Shown piece by piece: positions 1 through 50,222 of a stretch of 50,222 nt of DNA (its first letter is position 1; every line of letters begins with the position of its first letter). This stretch comes from a virus, in IMG/VR virus record IMGVR_UViG_3300031658_000011, positions 1 to 50,222 of that record, one strand, 5' to 3'. The notes under the pieces were generated by a model. The model saw only the letters and a list, made by a program, of their open reading frames with translations, made no database searches and was not told where the DNA came from. Made by a program: the position numbers and the translations under genes.

Positions 1-1
1 C

Positions 2-790
2 GACGGCGAGTCAGGTGATGATGACGGCGACGACGGCGACGGCCAGCACCTCGAGCCTAAATACTCAGGCGCTGATCAGGCTACCCAGCAGGCTGAAGAC
101 GAGGCGCGGATAGAGCGCGCAGTCGATCGAGCGATCGAGGTGCAGGAGGTTGCAGTCAAGCAGCGTGAGGTGCGCGAAGACCAGCAGCCGACTGCGGGCC
201 TGCGCGGCGCTGGCAGAGTAGAAGCGCAGGCGTCCAAAGCCGACTGGCGCTCAGAGCTGGCCGAGGATTTCTACTGCGCGGGCCGCAATGGCACGGCCGA
301 CCCAGCGCGCATCCACAGCCGTCGGTTCAGCCTGCTGGGGGTTGTCAGCCCAGCGACGCGCGGTACTCTTAACTCCTTAGTATTAACGATCGATATTTCT
401 TGGTCGGTCAATCGAGATCGCCTCGTGGCGTTCATCGTGGAATGCGCAGCGGCGATCGACGTCCTACAGCCAGCCGATGGCGTCACGGTCGTCTGGTGCA
501 ACCACAAGGTCAAGCAAGTTGATACGGTCTTTAGCGGCGGCGAGCTGCTGGACCTCGAGATCCCCGGAGGCGGCGGCACTGACCTGACCGAGTCAGTCAA
601 ATGGCTCGAGGCCAACGGCATCGAGGCCGACATCCACCTATGCTTCACCGACGGCGAATACTCCAACGAGGACTGGGCCGAGCTGGGCAAGGCTGGCGTC
701 ATCACCGTAATGGATCGTCCGCTCGATAGCTACACTCAGCGGATCGTCGCGCAGACAGGCCAGCGAGTGATCGTGGCGGTGGACGCATGA
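2..790 (+). CDS. VWA-domain predicted metallopeptidase (DUF2201-like), 5'-truncated by window edge
   Basis: The frame is open from base 2, so the gene starts outside the window; a GTG at 140 is the first possible start inside it, but nothing supports using it. The visible part begins with an acidic Asp/Gly linker, then a charged helical stretch, then a von Willebrand A-like domain. Its MIDAS residues are recognisable: a D-I-S-W-S motif (DxSxS), a later G-G-G-G-T-D loop and an F-T-D-G-E segment near the end. This arrangement matches the C-terminal half of the COG3864/DUF2201 family, whose N-terminal half is a metal-dependent peptidase-like domain; that half would lie off the window. In other genomes these proteins are often next to a MoxR-type AAA ATPase, which I would expect just upstream. 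The gene overlaps the next by 4 bp. Its role in the phage is unknown. Confidence 0.75.
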   Translation, partial: DGESGDDDGDDGDGQHLEPKYSGADQATQQAEDEARIERAVDRAIEVQEVAVKQREVREDQQPTAGLRGAGRVEAQASKADWRSELAEDFYCAGRNGTADPARIHSRRFSLLGVVSPATRGTLNSLVLTIDISWSVNRDRLVAFIVECAAAIDVLQPADGVTVVWCNHKVKQVDTVFSGGELLDLEIPGGGGTDLTESVKWLEANGIEADIHLCFTDGEYSNEDWAELGKAGVITVMDRPLDSYTQRIVAQTGQRVIVAVDA

Positions 791-1296
791 GCCGCCGCGA
801 CGCCGACGTCGTCTACTGGTGCGCACCCGCGCACCCGAGGCCGCTGACGCGCGCACAGACGTCTGGCTGGGCCTCTGCCATGTCTGCACTCAACTACCGC
901 CAAGACGGCGACACCGCGCTCTGGCGCGCCCAGAGAGGGCGCTACAAGACCGCGCGGAAGATCACCATGCACCGCGTTGACATCGAGCTGGCCGAGCTGG
1001 CCGCAGGCGCGCTGGCGCGCTCACCGAGCAGCGCGCGGGCTGGATCGACCGCACTTGAAACCCTGCGGCGCGCCTGTCGCGCGACCGCCGCGCACGAGGT
1101 CCGGCACGTCGATCCTGACCAGCTCCACAAGCAAGCTGGGCTGGCGCGCATAGCCGCGTGGTCCAGCTACATATCAGTGTTCAACCGCCGCATCGCCGCC
1201 GAGTTCGATCGGACTGAGGCGGCAGCCAACACGCCGATGCGGCGGGCAGGAAAAATAATCACCACTACTGTTAATCAACTAGGAGCAAGACTATGA
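787..1296 (+). CDS. Hypothetical protein, 169 aa
   Basis: The start codon overlaps the stop of the VWA gene (ATGA), which suggests translational coupling. The product is Ala/Arg-rich and basic with an N-terminal Trp/Cys segment and no signal peptide or membrane segment. A His-Glu-Val-Arg-His stretch in the middle resembles a short metal-binding HExxH element (H-E-V-R-H), but no peptidase fold can be recognised around it. I do not recognise the family. The high G+C content matches the VWA gene, so the two probably travelled together. The stop overlaps the next small gene. Confidence 0.6.
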   Translation: MSRRDADVVYWCAPAHPRPLTRAQTSGWASAMSALNYRQDGDTALWRAQRGRYKTARKITMHRVDIELAELAAGALARSPSSARAGSTALETLRRACRATAAHEVRHVDPDQLHKQAGLARIAAWSSYISVFNRRIAAEFDRTEAAANTPMRRAGKIITTTVNQLGARL

Positions 1297-1436
1297 AAGC
1301 TAAATATAACCGACCTGATCGACCCTGCACGAACAAGCGCGATAAGCAGACCAAGCGAATGCATCAGCGCACTGCAATGAATGGGTGCGACATGCACCGT
1401 TACCTAGAACCAATGCGTAAAGGGAGTATGAAATGA
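1293..1436 (+). CDS. Small basic protein, 47 aa
   Basis: A 47-codon frame starts with ATG overlapping the previous stop by 4 bp. An AGGAG at 1280-1284 lies 8 bases upstream of the start. The product is rich in Lys, Arg and Met (it begins MKAKYNRPDRP) and is followed by another 4-bp overlap. The continuous run of overlapping starts and stops with ribosome binding sites is the main reason to call it. The function is unknown. Confidence 0.5.
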   Translation: MKAKYNRPDRPCTNKRDKQTKRMHQRTAMNGCDMHRYLEPMRKGSMK

Positions 1437-1516
1437 GCAACAACGACCTGACAGGGCTGCTGGTATTAGCAGTCTACCTAACACCCATTTATCTACTGAT
1501 AGGAGCGTGGATGTGA
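1433..1516 (+). CDS. Tiny putative membrane protein, 27 aa
   Basis: The ATG overlaps the preceding TGA, and GGGAG at 1422-1426 could serve as ribosome binding site. After five polar residues the protein is one hydrophobic helix (LTGLLVLAVYLTPIYLLIGA), long enough to cross a membrane. The stop TGA overlaps the GTG start of the next frame. Such mini membrane proteins are common in phage early regions, but no role can be assigned. Confidence 0.45.
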   Translation: MSNNDLTGLLVLAVYLTPIYLLIGAWM

Positions 1517-1668
1517 TCTTTGATTACAACAAGTCCAAGCAGCGAAAAAACCGACACTGTCGGGCCGCCAAGAAAGCCAACGATCGGCGGCGCGAACGCT
1601 CACAGAGACAACGTAAATGGCAGGCCGCTGCCCTTCACAAGCTAACAATAGGAGTAACACATGACTAA
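1513..1668 (+). CDS. Small Arg/Lys-rich protein, 51 aa
   Basis: The frame starts with GTG, 7 bases after an AGGAG at 1501-1505, inside the stop region of the tiny membrane protein. It is strongly basic (Lys, Arg and Gln-rich throughout) and ends 8 bases into the next gene. It could bind nucleic acid, but no motif supports this. The start codon and overlap arrangement fit the coupling seen in its neighbours. Confidence 0.4.
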   Translation: MIFDYNKSKQRKNRHCRAAKKANDRRRERSQRQRKWQAAALHKLTIGVTHD

Positions 1669-1858
1669 AAAACAAATGCTTGACGTCCTCGATGCCGTCG
1701 CCCAGTTAAAGAGCGAAGGCTACGCCGTGGTAGTTTTCTGCCCCGGCGAACTGGAGGGCGCGACACCCAAGAAACTGGAAGCATCGCTGGTGAAATTCGG
1801 AAGGATCGTGATCTCGGATTTGATTGACGGACCGGAGGAAGGAATCCAGTATCACTGA
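1661..1858 (+). CDS. Small hypothetical phage protein, 65 aa
   Basis: The ATG is preceded by AGGAG at 1650-1654, a good ribosome binding site. The product looks like a compact alpha/beta fold: an N-terminal helix (KKQMLDVLDAVAQLKSEG), a hydrophobic strand AVVVF, a loop with P-G-E-L-E-G, a second helix and a final strand. It has balanced charge and no membrane segment. I believe similar short proteins occur in other phages, but I cannot name the family. It is the last gene before a hairpin at 1881-1906. Confidence 0.6.
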   Translation: MTKKQMLDVLDAVAQLKSEGYAVVVFCPGELEGATPKKLEASLVKFGRIVISDLIDGPEEGIQYH

Positions 1859-1873
1859 CCAGTTAGCAGCAAC
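1855..1873. repeat. Direct repeat copy 1 (CTGACCAGTTA...)
   Basis: The word CTGACCAGTTAGCAGCAAC occurs here, right at the end of the 65-aa gene, and again with two substitutions at 2386-2404. The two copies bracket the DUF4102 gene and its terminator. Confidence 0.6.
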
Positions 1874-1880
1874 AATATAC

Positions 1881-1906
1881 TGCGGCCCCCTAACGACCGG
1901 GCCGCA
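1881..1906 (+). terminator. Hairpin, possible terminator
   Basis: TGCGGCCC and GGGCCGCA form a perfect 8-bp stem with a 10-base loop. The following sequence is A/T-rich but has only a broken T run (TAAATTTT), so it may be a weak terminator or an RNA stabilising hairpin between the tiny-gene chain and the DUF4102 gene. Confidence 0.45.
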
Positions 1907-1936
1907 TAAATTTTAAAAATATTTTGAGGAACAACG

Positions 1937-2236
1937 ATGAAGAGACATCCCGTTAAAGCAATAACCCCGGATACCATCAGCCGAATGGTTGCCGCTGGCA
2001 AAAAGGCCAAACGCGCTGACGGCAACGGCCTGTACCTAATAGTACAAGCCAACGGCCGCAAGGCGTGGTACTGGCGCGCGATAGTTGCGGGCCGCCGCAA
2101 GTATGTGGGCTGCGGAGGCGACCGCGTTTCGCTTGAGGAGGCGCGCGCTGCGGCGGCAGAGCTGTCCCAAGACCTTAGACAGTGGAGAAGGAAGGAACTA
2201 CTGGATAGGCGGCGAGGCGAGTTGTTTCCTAGCTAA
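1937..2236 (+). CDS. Stand-alone integrase arm-binding domain (DUF4102-like), 99 aa
   Basis: The sequence follows the N-terminal arm-type DNA-binding domain of P4-type tyrosine integrases: a lead-in A-x-K-x-A-K-R, the hallmark D-G-N-G-L-Y-L-I-V stretch (residues about 29-38), K-A-W-Y-W-R, and a V-S-L-E-E-A-R-A-A-A helix (about 64-74). A full integrase would continue for some 300 residues with a core-binding and a catalytic domain; here the frame stops after 99 residues with a clean Arg-rich tail, and no catalytic remnant follows. GAGGAA about 8 bases before the ATG supports active translation. It could be an integrase relic, or a functional small DNA-binding protein. The phage's real integrase at 17.1-18.1 kb does not have this domain. 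Confidence 0.7.
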   Translation: MKRHPVKAITPDTISRMVAAGKKAKRADGNGLYLIVQANGRKAWYWRAIVAGRRKYVGCGGDRVSLEEARAAAAELSQDLRQWRRKELLDRRRGELFPS

Positions 2237-2255
2237 CCGCCCTGCCCCACTAGGG

Positions 2256-2285
2256 TGAGCCGAATGACATAGGTTATTCGGCTCA
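2256..2285. repeat. 10-bp inverted repeat
   Basis: TGAGCCGAAT and ATTCGGCTCA are perfectly inverted around a 10-base spacer, just after the DUF4102 stop. There is no T run. One 20-bp centre-to-centre turn would suit a dimeric DNA-binding protein, or it may simply strengthen the adjacent terminator. Confidence 0.5.
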
Positions 2286-2293
2286 GTATACTC

Positions 2294-2320
2294 AGCCCGC
2301 CATCGTGCGGGCTTTTTTTT
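2294..2320 (+). terminator. Strong intrinsic terminator
   Basis: AGCCCGC pairs with GCGGGCT across a 6-base loop and is followed directly by a run of eight T. It ends the forward left-end operon just before the convergent primase operon. Confidence 0.85.
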
Positions 2321-2341
2321 GCGCCTGTCAACCCCCTAAGT

Positions 2342-2367
2342 GGGCAAAAACCGATTCGTTTTTGCCC
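2342..2367 (-). terminator. Inverted repeat with A/T arms, possible reverse-strand terminator
   Basis: GGGCAAAAA and TTTTTGCCC form a 9-bp stem around an 8-base loop. It lies between the convergent operons and could stop the leftward primase transcript. No long T run follows on either strand. The remaining gap to 2545 has a 9-bp tandem repeat (GGGTTCCAA twice at 2441-2458) and otherwise nothing I can interpret. Confidence 0.4.
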
Positions 2368-2385
2368 GCCTAAAAAACCTAGCTC

Positions 2386-2404
2386 CTGACCAGTTAAGAG
2401 CAAC
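2386..2404. repeat. Direct repeat copy 2 (CTGACCAGTTA...)
   Basis: CTGACCAGTTAAGAGCAAC matches the copy at 1855-1873 in 17 of 19 positions and in the same orientation. Together they flank the DUF4102 gene, so they could be recombination end points or repeated binding sites. Confidence 0.6.
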
Positions 2405-2545
2405 GCTACACGAAGTCAAAAACGAAAACTAACCGGAAAAGGGTTCCAAGGGTTCCAAATTGAAAAAAACGAGGCTCTGTATTGACGTCTAAGCGATTTG
2501 CCGAGGCCACCCCTACCACTGACACCCCTGATTTTGGGGGCAAAA

Positions 2546-2977
2546 CTATTTGCGGGCCAGCCGATACTCAGCTTCCGACAACAACTCCATGCAACGCGCA
2601 ACCCGCCCATCGTGAGCAGCGCGGCTCTTCCTAAACGTATGGCGCGTTACTCCTAACAGCCTAGACACAGTCCGCTCGCCAAACACGTCGCCGTAAAAAC
2701 TGGCCGTCGTGGATAGCAGCGCGACTGACGCCTGCCGCTCGGACCCGCCGACCCACTCGGTCAGGCGCGACAGCTCACCGCGCGACAGCTCCCCGAGTAC
2801 CAGCAGCCGAGCGAACTCAGCGACGGGTCGCGGGTCATCAGGAGCGGCCAAGCTGGCGGCGACGTCCTGCCACCCGCTCTGAAGTCCTGCCGCGCGCCCT
2901 GAAGTCCTGCCGCCCGAGTCAGAGAATGCGGTGCTGCTCCGACACCCGAGCAACGCGATCCGCTCGAGGGCGCTCAC
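2546..2977 (-). CDS. Hypothetical protein, 143 aa, last gene of primase operon
   Basis: The start overlaps the stop of the cupin-like gene by 4 bp (ATGA), so it continues the leftward operon. The N-terminal third is low in complexity and built on three 20-bp DNA repeats (2861-2920). The C-terminal part is helical and ends with a helix-turn-helix-like segment (V-S-R-L-L-G-V-T-R-H-T-F-R-K around residues 104-117). A short internal duplication G-E-L-S-R occurs twice. I do not recognise the family; DNA binding is only a guess from the C-terminal pattern. Confidence 0.55.
   Translation of the reverse strand: MSALERIALLGCRSSTAFSDSGGRTSGRAAGLQSGWQDVAASLAAPDDPRPVAEFARLLVLGELSRGELSRLTEWVGGSERQASVALLSTTASFYGDVFGERTVSRLLGVTRHTFRKSRAAHDGRVARCMELLSEAEYRLARK
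2861..2920. repeat. Three 20-bp tandem repeats
   Basis: The core GTCCTGCC followed by R-C-S-C occurs at 2863, 2883 and 2903, exactly 20 bp apart, with a further copy of AGTCCTGCCGCGCG at 2984. The second and third units share 14 consecutive bases (GAAGTCCTGCCGC plus C/G variation). Twenty is not a multiple of three, so each unit is read in a different frame of the 143-aa gene. Confidence 0.65.
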
Positions 2978-3384
2978 CCTTTTAGTCCTGCCGCGCGTCC
3001 CGTCTTAGACAGATGCTGGCCCGCGTCAACCCACCCAGTTGGGGTCGAGAAACCCCACCGCCGTTTGACGGGGCCAGTGATAAATACAGTCCAAACCGGG
3101 CTGTGATATACGTCAAGCCGATGAAGCAGCTTGGCTCTGCGATACACAGGCCAAAGCCACGGTATCCTGCGATCAAAGCACCGACCACTTTTAGCCCTTA
3201 ACTCCTCCCACAAGCAACCCCTAAGCAAGAAACTTACCGACCACCACGGATGGTCGTGTAGGATAGCGTCGTCTGAGTTGTGAAATCTGTGCAAGTAGAT
3301 GTTGCAATATTTATTCCGAGGGATGAGATGCCATCGCGTCATGTAATCATCTCGGATCACCACTTTCTTAAAAAACTTTCTCAT
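2974..3384 (-). CDS. Cupin-like phage protein, 136 aa
   Basis: The product has the look of a small beta-barrel: a strand with N-I-Y-L-H-R-F-H, then I-L-H-D-H-P-W-W-S-V-S-F-L-L-R-G (an H-x-H metal-site pattern followed by the typical cupin strand and glycine), and later P-V-W-T-V-F-I-T-G-P. These are features of cupin-fold proteins; the exact family and substrate cannot be read. It is placed between dNMP kinase and the last gene of the operon with 4-bp overlaps on both sides, so it is probably an early metabolic or host-modifying protein. Confidence 0.6.
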   Translation of the reverse strand: MRKFFKKVVIRDDYMTRWHLIPRNKYCNIYLHRFHNSDDAILHDHPWWSVSFLLRGCLWEELRAKSGRCFDRRIPWLWPVYRRAKLLHRLDVYHSPVWTVFITGPVKRRWGFSTPTGWVDAGQHLSKTGRAAGLKG

Positions 3385-3902
3385 CGTACCCCCAACAGTT
3401 TGCGGGCTGTAAATTCAAGTTGCTCTATTGATGAGTCGTTATGAATAACAGGCTCACCTTCTCGCGGGATAATCCCACCCTCGCTGGTGTGCGCAGCAAC
3501 AGTAGGCGCGGCCCGACGGCGAACGTGCCATAGCTCACCTTTCGCTCTGACCCACGCCGCCTCGTTCTCGAACCGGACGTCAGGAATAATTACAAACGTG
3601 TACCGCTCTGAGAATTTGCTTGCAAGGATCAGCCATGTGTCTTGGTGGACAATGTCACGCGCCCACTCAGTGCCAAGCGTTTGCAGCAACTCGCGTGGAC
3701 TCTTGCCGAGCGGCTCGAGAACCACTTCTTTTAAATGGCCGTTGAGATGATCCTCGCTGAGACCGAACCCCGCCGCCAACATTCTTTTAAGGGGGTCGGC
3801 AAAACCGTAGCGCGTGTATCCGTGGTCGCGCACAAGGTGAGCGGCGATCGTGTCCTTGCCCGTTCGCGCTGGCCCAGCCAGCCCTATAATTTTGACGGTC
3901 AC
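3381..3902 (-). CDS. Deoxynucleoside monophosphate kinase
   Basis: The 173-aa protein starts with a P-loop, G-P-A-R-T-G-K-D-T at residues 10-18, after a hydrophobic strand V-K-I-I-G-L-A. It continues with the F-A-D-P-L-K segment typical of phage dNMP kinases (T4 gp1-like), a P-R-E-L-L-Q-T-L-G-T-E-W motif, and I-P-D-V-R-F-E-N-E in the second half, all hallmarks of that family. The enzyme phosphorylates dNMPs to dNDPs in the cytoplasm to feed phage DNA synthesis. The start is GTG, overlapping the primase stop as GTGA. Position directly behind the primase-helicase gene supports a nucleotide supply role. Confidence 0.85.
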   Translation of the reverse strand: MTVKIIGLAGPARTGKDTIAAHLVRDHGYTRYGFADPLKRMLAAGFGLSEDHLNGHLKEVVLEPLGKSPRELLQTLGTEWARDIVHQDTWLILASKFSERYTFVIIPDVRFENEAAWVRAKGELWHVRRRAAPTVAAHTSEGGIIPREGEPVIHNDSSIEQLEFTARKLLGVR

Positions 3903-6472
3903 TTGAACTCACCTCCAACCGTTGCGTCAAGCGCAACACGCACAGCCTCTACGTTGCCCGCGTAATTTTTTAACCCACTCTTGGTTGGGTTTATATACAC
4001 CGTAAAGACACGACCCCGCCACTTCAGCTTTCCCTGAGCGTTGGAGTTAAGCTTCTCGTAGCCAAAATTGCGAAGCAACATGGCGATTCGCGCTGGGCGA
4101 ACAGTAGTAGAGAACTCACTCCGAAGACGCTGTGTTATGGCGCTTGTAGTGACCACCCCACCCTCCCCGTTGCATCCTTCAAAAACATCTCCCAGCACTT
4201 CAACGAGTGCGGACTCGTCCTGCGGCAATGTATTGCCGCGCATGACGTGTTTAAATTCTGAGTCGGGCGCGTGGCCGAAGGGTTGAAAGGTGTGTGGAAT
4301 CTTGACGTTCTCTAAGTACCAGCGCAGTGCAGGGGCGTGATCGCTGTAGGCTTTAAACACACCGGAAAAAAGACCGGGGCAACGCTCGACCATTGCGGCA
4401 ACGTCGGACTCGTTTCGAGGTGTCGTGAACGTGACAAAATATCTGCGGTCTCCGCTCTCAAGCGGGATGGCATCCTCGTGATTAGTTAACATTAAGTAGT
4501 TTGTGTAATTTGGTACTTCAAACGGGTCGCGGCCTTTTCGATGTATCGGCACTCGGTTGTTAGTAATGTACGGCTTCATTGCATTTATGATCGAGTGCGC
4601 TGTGCCTCGCTCTCCGGGCAACCGAATTTCCTCGATGATTTTTAGCGAGGAACCCTCTGCCCACGAGGTGAAGCCAGTAGATAAAACGTGCGCGTCAACT
4701 GAGCTGGCATTCGGCGCTCCAAGGCAGGCCCGCATAATCTCAGACAGCATCGTTTTACCCGCGCCCTGCGGACCTTGGATAATAGGACACCAGTTGATGT
4801 GTACTCCTTCATTTTGAATGATCCAAGCCATCCAGTAGAAGAATATCTTGCGCTCCCTACGAGGGAGAAGCAGGGTCAGCAACCGCAAAAAGCTGCCAAC
4901 CGCGCGGTAGTCTGCGTCAAGCCAAGCCTCTGGAGGGCAGCCCTTTGGAACTGTCTCGGCGGACCACTCGTTTGCATATGTTATTCCTGTGCTGTCATCA
5001 GTAAAGACAGGGGGACGCCCCGGTGCATACATTCTTTGGCCTACTATTTTTATAGGCTTCTCGCAAAGCGACAACGCCCACACGTCGGCAGGGGCCATCA
5101 GCACACCGTCAGGGCCAGTCATCTTTCGGTTAAACTCAGCCTGAAAACCCCGTGAAGAACATCGGCGCTTGCTCTTCAGCTCCATGAACTCGTCGCCGTT
5201 CTGGAGATACACCCAACCAGCGGGCCAGCTATCCTCAAGGTCAGCGGCCACACCCTTATTGGGCGGCGTGTTCTTAGTTAACCTCTTAGGATTAAGCCAC
5301 TCTCGCACTTCGCCGATCGGGTGAGGCTTAACCGTCCTGCCAGTAGACGTCACCGCCATTTCCTGCAACCTCGCCTGAATGGCTTGCGCGAGCAAGTTCC
5401 GGTCGTAGTCTCCGAGGGCTATCTCCTCACAAATCTCTACGGTGTACTGGTCCCGCAGCTCACCCTCGTCTGCGCACCGCGCGATCTTCCGCGACCACAG
5501 TTTTCTGATCTCCTGCCGCGCGGCAGTGCGCTCTTTCTTTCCGAGGTTCTTGCACACCGACCGGATCGTGATGGGCGGTCGGTCCGAGAGCTGTGAGTTA
5601 AAAGACGTGTACTCTTTTTCGCAGATGCCTTCGACGTACTTGTCGCCCGAGCCGATGCTCCACTCATCCCAAATCTCTAAGCCCTCATCCTCACCCCCAT
5701 ACTGATGGTGCAGTCCCATGCCTACTCGCAGCCACTCCTCTCGGGAGCAGCTTGGATCAAGGCCAGCCAACTCTTCGGTGATCTGCTCGCGCGTAACGTC
5801 GTGCAAAACAGGGCGAAAGTTTTTCAGCGCACCGTCGAGATCGTCAACGGGCGCGGCCAATACGCTAGTTGCAGGCACTGTTAGGTAGGCAGTGAGGTCT
5901 AAGAAATCCGCGTCGATAACATGCACTTGGGGTGTCAAGTCGTCAAAAATCAGGGGTAGCATCTGGGCTTGGCAAGGGTTGTATGAGCAACTGTCGGCAG
6001 AGATGTCGTGCATACGCAAAAATTCAGGGGCTGCGATCTTGAACTGTTCGACCGTCAGCTCGACGTTGAGAGGCAGCGTGACCCGCCAACGCCTCGCCCC
6101 GCCAACGCTGTTTGCCGTCTGGAAATAGACGCAGGCCCACGACGCATATTTCTGCGCGAGGTCGTGGTGGGATTGATCGTTTTCGTCGAGGTCTAGTATT
6201 AACTGGTCAACACCAGTGACAAACTCTAGCTTGCGCCGCGTTCCTTGCGTCTTGCCCGCTATTATATAGTGGCACTTGACCTTGAGAATATCCCGCTGCT
6301 TTTTTGGCAGCTCATGCCACGAGGACAGGCTGCCGAGGGAGGGGTCCAGCTTACTGACGTGCGTTGCACCACCTCGGATAAAGTCTCCAAAGTCTGCGAT
6401 GGTGTTTAAGTTAATGCGCTTGAGGTTGTTCGCGTTAGATGCGCCCGTACCATACGTTACATTGATTGTCAT
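3899..6472 (-). CDS. Bifunctional primase-helicase (AEP-like, PriCT-2, SF3/D5-type ATPase)
   Basis: The 857-aa protein has three visible parts. The N-terminal about 200 residues contain L-I-L-D-L-D-E-N-D near residue 93, consistent with the metal-binding acidic motif of an archaeo-eukaryotic-type primase. Around residues 235-320 a segment with E-W-L-R-V-G-M-G-L-H and I-W-D-E-W-S matches the PriCT-2 linker domain. The C-terminal half is a DUF5906/SF3-type helicase: Walker A G-P-Q-G-A-G-K-T at 567-574, a Walker B-like I-I-E-E-I, and an E-S-G-D-R-R-Y-F arginine-finger region. It would prime and unwind phage DNA at the origin. It is the second gene of the leftward operon behind the Cro-like regulator, so its expression is tied to the lytic switch rather than to the forward operon holding the polymerase. 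Confidence 0.85.
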   Translation of the reverse strand: MTINVTYGTGASNANNLKRINLNTIADFGDFIRGGATHVSKLDPSLGSLSSWHELPKKQRDILKVKCHYIIAGKTQGTRRKLEFVTGVDQLILDLDENDQSHHDLAQKYASWACVYFQTANSVGGARRWRVTLPLNVELTVEQFKIAAPEFLRMHDISADSCSYNPCQAQMLPLIFDDLTPQVHVIDADFLDLTAYLTVPATSVLAAPVDDLDGALKNFRPVLHDVTREQITEELAGLDPSCSREEWLRVGMGLHHQYGGEDEGLEIWDEWSIGSGDKYVEGICEKEYTSFNSQLSDRPPITIRSVCKNLGKKERTAARQEIRKLWSRKIARCADEGELRDQYTVEICEEIALGDYDRNLLAQAIQARLQEMAVTSTGRTVKPHPIGEVREWLNPKRLTKNTPPNKGVAADLEDSWPAGWVYLQNGDEFMELKSKRRCSSRGFQAEFNRKMTGPDGVLMAPADVWALSLCEKPIKIVGQRMYAPGRPPVFTDDSTGITYANEWSAETVPKGCPPEAWLDADYRAVGSFLRLLTLLLPRRERKIFFYWMAWIIQNEGVHINWCPIIQGPQGAGKTMLSEIMRACLGAPNASSVDAHVLSTGFTSWAEGSSLKIIEEIRLPGERGTAHSIINAMKPYITNNRVPIHRKGRDPFEVPNYTNYLMLTNHEDAIPLESGDRRYFVTFTTPRNESDVAAMVERCPGLFSGVFKAYSDHAPALRWYLENVKIPHTFQPFGHAPDSEFKHVMRGNTLPQDESALVEVLGDVFEGCNGEGGVVTTSAITQRLRSEFSTTVRPARIAMLLRNFGYEKLNSNAQGKLKWRGRVFTVYINPTKSGLKNYAGNVEAVRVALDATVGGEFK

Positions 6473-6539
6473 TTACCCTGCCCTTCTAATTGATTTTTTA
6501 CCGTGCCTTAACGGTCGGAGTACAAATAAGAGGGGCAGG

Positions 6540-6797
6540 CTACTGAGACCGGAAAACATCCGGGCGCAGTTGATGCTCAGTGACTTCGTTGTCGAGCGCA
6601 TTGCACACTTGCACGACTCGTTGAGCCGGGACTGCGCCCTTAACCATCCACGACTGAACGGCTTGGGGTGTGACGTCGCAACGTCTCGCCAACTCTGACA
6701 GGTTCCCGTCGAGGATGCGTAAGAGTGCGGCTTGAAGGGCGCGGTCGGCTGATTTGAGTTGGGCTTTGGTCATACTGTGGGATCGAGAACTGGACAT
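6540..6797 (-). CDS. Cro/YdaS-like helix-turn-helix regulator
   Basis: The protein carries a compact HTH: G-N-L-S-E-L-A-R-R-C-D-V-T-P-Q-A-V-Q-S-W-M, followed by V-P-A-Q-R-V-V-Q-V-C-N-A-L and a short tail ending R-P-D-V-F-R. This is the pattern of YdaS/Cro-type phage regulators. Three starts are possible: 6839 (almost at the putative transcription start), 6797 (AAGG 11 bases upstream) and 6773 (no ribosome binding site). I prefer 6797, giving 85 residues; the domain itself is the same in all. It is divergent from the XRE repressor and heads the primase operon, so it is likely the lytic-side partner of the switch. Confidence 0.8.
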   Translation of the reverse strand: MSSSRSHSMTKAQLKSADRALQAALLRILDGNLSELARRCDVTPQAVQSWMVKGAVPAQRVVQVCNALDNEVTEHQLRPDVFRSQ

Positions 6798-6840
6798 ATA
6801 TAAGGTGGCCTTAGACAAGTAAGAGGTGAAAACACACATA

Positions 6841-6888
6841 AAGTGTAAATCCGTGTAACTTGTAGCAAGTGTAACTGCAACTTGTAAT
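6841..6888. promoter_or_regulatory. Switch operator/promoter region between cro-like and repressor genes
   Basis: Two copies of AAGTGTAA (6841-6848 and 6867-6874) and two of AACTTGTA (6857-6864, 6879-6886) interleave here. A rightward promoter can be read as TTGTAG (6860-6865), 17 bases, TGTAAT (6883-6888). A weaker leftward one is TTGCAG (complement of 6875-6880), 17 bases, TACACG (complement of 6852-6857). In both, the 6867 AAGTGTAA copy lies in the spacer. This is the expected site of repressor/Cro competition. Confidence 0.65.
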
Positions 6889-7085
6889 CAACACAACCGC
6901 GCTTCACAACTTTACCCCGAGTAATGCGTGTTGCTTACAACCTACGCTTGCATTTAACCTCGGTGTGACGTAGAGTGACGGTTCGCAGACTTTCTCTGCG
7001 AAACTTTGCCAAGCCGATGGGCAAAGTACACTCTGCGCAAATGGCGACACGGATTAAACGCCCCCCGCACACGAAGGTTATGACC

Positions 7086-7949
7086 ATGACCAAAACTGTC
7101 CACAGCGGCTTTGCCGCGAGAGCTTCTAACGAAGCCAAAAATCTAGGCTTAACACAGACCGAAATTTCTAAAGAGTGCGGGGTTACGCCCCAGAGCGTTC
7201 AACGCTGGTTTAGTGGCGACTCGCTTCCGAGGCCACACCACCTCCCAGTGCTTGCTAAAATGTTGCAGTGTAGCGTTGGCTTTCTCATCAGCGACACGCC
7301 AGAACTAGCTTCAGGGGGGTTCTCGATCCCGACGCCCCTGCGCGAAGAAAGCCCGCTCAAAGAAATTAACGCGCTACGAAGGTCTACAGAAGAACTAAGT
7401 ACCATAGCTTCTAAACACCAGATTGCACTGGCCGCCGCGTCAGAGGTGTGCGGGCGGACTTTGCTCGAGCAGTTAGGCTGGCATGGGTATTTTCAGGCTG
7501 GGGATATTCAGCCGACAGGTTCTCCGTATTTAGTGTCACGCGACGGCCATGAATATTCAGTCGAGTTGCGCATGCACCCGCCGTCAGTCGCCGATACTGC
7601 TAGGATGTCAAGAGCAACAACCGCACAGAACTCACGCGGGATTACTGCATACGCTTGGTACTCAGAGCGCGTTAAATCTCTACGTTTTTTTATAGCGCCC
7701 GACCGGCTTTTCCTTACGAGACAAGGGGTTGAAATATTAAAAATGGTAGGCGTACTTCAAAGTAAAATTCGGGCTGGGATACTTGACCTTAGCGTAGGCG
7801 ACGCTTCGATGTCCGAAGGCGAATACTTGGATGTCTTGTTCGGTGAACAAGACAGGGTTTATCAAAAGGTGTTTGAGTGGGTCGATCTTTTTGAGCTGGA
7901 AGAGGCCGTCGAGGCCACAAAGCATTGGGATTTGATCCGCAGTAAATAG
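7086..7949 (+). CDS. XRE-family repressor (CI-like) with unrecognised C-terminal domain
   Basis: I chose the ATG at 7086 because AAGG lies 8 bases upstream and the HTH domain begins shortly after; the frame stays open upstream to 6975. Residues about 8-75 form an XRE HTH: A-K-N-L-G-L-T-Q-T-E-I-S-K-E-C-G-V-T-P-Q-S-V-Q-R-W-F, then a helix ending in a hydrophobic C-S-V-G-F-L-I. The following about 200 residues include a coiled stretch and then a domain with H-E-Y-S-V-E-L and S-L-R-F-F-I-A-P-D strands. I cannot find the Ser/Lys dyad or the Ala-Gly cleavage site of S24 (LexA/CI) repressors. Position, divergence from the Cro-like gene and the terminator behind it make it the lysogeny repressor. Confidence 0.75.
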   Translation: MTKTVHSGFAARASNEAKNLGLTQTEISKECGVTPQSVQRWFSGDSLPRPHHLPVLAKMLQCSVGFLISDTPELASGGFSIPTPLREESPLKEINALRRSTEELSTIASKHQIALAAASEVCGRTLLEQLGWHGYFQAGDIQPTGSPYLVSRDGHEYSVELRMHPPSVADTARMSRATTAQNSRGITAYAWYSERVKSLRFFIAPDRLFLTRQGVEILKMVGVLQSKIRAGILDLSVGDASMSEGEYLDVLFGEQDRVYQKVFEWVDLFELEEAVEATKHWDLIRSK

Positions 7950-7962
7950 CTTCACGGATGCA

Positions 7963-7999
7963 GCCCACGCTTGTTTTACACGGGCGTGGGTATTTTTTT
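7963..7999 (+). terminator. Intrinsic terminator after repressor gene
   Basis: GCCCACGC pairs with GCGTGGGT/C over a 13-base loop, followed by TATTTTTTTA. It separates the repressor transcript from the replication operon, which has its own promoter just downstream. Confidence 0.75.
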
Positions 8000-8007
8000 A
8001 CATTCAA

Positions 8008-8092
8008 TTACACTTTCTAGTTGACAAGTTACACTTACAAGTCTAATATCAACTCAGTTGTAACGCAGTACCGAAAAAAACCTATTACACTT
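8008..8092 (+). promoter_or_regulatory. Promoter of the replication operon with three TTACACTT operators
   Basis: TTGACA (8021-8026), 17 bases, TAATAT (8044-8049) is a near-consensus sigma-70 promoter reading right. TTACACTT, the complement of AAGTGTAA, occurs at 8008-8015, at 8029-8036 inside the spacer, and at 8085-8092 downstream. The first two are 21 bp apart, i.e. on the same face of the helix. Confidence 0.8.
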
Positions 8093-8114
8093 TTAACGAC
8101 TGAGAGCTGAAACC

Positions 8115-8513
8115 ATGATCGAAAAAACACTCCAAGACCTTACCGACCAGATAGTCATTCTCGCAGGCCAGATGGAAAGTCTTCGCGCCCTGCTGCCCCC
8201 GCTCGAGCAGCCTCTACAGAGAGGCCCGACCGCCGAAGAGTGGCAAGCCGCTGTGCGCAGCTCTCCGATCGAACAGCGGGATGAGCCGCCCGAGAAGGAT
8301 TACCCGCACATGCACATACCCCTCAAGGTCCAACGATCTTTGGACGATGCGAGAGGCGTCGTGATGGCTATTGCTGACACGCTGGGGCGTGACAGGGCGA
8401 AGGAGCTTGTACAGTCCTTTGGCGTTGATCGCCTCGGCGATTTAGATGCCAGCAAGTACGACGATTTGGTTGAGACCGCGTCTGACTGGATGGTTAAGGC
8501 TGGCAAAGCGTGA
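8115..8513 (+). CDS. Early phage protein, 132 aa, unknown function
   Basis: This is the first gene of the replication operon. The N-terminal third is a coiled-coil-like helix ([13 protein letters not shown]), followed by a Pro-rich link and a helical C-terminal domain with [20 protein letters not shown]. Small early proteins with a comparable C-terminal half often precede recombination nucleases in phages; a role as a recombination accessory protein is inference only. The stop overlaps the GTG start of the next small gene. Confidence 0.65.
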
Positions 8514-8659
8514 TTCTCTTTATCGAAGCGATCAGTCCTGCGTGGTTCAAGCTGACGGTCCAGACGCCTGCTACTGGCTCACTGGTCTTCTTTGCAAAAA
8601 CGCGCGATCAAGTGACCGTCAAATGGCACAACTACCGATTAGCAATGGAGCAACGATGA
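8510..8659 (+). CDS. Small protein, 49 aa, coupled on both sides
   Basis: A 49-codon frame starts at GTG within GTGA at the end of the 132-aa gene and ends at TGA within ATGA at the start of the nuclease gene. The product begins [12 protein letters not shown], has a beta-rich middle and ends with R-L-A-M-E-Q-R. It fills the gap between the two larger genes exactly, which argues strongly that it is translated. The function is unknown. Confidence 0.6.
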
Positions 8660-9870
8660 GCGCCCACGCTGTTTTTTCAGCCAGCAGCGCGCACCGCTGG
8701 ATACCCTGCCCCGGCTCTATTGAGATGTGCAGGGACATTCCTGACACGTCATCGCCTGCCGCGATCGAGGGTTCAGCCGCGCACTGCGTTGCTGCCAACT
8801 TGTTAGATGGTACTGAGGCCGACGTCAAAATGCTTTACCACAAGGCAAAAGATGCGCTGGTATGGCCTTCTGAGTATCCGGGTCCGGTGGAGTTGGATGC
8901 CGACATCGTGAGACTCGATGACGCGATGTTTGAACATGCCCATGCTTACGCAGACTACTGTAACGCGATCGTTGGCGACCATTTCACCGAGGTGCGGGTC
9001 AGCTATGAGTCCTACGTCAAGGGCGGCTTTGGAACGAGCGATCACATTGTATTAGGCGACGGCGTCATGGATGTCATCGACCTCAAATACGGAAAGGGCG
9101 TACTGGTACACGCTGACAAGAACGAGCAGGGTCTGCTCTACGCCCTTGGCGCGTACCTCGAGTTTGAGTTTGCTATGTCAACGCCGCTCAAGACCATACG
9201 CATACATATATACCAGCCGCGCAGAGATCACATCTCGGTCGCCGAGTATACGCTTGAGGAGGTTCTTGCGTTTGGGTTAGTTGCAGCCGAGGCCAGCGAG
9301 CTTGCTAGGCAGCGCCCTGCCCCACTGGTCCCCGGCAATAAGCAGTGCAGATTCTGCCTAGCAAAAGGCAAATGCCCAGCTCGGGCCGAAGAGTCAATGC
9401 GGGTTGCATGCGAAGAGTTTGGTGAGTTCGGCACTGCTCTTGAGACGTTACAAGCAGGCAAACCGCTGGCTACCAAGAATCCCGAGCTGCTGGATTACGC
9501 AGACCTTGGGCTGCTGCTAGAGCAAGTCCCTACCATCGAGGCGTGGTGCGCTGCGGTGCGAGAAGAAGCTTTTGGCGGTCTGGTCAAAGGGCTAGACGTT
9601 CCGGGTTTCAAGATTGTCGAGGGGCGCGCTAACAGGAAGTGGACAGGCAACAGCCAAGCCGAGGCCGCCCTGCTTTCGCTAGGAAAAAACCAACATGAAA
9701 TTTATACGTCGTCTCTTATCTCACCCGCGCAGGCTACCAAGCTGCTGGGTAAAGCAAAAGCTCGACACCTAGAATCTGTGATCACGAAGCCCAAGGGTAA
9801 GCCCAGCGTCGTGCCAACCGATGACCCACGCCCCGACTTTCAGTTTGACGACGGCCGTGAATTTAACTAG
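8656..9870 (+). CDS. DUF2800 family protein, RecB/Cas4-like nuclease
   Basis: The start at 8656 is set by GGAG at 8647-8650 and by homology of shape: the family begins with S-A-S-x-x-x-R-W-x-x-C-P-G-S, seen here from residue 8 on. The protein has E-G-S-A-A-H, then a PD-(D/E)xK nuclease core ([15 protein letters not shown]), and a C-terminal Cys cluster ([10 protein letters not shown]) that in Cas4/AddB-like enzymes holds an Fe-S centre together with an N-terminal Cys. At 404 residues it has the normal family length. DUF2800 proteins sit beside DUF2815 and a family A polymerase in many phages and are thought to act in DNA end processing or recombination. Confidence 0.85.
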
Positions 9871-9888
9871 TAAAAAAAGGAAAACGCT

Positions 9889-10461
9889 ATGAACGCAACA
9901 GCACAGAAAAAAGAAGCATCTGATACTTCAGTTGTAACAGGACAAGGCCGAGGCTCTTACGTCTCAATTTTTACCCCCCGTCTTAACGAGCTGTCGGGCA
10001 AGGAGGAATACTCTATGTCCTTCCTGATACCTAAAGACGACAAGGACACCATCCGCAATTTGAACGGTGCGGTGGAGGCCGCGACTGCGGCGAAGTGGCC
10101 TGACGCTGGCAAGCGTCCCCCGAACTTGCGCCATCCCCTTCGGGACGGCGACGCTGAGAAACCTAACGACCCAGCATACGACGGTTGTTATTGGATCAAC
10201 GTCAAGACCAAGAACATGCCGGGGATTGTGGACGCGAAGGTCCAACCTGTTATAGACGCGCGCGATTTTGTGAGCGGAGACTATTGCAGGGTGTCGGTTA
10301 ACGCCTATGCCTACGATCAGAAGGGCAACCGAGGCGTCGCCTTCGGGCTGAACAATGTTCAAGTCACCGGAAAAGGCGAGCCGCTCTCGGGCGTTGGCCG
10401 ACGTGCCGAGGACGAGTTCAGCGCCATCAAGGACACGTCCGACGCTGATCCTTGGATGTAA
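9889..10461 (+). CDS. DUF2815 family protein, probable ssDNA-binding protein
   Basis: The 190-aa protein starts 9 bases after AAAAAAGGAAAA. It has an OB-fold-like pattern: V-T-G-Q-G-R-G-S-Y-V-S-I-F-T-P, E-Y-S-M-S-F-L-I-P-K-D-D, then later V-S-G-D-Y-C-R-V-S-V-N-A-Y-A-Y and G-V-A-F-G-L-N-N-V-Q, followed by an acidic tail ending D-P-W-M. These are features of DUF2815, which behaves in phage genomes as a single-strand binding protein equivalent, always beside DUF2800 and polymerase genes as here. The acidic tip is typical for proteins that recruit replication partners. Confidence 0.85.
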   Translation: MNATAQKKEASDTSVVTGQGRGSYVSIFTPRLNELSGKEEYSMSFLIPKDDKDTIRNLNGAVEAATAAKWPDAGKRPPNLRHPLRDGDAEKPNDPAYDGCYWINVKTKNMPGIVDAKVQPVIDARDFVSGDYCRVSVNAYAYDQKGNRGVAFGLNNVQVTGKGEPLSGVGRRAEDEFSAIKDTSDADPWM

Positions 10462-10507
10462 AAAGTAGAGAGTGTGCGCTAAGGAGGCCCAGTGGCGCAT
10501 CATTGAA

Positions 10508-10531
10508 GGGAGGGGTGACATTGCCCCTCCC
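10508..10531 (+). repeat. Perfect 8-bp hairpin in polymerase leader
   Basis: GGGAGGGG and CCCCTCCC pair around an 8-base loop. No T run follows. It lies between the DUF2815 stop and the terminator in front of the polymerase gene. Confidence 0.6.
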
Positions 10532-10605
10532 TGACAAAATAACGCCTTCAGCCAGCCGCGCAACTACTCCTAGTTACATAGTTTTACGCGAAGGGCTGGC
10601 CGCTT

Positions 10606-10630
10606 GGCCCCCGTGACGGGCCTTTTTTTT
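10606..10630 (+). terminator. Terminator immediately before DNA polymerase gene
   Basis: GGCCC pairs with GGGCC over a 7-base loop and is followed by eight T (10623-10630). The ribosome binding site of the polymerase gene starts only four bases later. Polymerase expression must come from readthrough, or from antitermination, because I see no promoter between hairpin and gene. Confidence 0.75.
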
Positions 10631-10645
10631 GTTAAGGAGATTTTT

Positions 10646-12739
10646 ATTAAACTGCACATCGACCTTGAAACTTACTCGGACGTGGACCTACGCGCGCAGG
10701 GTATGTATGTGTACGCCGAGCATCCGACGACTGAGATTCTGATGGTCGGGGCCGCCTACGATGACAAAGAGCCAGTGCTATTTGACACCACCACCGACAA
10801 ACCACCGCAGTGGTTGCTGGATGATTTGATTGATCCTACTGTTGACAAGTTAGCATTTAATGCGCCCTTTGAAATGGAAATTTTAAGAAACGTCTGGGGC
10901 TTAGACATACAGACAGACGAGTGGACAGACGTGATGGTGCTGGCTAAAACCCTCTCGTTCTCAGGAGGTCTGGGTATGGTCGGCGAATGCGTCGGCATCC
11001 CCCAAGACGCGCGGAAATTAAGTCAAGGACGCGCGCTGATCAAGAAATTCTGTGGTCCGAAAGTGAAGACAGAAAAACACCCCCACGGCCGCAGCACAAA
11101 GCTTACCGACCCCGAGGCTTGGGCAGATTTCTGCGGGTACTGCGTACAGGACGTCATTGCCGAGCGCGCTATTTACCGGAAAATGCAACCCTTCGTTAAG
11201 TACACACACCCTGACGGCGAGCGATACATCTGGTTGTTAGACCAAGAGATCAATAAACGTGGACTGCCTATCGACAGTGAGCTGGTCGCGTCAGCCATTG
11301 AAGTGTACGGAAAAAATCTGAAAGGTTTGCTGGCAGCGATCAAGTCAATAACTGGATTGGATAATCCAAACTCGGTGGTTCAGCTACGGAGCTGGTTAGC
11401 CACCCAAGGCGTTGCTGTTGACAGCTTAACAAAAGAAGTCTTACGCGACGTACTCCTGCGGCCTGACCTTTCTAGCCACGTCCGCCAAGTCCTATTGCTG
11501 CGTCAAGAGGCCAGCAAAGTCTCGCCTAAAAAGTTCAGTGCTTTTAAGAAGCGGACGAGTGTGGACAGTAGGCTTCGAGGAGGCTTTCAATTCTACGGAG
11601 CCGCGCGGACGGGAAGATGGACAGGGAACGGCGTACAACCCCATAACCTTGTCGGCCCAACGGCTGCGTTTGCTGCCCCCGACACTCCACAGCTCCAGCG
11701 AAAACTTGCGCAGGCCATCAAAGCTGTCAAGCAGCAGGACTGCGAGCTTCTGACGATACTCTACCCGAGCGTGACAGACGCACTGGTCAGTACGATCCGG
11801 TGCGCGATTGCCGCCCCCGAGGGGCAGAGACTCAGGGTCGCTGACCTATCTTCGATCGAGACAGTGGTGATCGGGTGGCTGTCGGGCTGCGATCGAATCT
11901 TAGATTTATTCAGGACAGGCAAAGACGCATACAAAGATTTTGCCACTGAAGTTTTCTCTGTCGAGTATGACGACGTTACTAAAGACATGCGTAAGTTTTG
12001 TAAGCCGCCTGTCCTCGGCTGCGGCTTTGCGCTGGGCGCGAACGGACTGGCTGCCTACGCGCAGGGATTCGGTATGAACTTGTCACAGCTCTTTGAAGAC
12101 GGTGACAAGTGGTTAATCGACGGGCTGAAAAACCCCGAGGACCAGACAGCCGACACCCTCAGTGAACAGGAGAAGGCCGAGGGGGTGGGCAGGCGACTGG
12201 TCAATGTCTACCGACGTTCCTACCCCCAAGTCTCAGCTTTTTGGGCCTCCCTCAAGTTTGCGTCTTTCGACGCGCTGACAAACGCCTCCGGGTTTTCGCG
12301 CGCGGGGAAAATAACGTATGAGTACATAGAACCTTTTCTTTTTTGCCACCTTCCATCGGGGCGCTCGTTGAGTTACTTCAAACCCGAAGCTCGGATGCAG
12401 GAACACCCCAAGTTTGAACGGCCCGTGAAGACGCTGACCTACGAAGGCATTGATCAATACACTCGGAAGTGGTGTCGGTTGACAACTCACCCGGGCAAGC
12501 TGGCGGAGAACGCCGTGCAAGCTGTTGCCCGTGACCTGTTAGCAGCAGGGCTGCAAAACGCTGACGCCGCAGGGTTCGACATCGTCGGCCATGTTCACGA
12601 CGAAATACTGGCAACGACCGCCGAGGGTGGGCCAGACGTTGAAGGTCTTATTAACTGCATGACGGACGCGCCCGCGTGGGCAGAAGACATGCCCATTTTT
12701 GCGACGGGCTGGGAAGGCTCGTTCTACTTAAAAGATTAG
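10646..12739 (+). CDS. Family A DNA polymerase with 3'-5' exonuclease domain
   Basis: The start is taken as ATT at 10646: AAGGAG (10634-10639) lies 6 bases upstream and the product then begins K-L-H-I-D-L-E-T-Y-S, the usual N-terminus of this phage polymerase type, holding the exonuclease D-x-E. Other in-frame starts are TTG 10604 and GTG 10613 within the terminator hairpin, or an ATG after the D-x-E. Polymerase motifs follow: A (V-A-D-L-S-S-I-E), B (R-K-F-C-K-P-P-V-L-G), C (V-H-D-E, His651-Glu653). With 697 residues the length is normal. It replicates phage DNA together with the primase-helicase of the divergent operon. Confidence 0.9.
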   Translation: MKLHIDLETYSDVDLRAQGMYVYAEHPTTEILMVGAAYDDKEPVLFDTTTDKPPQWLLDDLIDPTVDKLAFNAPFEMEILRNVWGLDIQTDEWTDVMVLAKTLSFSGGLGMVGECVGIPQDARKLSQGRALIKKFCGPKVKTEKHPHGRSTKLTDPEAWADFCGYCVQDVIAERAIYRKMQPFVKYTHPDGERYIWLLDQEINKRGLPIDSELVASAIEVYGKNLKGLLAAIKSITGLDNPNSVVQLRSWLATQGVAVDSLTKEVLRDVLLRPDLSSHVRQVLLLRQEASKVSPKKFSAFKKRTSVDSRLRGGFQFYGAARTGRWTGNGVQPHNLVGPTAAFAAPDTPQLQRKLAQAIKAVKQQDCELLTILYPSVTDALVSTIRCAIAAPEGQRLRVADLSSIETVVIGWLSGCDRILDLFRTGKDAYKDFATEVFSVEYDDVTKDMRKFCKPPVLGCGFALGANGLAAYAQGFGMNLSQLFEDGDKWLIDGLKNPEDQTADTLSEQEKAEGVGRRLVNVYRRSYPQVSAFWASLKFASFDALTNASGFSRAGKITYEYIEPFLFCHLPSGRSLSYFKPEARMQEHPKFERPVKTLTYEGIDQYTRKWCRLTTHPGKLAENAVQAVARDLLAAGLQNADAAGFDIVGHVHDEILATTAEGGPDVEGLINCMTDAPAWAEDMPIFATGWEGSFYLKD

Positions 12740-12747
12740 GAGCTGTA

Positions 12748-12975
12748 ATGGCATTTGGACTTAGCAAGAGCGAAGAAACAAAACTAAGGATCGAGCGGCT
12801 AGTGGCGCTACTGAACCAGAGTAACGATCTCTTGATCGGACTCGGGCAGTACGTCGGAGACAAAGATTCAAACCGCAAGGTCATGGAGGAAGTTATCGCG
12901 TCGAACCGCGTGGTAATAGACCAAGAGTTGGACACGATGCACATTGAAGAAAGCAGGATCATAACTCGGCTATGA
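12748..12975 (+). CDS. Small helical protein, 75 aa
   Basis: ATG 12748 follows AGGAG (12738-12742) at 5 bases, which decides the start although the frame is open further upstream. The product is almost entirely helical and charged (S-E-E-T-K-L-R-I-E-R-L-V-A-L-L) with no motif I recognise. Its stop overlaps the nuclease start (ATGA). It is probably a replication accessory protein by position. Confidence 0.6.
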   Translation: MAFGLSKSEETKLRIERLVALLNQSNDLLIGLGQYVGDKDSNRKVMEEVIASNRVVIDQELDTMHIEESRIITRL

Positions 12976-13262
12976 GAGAAAGTGCGATTGAGAAGTACCT
13001 TGTCTCGCGGGTTAAGGCGGCGGGCGGCCTCGCCTTGAAGTGGTCTGCTCCGGGCAACAACGGAGTGCCAGACCGAATCGTATTTTTACCCGACACGTTC
13101 CTGACCCGTCTAGTTTTTGTCGAGTTAAAAGCTCCCGGCAAGCTACCGACAAAACTGCAACTCGCGGTCCACAAAAAACTGCGTACCTATGAGCAGTCAG
13201 TGGTAGTGGTAGCCAGCAAAAAACAAGTTGATAAATTACTCGGAGAGTTAGTATGTCCCTAA
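12972..13262 (+). CDS. VRR-NUC domain endonuclease
   Basis: The 96-aa protein is a minimal VRR-NUC nuclease: Glu near the N-terminus (S-A-I-E-K-Y-L), then N-N-G-V-P-D-R-I-V (Asp34), F-V-E-L-K-A-P-G (Glu51, Lys53) and a C-terminal helix. These are the PD-(D/E)xK residues. Stand-alone phage VRR-NUC proteins cleave branched DNA such as Holliday junctions or flaps, and the gene commonly lies between polymerase and SNF2-like helicase, as here. It overlaps both neighbours by a few bases. Confidence 0.9.
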   Translation: MRESAIEKYLVSRVKAAGGLALKWSAPGNNGVPDRIVFLPDTFLTRLVFVELKAPGKLPTKLQLAVHKKLRTYEQSVVVVASKKQVDKLLGELVCP

Positions 13263-13540
13263 AGAGATTCAATGCTGAAGAACGACAAGAGCTTATGAAG
13301 ACGGCACTTGACCTGAAACAAACGGAGGGTCTCTCCAACCGGAGGATCGCCGGAAAGCTCGGAGTGTCGCCGACCACAATCAACCGACTCCTGAGACCAC
13401 AAGAGTTAGCAAAACCAAACCCCGTTAAAACTAAAAACTACCGCCCGTGGTTGCACGAAGTTCAGACTGCGGGCGTGGCGTTTATCCGCCGGGCTAATTC
13501 TCTTTGGCCGCCTACGAAAACTCCAAACGAGAAAGAGTAG
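13253..13540 (+). CDS. Small HTH protein, 95 aa
   Basis: The start lies inside the 3' end of the nuclease gene, 6 bases after CGGAGAG. Residues about 10-47 form a resolvase/transposase-like HTH: L-S-N-R-R-I-A-G-K-L-G-V-S-P-T-T-I-N-R-L-L. The C-terminal part is basic and Trp/Pro-rich. It may bind DNA as a regulator or helicase loader; no partner can be named. Confidence 0.65.
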   Translation: MSLKRFNAEERQELMKTALDLKQTEGLSNRRIAGKLGVSPTTINRLLRPQELAKPNPVKTKNYRPWLHEVQTAGVAFIRRANSLWPPTKTPNEKE

Positions 13541-13541
13541 T

Positions 13542-14924
13542 ATGGAATTTAAACCGCGCAATTATCAGATACCCTCTATCCAGTTTTTACTGGACGTTAA
13601 AAAGTGCGGGCTGTTTCTTGACGTCGGGATGGGAAAGTCCGTAGTGGCTACTTCTGTTATTAGGACTACGATTTATTCGCAAGAGATTAACCACTGGCTC
13701 ATAGTGGCTCCATTGCGCGTCTGTCAAACGACATGGCGCAGTGAATTTGAGAAGTGGGACGAGTTAAAAGATTTAAGTGTTCAGTTTCTGGATGGGCTTC
13801 CTGCTAAGAAGCGGTTAACAGCAGTGGCGCAGCTTCGTAGCGACGTCACCGTAATTAACATCGACAATCTGGTGTGGCTGATCAAAGAAATAGGCGTAAA
13901 GAATTGGCCGTTCGACGGGCTAGTAATCGACGAGTCTTCTAAGTTTAAGTCTTCGGCCACGACACGCTTCAAGACACTGCGCAAAGTCCTGCACAAAGTT
14001 GACAGGTTGATTGAGCTGACGGGTTCACCCTGCGCGCAAGGGCTTCTCGGCCTCTGGTCTCAGATGTTTTTACTTGATCAAGGCGAGGCTTTAGGCAGAA
14101 CAAATTCAAGTTTCAAAGCAACTTTCTTTGATTCAGATTACATGGGTTATAAGTTCGACCCGAAGCCAAACGCCAGTGTAGATATCGAGAACGCAATACG
14201 TCACAGATGTCTGACGATGAGAGCTATAGATCATTTACCTATACCTGACACTATCCACAACGTAATCCATGTACCTCTGGATAAGAAGGCGACCGAGCAA
14301 TACCTTGAGATGGAGAGGCACTGCGTTTTAGAGCTTACCGACGCGGTGATTACAGCGGTTAACGCTGGAGTTCTTATTGGCAAGTTGTCACAAGTAGCCT
14401 GCGGAGCTGTGTATTTGGGTGAAGGGGCTGACAGGACTTGGACTGAACTACACAACTCGAAGTTCGATGCGCTGTCGGAGCTAGTGGACGAGGCGCAGGG
14501 AAGCCCATTTCTTCTGGCCTACCATTTCAAGTCGGACAGGGAGCGGCTAAGAGCTAAGTTCTCTGAGGACGTGCTAGAGTTTTTTGACGGCAGTGCCGAG
14601 CAGATTAAGAGGTGGGGCGACGGAGAGATACCAGTCCTTGCAGCGCAACCCGCGAGTGCGGGGCATGGAGTAGACAGCCTTCAACACGCCACATGCACGG
14701 TGGTCTGGCTCAGTCCTCCTTGGAGCCGAGAACTTTACGATCAGTTCAACGGCCGCGTCACAGGCGCTCGCCAGATAGGCACACAGTTTGAGACTACAAA
14801 CTCTGTCATACACCACCTTGTGGCGACGGGGACTATAGACGAGACCGCGATGGCGGTCCTTGAATTACGCGGCGCAAGCCAAAACGATTTTCTTAACGCG
14901 CTCAAAGCGCGAATGGGGCAGTAG
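13542..14924 (+). CDS. SNF2-like / superfamily 2 helicase
   Basis: The 460-aa protein has R-N-Y-Q-I-P-S-I (Q-motif-like), Walker A in L-D-V-G-M-G-K-S (residues 26-33), motif Ia V-A-P-L-R-V, the DExx box V-I-D-E-S-S (Asp130, Glu131), motif III L-T-G-S-P and in the second RecA domain V-W-L-S-P-P-W-S...Q-F-N-G-R. This is the phage SNF2-type helicase that accompanies VRR-NUC and DUF2800/2815. It translocates on double-stranded DNA and likely acts in recombination-dependent replication. It begins 1 base after the preceding stop. Confidence 0.85.
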   Translation: MEFKPRNYQIPSIQFLLDVKKCGLFLDVGMGKSVVATSVIRTTIYSQEINHWLIVAPLRVCQTTWRSEFEKWDELKDLSVQFLDGLPAKKRLTAVAQLRSDVTVINIDNLVWLIKEIGVKNWPFDGLVIDESSKFKSSATTRFKTLRKVLHKVDRLIELTGSPCAQGLLGLWSQMFLLDQGEALGRTNSSFKATFFDSDYMGYKFDPKPNASVDIENAIRHRCLTMRAIDHLPIPDTIHNVIHVPLDKKATEQYLEMERHCVLELTDAVITAVNAGVLIGKLSQVACGAVYLGEGADRTWTELHNSKFDALSELVDEAQGSPFLLAYHFKSDRERLRAKFSEDVLEFFDGSAEQIKRWGDGEIPVLAAQPASAGHGVDSLQHATCTVVWLSPPWSRELYDQFNGRVTGARQIGTQFETTNSVIHHLVATGTIDETAMAVLELRGASQNDFLNALKARMGQ

Positions 14925-15200
14925 ATGGGTGAGATTATAGGCATTGGGGACGTCGGTGTTGCACTTCAGAGAAGAGAAACTCTCGAGACGGCCCAAGACG
15001 TAGCGAAGCGAGTGACTGAAGGCGAGTGGAAAAACGCAGTGGGAATGTTGGCTATCGTAATAACTGAGGATAGTTTGATCTCTTTTACGACCAGCAAAAG
15101 CGTAGACGAGGCGACGGCGATAACGCTTGCCACTGTCGTCACACACGCGCTTTGCCCTTTATTACTATCAGACGAACTGGACTTTGAAGATGACTCCTGA
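14925..15200 (+). CDS. Hypothetical protein, 91 aa
   Basis: ATG directly follows the helicase stop (TAGATG). A GGGG at 14914-14917 may act as ribosome binding site. The product has a mixed alpha/beta pattern with two hydrophobic segments (A-V-G-M-L-A-I-V-I and A-I-T-L-A-T-V-V) and an acidic C-terminus. It overlaps the phosphoesterase gene by 11 bp. I do not recognise it. Confidence 0.6.
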   Translation: MGEIIGIGDVGVALQRRETLETAQDVAKRVTEGEWKNAVGMLAIVITEDSLISFTTSKSVDEATAITLATVVTHALCPLLLSDELDFEDDS

Positions 15201-16362
15201 ATTAGCAAATGTACTACTTAAATATACGAATACGGAGGCGCAGCGAGAGTTGATTAAGATGCGCCGCGACGGTGCGACATGGCCCGAGGTTGCCACTAAG
15301 CTCAAAATCGACGGCGGCAACGGTCGGCAAACCATTCGCATCTTGAAAGAGCGAGCGGCGAAGCAAGGGTACGCGCCTGAGTACGACATGAACCATCCTG
15401 TGCCAGAGGGATTTGTCGTGAACAAAGTGTCAACTCTCTATGATGCAGAGGGCAATGTAAAATCGCAGTGGGTGAAGTCTCAGGGCGACAGGGAGAGGCA
15501 GTTGCAGATGCTGCTGGATACGATTCAAAGTGGTGGGAGTGGATATAAGAAGTATAAGCCCACCGCCCAACCGAAGAAATTAGACGCCGACCTTCTCTGC
15601 CTGTTAACCATAACAGACTTCCACTTAGGCATGTACGCATGGGCGGCCGAAGCGGGTGACGACTGGGACTCAGAAATAGCACGTTCGGTTTTCTTAGACT
15701 CGGTCGCGGCCATGATCGCGGCCGCACCCCCTGCGGGGACAGCCGTCTTAAATCAGCTAGGAGATTTTTTACATTTTGACGGGCTGCTCGCAGTGACCCC
15801 CACGGGGGGCAACATCCTAGACGCTGACACCAGATACGGAAAGCTGGTGGATATGTCCATGTCGGTAATGGCCGAGGCCATTCGGATGATGCTTAAAAAG
15901 TTCGGTGAAGTTCGCGTCATTCAAGCGGAAGGGAACCACGACATGGCTGGGTCGATATGGCTTCGCAAGCATCTCAAGCATGTATTCGCAGACGAGCCGC
16001 GTGTGTCAGTTGATGATAGTGAGTTCCCCTACTACGCATATCTGCACGGGAAAACAATGCTTGGATTTCACCACGGACATAAGGTCAAACTCGCGCAAAT
16101 GTTCAAGCTGTTTTCTTCTGAACCTAGATTCCGTGGTATGTGGGGCCAAGCTGACCACACCTACATACACTCCGGGCATCTGCACCATGAGCGCGTTGTC
16201 GAAAATGGCGGCGCGATTGCAGAGCAGCACCCAACCCTTTCGAGTAGGGATGCTTACGCCGCGCGGGGTGGCTGGATCAGCATGCGGGGAGCCAAGATGA
16301 TTACTTACGACAAGACAGACGGTGAAGTTCACCGAATCACAGTCCGACCACGGACAATATAA
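15190..16362 (+). CDS. Metallophosphoesterase
   Basis: ATG 15190 was chosen since the upstream part of the frame is only the shadow of the previous gene. The first about 120 residues form a helical DNA-binding-like region (T-W-P-E-V-A-T-K-L-K). The calcineurin-like motifs follow: T-I-T-D-F-H-L-G (Asp143, His145), L-G-D-F-L-H-F-D, A-E-G-N-H-D, H-H-G-H and S-G-H-L-H-H-E. All metal ligands are present. It is 390 aa long, typical of a phage family often mislabelled as oxidoreductase. With nuclease, helicase and polymerase upstream it probably cleaves DNA or nucleotides during replication or recombination. Confidence 0.85.
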   Translation: MTPELANVLLKYTNTEAQRELIKMRRDGATWPEVATKLKIDGGNGRQTIRILKERAAKQGYAPEYDMNHPVPEGFVVNKVSTLYDAEGNVKSQWVKSQGDRERQLQMLLDTIQSGGSGYKKYKPTAQPKKLDADLLCLLTITDFHLGMYAWAAEAGDDWDSEIARSVFLDSVAAMIAAAPPAGTAVLNQLGDFLHFDGLLAVTPTGGNILDADTRYGKLVDMSMSVMAEAIRMMLKKFGEVRVIQAEGNHDMAGSIWLRKHLKHVFADEPRVSVDDSEFPYYAYLHGKTMLGFHHGHKVKLAQMFKLFSSEPRFRGMWGQADHTYIHSGHLHHERVVENGGAIAEQHPTLSSRDAYAARGGWISMRGAKMITYDKTDGEVHRITVRPRTI

Positions 16363-16372
16363 GGGGGAGGTT

Positions 16373-16561
16373 ATGGATAATTATGGGACGCTAAAACTGA
16401 TAGAGGTACTTAGCCATATAGCCGTTTCTCTGCGCGCTATATCTAACGCAGTTGAGACCGCGATACGAGAAGACGTCGAAGACGTGGACGAGGACGAGGG
16501 CGAGGACGAGGAAGACGACGACGGCTCGCCGTCCTCTCATTTCGGAGGGGGTACTATATGA
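16373..16561 (+). CDS. Small acidic protein, 62 aa
   Basis: GGGGGAGG just 2-3 bases before the ATG fixes the start. The N-terminal half is a hydrophobic helix (L-K-L-I-E-V-L-S-H-I-A-V-S-L); the C-terminal half is an uninterrupted acidic stretch of Asp and Glu, ended by a Gly-rich tip. Highly acidic small phage proteins can mimic DNA and block host DNA-binding proteins; here that is speculation. It overlaps the next gene by 4 bp. Confidence 0.6.
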   Translation: MDNYGTLKLIEVLSHIAVSLRAISNAVETAIREDVEDVDEDEGEDEEDDDGSPSSHFGGGTI

Positions 16562-16854
16562 GTCCGTACCGGAGCAGATTGGAAGTGGCTAAGAAAGGCT
16601 ACATAGCAACAGAGGGAGTTGGTGAGTGTGGTGTACGCCTGTGGTGGTGCGTCGCACAAGTCGGACATAGCTATACAAACATGAGTGTCGAAAACTTGCG
16701 GGTGCTATTCCCCGCATTAAAGAAGCAGGCTACTGACGGGAGAGACTGGGCCTACGTCATAGGCCACGCCGCTCAGTTTTTAATCGTGCCTGTGATTGTT
16801 TGCCAGCTCGTCGTAGTATTTAAACATCGACAGGAGACTTGGTATGGAGGCTAA
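16558..16854 (+). CDS. Hypothetical protein with possible membrane helix, 98 aa
   Basis: The ATG overlaps the preceding stop (ATGA). The middle is Cys/Trp-rich, and the C-terminal region has a long hydrophobic stretch (F-L-I-V-P-V-I-V-C-Q-L-V-V-V-F) before a short basic tail, which could span a membrane once. It overlaps the excisionase-like gene by 11 bp. I do not recognise it. Confidence 0.55.
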   Translation: MSPYRSRLEVAKKGYIATEGVGECGVRLWWCVAQVGHSYTNMSVENLRVLFPALKKQATDGRDWAYVIGHAAQFLIVPVIVCQLVVVFKHRQETWYGG

Positions 16855-17077
16855 AGAAAAGTTGATAGTCACTATTACTGACCTGTCAACACTAATAGAC
16901 AAATCCCCTCGCTCAATCGAACACGCGATAGCGCGCGGTTCAGACTGGCTACCGCCGGGGTTCCGAATGGGTAAGAGATGGTGTTGGTTGAAGAAAGATA
17001 TTGAAGCGCATCTTATCAAACTTGCCGACCGCTCAGTTAAACCGTCACGAGTTGGGAGGCCACGTCGCCATGTTTAG
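16844..17077 (+). CDS. Excisionase-like winged-HTH protein, 77 aa
   Basis: AGGAG at 16831-16835 precedes the ATG by 8 bases. The product has the layout of a small AlpA/Xis-type DNA-binding protein: an HTH (I-T-D-L-S-T-L-I-D-K-S-P-R-S-I-E-H-A-I-A-R-G), a wing G-F-R-M-G-K-R-W-C-W-L-K-K-D-I-E-A-H, and a basic tail. Its 3' end overlaps that of the integrase by 4 bp in a tail-to-tail arrangement. Directionality of integration is its most likely role, since it is the last gene of the lytic replication operon. Confidence 0.7.
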   Translation: MEAKEKLIVTITDLSTLIDKSPRSIEHAIARGSDWLPPGFRMGKRWCWLKKDIEAHLIKLADRSVKPSRVGRPRRHV

Positions 17078-18054
17078 CCCAGTTTCAGGGCTATGTTAGA
17101 TGGACTCAAGTGCGTATAGGCCAGCAGCATTTTCAGGTCTTTGTGACCTGTGATTCTTTGGACCTCTACTATTGACAAGTTATGCACTTCAAAGAAACGG
17201 CTTGTGGCTTCGTGCCGTAAGTCGTGTAAGGTCAAACCTTCGATCCCTGCCCGCTTGCATGCCTCTGAAAAATGGTAGGTGGCTATGCTGGGCAAGTGAT
17301 CCCAGACCTTACCCGTCTTGCTTAATATTTCTACTTCTCTCAGCACTCGAATTGCCCGACGGGACAAAGGCACGTCCCTCTTGTCCCCATTTTTGGTCAC
17401 GCTCAAGTGCGCAAAACGCTCTCTATAATTTATTTGCGCAAACTCAAGGCTGCATAACTCTCCCCTTCTCATCGCGGTGTATATAGCCAGACGCACAACA
17501 GGTCGGAGAGAAGGTCTACCGACTACAATCTCCCGCATCAACCGCCGATACTCGCCGTATTGCAGGCGTCTACTCCTGCTATTCGGCACTTTCGGTTTAT
17601 CAACCCCAACCGTCGGGTTAACCAAGTTCTTATAGCCCCATCGGGTAATTGCTTTTGTATAGAGATGGCTGATAACGGCTAGTTTCTTTCGGACTGTCCC
17701 CGGCGAGTTTAACGACTCGTCGGCAAACGCTTGGATGTGGTCGGACGTGATATCGTCTAGCTTATAACCAGCCAACTCGTGCCGCTGCCAGATACGGATG
17801 TTGCACATCTCGCTGGCTACCCCTCTTTTCTTACTTGTAACCTCTTCACCGTAACGCTTTAACGCTTCACCCAGTCTTGGTATGCTTACCCCCAAGGAAC
17901 GGCCTAAGTATTTATCCGCGAGAACGTCATGCTCAAGACCACTGGCGAACGCCTCCGCGTCTCGGCGTGTGGCAAATGTTCTGCTCATACTAGGAGCGTT
18001 CTTGCGCCTGATCTGTGCGCGAAACTTCTTGCCGACCTTGGTTATCGTAGCCAC
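17074..18054 (-). CDS. int: Tyrosine integrase
   Basis: The 326-aa protein starts with GTG behind GGGAGAAG. It has an N-terminal AP2-like arm-binding domain (K-F-R-A-Q-I-R-R-K), a SAM-like core-binding domain (about 60-150) and a catalytic domain with A-M-R-R-G-E-L (first Arg), K-N-G-D-K-R-D-V-P-L (Lys), H-D-L-R-H-E-A-T-S-R (HxxR), T-G-H-K-D (His) and the nucleophile Tyr in L-L-A-Y-T-H-L. All catalytic residues are present, so it should be active. It integrates and, with Xis, excises the phage genome. The adjoining noncoding stretch at 18.06-18.3 kb is the likely attP location. Confidence 0.93.
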   Translation of the reverse strand: MATITKVGKKFRAQIRRKNAPSMSRTFATRRDAEAFASGLEHDVLADKYLGRSLGVSIPRLGEALKRYGEEVTSKKRGVASEMCNIRIWQRHELAGYKLDDITSDHIQAFADESLNSPGTVRKKLAVISHLYTKAITRWGYKNLVNPTVGVDKPKVPNSRSRRLQYGEYRRLMREIVVGRPSLRPVVRLAIYTAMRRGELCSLEFAQINYRERFAHLSVTKNGDKRDVPLSRRAIRVLREVEILSKTGKVWDHLPSIATYHFSEACKRAGIEGLTLHDLRHEATSRFFEVHNLSIVEVQRITGHKDLKMLLAYTHLSPSNIALKLG

Positions 18055-18207
18055 CCAGTGCTTCTCCCGTAAAACGTCAGGGATAATACTGCTTTTATTT
18101 GCTTCTAATTACAAGGGGGAATTGAAGATTTAAGGTGAATGCTACGGTATCAGTGGCCTGAGAAATAGGGCGAAATGCACTACTATTGCGGTCGTATGGT
18201 TAAGCGC

Positions 18208-18238
18208 AGCAAGGGTTTCCAGTGATAGCAAGGGTTTC
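18208..18238. repeat. Two direct repeats in candidate attP region
   Basis: AGCAAGGGTTTC occurs at 18208-18219 and 18227-18238, 19 bp apart, in the 245-bp gap between integrase and the last late gene. They could be arm- or core-type integrase sites. I cannot define the attP core without the bacterial junction. The rest of 18055-18299 has A/T-rich tracts and nothing else I can support. Confidence 0.45.
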
Positions 18239-18299
18239 AAGCCCCACTGGATACCCATTCATACCCCGCGTTACGGAGTCAGTGCTTTTAATTGCTTTT

Positions 18300-18431
18300 T
18301 TAGTAGCCTGACTTCATCTTTTTTGCAGGCTTCTTTTTAGCCGCAGGCTTGTTGTGCGATGCACCCGCCATCACCTTGCCATTTGGCATAGTGTGGGTTG
18401 CTTTTTTCTTCGCGGGTTTTTTAGTTGGCAT
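18300..18431 (-). CDS. Tiny Lys/Ala-rich basic protein, 43 aa
   Basis: The ATG is preceded on the reverse strand by AAGAGG. The product begins MPTKKPAKKKATHTMP and ends K-K-M-K-S-G-Y, with two Lys/Pro/Ala blocks around a neutral centre (N-G-K-V-M-A-G-A-S-H-N). It is the last late gene, 22 bp after the giant gene. Short basic proteins in this place occur in other podoviruses and are probably packaged with the DNA, but this is inference. Confidence 0.65.
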   Translation of the reverse strand: MPTKKPAKKKATHTMPNGKVMAGASHNKPAAKKKPAKKMKSGY

Positions 18432-18453
18432 GCTCTTAACCTCTTAGTAGTAA

Positions 18454-21400
18454 TTAAAACTGATAGGGTTGTGGCCCTTTCCCGTCTTGCTGCTGACCAC
18501 CTTCGTTCATCGCGGCTCGGATCGCCTTCGCCGTTACTGAGTTGCGGATATTGTCGCTGGTCACTTGCATAGTGGGGTTCTTTACGCTGAACCTTCTAAT
18601 GGCCGCTATCGTTTCTCCCGACAGTCCGCCCCCACCATTTATATCTTTCCTCGCCTGTTTCATTAGCGCGTCCCTGCGATCGCCAAGCTTTCTAAGCTTC
18701 GTCATTTCGATCCGGTTCCTAGTGTACTGCAACTGAAGTTCAGTAGGCGAAAAACCCAGAGTCTGCAACGCCAGCTCCCACCCGTTGAACTCATCAGCTT
18801 CTATAAGAGGTAGGTTTTCTGAGTTCGTTGCACCTTCTAGGTTGTATCTAACCGACTTACTGACGTCCCGAACAAACTTAGGCACTACTTTCTCAGCCCC
18901 CTTCCAGTATTCACCCTCTTTAAGCAACTCCTTCGCGTCCATAAACATCCCTAAGACGCCACCAAGAACCGGACCAGCCATTTGCAAACCGAAGTGGGCT
19001 AACTGCTCTCGGCCTTCCTTGCCGTTATCTTGTGGCTGAATAAAGAGACGTAGAATATCTGGCGCGACTCTCAAGCCAACGCTTCCCCCTACCAACACGT
19101 CAGTAGGACCGTCAACGACAATCTGCCCGAGAAGGCTGGCTAACTTTTCGTCCTTGACGGCGTCATTTATCATCAGGTAAACCCCTTCACGCAGCTCGCC
19201 CTCAAAGTCTTTCGGCTCATCCTCGTCCCCAAATAGGTCTTCAAGAAGGTTCCAAATTGTCTTGACTACCGAGTAAACAAAGACGCCTTGGATTCCAGAG
19301 AACAGCATGGATATAGCCACCGACGCGAGGGATCGATTCACCATCTCCCGCTTAACCACCGGATCGGTTTCATCCGATAAGTTAACCGCCACATAGGCGT
19401 CCCGCAAAACACGGAACGACATATTGAGCGCGTACTGTTTGTACTGCCCGATCACTTTTGCGGCTGGGAGTCTGAGAATCCGAGGTCGGCCCGCGTTGCT
19501 ATAGTCGAAGTGTACGTCGAGAGTCACGTTGTATGCGTAGTCCAAGGCCACGTTGTAGTTCTGACCTCCTGCTATTGCCATGCGGAAGGCAACCATCGCA
19601 GTGACTTCTCGGTTAAACACTTCCGCGTTATGGAAGCTTGCCGAAATTCTGTCCACTACGACTCGGCCCATCATTGATCGGTTCATCCCCTCGTCGCTGA
19701 TGCCCGCGAGGTCGTGCGCACGAGTCTTCTCGAAAAGGCTACGCCTGACCATCTCTTGATAAAACTCCAGCTCGACGCCTTTGAGGCTGTCGCTCCAATG
19801 TACCTTCATGTCGTTCTCGAGGAACACAGTCTTGTCTTTAGCTCTCACGGCTATGTTTGCCGCGATGACACCTGAAAACTCGTTTGTCGCCTTGGCGAAT
19901 GCGGCAGCGGTTTTAGAGTAGCCATACCTCGCCCCTATGACGGGTATCCCTACCATCGGAGTCTGGAAAGTGTTTATCAAAGCGGCGGCAGGAGAAACCC
20001 CCAACTGGTAAATAAACCCGAGGCTGGTCAAAGTTGAGGCCCACGGTTTGTTGGTCGGGTTCATCGCCCAGTCAACCCCGTCCTCTATCTCACGGAGAAG
20101 GCGACCAGCAAAAGCAGAGTCTTTCAGAGAATTGGACTCTTCTTTAGCTCGCACCAGCAAACCTCGAATCACATCACCGTGCCGCAACTTTGTAATGTGG
20201 TGAGCGTGGTGCAACGCGATAGAAGAATAGGCCCGCATGGCGTCCTCATCCCAGCCTTTTACCTTGCCCCTGTGAATGGACTGCTTGCGGATCGACATCT
20301 CTGGCAGAGTCTGTAGGTAGAGTTGCCACACCGCATCGGCCAGCTCAAATTGCTCCTTGCGACCTATGCCATCAGCGTTCTGGATAAGCCCCGTTACGGC
20401 GCTGGCGTACTCAGGATCAACTTCTTGGAACGAGCTTTGCTCTTCGTCTTTAACGCCCTTCTTAGAAATCCAAGTCGGATGTTTTTTCTCCATGTCGTTC
20501 TGATACTGAAGTGCTTGCTCGTTAGTCTCAAATATTCGGAACTCTTCGGTCACTTCTTTACCGTCCACCACCGATTTCAGTACCACAAAGTGTTCACCGA
20601 ATCGGGAGAGAGGAAAGTACGGCCCACGCACTTCGTTGCTTTCAAACGCTATCCGTAACTTGTCAGCCATAGCAGTACGGACTGTCTCGGACATCTCAGC
20701 TCGTTCGATGCGGTCGGCCAGCTCTTTGTGCATGGCACTGCGCTGCCGTCCGTATTCATCCCTGACTCTGTTGTACAGGTCTTTTGCTTCCTTAGATAAC
20801 GCAGAGTACCGAGAGTCGAGTCCCGCCTGCGCGTTCTTGCGCGTCACCTCGTCAGCTCTCTTCTGTTCTAGGGCTTTAAGAAGCCCGCTGTAACGCAGCC
20901 TCTGATCGGCAGTCCCAGCGGAGCGCATCTTAGTAGAGAGCCGCGTCTTCTCTTTGAAGTATTCTTTCTCGGTGAGTATCGACTTGTATGGCGCAGACGG
21001 GTCGTAGCCCACCAGCGTCGTGTCGTGCATTAAAGTGTGTAGTTTGCTCGCCATCTTCCTGTTCTTGCGCGCCCAGCGATGCCATATATTAAGCACCTCG
21101 CCAGCGTCAGACAGTATCTGGTTACGGTCTGCGTCCATCTGCTCCGCCTGTCGGATCACTTTAGCCGCAGTGGGCATTTCCTCGGGGATTATTTCTGCGA
21201 GCGCACGTCGAGGCAGAAGCGACAACAGGGATGGCCGTTGAGAGATCATCCGCTGGAATCGGTTTTGCGTGTTTGCTGTAGTGGGTAAACGCCCGCCTCT
21301 GCCCTCGGAGTCAATAGACCCTAAGAGATCGGCCAAGCCTTCTAGCCCTGACTGCTCCGTGTCGTTGCGACGGGAGCCGAGTATGTCAGAGTCTAGCTGT

Positions 21401-24400
21401 CCTGCTCTCCCTCGGGCTGAAGCTCGACGGGTAGGTTTGACATCTCCTCGGGATCGGTTAGAAGCTCCTGTATCTCTTCCTCCGACCTGTCTGGGTACGC
21501 CATCGTCATATACATCGCGGCTGTAAGTGCCATTTGCCTTCCGATCATTACGTCCAGAATCGGATCGGGATGCCCATCCGGGTACATCTCCTTTAGTTTT
21601 TGCGAGTCCATAAGCTTCTTTCCTCACTTTAGCGAGGGTCATTTTACCCTCGGCAAATTGTTTCCACAAGGCGTTTATTTTTAGGAGGTTGACTGATTCC
21701 GTGTCCTTAAACTTCTTGGGATAAATGACGCGAATCTCCTCCCATGTAATGCTTTGCAGCTCACGCGGTAGCAGCCCTAACTCGGCAGCCGCTTCTCGAT
21801 AGGCGTCGGCTACGATGCCGTATATTCCGCCTATGCCATTTGATTTTGAACTCCCTGCGCCTGCACGTTCTACCCCTTCTGGTATGCCACGCAAGCCTTT
21901 TACGGGAGTACCGCCAAAGACGTGAGCGACCTCATAACTCTTTGCCGACAAGGGCTTGAACACCGCCGCCGCCATTGCGTGGGTGTCAATAGTCACCTCA
22001 CCCAGATTACTGTTGGGTGCGATAATGTTGTTGTAAAAGTTTCTGACCTTGTGCGCGCCGCCCAGACTCATCGACACCGATTCCAGTGACCCGTCTTGCA
22101 ACACCCTCATCGCCTTGGCGATCTCAGTGAACGAACCCCACGCAACAGACGAGGGTGTAACACCGTCGTCGTTCATCGCAAGCCCAATGATTTCGCCTGT
22201 TGGCTTCATCATGCGGTACTGGCGAGAGTGCTTCGCTTCGTCGTACATGCGTACCCAGATCGAGACAGCAAGGTTGCCATCACGTTCGGAGACGAGAGAC
22301 CTCACGTCAGACAGCTTGGCGTTTTTAATCAAGCCCCATATCTCACGGTATTCTCGTGTCTGGGCTACCTTATCGGATTCACCCTTCCGTGGGTTTTTGC
22401 TGACTATGATCAGCTTGCCTTTGTCGTCCCGCATCACGACGCGGTTAAACGCTTTGTCCATGTCCTTGTCTGCGGTCGCGTCTTGGCGGTAGGTATGGAT
22501 GTCCATGATCCGCTCGGCCAGAGACATATTCATAAACCAGTCTTTTTGTGGTGACAAGTTAGCAATAACAGCAGCCACCTGTCTCGACTCTAACCCATAC
22601 CGAGCAGACCAGATGTCTACGTTCTTGCGCGCGCCGTCGTACCACTTGCGGGCAGTCTCTCTAAGGTTGGGGTCCATCTGATTGTGCAGCCAGATCAGGT
22701 TCTTCACCATGAACTGCTTGAACTCGTTGATGGTCTCTTCCGCAGTCAGGTCTGACCGAGAAGGGGTAAAGAAGTCGTAGCCCTCAATAGTTTTCTTTTG
22801 TGTTTTAGCGACTTTTTCAACGGACAGTATACGGTCAACGCCTATCGAATATTCTTCGGGCGCACCTGTAATATAGTAGGGTACTTTGTTTTTCATCCCT
22901 GACGGCAACGACGTCTGGACGCGATCCTCACCACCCTTAACCTTGTTAGGTCGCACAGCCTGATAAGGTCTGCCTGTCTTACCAATGGGTGCTTTGCGCG
23001 ACGCCAGTATGTCGCTACTGTCTGAGTTGTCAGGGTCAAAGGCTGCATAAGCAGATCGGATGTTCGACTCTCTGCCGGGGAAAGTTACGACGTGTACGGT
23101 GTCGCTGTCCACCCCGTCCATACTGCCGCCATAGCGTCGGGCCGTTCCGAACTTAGTATTTACCGTGTAGTCAAGAACGCCATCGAAACCAAGATTCTTT
23201 AACACCTGCGAGGATATTTCACCCGGAGAAATCATCTCACCTGAATCGTTCTCCAATGCCCCCAGTGACCGAATCGCGGAGTCTATTTCTGTTACGACGA
23301 GGGCGTTATCGGTGATGTCATCCTGTAGCGCCTCCATTACCTCGCCAATAGAATCCGGGCTGATGTACAGGTCTGTGTCCCTGAGAGCATCTTGTATCTT
23401 TGCGTACAGAGATTCGTCCGAGTCAGCCGACAGCTCATCGGCGTACTCAACCAAGGCGTCGTCAAAGGCGTCCTCGTCTTCGTAGTCGTCCCGGTTCAAT
23501 TCATCTCGGGCATCCTCGGTAAAGTCTTTACCATAGATAAAACTTTGGCTGCGCCCGTCGGGGTTGCGGCCGGGGCCACTATCGACCACTGCGTAGTTCC
23601 CAGTCTTTATTTTCAGCGGGTACACGACGCCTTTCTTCGCTGGGCCTAACAGTCTGTCGGAAGCGATTTTCCAATGAGCCGCGTCCATATCCCCAGAGTA
23701 TTCCTCCAAGGGGATGCTGGCCTGCTCAAGAATTTGATCCCTTTCAAAGTCATTATAATCCATGACCTGTGCTATGTTCTCGGCTTCTAGCTCTATTCGA
23801 GCCGTCAAGTCAGGGCCAATTCCTGCGTAGTTTTCATTAACATCCTCGATGCTAGTGCTGGCGTAGGAAGCCTTGCCCCAATCTCCGTCCGGGCGGGCGC
23901 GATCACCGTCAAACGCCACGATGTCAAACGTGCTGCCAGAGAAAACTTCCATGTCGAAGCCTTGCTCCTCGGCTCGGGCGTCTCTCGCTTCTTTTGTCAT
24001 GCCCTCTTTGCCAAACTTCGCGGTGGCCGCAGTCCACTTCTCAGTGCCGCGACTCTCTTGGCCTAACGCTGTACGCGACGCCAGTATGTCGCTACTGTCA
24101 AAACTATTACCGTCAAACTCCGCATTAACAGATCGAATGTTAGCTGAATCAAAGACGGCTATGTTTGTGTATTTCTTACTGCGGGCGTCCCAGTCCGTTT
24201 CAAAATCCCAGTAGGAGTCAAACCCAGCGGCTTTAATGTCTTCCGCGCCACCCTCTAAAGTGCTGTAGTCTCTCGACGCAGCGGGGGTAAGGCCGAGTAT
24301 CTTTCTATGGGAGGGCTTGTTTATATCAAAAGTGTTTTCAACTTTTATGTAGACTGGGTAAATGGTCGGAGCGTCGTCAGGCGAAGTTGCCCACCCCCCA

Positions 24401-27231
24401 AACACCTCTGCAAAACTCTCGGCAGTCTTGCTGTCTGTTGTAAGGTGAGCCGCTACGTTTGGTGTATTACCCCTAAACCCTTTCTTGTTTATCGTCGTTG
24501 TTTTTGTCCCGTGGTAGTAAACGGTGTCCGTGTCGAAACCCATCTCTGTGGCACGGGCTGTGCGGACGGCGCGCGAGCCTAGTATGTCGCTACCGTCTGA
24601 GCTGTCAGCATTAGCAGCTTTATCTTTTCTAGCTTGGTTGCGCTCTCTGGCTCCCTTGTTGTAACTTTCTATGCCTAGAGTGGTTGAAAAGTCGGCAGCG
24701 TCCAACTGCGATTTGTTGAGGACATCAGTAATCCCTAGAATGGCCGCGTCAAGCCAAGTTGGGGTATTGCCACTCTTTGAGCCGAACAAACTTATTTTGA
24801 CCCAGTCTTTAAAACGCTGTAACAAAGTCTTTCCGTTGTAGTCGATGTTGTACAGCTCAAGCTGAAAAGCTGGGTCAGTAGTCGCGCGGATAAAAAATTC
24901 ATCTATACCGCCGTCGGCTCCCGCAATTTGCATGGGGACGCTTAGATTCTCTATGCCCCCCGCCTCGGCTGCTAGTTTCGCAACTTCTTTACGGAACTCA
25001 CGGTGCAAGTTTCGGAACTGGGCAATAGCTTCCTCCGCTTGAGGTCTAGTCAGTCCTGTGCGGTCGTATGTCGAACCCTTCGCAGCAGCAAATAACGTCG
25101 AGTACCGAGCATTGATTACTAGGTGCATCGCCTCGTGCAGCAACGTATCAACGTCATTACCCTGCTCATTTCCTTCATAGATTGTAAGGAGTCCTTTCTG
25201 TAGGGTATTACCATTCGCAAACGACGGGAATCTGTATGAGCCGCCTTTAATTTCGTTGTAGCCCCCTAACTCAACATCGTAGCTAGAGGGGTCCGGTAAC
25301 AACGACATGATTTCGTCTATGAGAAACTTAACTTCTTGCGGCATGCTTTCTTTCGCAGACTCAAGGGCCGCAACAAAATCGTTATCTCGAATAGCCTGTA
25401 AGGTCTTTTCACTTAGGGGTTGGCGGATAGCGTCAGAGATGGGCCTATACTTGCCTCTCTCCAGTGTAGGCTCGGGCCGAGACAGCTCCTCGAGGGTACG
25501 ACGTGTGACAGTACCATCCCCTACGACGGCTGCGGTTACAGCCAGCGACATAATGTTCCGCATAAATCTACGGCGGGTTAAGCCGCGCTCGTCTTCGTCT
25601 ATCTCGGCGTCCGATCTTACCCCGTCTAATTCCTGTTGGAATTTAGCGTCGGAGGCGGCTTGATCTGCCAAATACTTTTTCTCTAGTTCTTTTAAATCTT
25701 CAACCCTTCTCAGTCTCTCTCCGTATTCTTTCGTCCCAAACTTAGGAGTTTTTTCCTCTGCTTCTTGCAACATTTCTCGTACACTTTGCAGATACGTCCT
25801 TGTACTTTTTTCCTCTTTTTTCTGCCTCTCTAAGATTTCATTTCGTTTGTCTTCGACGGTACGAGAGGGGGCTTTTTCTTTCTGTCTCCGTTTCTTATTA
25901 GCTTTCTCGTCAGCTTTAGCTTTCTTATCGGCCTGTCGCTTGTCGTCTTTGGCTTTCTTATCGGCCTGTCGCTCATCAGCTTTGGCTTTTTTCTCGGCCT
26001 GTCGCTCGGCGTCTCTTGCCTCTTTTGCCGCAGCAGCTTCTTGGGCCTTTTTCCCTTTAGCTCTTAGGTCTGCTTCTTTGGCTGTTCTTTTGGCATCACG
26101 CTCTTCTACTTCCTTATCTTCGGCCGCTTGACGGTCTTCTACTTCCTTATCTTCAGCCGCTTGACGGGCTTCTACTTCCTTATCTTCAGCCGCCTGACGG
26201 TCTTCTGCTCTCGTATCTTCGGCGGCTTGTCGTGTTTCAGCCATCGCGCTGTTAGCGGTTTCACGGATAGCCAGCTCGGCAAGCGACGCAAACTCTCTCA
26301 TTGACAAGTTATCAGCAGTGACTTTTATTCGTAACAGCTTACGAAGAGTTTGCTGCACAGCCAGCCGTGCGTCTCCAGCCCACTTTGCGATAGACCCTTT
26401 CTCTGCCTTAGACTCGACGATCGCTTGGATAGCATACGCCATCCACTCGCTTTCTTGTTTAGCTAAGTCCCCGGTGCTATCACCCGAATTAACAAACAAC
26501 TCATAAGCGTCTTGTAAAACCTTTTTCTCTCTGGGGTTTCCAAACTGGCGCAGTAAGTTAAGGCGTCGGTATAGAGCAGACCGCTGATCTCCCATCAGCA
26601 TATCAAAACGGGCGCTGCCAGACTCTTCGGCGTAGCCTTCTGCCGCGTGGAGCATTTCGTGGTAGCCCACTGCCACCGCGCCTATGTCAGCCTCTACCCT
26701 GTCTGAGAATATAACGGCCTGTCCTGTTGACTTCTTATACGCACCGCGCATGCCGTTCTTTTCATCAAACGCCATCGTCCAGCCGTCCCCTAGCGCATCT
26801 CGCTGAGTGCTGTGTACGACACGGAGCTTTCCTGAGTCTAGCGACTCTGACATTGCGGTGTTTTTGCGCAGGACTGCAAGCACCCGAGCGTTCTTTTCTT
26901 CGGCTTCGGCCTCTGTAAAGTTGCTACCCAACGAATCAAGGGAAGGAGCCTCGGAGTCAGTCTCAGGATCAGACTCTCTGCTGCCCAGTACGTCCCCTGC
27001 TGCTGATGCCTTGGCAACGGCAAGGGCCATCACATTAGCTTGTTTTAATCTAAGAGCAGCCAGCGTTTCTTCGACGGCTATTATGTTCGCCTCGCCTAAA
27101 GGCATGGACAGCGTACCTGTGTCTGTCTTGCCCGCAGAGTTACGGATACTTTTCACTTTCTTGCGGAGGGCTGCCTTCTCTTCCTTGGATATTGTATCGC
27201 CAGCTTCTTTGAGGCAGTTGGACAAAGTCAT
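18454..27231 (-). CDS. Giant polyvalent virion protein, 2925 aa
   Basis: Several domains are visible. A first zincin-like HExxH is at His191 (Y-H-E-M-L-H), followed by a TolA-like Lys/Ala/Glu coiled coil (about 330-510), a twin-Arg hydrophobic segment (about 551-572) and a second HExxH at His699. Two ADP-ribosyltransferase-like domains of the ART-PolyVal kind follow (about 888-1047, Y-Y-H-G-T; and about 1054-1405, F-S-G-S), each ending I-R-S-x-x-A-x-F-D. Next come a domain with L-S-P-Q-K-D-W and T-I-D-T-H-A (about 1440-1890) and a long C-terminal region like the large polyvalent protein-associated domains. D-[IV]-L-x-S-R occurs at 80, 882, 1048, 1407 and 1949, between domains. Such proteins are thought to be packaged and injected with phage DNA to act on the host. 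The lysozyme gene is just upstream. Confidence 0.85.
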   Translation of the reverse strand: MTLSNCLKEAGDTISKEEKAALRKKVKSIRNSAGKTDTGTLSMPLGEANIIAVEETLAALRLKQANVMALAVAKASAAGDVLGSRESDPETDSEAPSLDSLGSNFTEAEAEEKNARVLAVLRKNTAMSESLDSGKLRVVHSTQRDALGDGWTMAFDEKNGMRGAYKKSTGQAVIFSDRVEADIGAVAVGYHEMLHAAEGYAEESGSARFDMLMGDQRSALYRRLNLLRQFGNPREKKVLQDAYELFVNSGDSTGDLAKQESEWMAYAIQAIVESKAEKGSIAKWAGDARLAVQQTLRKLLRIKVTADNLSMREFASLAELAIRETANSAMAETRQAAEDTRAEDRQAAEDKEVEARQAAEDKEVEDRQAAEDKEVEERDAKRTAKEADLRAKGKKAQEAAAAKEARDAERQAEKKAKADERQADKKAKDDKRQADKKAKADEKANKKRRQKEKAPSRTVEDKRNEILERQKKEEKSTRTYLQSVREMLQEAEEKTPKFGTKEYGERLRRVEDLKELEKKYLADQAASDAKFQQELDGVRSDAEIDEDERGLTRRRFMRNIMSLAVTAAVVGDGTVTRRTLEELSRPEPTLERGKYRPISDAIRQPLSEKTLQAIRDNDFVAALESAKESMPQEVKFLIDEIMSLLPDPSSYDVELGGYNEIKGGSYRFPSFANGNTLQKGLLTIYEGNEQGNDVDTLLHEAMHLVINARYSTLFAAAKGSTYDRTGLTRPQAEEAIAQFRNLHREFRKEVAKLAAEAGGIENLSVPMQIAGADGGIDEFFIRATTDPAFQLELYNIDYNGKTLLQRFKDWVKISLFGSKSGNTPTWLDAAILGITDVLNKSQLDAADFSTTLGIESYNKGARERNQARKDKAANADSSDGSDILGSRAVRTARATEMGFDTDTVYYHGTKTTTINKKGFRGNTPNVAAHLTTDSKTAESFAEVFGGWATSPDDAPTIYPVYIKVENTFDINKPSHRKILGLTPAASRDYSTLEGGAEDIKAAGFDSYWDFETDWDARSKKYTNIAVFDSANIRSVNAEFDGNSFDSSDILASRTALGQESRGTEKWTAATAKFGKEGMTKEARDARAEEQGFDMEVFSGSTFDIVAFDGDRARPDGDWGKASYASTSIEDVNENYAGIGPDLTARIELEAENIAQVMDYNDFERDQILEQASIPLEEYSGDMDAAHWKIASDRLLGPAKKGVVYPLKIKTGNYAVVDSGPGRNPDGRSQSFIYGKDFTEDARDELNRDDYEDEDAFDDALVEYADELSADSDESLYAKIQDALRDTDLYISPDSIGEVMEALQDDITDNALVVTEIDSAIRSLGALENDSGEMISPGEISSQVLKNLGFDGVLDYTVNTKFGTARRYGGSMDGVDSDTVHVVTFPGRESNIRSAYAAFDPDNSDSSDILASRKAPIGKTGRPYQAVRPNKVKGGEDRVQTSLPSGMKNKVPYYITGAPEEYSIGVDRILSVEKVAKTQKKTIEGYDFFTPSRSDLTAEETINEFKQFMVKNLIWLHNQMDPNLRETARKWYDGARKNVDIWSARYGLESRQVAAVIANLSPQKDWFMNMSLAERIMDIHTYRQDATADKDMDKAFNRVVMRDDKGKLIIVSKNPRKGESDKVAQTREYREIWGLIKNAKLSDVRSLVSERDGNLAVSIWVRMYDEAKHSRQYRMMKPTGEIIGLAMNDDGVTPSSVAWGSFTEIAKAMRVLQDGSLESVSMSLGGAHKVRNFYNNIIAPNSNLGEVTIDTHAMAAAVFKPLSAKSYEVAHVFGGTPVKGLRGIPEGVERAGAGSSKSNGIGGIYGIVADAYREAAAELGLLPRELQSITWEEIRVIYPKKFKDTESVNLLKINALWKQFAEGKMTLAKVRKEAYGLAKTKGDVPGWASRSDSGRNDRKANGTYSRDVYDDGVPRQVGGRDTGASNRSRGDVKPTRRASARGRAGQLDSDILGSRRNDTEQSGLEGLADLLGSIDSEGRGGRLPTTANTQNRFQRMISQRPSLLSLLPRRALAEIIPEEMPTAAKVIRQAEQMDADRNQILSDAGEVLNIWHRWARKNRKMASKLHTLMHDTTLVGYDPSAPYKSILTEKEYFKEKTRLSTKMRSAGTADQRLRYSGLLKALEQKRADEVTRKNAQAGLDSRYSALSKEAKDLYNRVRDEYGRQRSAMHKELADRIERAEMSETVRTAMADKLRIAFESNEVRGPYFPLSRFGEHFVVLKSVVDGKEVTEEFRIFETNEQALQYQNDMEKKHPTWISKKGVKDEEQSSFQEVDPEYASAVTGLIQNADGIGRKEQFELADAVWQLYLQTLPEMSIRKQSIHRGKVKGWDEDAMRAYSSIALHHAHHITKLRHGDVIRGLLVRAKEESNSLKDSAFAGRLLREIEDGVDWAMNPTNKPWASTLTSLGFIYQLGVSPAAALINTFQTPMVGIPVIGARYGYSKTAAAFAKATNEFSGVIAANIAVRAKDKTVFLENDMKVHWSDSLKGVELEFYQEMVRRSLFEKTRAHDLAGISDEGMNRSMMGRVVVDRISASFHNAEVFNREVTAMVAFRMAIAGGQNYNVALDYAYNVTLDVHFDYSNAGRPRILRLPAAKVIGQYKQYALNMSFRVLRDAYVAVNLSDETDPVVKREMVNRSLASVAISMLFSGIQGVFVYSVVKTIWNLLEDLFGDEDEPKDFEGELREGVYLMINDAVKDEKLASLLGQIVVDGPTDVLVGGSVGLRVAPDILRLFIQPQDNGKEGREQLAHFGLQMAGPVLGGVLGMFMDAKELLKEGEYWKGAEKVVPKFVRDVSKSVRYNLEGATNSENLPLIEADEFNGWELALQTLGFSPTELQLQYTRNRIEMTKLRKLGDRRDALMKQARKDINGGGGLSGETIAAIRRFSVKNPTMQVTSDNIRNSVTAKAIRAAMNEGGQQQDGKGPQPYQF
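21393..21611 (-). CDS. Gene within a gene: 72-aa acidic protein inside the giant gene
   Basis: This frame lies on the same strand as the giant gene but in another phase. It has an ATG preceded by GAGGAAAGAAG, a good ribosome binding site. The product looks like a real folded protein: M-D-S-Q-K-L-K-E-M-Y-P-D-G, a Met/Ala-rich amphipathic helix (M-I-G-R-Q-M-A-L-T-A-A-M-Y-M-T-M-A-Y), S-E-E-E-I-Q-E-L-L and an acidic tail. The giant protein in the same DNA has only an unstructured Gly/Ser/Arg/Asp linker (about residues 1874-1946), just before its D1949-I-L-G-S-R motif, which leaves it free to tolerate overprinting. Function unknown. Confidence 0.65.
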   Translation of the reverse strand: MDSQKLKEMYPDGHPDPILDVMIGRQMALTAAMYMTMAYPDRSEEEIQELLTDPEEMSNLPVELQPEGEQDS

Positions 27232-27248
27232 TCAGATATACCTTGGGA

Positions 27249-27695
27249 TTATTTATATTTAGGAGGGCTTAAAAGATCGGCGAGGTCCATCGCTCGAGTG
27301 CCTGTCTGTTCTGCAAACTTAGAATCTAAAATCTCAACAGCGGCTTTTTTGTAGTCGTGTTCCAGCAATGCGGCATGGAGACGCTTAAACAGATCGAATC
27401 GAGAAGCCCCCACGCAGAAGGCTAGGTCCGCCAGTGCGGCTTGGCGGCAGGGGGTGAGGTCATCCCAGTAGGGCTTACGCGATAGAAATTCTAGCGTCTG
27501 CTTCAGGTCGTTAGTAAACAGGAACCGAGACTCATCTTCGGAGATTCCTCGGTCTGTGAGGTTTCTCCCGACTCCGATGGTAAGTTTTCCTGCTGTACAG
27601 GTGTAGGGTTTCAGCCTCTCACCCTCGTGTTCTAGGACAATCTCTTTGGTTAACGCGAGGGTGGTCAGGTAGTTGTTCCATTTTTCTTGTGGCAC
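27249..27695 (-). CDS. GH24 lysozyme (T4-type muramidase)
   Basis: The GTG start is preceded by AGGAGG at 7 bases. The 148-aa protein has the GH24 active-site layout: E24-G-x-R-L-K-P-Y-T-C33-T-A-G-K-L-T39-I-G-V-G-R. By alignment with T4 lysozyme, Glu11 corresponds to Glu24 and Thr26 to Thr39, while Asp20 corresponds to Cys33; many natural GH24 endolysins carry Cys here and are active. No signal peptide is seen, so export would need the holin at 36.3 kb, or the enzyme is a virion component, as its place between two virion genes also allows. Confidence 0.88.
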   Translation of the reverse strand: MPQEKWNNYLTTLALTKEIVLEHEGERLKPYTCTAGKLTIGVGRNLTDRGISEDESRFLFTNDLKQTLEFLSRKPYWDDLTPCRQAALADLAFCVGASRFDLFKRLHAALLEHDYKKAAVEILDSKFAEQTGTRAMDLADLLSPPKYK

Positions 27696-27706
27696 GTCGA
27701 GTCCTC

Positions 27707-27958
27707 CTAGCTTTGAACGTCTACGTTAAGCTCGGTTTCAAGCCAAACCTTGGCTCCGCATGGCAGGGGTTTGTCTGGGCTATATACCAGTGTGGCTACG
27801 ACTTCACCGTCAAAATCCCGAATCGTAGCCTTGTTGCCTTTCCGGTTTCTGCGGTAATCCTTAACAGTCAGGACTGGCACATCCGCGCCTTTGGCGTTTG
27901 CTTTAATGTTATGTTGGTTTACATGGAGTCTGGTTATCACTTGCTCGCCTTGCAGCAT
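27707..27958 (-). CDS. Small hypothetical protein, 83 aa
   Basis: The gene overlaps the end of the 1150-aa gene by 22 bp; GAGG is 10 bases upstream of the ATG. The product is beta-rich with basic and acidic stretches: T-R-L-H-V-N-Q-H-N-I-K-A-N, P-V-L-T-V-K-D-Y-R-R-N-R-K-G and V-W-L-E-T-E-L. It has no membrane segment. Its position between two large virion genes suggests a structural or ejection accessory role. I do not recognise the family by name. Confidence 0.65.
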   Translation of the reverse strand: MLQGEQVITRLHVNQHNIKANAKGADVPVLTVKDYRRNRKGNKATIRDFDGEVVATLVYSPDKPLPCGAKVWLETELNVDVQS

Positions 27959-30900
27959 TTGAGTATGGCCTCAAACGCGCTAATCTTGTCCGTCGCTTGT
28001 TGGTACGCCACGCCTGCGTTTTCTGTAACCGTCCCTATTTCGCCGTCCTCTGTGGGGGCGTCCATTTCGATCTCTATTTTACCAAGTTCTGACTGCGTCA
28101 GCGATGTCTTACTGCTAACAGGTGATGGGGCAGATTGATCTGGAGAGCCTTCGGCTGCGGTGGGAGTGGACTCGGTAAGAGGCAGAGAGCCTTGCGTGTT
28201 CATCCGGTTCTTGTAATTTACGAGGCTCTTAACAGCCGCGTCGATCCCCTCCCTTGTATTGCCAAGGCCAAGCAATTCAACGGCGCTGCCCGTTGGAGCG
28301 CCGCCCCACTTAAAGGTATTCTTATCCACAGAGATAGTTTCGGTACTGCCGTCTGCTAACTCTACGGTGTAGACCCCGTTGCTCTCTGATACAACAGGCT
28401 CACTACTAGTAACTGGTGAGGAAGAAGAAGCCGATCCCGAAGACTCTGAAATATCGCTGCTGTTAACTGGTGAAGAAGAAGAGTCTCCGAACATCTCTGA
28501 CTGGACTTGCGTCGATGTGTTAGCGGCAGGGCTAACGAAACGGGGAGACAGGTAGAATTTTGTGCCGTCCGTAGTAACTTCCCAGTTGCCGCCGTGCTGC
28601 TTCTGCTTTTGGACCAGTGAGAGTTTTGCGCCTTTCTCGGTCTTGAACTCTGTCGTGCTGATTGCGTTGGCTTTCGGATCAATAATCCGCGCAGCCCAGT
28701 CCTCATCGATTGCTTGTCCCTGATCTCGCAGGCTCTCCAGCTCGGCTTCCAAAGCCGTGGCGTCTCTCGGCTGGACGACAAATCGACCTTCTTCGTTTTT
28801 AACAACCTCCCACCGCCCTTCAGTCTGCGCGTCTGCGGCTGCCTGCGCGTCGGCCTTGGTCTTAAACTTAGGCTTCAGGGTCGAGGCAAAGGCAGCCTCG
28901 GCGCGGAGCTTGGCTAGGTCAAACCCTTGGACCTTTGCCTCATACTCAGTAAGCGCCTCTCCCTCGGTGATAGTCTCTTGGAGCTGCTGCATGTAGGCCG
29001 CCAGCTCGACGGGGTTCAGCTTCTTTAACTCGACTTGTGACTCCGCGCTAACTAAGGGCGCAGACTCAGAACGCTCGCGCGGCATGAAAATACCGCCGTC
29101 CTCTTCTACGGCTTCACCTTGATCTGGGCGTGTATTAGCTGCGTAACGCGCTTTAAGCCCACTTACCGCTGTTGTCAGCGCAAGACCTTCATTATCGCGG
29201 CCTAGTGTTTGCTGCGCAGGAAAATCTGTAACTCCTCCGACGTACTCCTGACCCTGACCCTGATGTAAAAAAGGTGCGGCGAGGTCACCCATTGTCTCAA
29301 TAAAATCCTGCTCGTGGGGTAGCAGTTCCCGCCCTTCTGCGCCGCGCATTACGCCCTCGTAGACTTCGGCGTTGGTAAGCACACTTGGGTCTACGGGTGC
29401 TTGGTCTTGGCCGACCTGATCAACACTACTTATTTCGGCGATCTCTGACTGGGGATCGTCGGACAGAGTAGTGTCAGACTCAGGGATAGCCACCGTGTTT
29501 TGGCCGCCGCCTGCTAGTTTATACTTGAGAGCAAGGTTGCCAAGCGCGGCTTCCATCGCTAGGCCGTCGCCTTCATCTACTAGCCCGTAAGTCTCAGGGT
29601 AGTTCATACCCCCCTCAACTTCCGCCCCCTCGTCTTGAAACCTAAACGCGGCGTCGGGGTTAAAGTCTTCCGTCTGTTGCTCTTCGTAGGCGAGCATTTT
29701 CGCTTGGTCTTCGGCGGATATTTTTAATCCTGCTTGGGCCACTCTCTCAAACGTAGCGTATTCGACGGCGGCTGTAACTCCCTCGATGAAAGCCTTCTCC
29801 TCGGGCCGAAAGTCCCGACCTTCGGCTTCGGCTTGAGCCACTATTGTGTCAAGGACTTGCCCGTTAGTCAGGTTGCCAGACGGATTTATAAAAGCTTCTG
29901 TTTGCGCCTCCGCGTTAGAATTTTCAAAAATGTCTTGTCTTAGGTCTGGGTAAACAGACTCTACAAACACCTGTTCTTCAAAAGTAGTAGCTCCCCCCTT
30001 ACTAGCCCGATCCAATATATCTCTGGCCCTGCGAATTTCTGGCTGCCTGCCAGAGAGTCTAGTGCCTGCCGCTTCTACCGCTTTAAACGCTCCGGTCTGA
30101 GAGACGCCGCCAATAAAGCCTGCTCCGACTGCTTCGGCTGTGCCTTCTAATAATTCTTGTGACTCATCCGCATACAGCTTAACTCCCATGTTGCCGCCGA
30201 GGGCGTTGATGCCCTCTTGGATAATTTCCTCCGCGCCTTCTCTTAGAAGGGTCATGCCTGTCGCTTTAATGCCGGGGCCGCCTGACGATGCTTTACCCCG
30301 TAAAATACCGGACTCAAACTTCGAGGTTAGCTTTCCTGCAAAACCTGCAATCGGGGCCGTTATAGCAAACGTCGTCCGACTAGCAGATAGGGCGACCATC
30401 TCGCGCGCTATGTCGGGGTTGACTTTGTCCTCGATCAAACCACGGTACTTTTCCGAGCCTTCCATGAGCTGCTCGTGGGTCATGCCGATGACTTTCTGGC
30501 GTGTACCAACGGCGGCGTCCGCGCCTTCCAACGCGCCCATGCCTGCCGCCATTGTAGTGCCAGCATATTTCGCCTGTAGCTTTGCAAGCTCTCCGCCCAC
30601 AAGCTGCCGCCCTTTACCTACGGCCGCGCCTATGACCGCGCCGCCTCTGGACAGTAATGCTCCCGGCGCTAAATACGCTGCGCTTTGTGCTGACTGGTCA
30701 CCAAGAAGCGCGGGGTTGGCGGCAATATCTGCCACTGTATATCCCGCGCGCAACGCCCAGTTCATGCCTTGGGCCTCTCTTTCGGCAGAGGCCGATTGCT
30801 GGATAGCAGTTTCTTGTTTTAGGCTGTCGGATTTATAGTCCTGTAAGAAGTCGGAAAACTCACTGGCTTTATCAGATATATACCCGCCGACTTCACCTGT

Positions 30901-31389
30901 GGTCGGGATGTCCAAACCAGTCACTTTGTTTATGCCCGCTGTCGCAAGGTTAGCAATACCCAAACCGGGGAGTATGTCGTCCCCTAGACGGGCCAGTTCA
31001 GCAGTCCCGCCCACAACGCCCGTAGCACCTTGGGCCAAGGCAATCCCTAAGTCCGGTGCAACTTCGCCCCAACTGCGGTCCTCGGCCTCCCCCATAAATA
31101 CGGCGCGCGCTTCGGCGAGTTTCTCATCGTCTAGCTCACCAAACCCTTTTTTCTTATTGACGAAAGCGAACAGTTGCCCTTTCGTACCCGCGTCCCTAAA
31201 CGTAGAATCAATCCGGTAAACATCTTCTGCGGTTGGCGTTGCATTACCTTTCAGGAAACTACTGCGGAAAGTTTCTGGGTCGTAGTCAGGGTAGTAGGTC
31301 TTCTGAACATACGTCGCCACTTGATTGTCCGTAAATTCTGAAGAACCCCAACTAGGGTTGATCGCGGCAAGTGTTTGTCTGTTGATCAT
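27937..31389 (-). CDS. Large internal virion (ejection-type) protein, 1150 aa
   Basis: After a charged N-terminal domain with aromatic clusters (Y-V-Q-K-T-Y-Y-P-D-Y), the region about 110-450 contains several Gly/Ala-rich hydrophobic stretches (L-A-Q-G-A-T-G-V-V-G-G, A-V-I-G-A-A-V-G-K-G, F-A-I-T-A-P-I-A-G-F-A) that could insert in a membrane. The C-terminal half is acidic, repetitive and Gln/Glu/Ser-rich. This architecture matches podovirus internal core proteins that are ejected to build a DNA channel through the envelope. It overlaps the upstream gene by 4 bp, so it is coupled to it. No enzymatic motif is visible. Confidence 0.65.
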   Translation of the reverse strand: MINRQTLAAINPSWGSSEFTDNQVATYVQKTYYPDYDPETFRSSFLKGNATPTAEDVYRIDSTFRDAGTKGQLFAFVNKKKGFGELDDEKLAEARAVFMGEAEDRSWGEVAPDLGIALAQGATGVVGGTAELARLGDDILPGLGIANLATAGINKVTGLDIPTTGEVGGYISDKASEFSDFLQDYKSDSLKQETAIQQSASAEREAQGMNWALRAGYTVADIAANPALLGDQSAQSAAYLAPGALLSRGGAVIGAAVGKGRQLVGGELAKLQAKYAGTTMAAGMGALEGADAAVGTRQKVIGMTHEQLMEGSEKYRGLIEDKVNPDIAREMVALSASRTTFAITAPIAGFAGKLTSKFESGILRGKASSGGPGIKATGMTLLREGAEEIIQEGINALGGNMGVKLYADESQELLEGTAEAVGAGFIGGVSQTGAFKAVEAAGTRLSGRQPEIRRARDILDRASKGGATTFEEQVFVESVYPDLRQDIFENSNAEAQTEAFINPSGNLTNGQVLDTIVAQAEAEGRDFRPEEKAFIEGVTAAVEYATFERVAQAGLKISAEDQAKMLAYEEQQTEDFNPDAAFRFQDEGAEVEGGMNYPETYGLVDEGDGLAMEAALGNLALKYKLAGGGQNTVAIPESDTTLSDDPQSEIAEISSVDQVGQDQAPVDPSVLTNAEVYEGVMRGAEGRELLPHEQDFIETMGDLAAPFLHQGQGQEYVGGVTDFPAQQTLGRDNEGLALTTAVSGLKARYAANTRPDQGEAVEEDGGIFMPRERSESAPLVSAESQVELKKLNPVELAAYMQQLQETITEGEALTEYEAKVQGFDLAKLRAEAAFASTLKPKFKTKADAQAAADAQTEGRWEVVKNEEGRFVVQPRDATALEAELESLRDQGQAIDEDWAARIIDPKANAISTTEFKTEKGAKLSLVQKQKQHGGNWEVTTDGTKFYLSPRFVSPAANTSTQVQSEMFGDSSSSPVNSSDISESSGSASSSSPVTSSEPVVSESNGVYTVELADGSTETISVDKNTFKWGGAPTGSAVELLGLGNTREGIDAAVKSLVNYKNRMNTQGSLPLTESTPTAAEGSPDQSAPSPVSSKTSLTQSELGKIEIEMDAPTEDGEIGTVTENAGVAYQQATDKISAFEAILKCCKASK

Positions 31390-32390
31390 TCAGGAATCTC
31401 GCCGCTGTCGATCATTTTCCTCATGTCGTCAACGCCAGTGGTTCCTGCCCCCGTGTTATTGGGGTCGGGCGGTGGTGCGAAGTTGGTGCTATTACTACTG
31501 TACCTCGAGGGGGCTTGCGGCCCCGCAGAAAGCATCGAGGTCCACCCCGTCCGCGTTTGCTCCAGCCTTGTCAGCGAGGCATCGAGTTTTTCTATTCTCC
31601 TTTCCTTATCGGTTTTACCATTCAGGTCTTTTTCTTTGTTATCGACCAGCATGTCTTCGATTAAACTCTGTCTCTGTTTGTTTATCGCGCTTATCTGATT
31701 ATCAAGACCTTTTATCGCGGCTGTAGCTTGAAGAGTTTGAGTGCTTTGTAGCGATTGCTGATACTGCTGGTTTGCTTTCACTCGTAAATCTGAGTCTGTC
31801 ATCGGCACTTTCGTAGTAGTCCCGTCATCATTCTTAACATCTTTCATATACTGAGGGTCGGTAGGGTTATCATTTCTTGCCTCTATCATCGAGTTGGTGT
31901 TTTCCTGTATCCCCTGCACCGCTGCGGCCACGGACGATCCTGCTAGACGAGCTGAGTCTCTCTCGTTCTGAGTCTCGGCAAACAGGCCTTCGCTATACGC
32001 ATAACTAGAAGTCCCGTCCTCCAGCGTAGTTTTCTCCATCCCCAATAGCCGCTGGGCATTCTCGAACTCTTCCGTCTTTTGGCGAAACTCACCCAACTCA
32101 AGTTCACTTGATTGCCTCAAACTTTCTGACTGCTGGACTGACGTTTCGATACTTTGTGTGTCTACAGCTATTGAGGACTTAGCGAGGTCACGCTCAATAC
32201 CAAGACCCTCGTTCCCTTGCTTGATAAGTAGTCCTTGGTGTTTTTCCAACGCTACCATTTGCTCCCGCTCAAGCTCCAGCATGTTTGCGTCGCGTTCTTT
32301 CTCATAGTTGAGCTTCTCGCGGTTAGCTCCGAACACCAGCAGCCCTTGGCCGATTGATCCTATGGCGTTTGCCCATCCTGTCTTACTCAT
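31386..32390 (-). CDS. Coiled-coil internal virion protein, 334 aa
   Basis: The start overlaps the upstream stop as ATGA. The N-terminus has a short Gly-rich hydrophobic segment (A-I-G-S-I-G-Q-G-L-L-V-F-G-A), followed by long, strongly charged coiled coils with Glu/Gln/Lys heptads and a Pro/Asn-rich tail. Position between two virion protein genes and the coiled-coil build suggest an internal core or ejection component. I do not recognise a named family. Confidence 0.6.
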   Translation of the reverse strand: MSKTGWANAIGSIGQGLLVFGANREKLNYEKERDANMLELEREQMVALEKHQGLLIKQGNEGLGIERDLAKSSIAVDTQSIETSVQQSESLRQSSELELGEFRQKTEEFENAQRLLGMEKTTLEDGTSSYAYSEGLFAETQNERDSARLAGSSVAAAVQGIQENTNSMIEARNDNPTDPQYMKDVKNDDGTTTKVPMTDSDLRVKANQQYQQSLQSTQTLQATAAIKGLDNQISAINKQRQSLIEDMLVDNKEKDLNGKTDKERRIEKLDASLTRLEQTRTGWTSMLSAGPQAPSRYSSNSTNFAPPPDPNNTGAGTTGVDDMRKMIDSGEIPE

Positions 32391-33073
32391 TGCTGGTTAC
32401 CTCTAAGAAGTCCGTCTTGCTGGGCCATCTGCTGTCCGGCCTGCTGAACACCTTGCGACATCGCGCTCTGCTGCGAGGGCATGTTCTCAGGATTGTTAAA
32501 CATCGCGTTAGCTTGCTCTGCCAACATAGGCATATCGCCTTTGATCTGTTCCAACTGGTTAGCCGACATCTTGTTTTCTTCTTTCATTCGCTTGCCATAG
32601 GCGCTGGCAAAAACGTCAATCGCCGCCGTAATCGCTAGACCAATCGGCTCGTCTTCGTCAGGGATAACACCCATCAACACTGCGACTTGTACTAACTCGG
32701 CGACCAAGTCTTCCCCCGCTTCAAAGCGGGTCGCGTCAGAAATTCCAACGCCTTTGCCTTCTAGCTTTTCCTCTGTCACGATGAACATCGTCGTAGCAAG
32801 CTGGCCTATAGTTTTACCGGGGTTCTCTTTACCTTCTTTGAGTTTATTCCCGATTTTCTTTTTCATCTTCTTAGAATGAATTAACCCGAAAAACTCGCCC
32901 ATCATTGCATCGTAGGCGGCTTGCTCCTCTTCAGATGCTTGGTCGGGGTTCTCCAAGTTCAGCACCTCTGGCTCTGACATTTCGACATCACCACCAGCGG
33001 GAGCAGCACCCTCTGCTTGGGGAGCGGGGCCAGCGGTTTGACCTTGTGGCGGCTGTAATAATCCCTCTTTCAT
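32387..33073 (-). CDS. Virion-associated protein, 228 aa
   Basis: The product starts with a Pro/Gly/Gln-rich disordered region, then a helical domain (residues about 50-185) with a Lys-rich K-K-M-K-K-K-I-G segment, E-A-G-E-D-L-V-A-E-L-V and A-I-T-A-A-I-D-V-F, and ends in a Gln/Met-rich tail. It lies in a run of genes with 4-bp overlaps (downstream one at 32387). A virion internal role is inferred from position only. Confidence 0.6.
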   Translation of the reverse strand: MKEGLLQPPQGQTAGPAPQAEGAAPAGGDVEMSEPEVLNLENPDQASEEEQAAYDAMMGEFFGLIHSKKMKKKIGNKLKEGKENPGKTIGQLATTMFIVTEEKLEGKGVGISDATRFEAGEDLVAELVQVAVLMGVIPDEDEPIGLAITAAIDVFASAYGKRMKEENKMSANQLEQIKGDMPMLAEQANAMFNNPENMPSQQSAMSQGVQQAGQQMAQQDGLLRGNQQ

Positions 33074-33083
33074 CGTCTTGCTC

Positions 33084-33995
33084 CTATGCGTACCGCTGGG
33101 CGGCGATGTCGTCTAGCGTGGATGGTTGACCGTATTGGTACTGAGTTGACGGTTGGTTAGTGGTGTCGGCTGCCTGCGCTTGCTGCCTCTGTAGCAATCC
33201 CTGAGAAGGTTGGTATCCAATCTCAGACATCGGAGCGATGTCGCCACCGTAGGCTTCAGGGTCTCCGTAGTTCCAGTCCCACCTTGCGGCTTGGCGTTCT
33301 TCGGCTTCTTGCTCGGCTGCGTCGGCGGCTGCGCCTTGCTCATACGCTTGGTAGCCGTTCAGACCAACGCCTGCGAGTGACATGGTCTCGCCCGCTGTCA
33401 AACCAGCGGCGGCTGCTCCTTCCGCCAGTGGTACTACAGGGGCGGCCACTTGAGACGCACCAGCGGCGACGCCCGACGTAGACATTCCCAGTCCGCTCAC
33501 GGCTGGAGCAGCGGTTTGCGGTATTCCTGCTGCTATTACGGAGGGGAGAGTCTGCGATCCTGCTACGGGGACGGCTCCGGCCTTTGCTATTGTGGCCGCA
33601 TTTGCAGTTTGAATTGCTGCGGTGCTGCCCCCTACGTTTACCGCCATGCCTGCGGTTGGCGCAGTAAACGCTCCTCCTGTTCCAAGTCCCTGCACAGTCG
33701 CACCTTTAGCAGTTATCGCGCTTGTTGCCTGTGTCTGCATGCCCATTGCGCCCATGACCGTCTGGCCGAGCGCGCCATACGCGGACTGAATCCCTACCAA
33801 ACCTCCTTGTCCCATTCCGGCTCCGAACGCCAACCCCCCCTGAAACCCCGGCCCGATATACCCAAGCGCCGCTCCGGCAGTGAAAACGACAGCCGCGACG
33901 AGGACAATTTCCTTCCAGTACTTCTTTACGAATTTAGTGACTTTCTTAACTTTCTTTTTCACTTTCTTAAAAATCTTCTTTAACGCTTTTGACAT
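33084..33995 (-). CDS. Virion protein with basic N-terminus and Ala/Gly-rich body, 303 aa
   Basis: ATG 33995 follows AGAGG at 8 bases and gives M-S-K-A-L-K-K-I-F-K-K-V-K; the frame upstream of it is uncoupled. The first 30 residues are strongly basic and directly precede a hydrophobic helix (E-I-V-L-V-A-A-V-V-F-T-A-G-A-A-L-G-Y). The rest is Ala/Gly/Thr-rich, low in complexity, with a C-terminal R-W-D-W-N-Y-G-D-P-E that resembles the A-R-W-D-W-Q-D-G-D in the 619-aa protein nearby. It probably is an internal or membrane-interacting virion protein. Confidence 0.6.
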   Translation of the reverse strand: MSKALKKIFKKVKKKVKKVTKFVKKYWKEIVLVAAVVFTAGAALGYIGPGFQGGLAFGAGMGQGGLVGIQSAYGALGQTVMGAMGMQTQATSAITAKGATVQGLGTGGAFTAPTAGMAVNVGGSTAAIQTANAATIAKAGAVPVAGSQTLPSVIAAGIPQTAAPAVSGLGMSTSGVAAGASQVAAPVVPLAEGAAAAGLTAGETMSLAGVGLNGYQAYEQGAAADAAEQEAEERQAARWDWNYGDPEAYGGDIAPMSEIGYQPSQGLLQRQQAQAADTTNQPSTQYQYGQPSTLDDIAAQRYA

Positions 33996-34011
33996 GATGA
34001 TGCCTCTCAAT

Positions 34012-34455
34012 TTAAAAGTGCAAGGTGAAACAAGCACCCATGTTTTTCATACCCAGTTTTTCGTACATTCTCGCTACGCGCTCGTTGTTTCTAAGCCCGC
34101 TTGAAATTTGCAGAGTGACTTCTTTGACGTTAGGCTGCTTACGCGCCCAGTGAATAAAGTGCCGTGCCAGCATCACCGCTTGGATGGGGTGGCCCGGCTT
34201 AACAATAAAAGCCAGATCAGTGGCATACCGAATATCGACAAACGCCTGCTTGACCACTTGTCCTATCAAAGCGCCTACGACCTTCCCATCAACCTCGGCC
34301 ACTAGCACTCGTGCCTGCTTAGAGTTAATCAGAAAGCGTAAGTCTTTCGGGCCTTGCTTCCAGTCGATTTTGTAGCCGTCATGTATCTGGTCTAAATACC
34401 ACTGGCCTATCTCGAATATGGGCTGTATGTCTTCTAAGCGCCCTTGTCGGATCAC
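34012..34455 (-). CDS. GNAT family N-acetyltransferase
   Basis: The 147-aa protein has the GNAT layout: M-I-R-Q-G-R-L-E-D-I at the N-terminus, V-L-V-A-E-V-D-G-K-V-V-G-A-L-I-G (strands 2-4), V-K-P-G-H-P-I-Q-A-V-M-L-A-R-H-F (the acetyl-CoA loop region, although the usual R/Q-x-x-G-x-G/A is degenerate) and N-E-R-V-A-R-M-Y-E-K-L-G-M at the end. It would acetylate an amino group; the substrate is unknown. GNAT genes embedded in structural modules are common in podoviruses. It overlaps the upstream gene by one base. Confidence 0.75.
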   Translation of the reverse strand: MIRQGRLEDIQPIFEIGQWYLDQIHDGYKIDWKQGPKDLRFLINSKQARVLVAEVDGKVVGALIGQVVKQAFVDIRYATDLAFIVKPGHPIQAVMLARHFIHWARKQPNVKEVTLQISSGLRNNERVARMYEKLGMKNMGACFTLHF

Positions 34456-36314
34456 TAATCACCAAACCCGTATATGGCGGCTTGTAACGTTGAGTCAGTC
34501 TTAAAACGAGTGTCAACGTCTGCATGTGCTTCCTGTTTCTCCGTCGGATTCATCTCAGGGTTTTGCGCTATTGCCGAGTGTTCGTTCTGCGTTCCGAGTT
34601 GGAGGTTGGTAATGCCGCCTGCGTAGGAGAGCTGGTGTTGGCTGTCAAGAGTCTGCTGGTATTTGTCTGTCTCAGCGTTTACACGCTCTGTCTGAAGCGT
34701 TTGTTCGTTTATAAAGTTTTGATCCATGTTGCTCTGCTGGTAGCTCTGTTGTTGAGCGTTAAGCATAGTCTGACCCTGAAGCTGAGTCTCCTGCCTTGCG
34801 GCCGCTGCTGCGTTGTTTGCAGAAGCAACGGCTGTGGCCGCTGCTGCGTTGATCGAGGCTGACGCCAACTGGGCGCTTGCGCCTATCTGCGTGGTCTGGA
34901 TTGATGTTGCATTGCGGTCTGCGGCTATCTTCTCGGCAGAGCGTATCTGAGTGCTTTGTAAATCTTTCTGCCCCGCAATGCCCTGTGCCTGTAGGCTGGT
35001 GTCCGTCGTGAACTTTGTCGCATCTCGGGCTGTTTGTGCTTTTTGCGCGTCAGTCTGCAATGTCTGCTGACCCTCAATGCCTTGCGCCTGTAGGCTGGTG
35101 TCCGTCGTGAACTTTGTCGCATCTCGGGCTGTTTGTGCTTTTTGCGCGTCGGTCTGCAAGTCCTTACGGCCTGTAATGTCTTGTGCCTGTAAGCTAGTCT
35201 CCTGCCCAAAACGGTCAAGCTGTATGGATTTCTTCCCTGCAATGTCCTGATCCATCAGGCTTGAGTCGTACCCGAAGCCTTGCTCCGCGAGTCCTCGACT
35301 GTTTTGGTAGTCTTGATCCATCAAGGCGCTGTCGGCACGAGTGGAATACTCGGTCTTCTCTTGGTCGTAGGCAGTAGTGGCGTCTTGTGACGCTATGGGC
35401 ATCATGCTTGCGTAAGCGGCTTGTTGTCCCGACTGGACGGCCATAGAGCTGTTCTGCAATCCTCTTGATGCTGATTGCTGTTGCGCCTGTAGTCGTGCCT
35501 GCTGCATTATTGGGTTATCGGATGCCATCAAGCCTTGGAGACGACCTTCTACTGTCATAGTGTCTGCATCAAAACCCATAGAAGGAGGCTTTATAACCAC
35601 AGGTCTATTTGCAGGACTGGCTCCTACGGCACTTGGCCCTGCTGCGCCTGTTGCGCCTGCGGTCGGGTTTGATTGATTTTGAGCCATCATTTGAGGCGCA
35701 ACATCATTGGCATTTCCCGTTTGTATTTTCATCAGACCGGACGACATTGGTCTACCCTCTGATCTACCCTGTAATCTTTCGGGCCTTAGAGTGCCTGTTG
35801 CGCCTGCGGTCGGGTTTGATTGATTTTGAGCCATCATTTGAGGCGCAACATCATTGGCATTTCCCGTTTGTATTTTCATCAGACCGGACGACATTGGTCT
35901 ACCCTCTGATCTACCCTGTAATCTTTCGGGCCTTAGAGTGCCACCCGTAGAGCCGTAAAGGTCTCCGTCTTGCCAGTCCCATCGTGCCTGCGACTGCTGG
36001 AGCGCCCTATCCATTCGAGGGTCACCTTGCTGTTGCTGCCCTTTAGAGGGCGGCATCGGTTCGCGCTTGGAGAGAGTATTTTGTTGTCCCATCAAGCCGC
36101 CAGCCATCGGTCGAACTTGACCCTGTCGAGGAGGTAAGTTGGCTGGCTGACGGTTGGGCCTATGTACTTGACCCTCGGGCTGCCCGCCCGTAGGCTTAGT
36201 GGCGGTGGTATTGCTCATAGGACGCACTTGACGCGGCGGCTTTGCCCCAGCCATCGGCATTCCGCCTGAACTCATTGTAGCCATAGGAGGCTGATTAGGG
36301 TTCATTCTGCGCAT
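34455..36314 (-). CDS. Repeat-rich virion protein, 619 aa
   Basis: The N-terminal third is Pro/Met/Gln-rich and disordered, and contains a 49-residue unit present twice, starting G-T-L-R-P-E-R-L-Q-G-R-S, encoded by a perfect 147-bp tandem repeat. The middle has a 33-residue Gln/Thr/Asp-rich unit present twice (L-Q-T-D-A-Q-K-A-Q-T). The C-terminal part is a long Gln/Ala/Asn coiled coil. There is no catalytic motif. It seems to be an extended, elastic structural protein, either in the core or on a fibre; position among core proteins favours the former. Confidence 0.6.
   Translation of the reverse strand: MRRMNPNQPPMATMSSGGMPMAGAKPPRQVRPMSNTTATKPTGGQPEGQVHRPNRQPANLPPRQGQVRPMAGGLMGQQNTLSKREPMPPSKGQQQQGDPRMDRALQQSQARWDWQDGDLYGSTGGTLRPERLQGRSEGRPMSSGLMKIQTGNANDVAPQMMAQNQSNPTAGATGTLRPERLQGRSEGRPMSSGLMKIQTGNANDVAPQMMAQNQSNPTAGATGAAGPSAVGASPANRPVVIKPPSMGFDADTMTVEGRLQGLMASDNPIMQQARLQAQQQSASRGLQNSSMAVQSGQQAAYASMMPIASQDATTAYDQEKTEYSTRADSALMDQDYQNSRGLAEQGFGYDSSLMDQDIAGKKSIQLDRFGQETSLQAQDITGRKDLQTDAQKAQTARDATKFTTDTSLQAQGIEGQQTLQTDAQKAQTARDATKFTTDTSLQAQGIAGQKDLQSTQIRSAEKIAADRNATSIQTTQIGASAQLASASINAAAATAVASANNAAAAARQETQLQGQTMLNAQQQSYQQSNMDQNFINEQTLQTERVNAETDKYQQTLDSQHQLSYAGGITNLQLGTQNEHSAIAQNPEMNPTEKQEAHADVDTRFKTDSTLQAAIYGFGD
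34987..35159. repeat. 99-bp repeat, two copies
   Basis: The sequence from 34987 recurs at 35086. At least 65 bases are identical (34987-35051 and 35086-35150), after which the copies diverge slightly. It encodes two 33-residue units of the 619-aa virion protein. Confidence 0.8.
35646..35942. repeat. Perfect 147-bp tandem duplication
   Basis: Bases 35646-35792 and 35793-35939 are identical by direct comparison, with the identity running three bases further. It is in frame in the 619-aa gene and adds exactly 49 residues. The complete identity implies a recent event or ongoing homogenisation. Confidence 0.9.
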
Positions 36315-36339
36315 TACTGTTGCCCTCTATCTCTAAATA

Positions 36340-36744
36340 TCATTTTTTAATAACACCTACGATTTTTTCTGCTGACCTTCCGACTAAATAGCCCCCAAGC
36401 CCAATTTTTAAGAGCGTAAAGGCATCTTCAGACAGCGGATTGGGAAGCCACATCATTGCATCGCCAACTACGAGCGTCAGCATGGTGAGCATGGTGATAG
36501 GTCGCCAAGTAGCCGTTAGCCAATGCTCTGACGATGCCTCGCTACTAACAATATTGGCTTGAGCTTCAAGCGTGGACCTCTCATAATCGAACACTCGCTG
36601 CATAGCTGCCGCTTGAACGTCGAGCAAATGCCCTTTTGCTGCCAGCCGTTCATCCTCAGATGTGTGCAGCTCGTCTATCAACTCTGCCGCTGGCTTGAAG
36701 ATTCCCGCTATTAAGTCTGTTACCCCTAGCATTACTGGCCCCAA
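36340..36744 (-). CDS. Holin of the GTA 3-TM type
   Basis: The 134-aa protein matches the 3TM holin layout: an N-terminal helix with A-G-I-F-K-P-A-A-E-L-I-D, an amphipathic charged region, the conserved S-E-H-W-L-T-A-T-W-R-P-I-T-M-L segment, then two hydrophobic segments and a C-terminal G-G-Y-L-V-G-R-S. It would form the membrane lesion that releases endolysin. The gene overlaps the upstream small membrane protein by 13 bp, suggesting one lysis unit. Confidence 0.8.
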   Translation of the reverse strand: MGPVMLGVTDLIAGIFKPAAELIDELHTSEDERLAAKGHLLDVQAAAMQRVFDYERSTLEAQANIVSSEASSEHWLTATWRPITMLTMLTLVVGDAMMWLPNPLSEDAFTLLKIGLGGYLVGRSAEKIVGVIKK

Positions 36745-37001
36745 TTTTTAAAATACATGCCGGTCACTAATGCACCAAGAACCGTCATTGTTATTATTTT
36801 GATGACGGTATGGGCAACCGATTTTCTAATCTCGCGCCACGAATCAAGTAAATCGCGCAACTCTTTTAGATCGTGAATTGCGTTATCATCTTGCAGCCCA
36901 ACATCGCGCAATGCTTCTTTAGCTGCCACCTTCGCAGTTCGCTGGATTATGGCCTCAATTTCCTCGTCTGACCTTCGCTCTTGGTCGTTGCTAGAGTACA
37001 C
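36732..37001 (-). CDS. Small membrane protein (DUF6127-like), likely lysis accessory
   Basis: The 89-aa protein has an acidic/charged N-terminus with D-E-E-I-E-A-I-I-Q, a helical part A-L-R-D-V-G-L-Q-D-D and L-R-D-L-L-D-S-W, and one C-terminal membrane helix (I-I-T-M-T-V-L-G-A-L-V-T-G). Proteins of this shape neighbour holins in many phages and may act as holin partners. It overlaps the holin gene. The family name is a best guess from pattern. Confidence 0.6.
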   Translation of the reverse strand: MYSSNDQERRSDEEIEAIIQRTAKVAAKEALRDVGLQDDNAIHDLKELRDLLDSWREIRKSVAHTVIKIITMTVLGALVTGMYFKNWGQ

Positions 37002-37006
37002 AATTA

Positions 37007-37276
37007 TTACACCTTTGATCTTTCGATTATTCTGTTTGAAAAGTCAACGTCCATAAGCCAACTGTTGTGGCAGTGGTTTTTATCCCAGAAGAAAACAAAG
37101 TTGATAAATCGCTCGACGAATGACCACCCTTTAACAGTATTACAGGAGTACGCCCTTGAGCTTATGGTTTGGTCTGGCTCGCCGCCTAGAATTAACGCAT
37201 TGACTGCCTGACTAATAACGACCAGCAACTTAAAAAACCAAGCCCTGACCCACCGTGTTAAATTACTCCAATTCAT
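37007..37276 (-). CDS. Conserved-looking phage protein, 89 aa
   Basis: The product begins with a hydrophobic helix (F-F-K-L-L-V-V-I-S-Q-A-V-N-A-L-I-L-G), followed by G-G-E-P-D-Q-T-I-S-S-R-A-Y and F-I-N-F-V-F-F-W-D-K-N-H-C. The P-D-x-T-x-S-x-R-A-Y and F-W-x-x-x-H-C patterns recur in small proteins of phage lysis cassettes as far as I know, with no established function. The position between the holin-type genes and tail fibre accessory genes fits. Confidence 0.65.
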   Translation of the reverse strand: MNWSNLTRWVRAWFFKLLVVISQAVNALILGGEPDQTISSRAYSCNTVKGWSFVERFINFVFFWDKNHCHNSWLMDVDFSNRIIERSKV

Positions 37277-37278
37277 TT

Positions 37279-37740
37279 TTAGCCCTCAGTTTTATTTTCT
37301 AATAGAAGCGCGTTGTTTTCTTTCAGAAGTTCGTACTCTTCTGCAAATATGCCCTTACTTGTCTTTCGTACAGTAGTAGTCATGCCTATCGAGGAAAAAA
37401 AGTCTTTAGAGATGTCTTTCTTTGTTGGAAAAACGTAGTGTACATCTCGGCACCCAGACAGCATTCTGTTCATTGTTTTGCTCCAGCCTAGCTCCCCATG
37501 TATCCATTCATAGACTGGCCCCAGCACTTCAGCGTTTAGACACTCTGCTACTCTGTCGTTATGAAATTGCTCTAGTTGTTCAGGCTTGTCTCTTTCTAAA
37601 ACAAAAAGAACTAGCAGTTCGCCATTAGAGTCAAACGCCTCAGCAGCCAAGCTGTTTTCACGCAGACTTATTCCAGTGGTATCCCATACCGCCTTGCGTC
37701 TTGCGGGTGTAATTACACCGAATGTGTGTGACACGCTCAT
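37279..37740 (-). CDS. Hypothetical protein, 153 aa
   Basis: An alpha/beta protein with L-L-V-L-F-V-L-E-R-D-K-P, Y-E-W-I-H-G-E-L-G-W-S-K and V-H-Y-V-F-P-T-K-K segments, followed by G-M-T-T-T-V-R-K-T and a C-terminal coiled tail. The strand/helix order is faintly like an acetyltransferase, but I see no acetyl-CoA loop. It overlaps the upstream gene by 4 bp, and probably belongs to the tail fibre accessory group. Confidence 0.55.
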   Translation of the reverse strand: MSVSHTFGVITPARRKAVWDTTGISLRENSLAAEAFDSNGELLVLFVLERDKPEQLEQFHNDRVAECLNAEVLGPVYEWIHGELGWSKTMNRMLSGCRDVHYVFPTKKDISKDFFSSIGMTTTVRKTSKGIFAEEYELLKENNALLLENKTEG

Positions 37741-38462
37741 AAAGAGGTAAACTCTTGCATGAACAAACCAGAGGCAGTGTCTCCCGCAATGGCTTTTGCC
37801 ACTGCCAGTGCTTCCGCTTCAAAGCATTTCTGAACATGAGCATGGCACAAGTCTGACCACTCAATAATCTGTGCATTGCTCGTTGGCCTAAAGACAAGAG
37901 CGGGAGTTCCGTATTCGTCTAAAGTGGCACACTTCCACACGCCTCCATCGGATCGTGTCCCTGCCTCAACCGCCAATCGTGCAGAGGCAAATCTATTCTG
38001 TGACTCAGTGCTGGTATCCAAAAACCACGAAACGCTCTCCGAGTCTGCCCAGACAATACCCTGACTTTCAACTTCGTAACGGGTGTTTGCAATAGTGTTT
38101 AATGCCTGTTGAATTGGCGTAAAGTTTTCAGCATTCTCAGACGGCTCGGTAACTATTTCAGTGATAACGCTTTGAAGTTCTTCATCGCTGACTAAAAAAT
38201 CTTTACCAATAACTTCAAGCAGATCGCTCGGTACTTCAATTTCCTTCAAATCTATTTGTGATTGCCAGTAGGTGATTGGTGCATTGACAATAATATCTTT
38301 ACGCAATGCTTCTTTTGCTTCTTCGATAGGCAGCGATAGAGTCTCTAAACTGGATGCAATTGTTCCGTGATACGGTGCTAGAGTAGTATCGGCGGGCGTG
38401 TAAACAACACGCATACAGCGATCAACTAAGCTGATACTTTCAACGGCAAATGTAAATTTCAT
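37737..38462 (-). CDS. Tail-fibre accessory protein (DUF4376-like C-terminus), 241 aa
   Basis: The N-terminal part resembles tail fibre chaperone proteins in layout, without a clear motif. Residues about 170-225 have N-R-F-A-S-A-R-L-A-V-E-A-G, G-G-V-W-K-C, F-R-P-T and H-A-H-V-Q-K-C-F-E-A-E, which matches my memory of the DUF4376 domain found in tail fibre regions. It lies directly downstream of two fibre-type genes, so assistance in fibre folding or assembly is likely. Confidence 0.6.
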   Translation of the reverse strand: MKFTFAVESISLVDRCMRVVYTPADTTLAPYHGTIASSLETLSLPIEEAKEALRKDIIVNAPITYWQSQIDLKEIEVPSDLLEVIGKDFLVSDEELQSVITEIVTEPSENAENFTPIQQALNTIANTRYEVESQGIVWADSESVSWFLDTSTESQNRFASARLAVEAGTRSDGGVWKCATLDEYGTPALVFRPTSNAQIIEWSDLCHAHVQKCFEAEALAVAKAIAGDTASGLFMQEFTSL

Positions 38463-38477
38463 AATATTTATAATTTC

Positions 38478-39023
38478 CTATGTAAGCTTGAACGTGAGGC
38501 TGCCGCTGCTGTTGTGTTGTAAGACTGGGTTGGGAGTGTAGGTGGAAAGCCATGACCAAGTTGCTGTGCCACTGTTATAGTCAAAAAAACTAGCGTTAGT
38601 AGCACTCCATGTATAACTGCCTTTTGTAAGCGTTGACCATACACTTCCGATTGTCTGAGTAGAGGTGAATCCAGTCATTGTGATAGTTGTGATTTGAGTA
38701 ACGTTATTGTCCTGCATCCCAGTGACAGTTATTGTCACGCCATCGTGCGTAAATGTTTTAGGACTTAGCGCACCAAATGAGCCATTCGAATAGCCGTAGG
38801 ATGAGCTTGCGGGAGTATATTTTCCAGCAGCGGTAGACTGATAACCATAGGTTAGCGTTGCAACAAGTTTGCCGTAATTTGAATACGCATCACTAAAGCT
38901 AATTGCTCCTGTCGCTGGAAATTCGTTCCTGCCACGAAACTCAGACATCGAGTGCGGTGCTGCGTCCAAATACTCTGCTGCAATTTGTCCTAGCGAAATC
39001 GCGCCTGATGCTTGTAGTGGCAT
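38478..39023 (-). CDS. Putative tail fibre tip / receptor-binding protein, 181 aa
   Basis: It begins with S-G-A-I-S-L-G-Q-I-A-A-E and repeats a similar element (T-G-A-I-S-F-S-D-A-Y) some 35 residues later; this pair is typical of short fibre tip proteins in phages. The rest is a Ser/Thr/Tyr/Gly-rich beta domain with no charge clusters. Its start overlaps the fibre gene stop by one base. It would bind the host surface as part of the fibre complex. Confidence 0.6.
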   Translation of the reverse strand: MPLQASGAISLGQIAAEYLDAAPHSMSEFRGRNEFPATGAISFSDAYSNYGKLVATLTYGYQSTAAGKYTPASSSYGYSNGSFGALSPKTFTHDGVTITVTGMQDNNVTQITTITMTGFTSTQTIGSVWSTLTKGSYTWSATNASFFDYNSGTATWSWLSTYTPNPVLQHNSSGSLTFKLT

Positions 39024-40507
39024 TAGCTAATCCTCTCTAATGCTTTCTTCAGTTCGTCAATCTGAACTTGCTGCTCTTTGATCGCCTCGATAAGAAGGCC
39101 GATCATGTTGCCGTAAGCCACTGTTTTAATTCCGTCAGAGGGATTTGTAGCGACAACTTCGGGTAGCACTTTCTCAACTTCTTGGGCGATTACACCCGCT
39201 TGTCGAGTGTCTGGCATTACGCCCGTTTCAGCGTCAGGTATAAAGTCGTTGCGGTCAAAGGTGACACCACGCAATGCCTTGACCTTTGCTATCGCGTCAG
39301 GGATGAGTTCAATGTTGTCTTTAAGTCTAATGTCTGAGTACGCGGTAATGTTGCCCGTTGCTGTATAGTTTCCTGCCATATCCCAAGTGTGTTTTATAGC
39401 ACCCGCAGAAAACCCGCCTAGCTCCATTTTATTGGCAGTAGATAAACCAAAGTTTACGCCATACGCGTTTATGCGGTGAAACGACATAGCGGCAACCGTT
39501 GTGGCACTACCTCTAAAAGATATAGAGCCAGTGTCATTCGCTCCCGTTATTGTTGTTGTGGCGCAATTTCTTCCCACAATAAGGCCCGTCATCGTGCCGC
39601 CAGTTCTAGCCAGTGCCGCATTAGCCTTAGTTTGCGCGGTCGCTGCGTTAGTGACGCCTGTGTTGGCCGTACTTTGCGCGGTCGCTGCGGCAATAACGGC
39701 TGAGTTTGCCGAGGTCGCCGCAGCCGCTGCGTTAGTGACACCTAAGTCGGCTCTGGTCTGCGCGGTCGCTGCGTTAGTGACACCTAAGTCGGCTCTGGTC
39801 TGCGCAGTCTGGGCGTTAGTGACACCTAAGTCGGCTCTGGTCTGCGCAGTCTGGGCGTTAGTGACACCTAAGTCGGCTCTGGTCTGCGCGGTGACTATGT
39901 CCGCCTCTGTTTGAGCAGATGTGGTAAAGCTGCCCACAATCTGCGCGCTGAATGTCTTAGTGCCTGCTATTGTCTGGTCGGCTGTTTTCAGCACATTGTT
40001 TGTCGTAGCGGCAGAGTTACTGTTTGCAGCCGCCGTGGCGCTGGCAGCCGCTGCGGTAGCACTGGCGGCAGACGCGGTAGCACTGGTGGCAGACGCGGTA
40101 GCACTGCTAACAGAATCGTTTTTAGCGTTTACGGATGTTAGGCCCGCAGTATATGACGTTACTGAGTGGCCTAGCGACGCTGTTGCTTCTGTAGCACTGG
40201 TGACCGCACTGGCAGCAGCCGCAGTAGCACTGGCAGCAGCCGCTGCTACAGCCGTGTCAATATCCGATAGGCTGTATAAGTCTGCGTCACCAGAGCTATT
40301 TATGTATAGCAGCTTGTTATTAACAGACTGGGATGGGATTTTGTGGTTGCCAGAAAAAGTATCAGGAAACTGTATCCGCGTAGTAAAAGTCGTCTGTACC
40401 GCCTCAAAGCCTGTCTCAATAAGATCAAGTTGAGCGTTGACGCCCGCAGAAGCGACCAGCGTTCCTGCGATAAAAGGATTGTCGTGTTCGTAGTAAGTGT
40501 TTGCCAT
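39023..40507 (-). CDS. Tail fibre with C-terminal S74 intramolecular chaperone, 494 aa
   Basis: The N-terminal about 90 residues are a virion-attachment domain. The shaft follows, made of Ala/Thr/Ser repeats and four copies of a 14-residue unit containing T-R-A-D-L-G-V-T-N-A. The C-terminus is a peptidase S74 (endosialidase-type) chaperone: Y-S-D-I-R-L-K-D-N-I, G-V-I-A-Q-E-V-E-K-V-L-P-E-V and a final coiled coil. In this family the chaperone trimerises the fibre and cuts itself off at a Ser in the S-D-I-R-L-K-x-N motif, which is intact here. Confidence 0.85.
   Translation of the reverse strand: MANTYYEHDNPFIAGTLVASAGVNAQLDLIETGFEAVQTTFTTRIQFPDTFSGNHKIPSQSVNNKLLYINSSGDADLYSLSDIDTAVAAAAASATAAAASAVTSATEATASLGHSVTSYTAGLTSVNAKNDSVSSATASATSATASAASATAAAASATAAANSNSAATTNNVLKTADQTIAGTKTFSAQIVGSFTTSAQTEADIVTAQTRADLGVTNAQTAQTRADLGVTNAQTAQTRADLGVTNAATAQTRADLGVTNAAAAATSANSAVIAAATAQSTANTGVTNAATAQTKANAALARTGGTMTGLIVGRNCATTTITGANDTGSISFRGSATTVAAMSFHRINAYGVNFGLSTANKMELGGFSAGAIKHTWDMAGNYTATGNITAYSDIRLKDNIELIPDAIAKVKALRGVTFDRNDFIPDAETGVMPDTRQAGVIAQEVEKVLPEVVATNPSDGIKTVAYGNMIGLLIEAIKEQQVQIDELKKALERIS
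39729..39896. repeat. Four 42-bp tandem repeats in tail fibre gene
   Basis: Units start at 39729, 39771, 39813 and 39855 and share a core of more than 30 identical bases, differing only in the last positions. They encode the 14-residue shaft repeat. Confidence 0.85.
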
Positions 40508-42318
40508 TATTTGCGCCTTGCTCGTGGTGACCAGTGAGTCAACATAGAGTTAACCGTGTGAGGAGTCTCATTAACGGCGTCAGTGAAAAGCACCATACTG
40601 ATGTTTCTCCCTACGCCTTCAAGATACATATCTATTAAGTAGGCCAACGCGGTAGACCAATACACTTCATCCCAAAGCGCAGAGTTGTAATACCCACCGC
40701 CACCTACTGCGATAGCTTCACCCGCGATATGCACTGCATCTAAAGCTCCATAGTCAAACTCTGGAACAATGGTCAGTGATGTAGACCGGACACTCTGGAC
40801 TTCCAGCACGACCTTTTTAAACCGTTTTCTAAACTCTGGCCCTTCGATGTAGGCAAACGCAGGACGCAGCACTGACTTTAAGGCGAGGCCGTCTAAAGAG
40901 TTTCCTTTCTCGGCTTGATACACAAAACCATCGTTGGTTCCGAAGTAAACTTCCTCCAGTCCTTCAGCGCCCTCTCCTGAGTACGCGCAAGCGACAGGCT
41001 TGCCGAAGTCGAACGTCGAAACGCCAAGGACTTCGGCCCCTGCAAAAGTGAAAATAAGCCCCGATCCGTCGTTCATGCACAGTCGGTATTGATTCTTTGA
41101 GCGCACCATAAAACTGGCGACTGCTTTGCCTTGATAACGCTCCAATAAGGGGTCTACTTTGTAGGACAGCGGCGTACCAGCAAAATCACCGAAGTCCGTA
41201 ACTCTTTGTTGTTTCCATACGCCTTGATCCGACAGGAAAACAGGGTCGCCCAGAGGCTGAACCGTGTGCGGATACACGCCTGCCGCGCCATCAAACTCGG
41301 TCAATTCCATGTCCGCTGGCGTCTTGCCGTACAATACTTTGACTGAACGTCGGCAGTAGACTCCCATCGAGTTGTTCGGGGTGGTAATCAAACTGTGTGG
41401 ACTGTCACCCAGTGCGATTTCTGCACCGCCTTGAGCAGCGGCAAACACGGTGGGGTCGCCGATCTTAGACAGCATCAACGATCCAAAAGAATAGCCAAGA
41501 ATGAGAATACCTGTGCCTGTTACTGCCAAGCAGTTAGGAGTATCCGTTGACATACCCGTAGTCAACGCCGTGTAAGTCGTCCCGTTGAACGTGAACGCTT
41601 TGTTCGCGCCGTCAGTGCCAACCAGCAACGGAATGGACACGTTATTGGCGTTGTTGTTGTTAGCGGGTATGGCAGGCAAAGAGAATTTCGCTTTAGTAAA
41701 CTGATATCGCCCGCCGGGAACTAATGTTGGCGTTGTGACTACCGTCCAGCCTGCTGTCGTAGACTTGTGCATGACACCCGCAGTCCCGCCTACGTTGTCT
41801 CTAAAAGCGTACACGTCGCCATTGTAGGTCACCACGCCACGGATAGGGCCACTGCCGGGGACTGCGGTAATAAGATTTCTAAAGTAGGCTAACACTGCCA
41901 AACTAAATGTCTGATCTATTGCGTCAGCGCCGCCTGTGCCAGCAGGGTATACCGTAGTAATGCTCGCCCCGCCTGCCGTCTCGCCTACAACAAACGTGCC
42001 GGATTTATTCACGAGGCACAGCGTTTTTGTCGCCGCGTCTATTGCTACTAGAATACCTGAAGCGCCGCTAGTGCCGCCTGTTACGGTGGCTCCGATGCTG
42101 CTGGTGGTTGCCCCTGCGAGTTGGATGCTGCTGTAGGACTGGTCACTGGGACGCTTGCGCCCGTCAAAACGCTCGTACCCCAAAACCCGTTTGTAGCGTC
42201 CGAGGTCTGTTACCTCGTAGTTAAAAAGCTGGATCGCCTCGCCTGACGTCAGTGATAAGGGCGGAGCCGAAAGGTTAAGGCCGCCTGCCATAACAGTCTC
42301 TGCAACCATTGTCGCCAT
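40507..42318 (-). CDS. Virion/tail protein, 603 aa
   Basis: A beta-rich protein with many Gly/Thr/Val segments, e.g. R-Y-K-R-V-L-G-Y-E-R-F-D-G near the N-terminus, an inserted Thr/Gly-rich domain around residues 65-125, and repeated V-Y-F-G-T-N-D-G-like strands that suggest a propeller. It comes directly after the adaptor and before the fibre gene, so it is likely a tail tube or nozzle component of a podovirus tail. No enzymatic motif is seen. Start and stop abut the neighbours within one base. Confidence 0.65.
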   Translation of the reverse strand: MATMVAETVMAGGLNLSAPPLSLTSGEAIQLFNYEVTDLGRYKRVLGYERFDGRKRPSDQSYSSIQLAGATTSSIGATVTGGTSGASGILVAIDAATKTLCLVNKSGTFVVGETAGGASITTVYPAGTGGADAIDQTFSLAVLAYFRNLITAVPGSGPIRGVVTYNGDVYAFRDNVGGTAGVMHKSTTAGWTVVTTPTLVPGGRYQFTKAKFSLPAIPANNNNANNVSIPLLVGTDGANKAFTFNGTTYTALTTGMSTDTPNCLAVTGTGILILGYSFGSLMLSKIGDPTVFAAAQGGAEIALGDSPHSLITTPNNSMGVYCRRSVKVLYGKTPADMELTEFDGAAGVYPHTVQPLGDPVFLSDQGVWKQQRVTDFGDFAGTPLSYKVDPLLERYQGKAVASFMVRSKNQYRLCMNDGSGLIFTFAGAEVLGVSTFDFGKPVACAYSGEGAEGLEEVYFGTNDGFVYQAEKGNSLDGLALKSVLRPAFAYIEGPEFRKRFKKVVLEVQSVRSTSLTIVPEFDYGALDAVHIAGEAIAVGGGGYYNSALWDEVYWSTALAYLIDMYLEGVGRNISMVLFTDAVNETPHTVNSMLTHWSPRARRK

Positions 42319-42977
42319 TAGCTAAACTCACTCGCAGAAAACGTCAAAAGGGGGAGTTGGTTACACTCCAAACGATGTAGTATCTGAGAAAAGGTAGTCG
42401 CTGACGCGCGCTCAAGCGTTTGATCTTCATCGTACTGCGCGTAGTACATGACGGCCAGAGCGACAATCGCGCTGTGATAGTCCGCCGGGAATAACGGGAC
42501 ACTCGCGTTCACTGTTAACGTGTCAGCAGTACGGTAATACTCTACGATCAGCGGATAAGCCAAGTCAGGCGGTACATTAAATTGCCACGCCCCGTTAGGT
42601 AATATAAACAGCTTGGTCGGGCAGCCGTTGTCGGTTGGCACGTTATCAAACTCTGACGCTCTAAGCTCGTCCTTAACTATCTCAAGAGGCGTCCACTTAC
42701 CGGAGAGCTGTATAAGAATTTTACTCAGGACGGCACAATCCTCTGCGCCTAGATCACTGGTAAGGTAGTACGAGTCGCCTATCGTCAGCGCACGGCCCGT
42801 CTTTTTCTTCCAGCGAAACTTCCAGTTGGTATGCTGCCCTTGAATATACGCATACGCCTCGTCAACAAACCCGACGATTCGTCCGGGCATGCTGAGTTGC
42901 GATGTGACGGACGCGGGGCCAGCCCCCGTCAAACCACACTTCAGCCACGTCTTTCTGACAATAGTGAGGTAGTCCAT
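42318..42977 (-). CDS. Head-tail adaptor (SU10/T7 gp11-like), 219 aa
   Basis: The N-terminus D-Y-L-T-I-V-R-K-T-W-L-K-C and the following I-V-G-F-V-D-E-A-Y-A-Y-I-Q segment, then N-W-K-F-R-W-K-K, match the helical build of podovirus adaptors. The central beta part and the C-terminal helices (A-L-A-V-M-Y-Y-A-Q-Y-D-E-D) fit too. It would form the ring under the portal. Order portal - scaffold - capsid - small protein - adaptor - nozzle supports this. Confidence 0.75.
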   Translation of the reverse strand: MDYLTIVRKTWLKCGLTGAGPASVTSQLSMPGRIVGFVDEAYAYIQGQHTNWKFRWKKKTGRALTIGDSYYLTSDLGAEDCAVLSKILIQLSGKWTPLEIVKDELRASEFDNVPTDNGCPTKLFILPNGAWQFNVPPDLAYPLIVEYYRTADTLTVNASVPLFPADYHSAIVALAVMYYAQYDEDQTLERASATTFSQILHRLECNQLPLLTFSASEFS

Positions 42978-42982
42978 CTAGG

Positions 42983-43408
42983 TTAGGCCACGACAGAGAA
43001 CGGATAGGCCAGCATCTCGCGTGGGACCATCTCATTGTCAATCATTCTGTAGCTGGTCGTGCTGGCGTTTCGTAGTGCCTCTACCACAGACTCAGGTACG
43101 TCTACGTCCATGTCTCTTTGAATAACATAAGCGTGTCCATTTACTGACACAAACACAGGCTGTTGCCCGTCGGAGTTATCCGTGGTCGGTATGCGTATTT
43201 TGGTCTTACTCTGGGATGCCAATTCTTTCGCGGCGACAGTAGCGGGCAGAGGTTTGGCGGGGTTCGTCAACGCCTCATAGTCTACGTCGTCTAATTCGGC
43301 TGCTTTTTGCAGGAGGGTATCTTTTGAGGCTTCTGGCATGTCAACGCCGTGCCTTTCTCGAAGGTACTCAACGAGTTCTTTTTTGGTCGAGCTTCCATTG
43401 ATAGCCAT
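42983..43408 (-). CDS. Small structural protein, 141 aa
   Basis: An N-terminal HeH/LEM-like helical motif (K-K-E-L-V-E-Y-L-R-E-R-H-G-V-D) is followed by a linker and a beta domain: K-I-R-I-P-T-T, Q-P-V-F-V-S-V-N-G-H-A-Y-V-I-Q-R and V-P-E-S-V-V-E-A-L-R-N-A. This combination sits after the capsid gene in many phages and is likely a head decoration or completion protein. It lies behind a terminator at 43.45 kb, so it may be expressed at a lower level than the capsid. Confidence 0.65.
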   Translation of the reverse strand: MAINGSSTKKELVEYLRERHGVDMPEASKDTLLQKAAELDDVDYEALTNPAKPLPATVAAKELASQSKTKIRIPTTDNSDGQQPVFVSVNGHAYVIQRDMDVDVPESVVEALRNASTTSYRMIDNEMVPREMLAYPFSVVA

Positions 43409-43433
43409 AAAGGGTATGTTCTCTTATAGATGT

Positions 43434-43466
43434 TATAAAAAAAGGAGGTGGGCAAAACCCACCTCC
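43434..43466 (-). terminator. Intrinsic terminator after the capsid gene
   Basis: On the reverse strand GGAGGTGGG pairs with CCCACCTCC over a 5-base loop and is followed by a run of seven T. It sits 25 bp after the capsid stop and before further late genes. Partial readthrough must supply those genes, because I see no clear promoter behind it. Confidence 0.85.
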
Positions 43467-43491
43467 TCATCGTCGTTACACCGAGTTGCTC

Positions 43492-44484
43492 TTACAGAGC
43501 AGTTACCGCTGACTCGATGCGGTTAAGCCACGCTTGGTTTAGCACAACCGAAGTGTGCCAAGTCTTCCACGCAACCGATCCTCGTTGACCCAGCTCATCC
43601 CCGCCACGCGGAGTGTTGGGGTTGAGGATCATAGGAGTGATGGAGTCCTTGCCTTTAAGCGGCACGGTTCCCCACGCTTCTTGACCCATGATGACAGTCT
43701 GATAAACATCAGCACTTGTGCCACCTGTAGAGACCATAGCCCCCTTAGCTCCACCGCCGTTTGCTATAGGAGCAAACAGAGGAGACAGGACAAAACGGAC
43801 GTTCTCGACCGTGCCTGACTCGTAGTCACACAGAGGCTGGCGGCTGCCGTACTCTGCTAAAGGCGTAAAGCCCGCGAGGCCACGAAGGTCTGCTTCGATG
43901 TCGGTGTGACCGAAAGCGATGTAGCCTGCTTCAACTGGCTGTGTGCCTATATCAACACTACCGTTTAGTATCTTAGTGATGGGCTTGCACCGCTGGGCGC
44001 GCAACGTGCGGACAACAGACCGGATATCTCCAATAGACATTGTGGTGTTGACCGCATTACGAGCCGAGCCGTTTGCGTAAGTCACAGCCGTACCCGCCTT
44101 CAGAACGCCCCAGTTCAACAGCTCGCGTGTCTCAGCGGCCTGTTCGCCGCAAAGCATTGCGCTGTCGTTCAACACGGGGTCTTCGTGCGTGTCGGCAATT
44201 ACGTCAGTCAACTGAACCCAAGCGCCATACTGGGCTAGGGTGGCAGTAACGTCGGTGTATGCCATTTGTTGGCTGCTGGGTGTTACGCCCTCAGACAACG
44301 CCACAGTGCTAACTGTGAACGGGGTGGGCCGACGGAACTTGATCTGTTGACCTTTGTTCTGAGGCATGGGCCGTGCTTGGGAAAACTTCTCCAGAATAAG
44401 GATAGGTTCAGCGTGTTTTAACATTTTAACGGCGGCGTAAACGCCGATACGGGGTGATACGTCACCATATGCTGTAATAGCCAT
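43492..44484 (-). CDS. Major capsid protein, N4-gp56 family
   Basis: The 330-aa protein has the features of N4 gp56-type capsid proteins: a short N-arm, I-L-E-K-F-S-Q-A-R-P-M-P-Q-N-K-G-Q, I-K-F-R-R-P-T-P-F, L-S-E-G-V-T-P, Y-G-A-W-V-Q-L-T-D, and a C-terminal W-K-T-W-H-T-S-V-V-L-N. It forms the icosahedral shell (HK97-like fold). The start is preceded by AGAGG. It follows the scaffold gene and is followed by a strong terminator, as expected for the most abundant product. Confidence 0.92.
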   Translation of the reverse strand: MAITAYGDVSPRIGVYAAVKMLKHAEPILILEKFSQARPMPQNKGQQIKFRRPTPFTVSTVALSEGVTPSSQQMAYTDVTATLAQYGAWVQLTDVIADTHEDPVLNDSAMLCGEQAAETRELLNWGVLKAGTAVTYANGSARNAVNTTMSIGDIRSVVRTLRAQRCKPITKILNGSVDIGTQPVEAGYIAFGHTDIEADLRGLAGFTPLAEYGSRQPLCDYESGTVENVRFVLSPLFAPIANGGGAKGAMVSTGGTSADVYQTVIMGQEAWGTVPLKGKDSITPMILNPNTPRGGDELGQRGSVAWKTWHTSVVLNQAWLNRIESAVTAL

Positions 44485-44510
44485 GAGTAATTACCTCTGA
44501 GTTGGCAAAA

Positions 44511-45428
44511 TTAGATATTGTTGTTGTTAGCTTGCTCTGCCCAGTATTCCCACGAGTCTCCGTCAACGGAACTTCCATTCAACCTACCTACGCCAGCACG
44601 GGGCAGACCTTCGTCTGCATCGCCGTCGCGGGGTCGAGTGTGCGTTTCGTCATTATTTACGGTTGCTGGTGGGATGCTACGTTTATAAAGGTCCAGTAAG
44701 ACGATGTTGTCATCTGCTGATCTGGAACTAACGAGCTGTTTCACTCCCTCACTTTGTCCTTCTACCCAGCTCCAAAAATCAGGGCTTTCTTGTATCTGAC
44801 GATAGTCCGGGTGCTGGCTTTGCAGCGCATTAAACTGCGCCTGCAAGACCTGTTGCTCTCGGTCTTCGTTGATACTGTCGATAGTAGGCGTTACGTCGTT
44901 GAGTTGCTGCCGCATCGGGGCAACCTCTTGAGCATTCAACTGCTTCATAGCAGCGAACACTTCAGGGAAGTCTTCCTCGAACTGCACAAGGTCTACGGTT
45001 GTCGTAGGCTGCGCATCTTCGCCGCCCTCTGTTGCGGGTGCAGTAGCTTGCACGGCTTGTGCTTGCTTCTGCGATTGCTCAAGAGCGTTCAACTTTTTCG
45101 TTAGTGCCGATACTCTATGGCGATTGGAGTTTTCCGAGTGCTGGACCCTCGCATAGTTCGCCTGAAGTTCTGCTACCGCCTGTGCTTGGTCAGGGGGTAG
45201 TCCATCAAACACTGTCCGTTCCACTTGTGACCCTGCAAACTCCTCTGGCGTACTGCCGTCCTCGGTTGATTGCAAGGTCGCTGGGTCACTGACTGCGCCT
45301 TCTGGTTCTTCGTTATCGGTGGAAGTGGCTTTCAAATTACCGTCTTCATCGAGAAGTTGGGCAAACTCCTTGAATAAGGCGGCATCGGTAGCGTCACTAG
45401 ATTGCTCGTTATTGTTATCGTCACTCAT
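44511..45428 (-). CDS. Scaffolding protein
   Basis: The 305-aa protein is strongly acidic at both ends and has a central long coiled coil (A-E-L-Q-A-N-Y-A-R-V-Q-H...L-T-K-K-L-N-A-L-E-Q), a Gln/Ala/Thr-rich linker and a second helical segment. There is no catalytic motif. Such acidic coiled-coil proteins between portal and capsid genes are scaffolds that guide procapsid assembly and then leave. Position and composition both support the call. Confidence 0.8.
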   Translation of the reverse strand: MSDDNNNEQSSDATDAALFKEFAQLLDEDGNLKATSTDNEEPEGAVSDPATLQSTEDGSTPEEFAGSQVERTVFDGLPPDQAQAVAELQANYARVQHSENSNRHRVSALTKKLNALEQSQKQAQAVQATAPATEGGEDAQPTTTVDLVQFEEDFPEVFAAMKQLNAQEVAPMRQQLNDVTPTIDSINEDREQQVLQAQFNALQSQHPDYRQIQESPDFWSWVEGQSEGVKQLVSSRSADDNIVLLDLYKRSIPPATVNNDETHTRPRDGDADEGLPRAGVGRLNGSSVDGDSWEYWAEQANNNNI

Positions 45429-45454
45429 ACTCGACCCTTTTCAGTGCGTCCGTC

Positions 45455-45664
45455 TTACGGGAGGGGGGTGTCGAAAAAATCAGAAGTCGCGGGGGTTAAA
45501 TCCGCCGGGGCTTCCGTCTCAAGTCGCAAGACGGCGCTATACGCCTCTATGCGCCCTCGTACCCGCTCGACATTGTCGAGGGGGCAACTGAGGAGTTCTC
45601 TGTGGGATGAGTCCAATTTAGATTGGCTCACCCGCTTAATTTCAGGCCACGAAGGTGTTCGCAC
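45455..45664 (-). CDS. Small protein between portal and scaffold, 69 aa
   Basis: The GTG start overlaps the portal stop (TAGTG). The product is helical: W-P-E-I-K-R-V, L-D-S-S-H-R-E-L-L-S-C-P-L-D-N-V-E-R-V-R-G-R-I-E-A-Y and a C-terminal acidic/Pro-rich end. The pattern of a helix ending in V-R-G-R-I is known to me from small genes beside portal genes in other phages. It may be a minor head assembly protein. Confidence 0.65.
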   Translation of the reverse strand: MRTPSWPEIKRVSQSKLDSSHRELLSCPLDNVERVRGRIEAYSAVLRLETEAPADLTPATSDFFDTPLP

Positions 45665-47862
45665 TATTCCAGTCCGTAGTTCGCGGTGTTGCCGTCTTGC
45701 TTTTTAATCTCCATTTCTTTGTTGAACTTGCTGTCGTCTAAGTTCAATTTCCATCGAGACTTTTTCAAGTCGGCTAATATCTTTTGATACCCAATGTCGT
45801 TTGTCTGTGACAGCTTGAGAGCTTCCATCTGCAAGATGCGATCCTGCTTCTCCAGCTCTAGCTTCGCCAAGTCTCGGCGTAGCTGTCTGTCCGCCTCGTT
45901 GTTCTGGGACTCAAGGCTAAATTTCAACTGCTCAATCTGCTGGGTGTTCTCATGCCGCTGCGCAATCTGCTCAGTGCGCATCTGCTCTAACGTGATCATC
46001 GGGTCTTCTTCTGGAGGCTGTTCCTGCATGGCAGCCTGCTCGGCCTCCATCTCGGCGTCAGTCTTGATCAAGTCGTCAGGTGCGATGTGCATCGCCTGTA
46101 TGACCTTACGCAACGTGGCCTGCGCTTTAAGCGAGTCGGCCAGTGCTGGGTGGGCCGCGTACTTGTCCAGTACCGCCATGAGGTTAATAGCCTGCTGCTC
46201 TCTTAACAGTAGTGCGCTAGTACCCCGTGCGTGGACTTCGTAGTCTCCTTTAATGTTTTCGTCTTTGTGGTACTGCATGTTCCAGTAATAGAAACGTGTG
46301 ATAAGCGGCTTAGTCACGCTATCGTCCCAATCGCGCACTTGTCGGCGGCGGTCGGTGTTGCTGGCGTTCATCATCATTGCCATGCCGCCCAGCGTACTGG
46401 GTGCTTGGCCCGCGCCCTGCCCTACCTGTGGCGGCAGCCCTGCCGTCTCGGTGAGGAAGTTTCGCGCCATCGTGAGGATGTTGCCGACTTCCTGCTGGAC
46501 AGAAGGGAATGACATAACACTGAACGCAGACCGGACGTCGGTAATGCTCTCATCGGCGTACCACAGTTTCCACGGCGAGATTGTCTCAGTGCCGTCGGCG
46601 GGTGTAATGGCGTGGCGCTTGGCAACGATCTGTGGGCCTGCGGACTTGCTGCTGTTGTCCAGCATCATTCGCCATGCCGTGTTGACGATGGCCTGCTCGT
46701 TGCGACAAAGCCACGGTACGCCAAAACCAAACGGGCAGAAGTCATCGACTGCCCAGTTCCACATTGAGTAGGGCCAGTCTTCGGACTCGAGGGGGTTCAG
46801 TACCGCCTTGAGAACAAAGCCGCCGCAAAAAACCACGACGCCGTCAAACTCATCGAGCGGGTCGTCTTTCTTTATCTTCACGCCCGCTTCTCGCAGCGCG
46901 TCTTTAGAGATAGGACCGTGGTATGTCCAAACCTCATATCGGTTATCAACCGTTTGATCTGTCCCGCCTGTCAGCCTTCGCAGTGCGTTGACGTGGCCGT
47001 TGCTTGCAAACTCAATGGTCTTCGTTTCTTCGAGTAGAACTTTCTTGACGTTGTCTTTTATGTAATTCTTACGCTTCACCAGCCCGCGCATCTGTTTGCG
47101 GGTCATGTAGCTGCGCTCAAATATGAACTCGGACTCTTCTATGGTGGAGCCACTGAGGTCAGGGTAAAAATCCCACGGCGCAACGGCGCGTGTTCTTGGT
47201 GCGCTAGAGGTTTGAGGCTCATACGTCACGGCGGGCTTCTTGCCCCCTGTGCCGTTGTCTTTCATTATCATCTTGTGTCGGGTGGTGGTGAACTGCTCTG
47301 GGCCTGCGATAATCGCAGAGCCGAAGATGCCCGCCCAATGCAATGCTTTGCGGGCAACGCTCGCATGGTCGCACTGCACAAGCTGGTCATCTATCTCACG
47401 CTCCATCGCAATCGCCTTGTCTTTGGCGATTGTCTGCGCTCGGGCGGCGACTTCTGCTGTGGAGATGGGTTCTCCGGTCTCGGCGTCCATCACTTGACCG
47501 CCACCCGGGACTTGGGCGGGGGATGAGTCTTTCAAGTCGCCTTCTATCTGAGGGTTTGGAGTGGCAGAGATGCCGTAGTTCTTATCGTCTGTGGGAAACA
47601 ACAAGTCGGCTATCTGTGCTACTGACTGGTTAACCATAATGCGAGTGATGTTCAAAAATACGCTTGACTGCTTGTTGTCCTCCATCGCTCTGAGCGTTTG
47701 GGGGTCATACTCGCCAATATATTGCTGAAGGTCTTCGATCCAACGCTGCTCGATAACCGAGCGGTTGGCAATCACTGACTTGAGCGACAGAGAAAGTGAA
47801 TGCCCAAGCAAAGACAGCGGGTCTAAACCAGCGACCTTCTTCTCGTCTAGGGGCGATTCCAT
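45664..47862 (-). CDS. Portal protein
   Basis: The 732-aa protein starts directly after the terminase stop (TAAATG). It has portal features: an N-terminal N-R-S-V-I-E-Q-R-W-I-E-D-L-Q-Q-Y, V-F-L-N-I-T-R, P-W-D-F-Y-P-D-L-S, a wing region with W-T-Y-H-G-P, W-P-Y-S-M-W-N-W-A-V-D-D-F-C-P-F-G-F-G, then the long crown helices and a Gln/Glu/Lys-rich C-terminal coiled coil. It forms the dodecameric ring through which DNA enters. Length is large, similar to portals of podoviruses with long C-terminal barrels. Confidence 0.88.
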   Translation of the reverse strand: MESPLDEKKVAGLDPLSLLGHSLSLSLKSVIANRSVIEQRWIEDLQQYIGEYDPQTLRAMEDNKQSSVFLNITRIMVNQSVAQIADLLFPTDDKNYGISATPNPQIEGDLKDSSPAQVPGGGQVMDAETGEPISTAEVAARAQTIAKDKAIAMEREIDDQLVQCDHASVARKALHWAGIFGSAIIAGPEQFTTTRHKMIMKDNGTGGKKPAVTYEPQTSSAPRTRAVAPWDFYPDLSGSTIEESEFIFERSYMTRKQMRGLVKRKNYIKDNVKKVLLEETKTIEFASNGHVNALRRLTGGTDQTVDNRYEVWTYHGPISKDALREAGVKIKKDDPLDEFDGVVVFCGGFVLKAVLNPLESEDWPYSMWNWAVDDFCPFGFGVPWLCRNEQAIVNTAWRMMLDNSSKSAGPQIVAKRHAITPADGTETISPWKLWYADESITDVRSAFSVMSFPSVQQEVGNILTMARNFLTETAGLPPQVGQGAGQAPSTLGGMAMMMNASNTDRRRQVRDWDDSVTKPLITRFYYWNMQYHKDENIKGDYEVHARGTSALLLREQQAINLMAVLDKYAAHPALADSLKAQATLRKVIQAMHIAPDDLIKTDAEMEAEQAAMQEQPPEEDPMITLEQMRTEQIAQRHENTQQIEQLKFSLESQNNEADRQLRRDLAKLELEKQDRILQMEALKLSQTNDIGYQKILADLKKSRWKLNLDDSKFNKEMEIKKQDGNTANYGLE

Positions 47863-49386
47863 TTAGTATCCTGTTCTCATATCGGCAACCTGTAGTGGTG
47901 CGTAAGTGTGTCCGCTGTTTTTCTCCCGCGCTATCGCGGTCAACACCCTCAGACACAGATACTGCAACGCATCGTGGGGGTGGGAAAATTTGTTCTTGTC
48001 GGGCTTCTCTCGGTATCGGGCTTCACCTGAAACTTGGACCCGCGCGTATTGATACCCTGCAATAAAGCCTGCTTTCAAAATTGAACAGTGCGCACTCAGT
48101 AAAAACGCGGGTTCGCCTTTAGGGGCGAGGCGCATTAGAAAGTGGCGTACCGATTCCAACCTTGGCTCGATGGCGTTGGTCGAGGCAGGGACAACCGCCA
48201 TGCCTGTACTCCTCATTACTTGGAAGCAACTGACCTCGTCGGTGTCTCCCGCCGCATTGCCAGAGGGGTCTCCGACATATATGCGCTCGTGTCTGGCATA
48301 CTTCTCTGCGATCAACGGCATCATGGACGTCGCTATAAAATCGGTTAGCCCCATTCTCTTTGCTACTAACTCGTCAAGAATACGGAGCTGCCCGTCAATG
48401 TACTGACCAAAAATGGCGCTGGGGGTGAGTCCGAAGTCCAATCCGATGTAGATCGGCTTGTCTTTGATCGGCCACAGGTTGGTACTAGCAACGTGTATCC
48501 GCTCGTTGAACGTCTCGCCATATACTGGCATCCCGTCGCGGACAGTGGCGTACTCGTTCAGCACATAGGCGCGTATCCAGTTCGGGTCTTTGCCGCCTAT
48601 GGCGTTAAAATAGTAGTCGTACCCTCCGGGGAGGTTCTGTATGTTCTCTGCGGCGGGGTTAGGCTCAAAGCCACTACTCTCGCACCGTGCTTTGGTGATA
48701 CCTGTAACCTCTGGGTCCATCAACAGGGTGTCGCCTTTCCTATACCGCAACAATGCGGCAGGCTGTTGATAGAACTTCCACCCTTCCGGTGGGTTTTGCT
48801 CAAGCTCTGCGTACCAGTGGTCTTCCGCAGGGCTGTTAGTGTCCATGATGACCCCTGACCAGCTTGGGCCGCCCTCTCGCACGGACGGATATCGCCCTAC
48901 CCGAGAGGTAATAGTGTCTGCAACTGCCTTGTCTAGCTCTTTTGCTTCGTTAAGGAACGCGCCTGTCAGTTCAAGCGACAGTAACTTGCCCAAGTCCTTG
49001 GGTTTATCTAACGCGATGAACACAAACTCGGCCATGACTACCGTTTTGTCCGGTAGGGGCAGGGTCAGTCGTGCGGTAATCGGTGATTCGTTCAGTTTGA
49101 CTGGGCAGATCGAGTCTGGCAGCCAGTCTTGAAAGGTTTTTAGCGTTGTACTTTTCAACTCTGGGTAAGTCGCGCGGACCATACCCATTCTGGTCTTGCG
49201 TAGCCCTGCCGCGTTGGGCTTTTGGGCCAGTGCCTTCTCCATCGCAAGGTCGATCATCGCCCCTACGCTCTTACCGGACCCGATAGGGCCGCGCATACCA
49301 CGGACAAACGACTCTCGGTCCGTGTGAAACCCTTTAAATGTCTTTGATGCGGTGTAATCAAGGGTAACGGGTGGCGGTGCGCTCAA
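47863..49386 (-). CDS. terL: Terminase large subunit
   Basis: The start is TTG at 49386, overlapping the small subunit stop (TTGA), with AAGGGGA 7 bases upstream; the next in-frame ATG lies right before the Walker A and would cut into the domain. The 507-aa protein has Walker A G33-P-I-G-S-G-K-S40, an ATPase core with G-V-I-M-D-T-N-S-P and F-L-N-E-A-K-E-L-D, and the RNase H-like nuclease beginning I-Y-I-G-L-D-F-G-L-T-P with a later Y-V-G-D-P-S-G. It packages DNA into the procapsid and cuts the concatemer. Confidence 0.92.
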   Translation of the reverse strand: MSAPPPVTLDYTASKTFKGFHTDRESFVRGMRGPIGSGKSVGAMIDLAMEKALAQKPNAAGLRKTRMGMVRATYPELKSTTLKTFQDWLPDSICPVKLNESPITARLTLPLPDKTVVMAEFVFIALDKPKDLGKLLSLELTGAFLNEAKELDKAVADTITSRVGRYPSVREGGPSWSGVIMDTNSPAEDHWYAELEQNPPEGWKFYQQPAALLRYRKGDTLLMDPEVTGITKARCESSGFEPNPAAENIQNLPGGYDYYFNAIGGKDPNWIRAYVLNEYATVRDGMPVYGETFNERIHVASTNLWPIKDKPIYIGLDFGLTPSAIFGQYIDGQLRILDELVAKRMGLTDFIATSMMPLIAEKYARHERIYVGDPSGNAAGDTDEVSCFQVMRSTGMAVVPASTNAIEPRLESVRHFLMRLAPKGEPAFLLSAHCSILKAGFIAGYQYARVQVSGEARYREKPDKNKFSHPHDALQYLCLRVLTAIAREKNSGHTYAPLQVADMRTGY

Positions 49387-50021
49387 TCAGAGTCCCCTTC
49401 GTCGTTTTCATCCGCTTCTAAGGACGTTAATCCCTGCGTGGCTACAAGTAGCTCGGGCTGCTCGGTGCTTGTGTCGTCCCCCATTACGAGGTTTAGGCTG
49501 ACATTTAGCCCTGATGTACCTTCGGCGGCATACAACTGGAAGTGTTTCGACAGTTGGTCTGTAAATCGGGCCGCTGCGCCCAAGTCCGTCTCTTTAACGG
49601 CCTGTGAGGTAAAGGTTTGGGTCTCTTTGTCATACCCACTTTTGATGATTGGGGCTTCACCCATTGACATCTCTAGCAAGTTCACGATTTTAGCGAGCAG
49701 TGAGTCTTTGTTAAGGCCCAGTTTTTGCATTCGCGCGGTCAACAGGTGGTTTAGGGCCGCCTGAACCGTAGGTTGGGCCACCCACGCCGCTGCTTTCTTC
49801 GGCTTTATCGAACATATGTTCGCCGCAGCAATCACATCGAGGGTGGGGTGTGACAGTAACGCCTCAAAAAACACGCGCTGGGTTGTAGTGAACCGAGCGT
49901 CAGCGTTTTGAAACATCGCCTCTTCCATAACACGCAAATCGTCTAGCGTTACAGGGACGCGGCGTGTTGCAGCAGGGCTTTTAGCGTGTGTCGGGTTGGG
50001 GGACATAAGTATGTTCGCCAT
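49383..50021 (-). CDS. terS: Terminase small subunit
   Basis: The 212-aa protein is the first gene of the late operon, with GGAG 5 bases before its ATG. It has an HTH-like region (P-T-L-D-V-I-A-A-A-N-I-C-S-I-K-P-K-K-A-A-A-W) followed by helices for oligomerisation and an acidic C-terminal tail for contact with the large subunit. It recognises phage DNA to start packaging. The direct coupling to TerL supports the call. Confidence 0.85.
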   Translation of the reverse strand: MANILMSPNPTHAKSPAATRRVPVTLDDLRVMEEAMFQNADARFTTTQRVFFEALLSHPTLDVIAAANICSIKPKKAAAWVAQPTVQAALNHLLTARMQKLGLNKDSLLAKIVNLLEMSMGEAPIIKSGYDKETQTFTSQAVKETDLGAAARFTDQLSKHFQLYAAEGTSGLNVSLNLVMGDDTSTEQPELLVATQGLTSLEADENDEGDSD

Positions 50022-50090
50022 TAAATCTCCAGACTAGGGGCCAGAGTACACGCACTGGTTGCGTTACACAACACTTTACATACTATATTT

Positions 50091-50120
50091 AGTATATAAG
50101 TGTAATTTTATTGTTTGCAA
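50091..50120 (-). promoter_or_regulatory. Late operon promoter with AAGTGTAA in the spacer
   Basis: On the reverse strand TTGCAA (50115-50120), 18 bases, TATACT (50091-50096) is a good sigma-70-like promoter aimed at the terminase genes. AAGTGTAA (50098-50105) lies in its spacer, as in the other two control regions. A GTTACACA (50063-50070) lies downstream of the start. Confidence 0.7.
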
Positions 50121-50137
50121 TGTTTTATGAGCTTCGT

Positions 50138-50165
50138 TTGTCGTATTGTAAGTGTAGATTGTAAG
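50138..50165 (+). promoter_or_regulatory. Candidate rightward promoter out of the window
   Basis: TTGTCG (50138-50143), 16 bases, TGTAAG (50160-50165) could start a forward transcript. AAGTGTAG (50150-50157), one mismatch to the operator word, is in the spacer. It would mirror the divergent arrangement at 6.85 kb. Confidence 0.45.
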
Positions 50166-50203
50166 GCAAAACTGAGTTTCACCAAAAATGTACAAAGGGG
50201 CTA

Positions 50204-50222
50204 ATGACCACCCCGGCCGCCC
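50204..50222 (+). CDS. Possible start of a forward gene, cut by the window end
   Basis: ATG 50204 follows AAAGGGG at a short 3-base spacing and begins M-T-T-P-A-A. Only six codons are visible, so this is a weak call resting on the promoter candidate just upstream. Confidence 0.3.

Follow-up and report, generated by a model that had tools for sequence, protein, structure and literature searches.

In the standard picture of a temperate phage, the immunity repressor leaves the structural genes alone, and their silence follows from the absence of an early-made regulator. The C1 repressor of phage P1 has 22 short asymmetric operators scattered along the genome, and the late genes of this phage are run via the activator Lpa, the gene of which is itself controlled by C1 (PMC8546580). 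The repressor of mycobacteriophage L5 (cluster A) uses many asymmetric sites genome-wide, some of them located in promoters, together with stoperators (PMC9283540). In SPbeta, the master repressor MrpR acts on repeated SPBRE elements in about ten prophage promoter regions (PMC10516654). A literature search of partial coverage returned nothing to the point on direct action of a repressor at late or terminase promoters.

We analysed the linear virus record IMGVR_UViG_3300031658_000011 over its entire length of 50,222 bp (hereafter the window; Table 1). Its predicted genes mark it as a temperate phage that follows the genome plan of BPP-1. The gene order terS (terminase small subunit), primase, switch, replication operon and integrase known from BPP-1 and BcepC6B was also found in the window, the agreement being one of plan only. 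In BPP-1 as in the window, a late operon led by terS is followed by primase, cro, a divergent repressor gene, an operon for exonuclease, SSB, polymerase and helicase, and the integrase gene; BcepC6B has the same order. Both terminase genes stand at the head of the leftward late operon of the window. Relatives of the terminase in bacterial genomes were at most 46% identical, and the nearest annotated phage among them was Pmp11, which has a lambda-like early region. The late gene cluster ends with a gene for a polyvalent protein of 2925 amino acids (18454-27231) which is DarB-like and contains LPD39 and a possible ADP-ribosyltransferase domain. Within the tail fibre gene, a 42-bp unit is repeated in 6.2 copies (39633-39892).

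Table 1. Coordinates of genes, promoters, operators and repeats (positions refer to the window unless another record is named).
Feature	Position	Strand	Remark
Primase gene	3899-6472		
Cro-like regulator gene, YdaS/P22 Cro type	6540..6839	-	61% identical in G001
Operators AAGTGTAA, cro/repressor intergenic region	6841-6848, 6867-6874	+	
HTH_3 repressor gene, in-frame ATG at 7080 and 7086	7080..7949	+	Pfam HTH_3, phage repressor PHROGs; 37% identical in G001
Operators AAGTGTAA, repressor/right-operon intergenic region	8008-8015, 8029-8036, 8085-8092	-	
Right early promoter TTGACA-17-TAATAT, operator in spacer	8021..8049	+	
Rightward early operon (exonuclease, single-strand annealing protein, DNA polymerase, helicase)	8115-17077		
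Integrase gene	17074-18054		
Terminase large subunit gene	47863..49386	-	PHROG 2; 89% identical in G001
terS, terminase small subunit, first late gene	49383..50021	-	PHROG 51; 67% identical in G001
Half-site GTGTAA downstream of putative late promoter	50064..50069	-	sequence
Putative late promoter TTGCAA-18-TATACT for terS	50091..50120	-	9/12 match
Operator AAGTGTAA in putative late (terS) promoter spacer	50098..50105	+	exact match
Operator-like AAGTGTAG	50150..50157	+	exact match
Repeat arrays upstream of terS	L024 5180-5490 (G001 44.33-44.64 kb); BPP-1 26607-26712; BcepC6B 1-101		

For comparison we used the diverged relative IMGVR_UViG_3300009512_002372 (55,620 bp; G001), which is collinear with the window. 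The switch of the window shows the layout characteristic of the lambda/P22 type, in which the repressor and Cro genes diverge from a common operator region; its operators are not confined to the early switch, and a third cluster lies before terS in both the window and G001. The HTH_3 domain of the repressor resembles that of the 434 repressor and is followed by a long helix, as predicted, whereas the C-terminal part had no match among Pfam families; Pfam at E 0.01 gave no self-cleaving domain of the LexA-like (S24) kind at the C terminus. Confidence of the structure model was limited to the HTH. The recognition helix of the repressor (VTPQSVQRWF) is identical in the window and G001, the overall identity of the two proteins being 37%, and the corresponding helices of repressor (VTPQSVQRW) and Cro-like protein (VTPQAVQSW) are nearly the same.

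The initial annotation had placed two copies of the switch operator in front of the terminase genes, and both were found again, as AAGTGTAA and AAGTGTAG within 200 bp upstream of terS. The latter is bordered by TTGTAA on both sides (50146-50151 and 50159-50164) and has TTGTAAGTGTA in common with the right-operon operator at 8029. The motif AAGTGTAR occurs in seven copies in the window, compared to 2.8 in shuffled sequences, and all seven lie in just three intergenic regions, namely between cro and the repressor gene, between the repressor gene and the right operon, and upstream of terS. The 201 bp upstream of terS contain two AAGTGTAR (0.04 expected, P 0.0005) and four [GT]TGTAA half-sites (0.77 expected, P 0.005) by dinucleotide-preserving shuffles. 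As longer motifs obtained by expectation maximisation were symmetric and poorly resolved, they were set aside, and an 11-bp matrix trained solely on switch sequences from the window and G001 was used instead. This matrix ranked position 50097 second in the entire window, with a local P of 0.003 for the best match upstream of terS. Stretches of 120 bp with at least three [GT]TGTAA were found only at 6.8, 8.0 and 50.05 kb of the window including an 869-bp left extension, and such a density was reached in just 0.09% of composition-matched stretches from other terminase-bearing loci. The 8-mer with one mismatch permitted was not enriched window-wide (36 compared to 33 expected), and the signal thus consists of exact and clustered sites. 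An inverted repeat, TTACATACTA/TAGTATATAA, spans the -10 region of the putative late promoter (50076-50099) and is possibly bound by a further regulator.

The same distribution was seen in G001, where 120-bp stretches with at least three [GT]TGTAA occur only at 31.5 and 33.0 kb, the two switch regions, and at 45.0 kb, upstream of terS. Exact AAGTGTAA is present in four copies in these 55.6 kb, of which three belong to the switch and the fourth precedes the start of terS by 25-32 bp. Local shuffling gave P values of 0.003-0.005 in the window and 0.002-0.015 in G001. Recurrence of the switch operator at the terminase promoter, as originally proposed, is therefore beyond chance in shuffles and is repeated in a diverged relative. 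Alignment of the regions upstream of terS placed one TTACAA and one GTGTA at homologous positions, and the other sites were shifted between the phages; presence of selected binding sites in the absence of strict positional conservation is presumably common. The half-sites were retained in L005, a 95.8%-identical variant. The comparison of the cluster upstream of terS covers two independent species, the window and G001.

The sole sigma-70-like consensus match upstream of terS is TTGCAA-18-TATACT (9/12, compared to 0.5 matches per shuffle), with the hexamers at 50120-50115 and 50096-50091 and TTACACTT inside the 18-nt spacer. In a promoter weight matrix it scored 10.6, close to the right early promoter (10.8) and above the 95% shuffle level (9.5). 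The right early promoter of G001, TTGACA-18-TATGAT, has the same layout as that of the window, and an operator within the spacer is common to the putative late promoter and the right early promoters of both phages. TTGCAA-18-TATACT was not conserved in the alignment with G001, and the weight matrix returned no sigma-70 promoter candidate above background upstream of terS of G001. The reverse promoter of the initial annotation is thus in place and plausible as a late promoter in the window, but it is not shared with G001. A weak pair, TTGTRY-17-TAMTCT, kept its position beside the terS start codon in both phages with a low score, and in G001 an operator covers its second hexamer. The forward promoter that had been suggested at 50138-50165 (TTGTCG-16-TGTAAG) had to be discarded, as it scored 4.4 with a background mean of 7.0 and the consensus scan gave no forward match.

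Since recurrence of the operator exceeds chance and is repeated in G001, direct control of the late genes is the best reading of these results, and we consider it likely that the late operon is held off by repressor bound before terS, in parallel to the early operons. The repressor, and probably the Cro-like protein as well, would recognise the short half-site AAGTGTAA and, more loosely, GTGTAA or TTGTAA, clustered between cro and the repressor gene, in front of the rightward early operon and in front of the terminase/late operon. RNA polymerase would be blocked in the lysogen by repressor that occupies the late promoter spacer and the sites beside it, so that the late operon would be switched off directly together with the early operons. 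We infer that the repressor binds the sites upstream of terS and thereby represses the late promoter, which we likewise place by inference at 50120-50091; the earlier claim of direct silencing is accordingly kept in a form in which the repressor, the Cro-like protein or both may act. This reading is weakened by the missing conservation of the late promoter in G001, by the number of independent species, which is two, and by the different operator positions. Late transcription may in addition depend on an activator or on readthrough, given that the operators of G001 come with no clear sigma-70 promoter upstream of terS. The early operon encodes a 95-amino-acid HTH protein similar to sigma-70 region 4 (13253-13540; 54% in G001), which is a candidate late activator.

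Three further explanations were weighed, in the order timing control by the Cro-like protein, a block of elongation, and chance. The late cluster might mainly serve the Cro-like protein, which would be bound during lytic growth and would delay or tune late transcription, repression in the lysogen being secondary. Its recognition helix, which is nearly that of the repressor, and its better conservation (61% against 37%) speak for this explanation, which we nevertheless regard as unlikely: the sequence does not separate the sites of the two proteins, and a repressor with the same half-site would also fill the sites in the lysogen. Somewhat less probable is that the cluster is no promoter operator but a stoperator-like block of elongation on upstream transcripts, for instance those of the leftward primase operon, which points at terS on the circular map. 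The L5 repressor acts in this manner (PMC9283540), and G001 has operators yet lacks a good sigma-70 promoter before terS; the site of the window, however, falls inside a good promoter match, the intervening AAA/VWA genes are oppositely oriented, and the clusters lie in large regulatory regions rather than in short gaps between co-directional genes. A resemblance by chance or by AT-rich intergenic composition, to which the missing window-wide enrichment of the one-mismatch 8-mer would point, is very improbable in view of the dinucleotide-preserving shuffles of the same stretch, the composition-matched windows from other phage loci and the independent recurrence before terS in G001.

Direct repression of the late operon had been proposed as part of the control of at least four operons. 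The window alone gives three regulated regions and, with the forward promoter unsupported, does not bear out this number. In G001, the genes on the opposite strand before terS encode an AAA-like protein followed by a DUF2201 metallopeptidase/VWA protein and are the counterparts of the first genes of the window (2-790 and 787-1296). This gene pair (2-1296 in the window, 39.4-44.2 kb in G001) is unusual for a temperate phage. The divergent operon of G001 starts about 860 bp from terS, and going by this arrangement its start in the window would not be at 50138-50165. Four [GT]TGTA[AG] half-sites lie ahead of it (44.26-44.33 kb) with weaker statistics (matrix P 0.12, half-site count P 0.014), which suggests the divergent AAA/VWA operon as a fourth regulated region in G001 only; as the head of this operon is missing from the window, a fourth regulated operon is no more than possible there. 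An ORF starting at 50204 was rejected as the divergent gene, as G001 does not conserve its ATG and as it is out of frame with the ORF at position 2 when the contig ends are simply joined.

The distance of more than 40 kb between the switch and the late promoter holds on the linear contig and is an artefact of its linearity, as cro and terS of G001 are 12 kb apart via the other side of the map. In the prophage the two would presumably also be about 12 kb apart, if attP adjoins the integrase gene as the gene order suggests. Two contigs (L026 and L027) lengthen the left end of the window by about 870 bp towards the gap between cro and terS; a scan of viral contigs yielded no DNA across the right end of the window, and a search with a divergent-operon protein of G001 found no contig of the window's species bridging the gap. 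Going by G001, about 5 kb would be absent from the window. Upstream of terS, G001, BPP-1 and BcepC6B have arrays of direct and inverted repeats of 10-15 bp (CGTTCTTGATTT, TTTGCCTCGTTT, ACGATAGGGACGATA), alike in layout and different in sequence, which resemble a replication origin that would serve the primase close by.

Cro-like proteins with a related PQAVQxW region are encoded on seven further contigs. The regions upstream of their cro genes carry TTGTAR/CTTGTAR half-sites, and the half-site is thereby linked to this family of regulators. Among five of these records that were read, four showed TTGTAR clusters at the cro switch in two places 0.7-1.2 kb apart, and in one of the four a minimal third cluster was located within a long ORF. 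The fifth record, read to 40 of its 44 kb, contained no TTGTAR cluster. Terminase_6N had no match in these relatives, and the comparison there covers regions other than that of terS. BPP-1 likewise has operators in both regions flanking its repressor gene; its cI, however, is UmuD-like and its operators are palindromic (ATGCGYNNACGCAT). Five such operators with at most one mismatch surround the BPP-1 switch, and none was found in the terS-primase interval even at up to three mismatches. BcepC6B had no 8-mer common to its switch and the region upstream of terS. As the operators of BPP-1 and of the four phages with related Cro proteins are essentially limited to the surroundings of the switch, a switch with two operator regions is, by this comparison, the ordinary case, and the third cluster at the late operon apparently sets apart the lineage that comprises the window and G001. 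The sister switches make this lineage a natural comparison for how late genes gain direct repressor control. More doubtful is a wider reading in which a lineage with the BPP-1 plan would have placed its late genes under the immunity repressor itself; one repressor would then hold the early, terminase/late and AAA/VWA operons in parallel, and silence of the late genes in the prophage would not need the absence of a separate late regulator.

If the operator in the terminase promoter functions as proposed, it provides a second lock on the late genes of a temperate phage, and loss of the repressor would be a direct trigger of late transcription. The best reading is a dispersed-operator regulon of the kind known from P1 C1, L5 and SPbeta which would include the terminase promoter of a BPP-1-like phage, with far fewer sites than in P1 or L5: beyond the switch, the repressor motif is found in one region of the window (terS) and in one or two of G001. 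The likeness to P1 C1 consists in a single repressor whose short asymmetric operators are spread across the genome, whereas the operator sequences differ and the window has an operator at the terminase promoter itself where P1 acts via Lpa. L5 has more than 20 sites of 13 bp, read by a monomer via two domains and in many cases located in short intergenic gaps, unlike the three clusters of the window, which were found only in large regulatory regions. With SPbeta MrpR the window shares a repressor motif repeated across promoter regions, but MrpR has a recombinase fold, whereas the repressor of the window is an HTH_3 protein.
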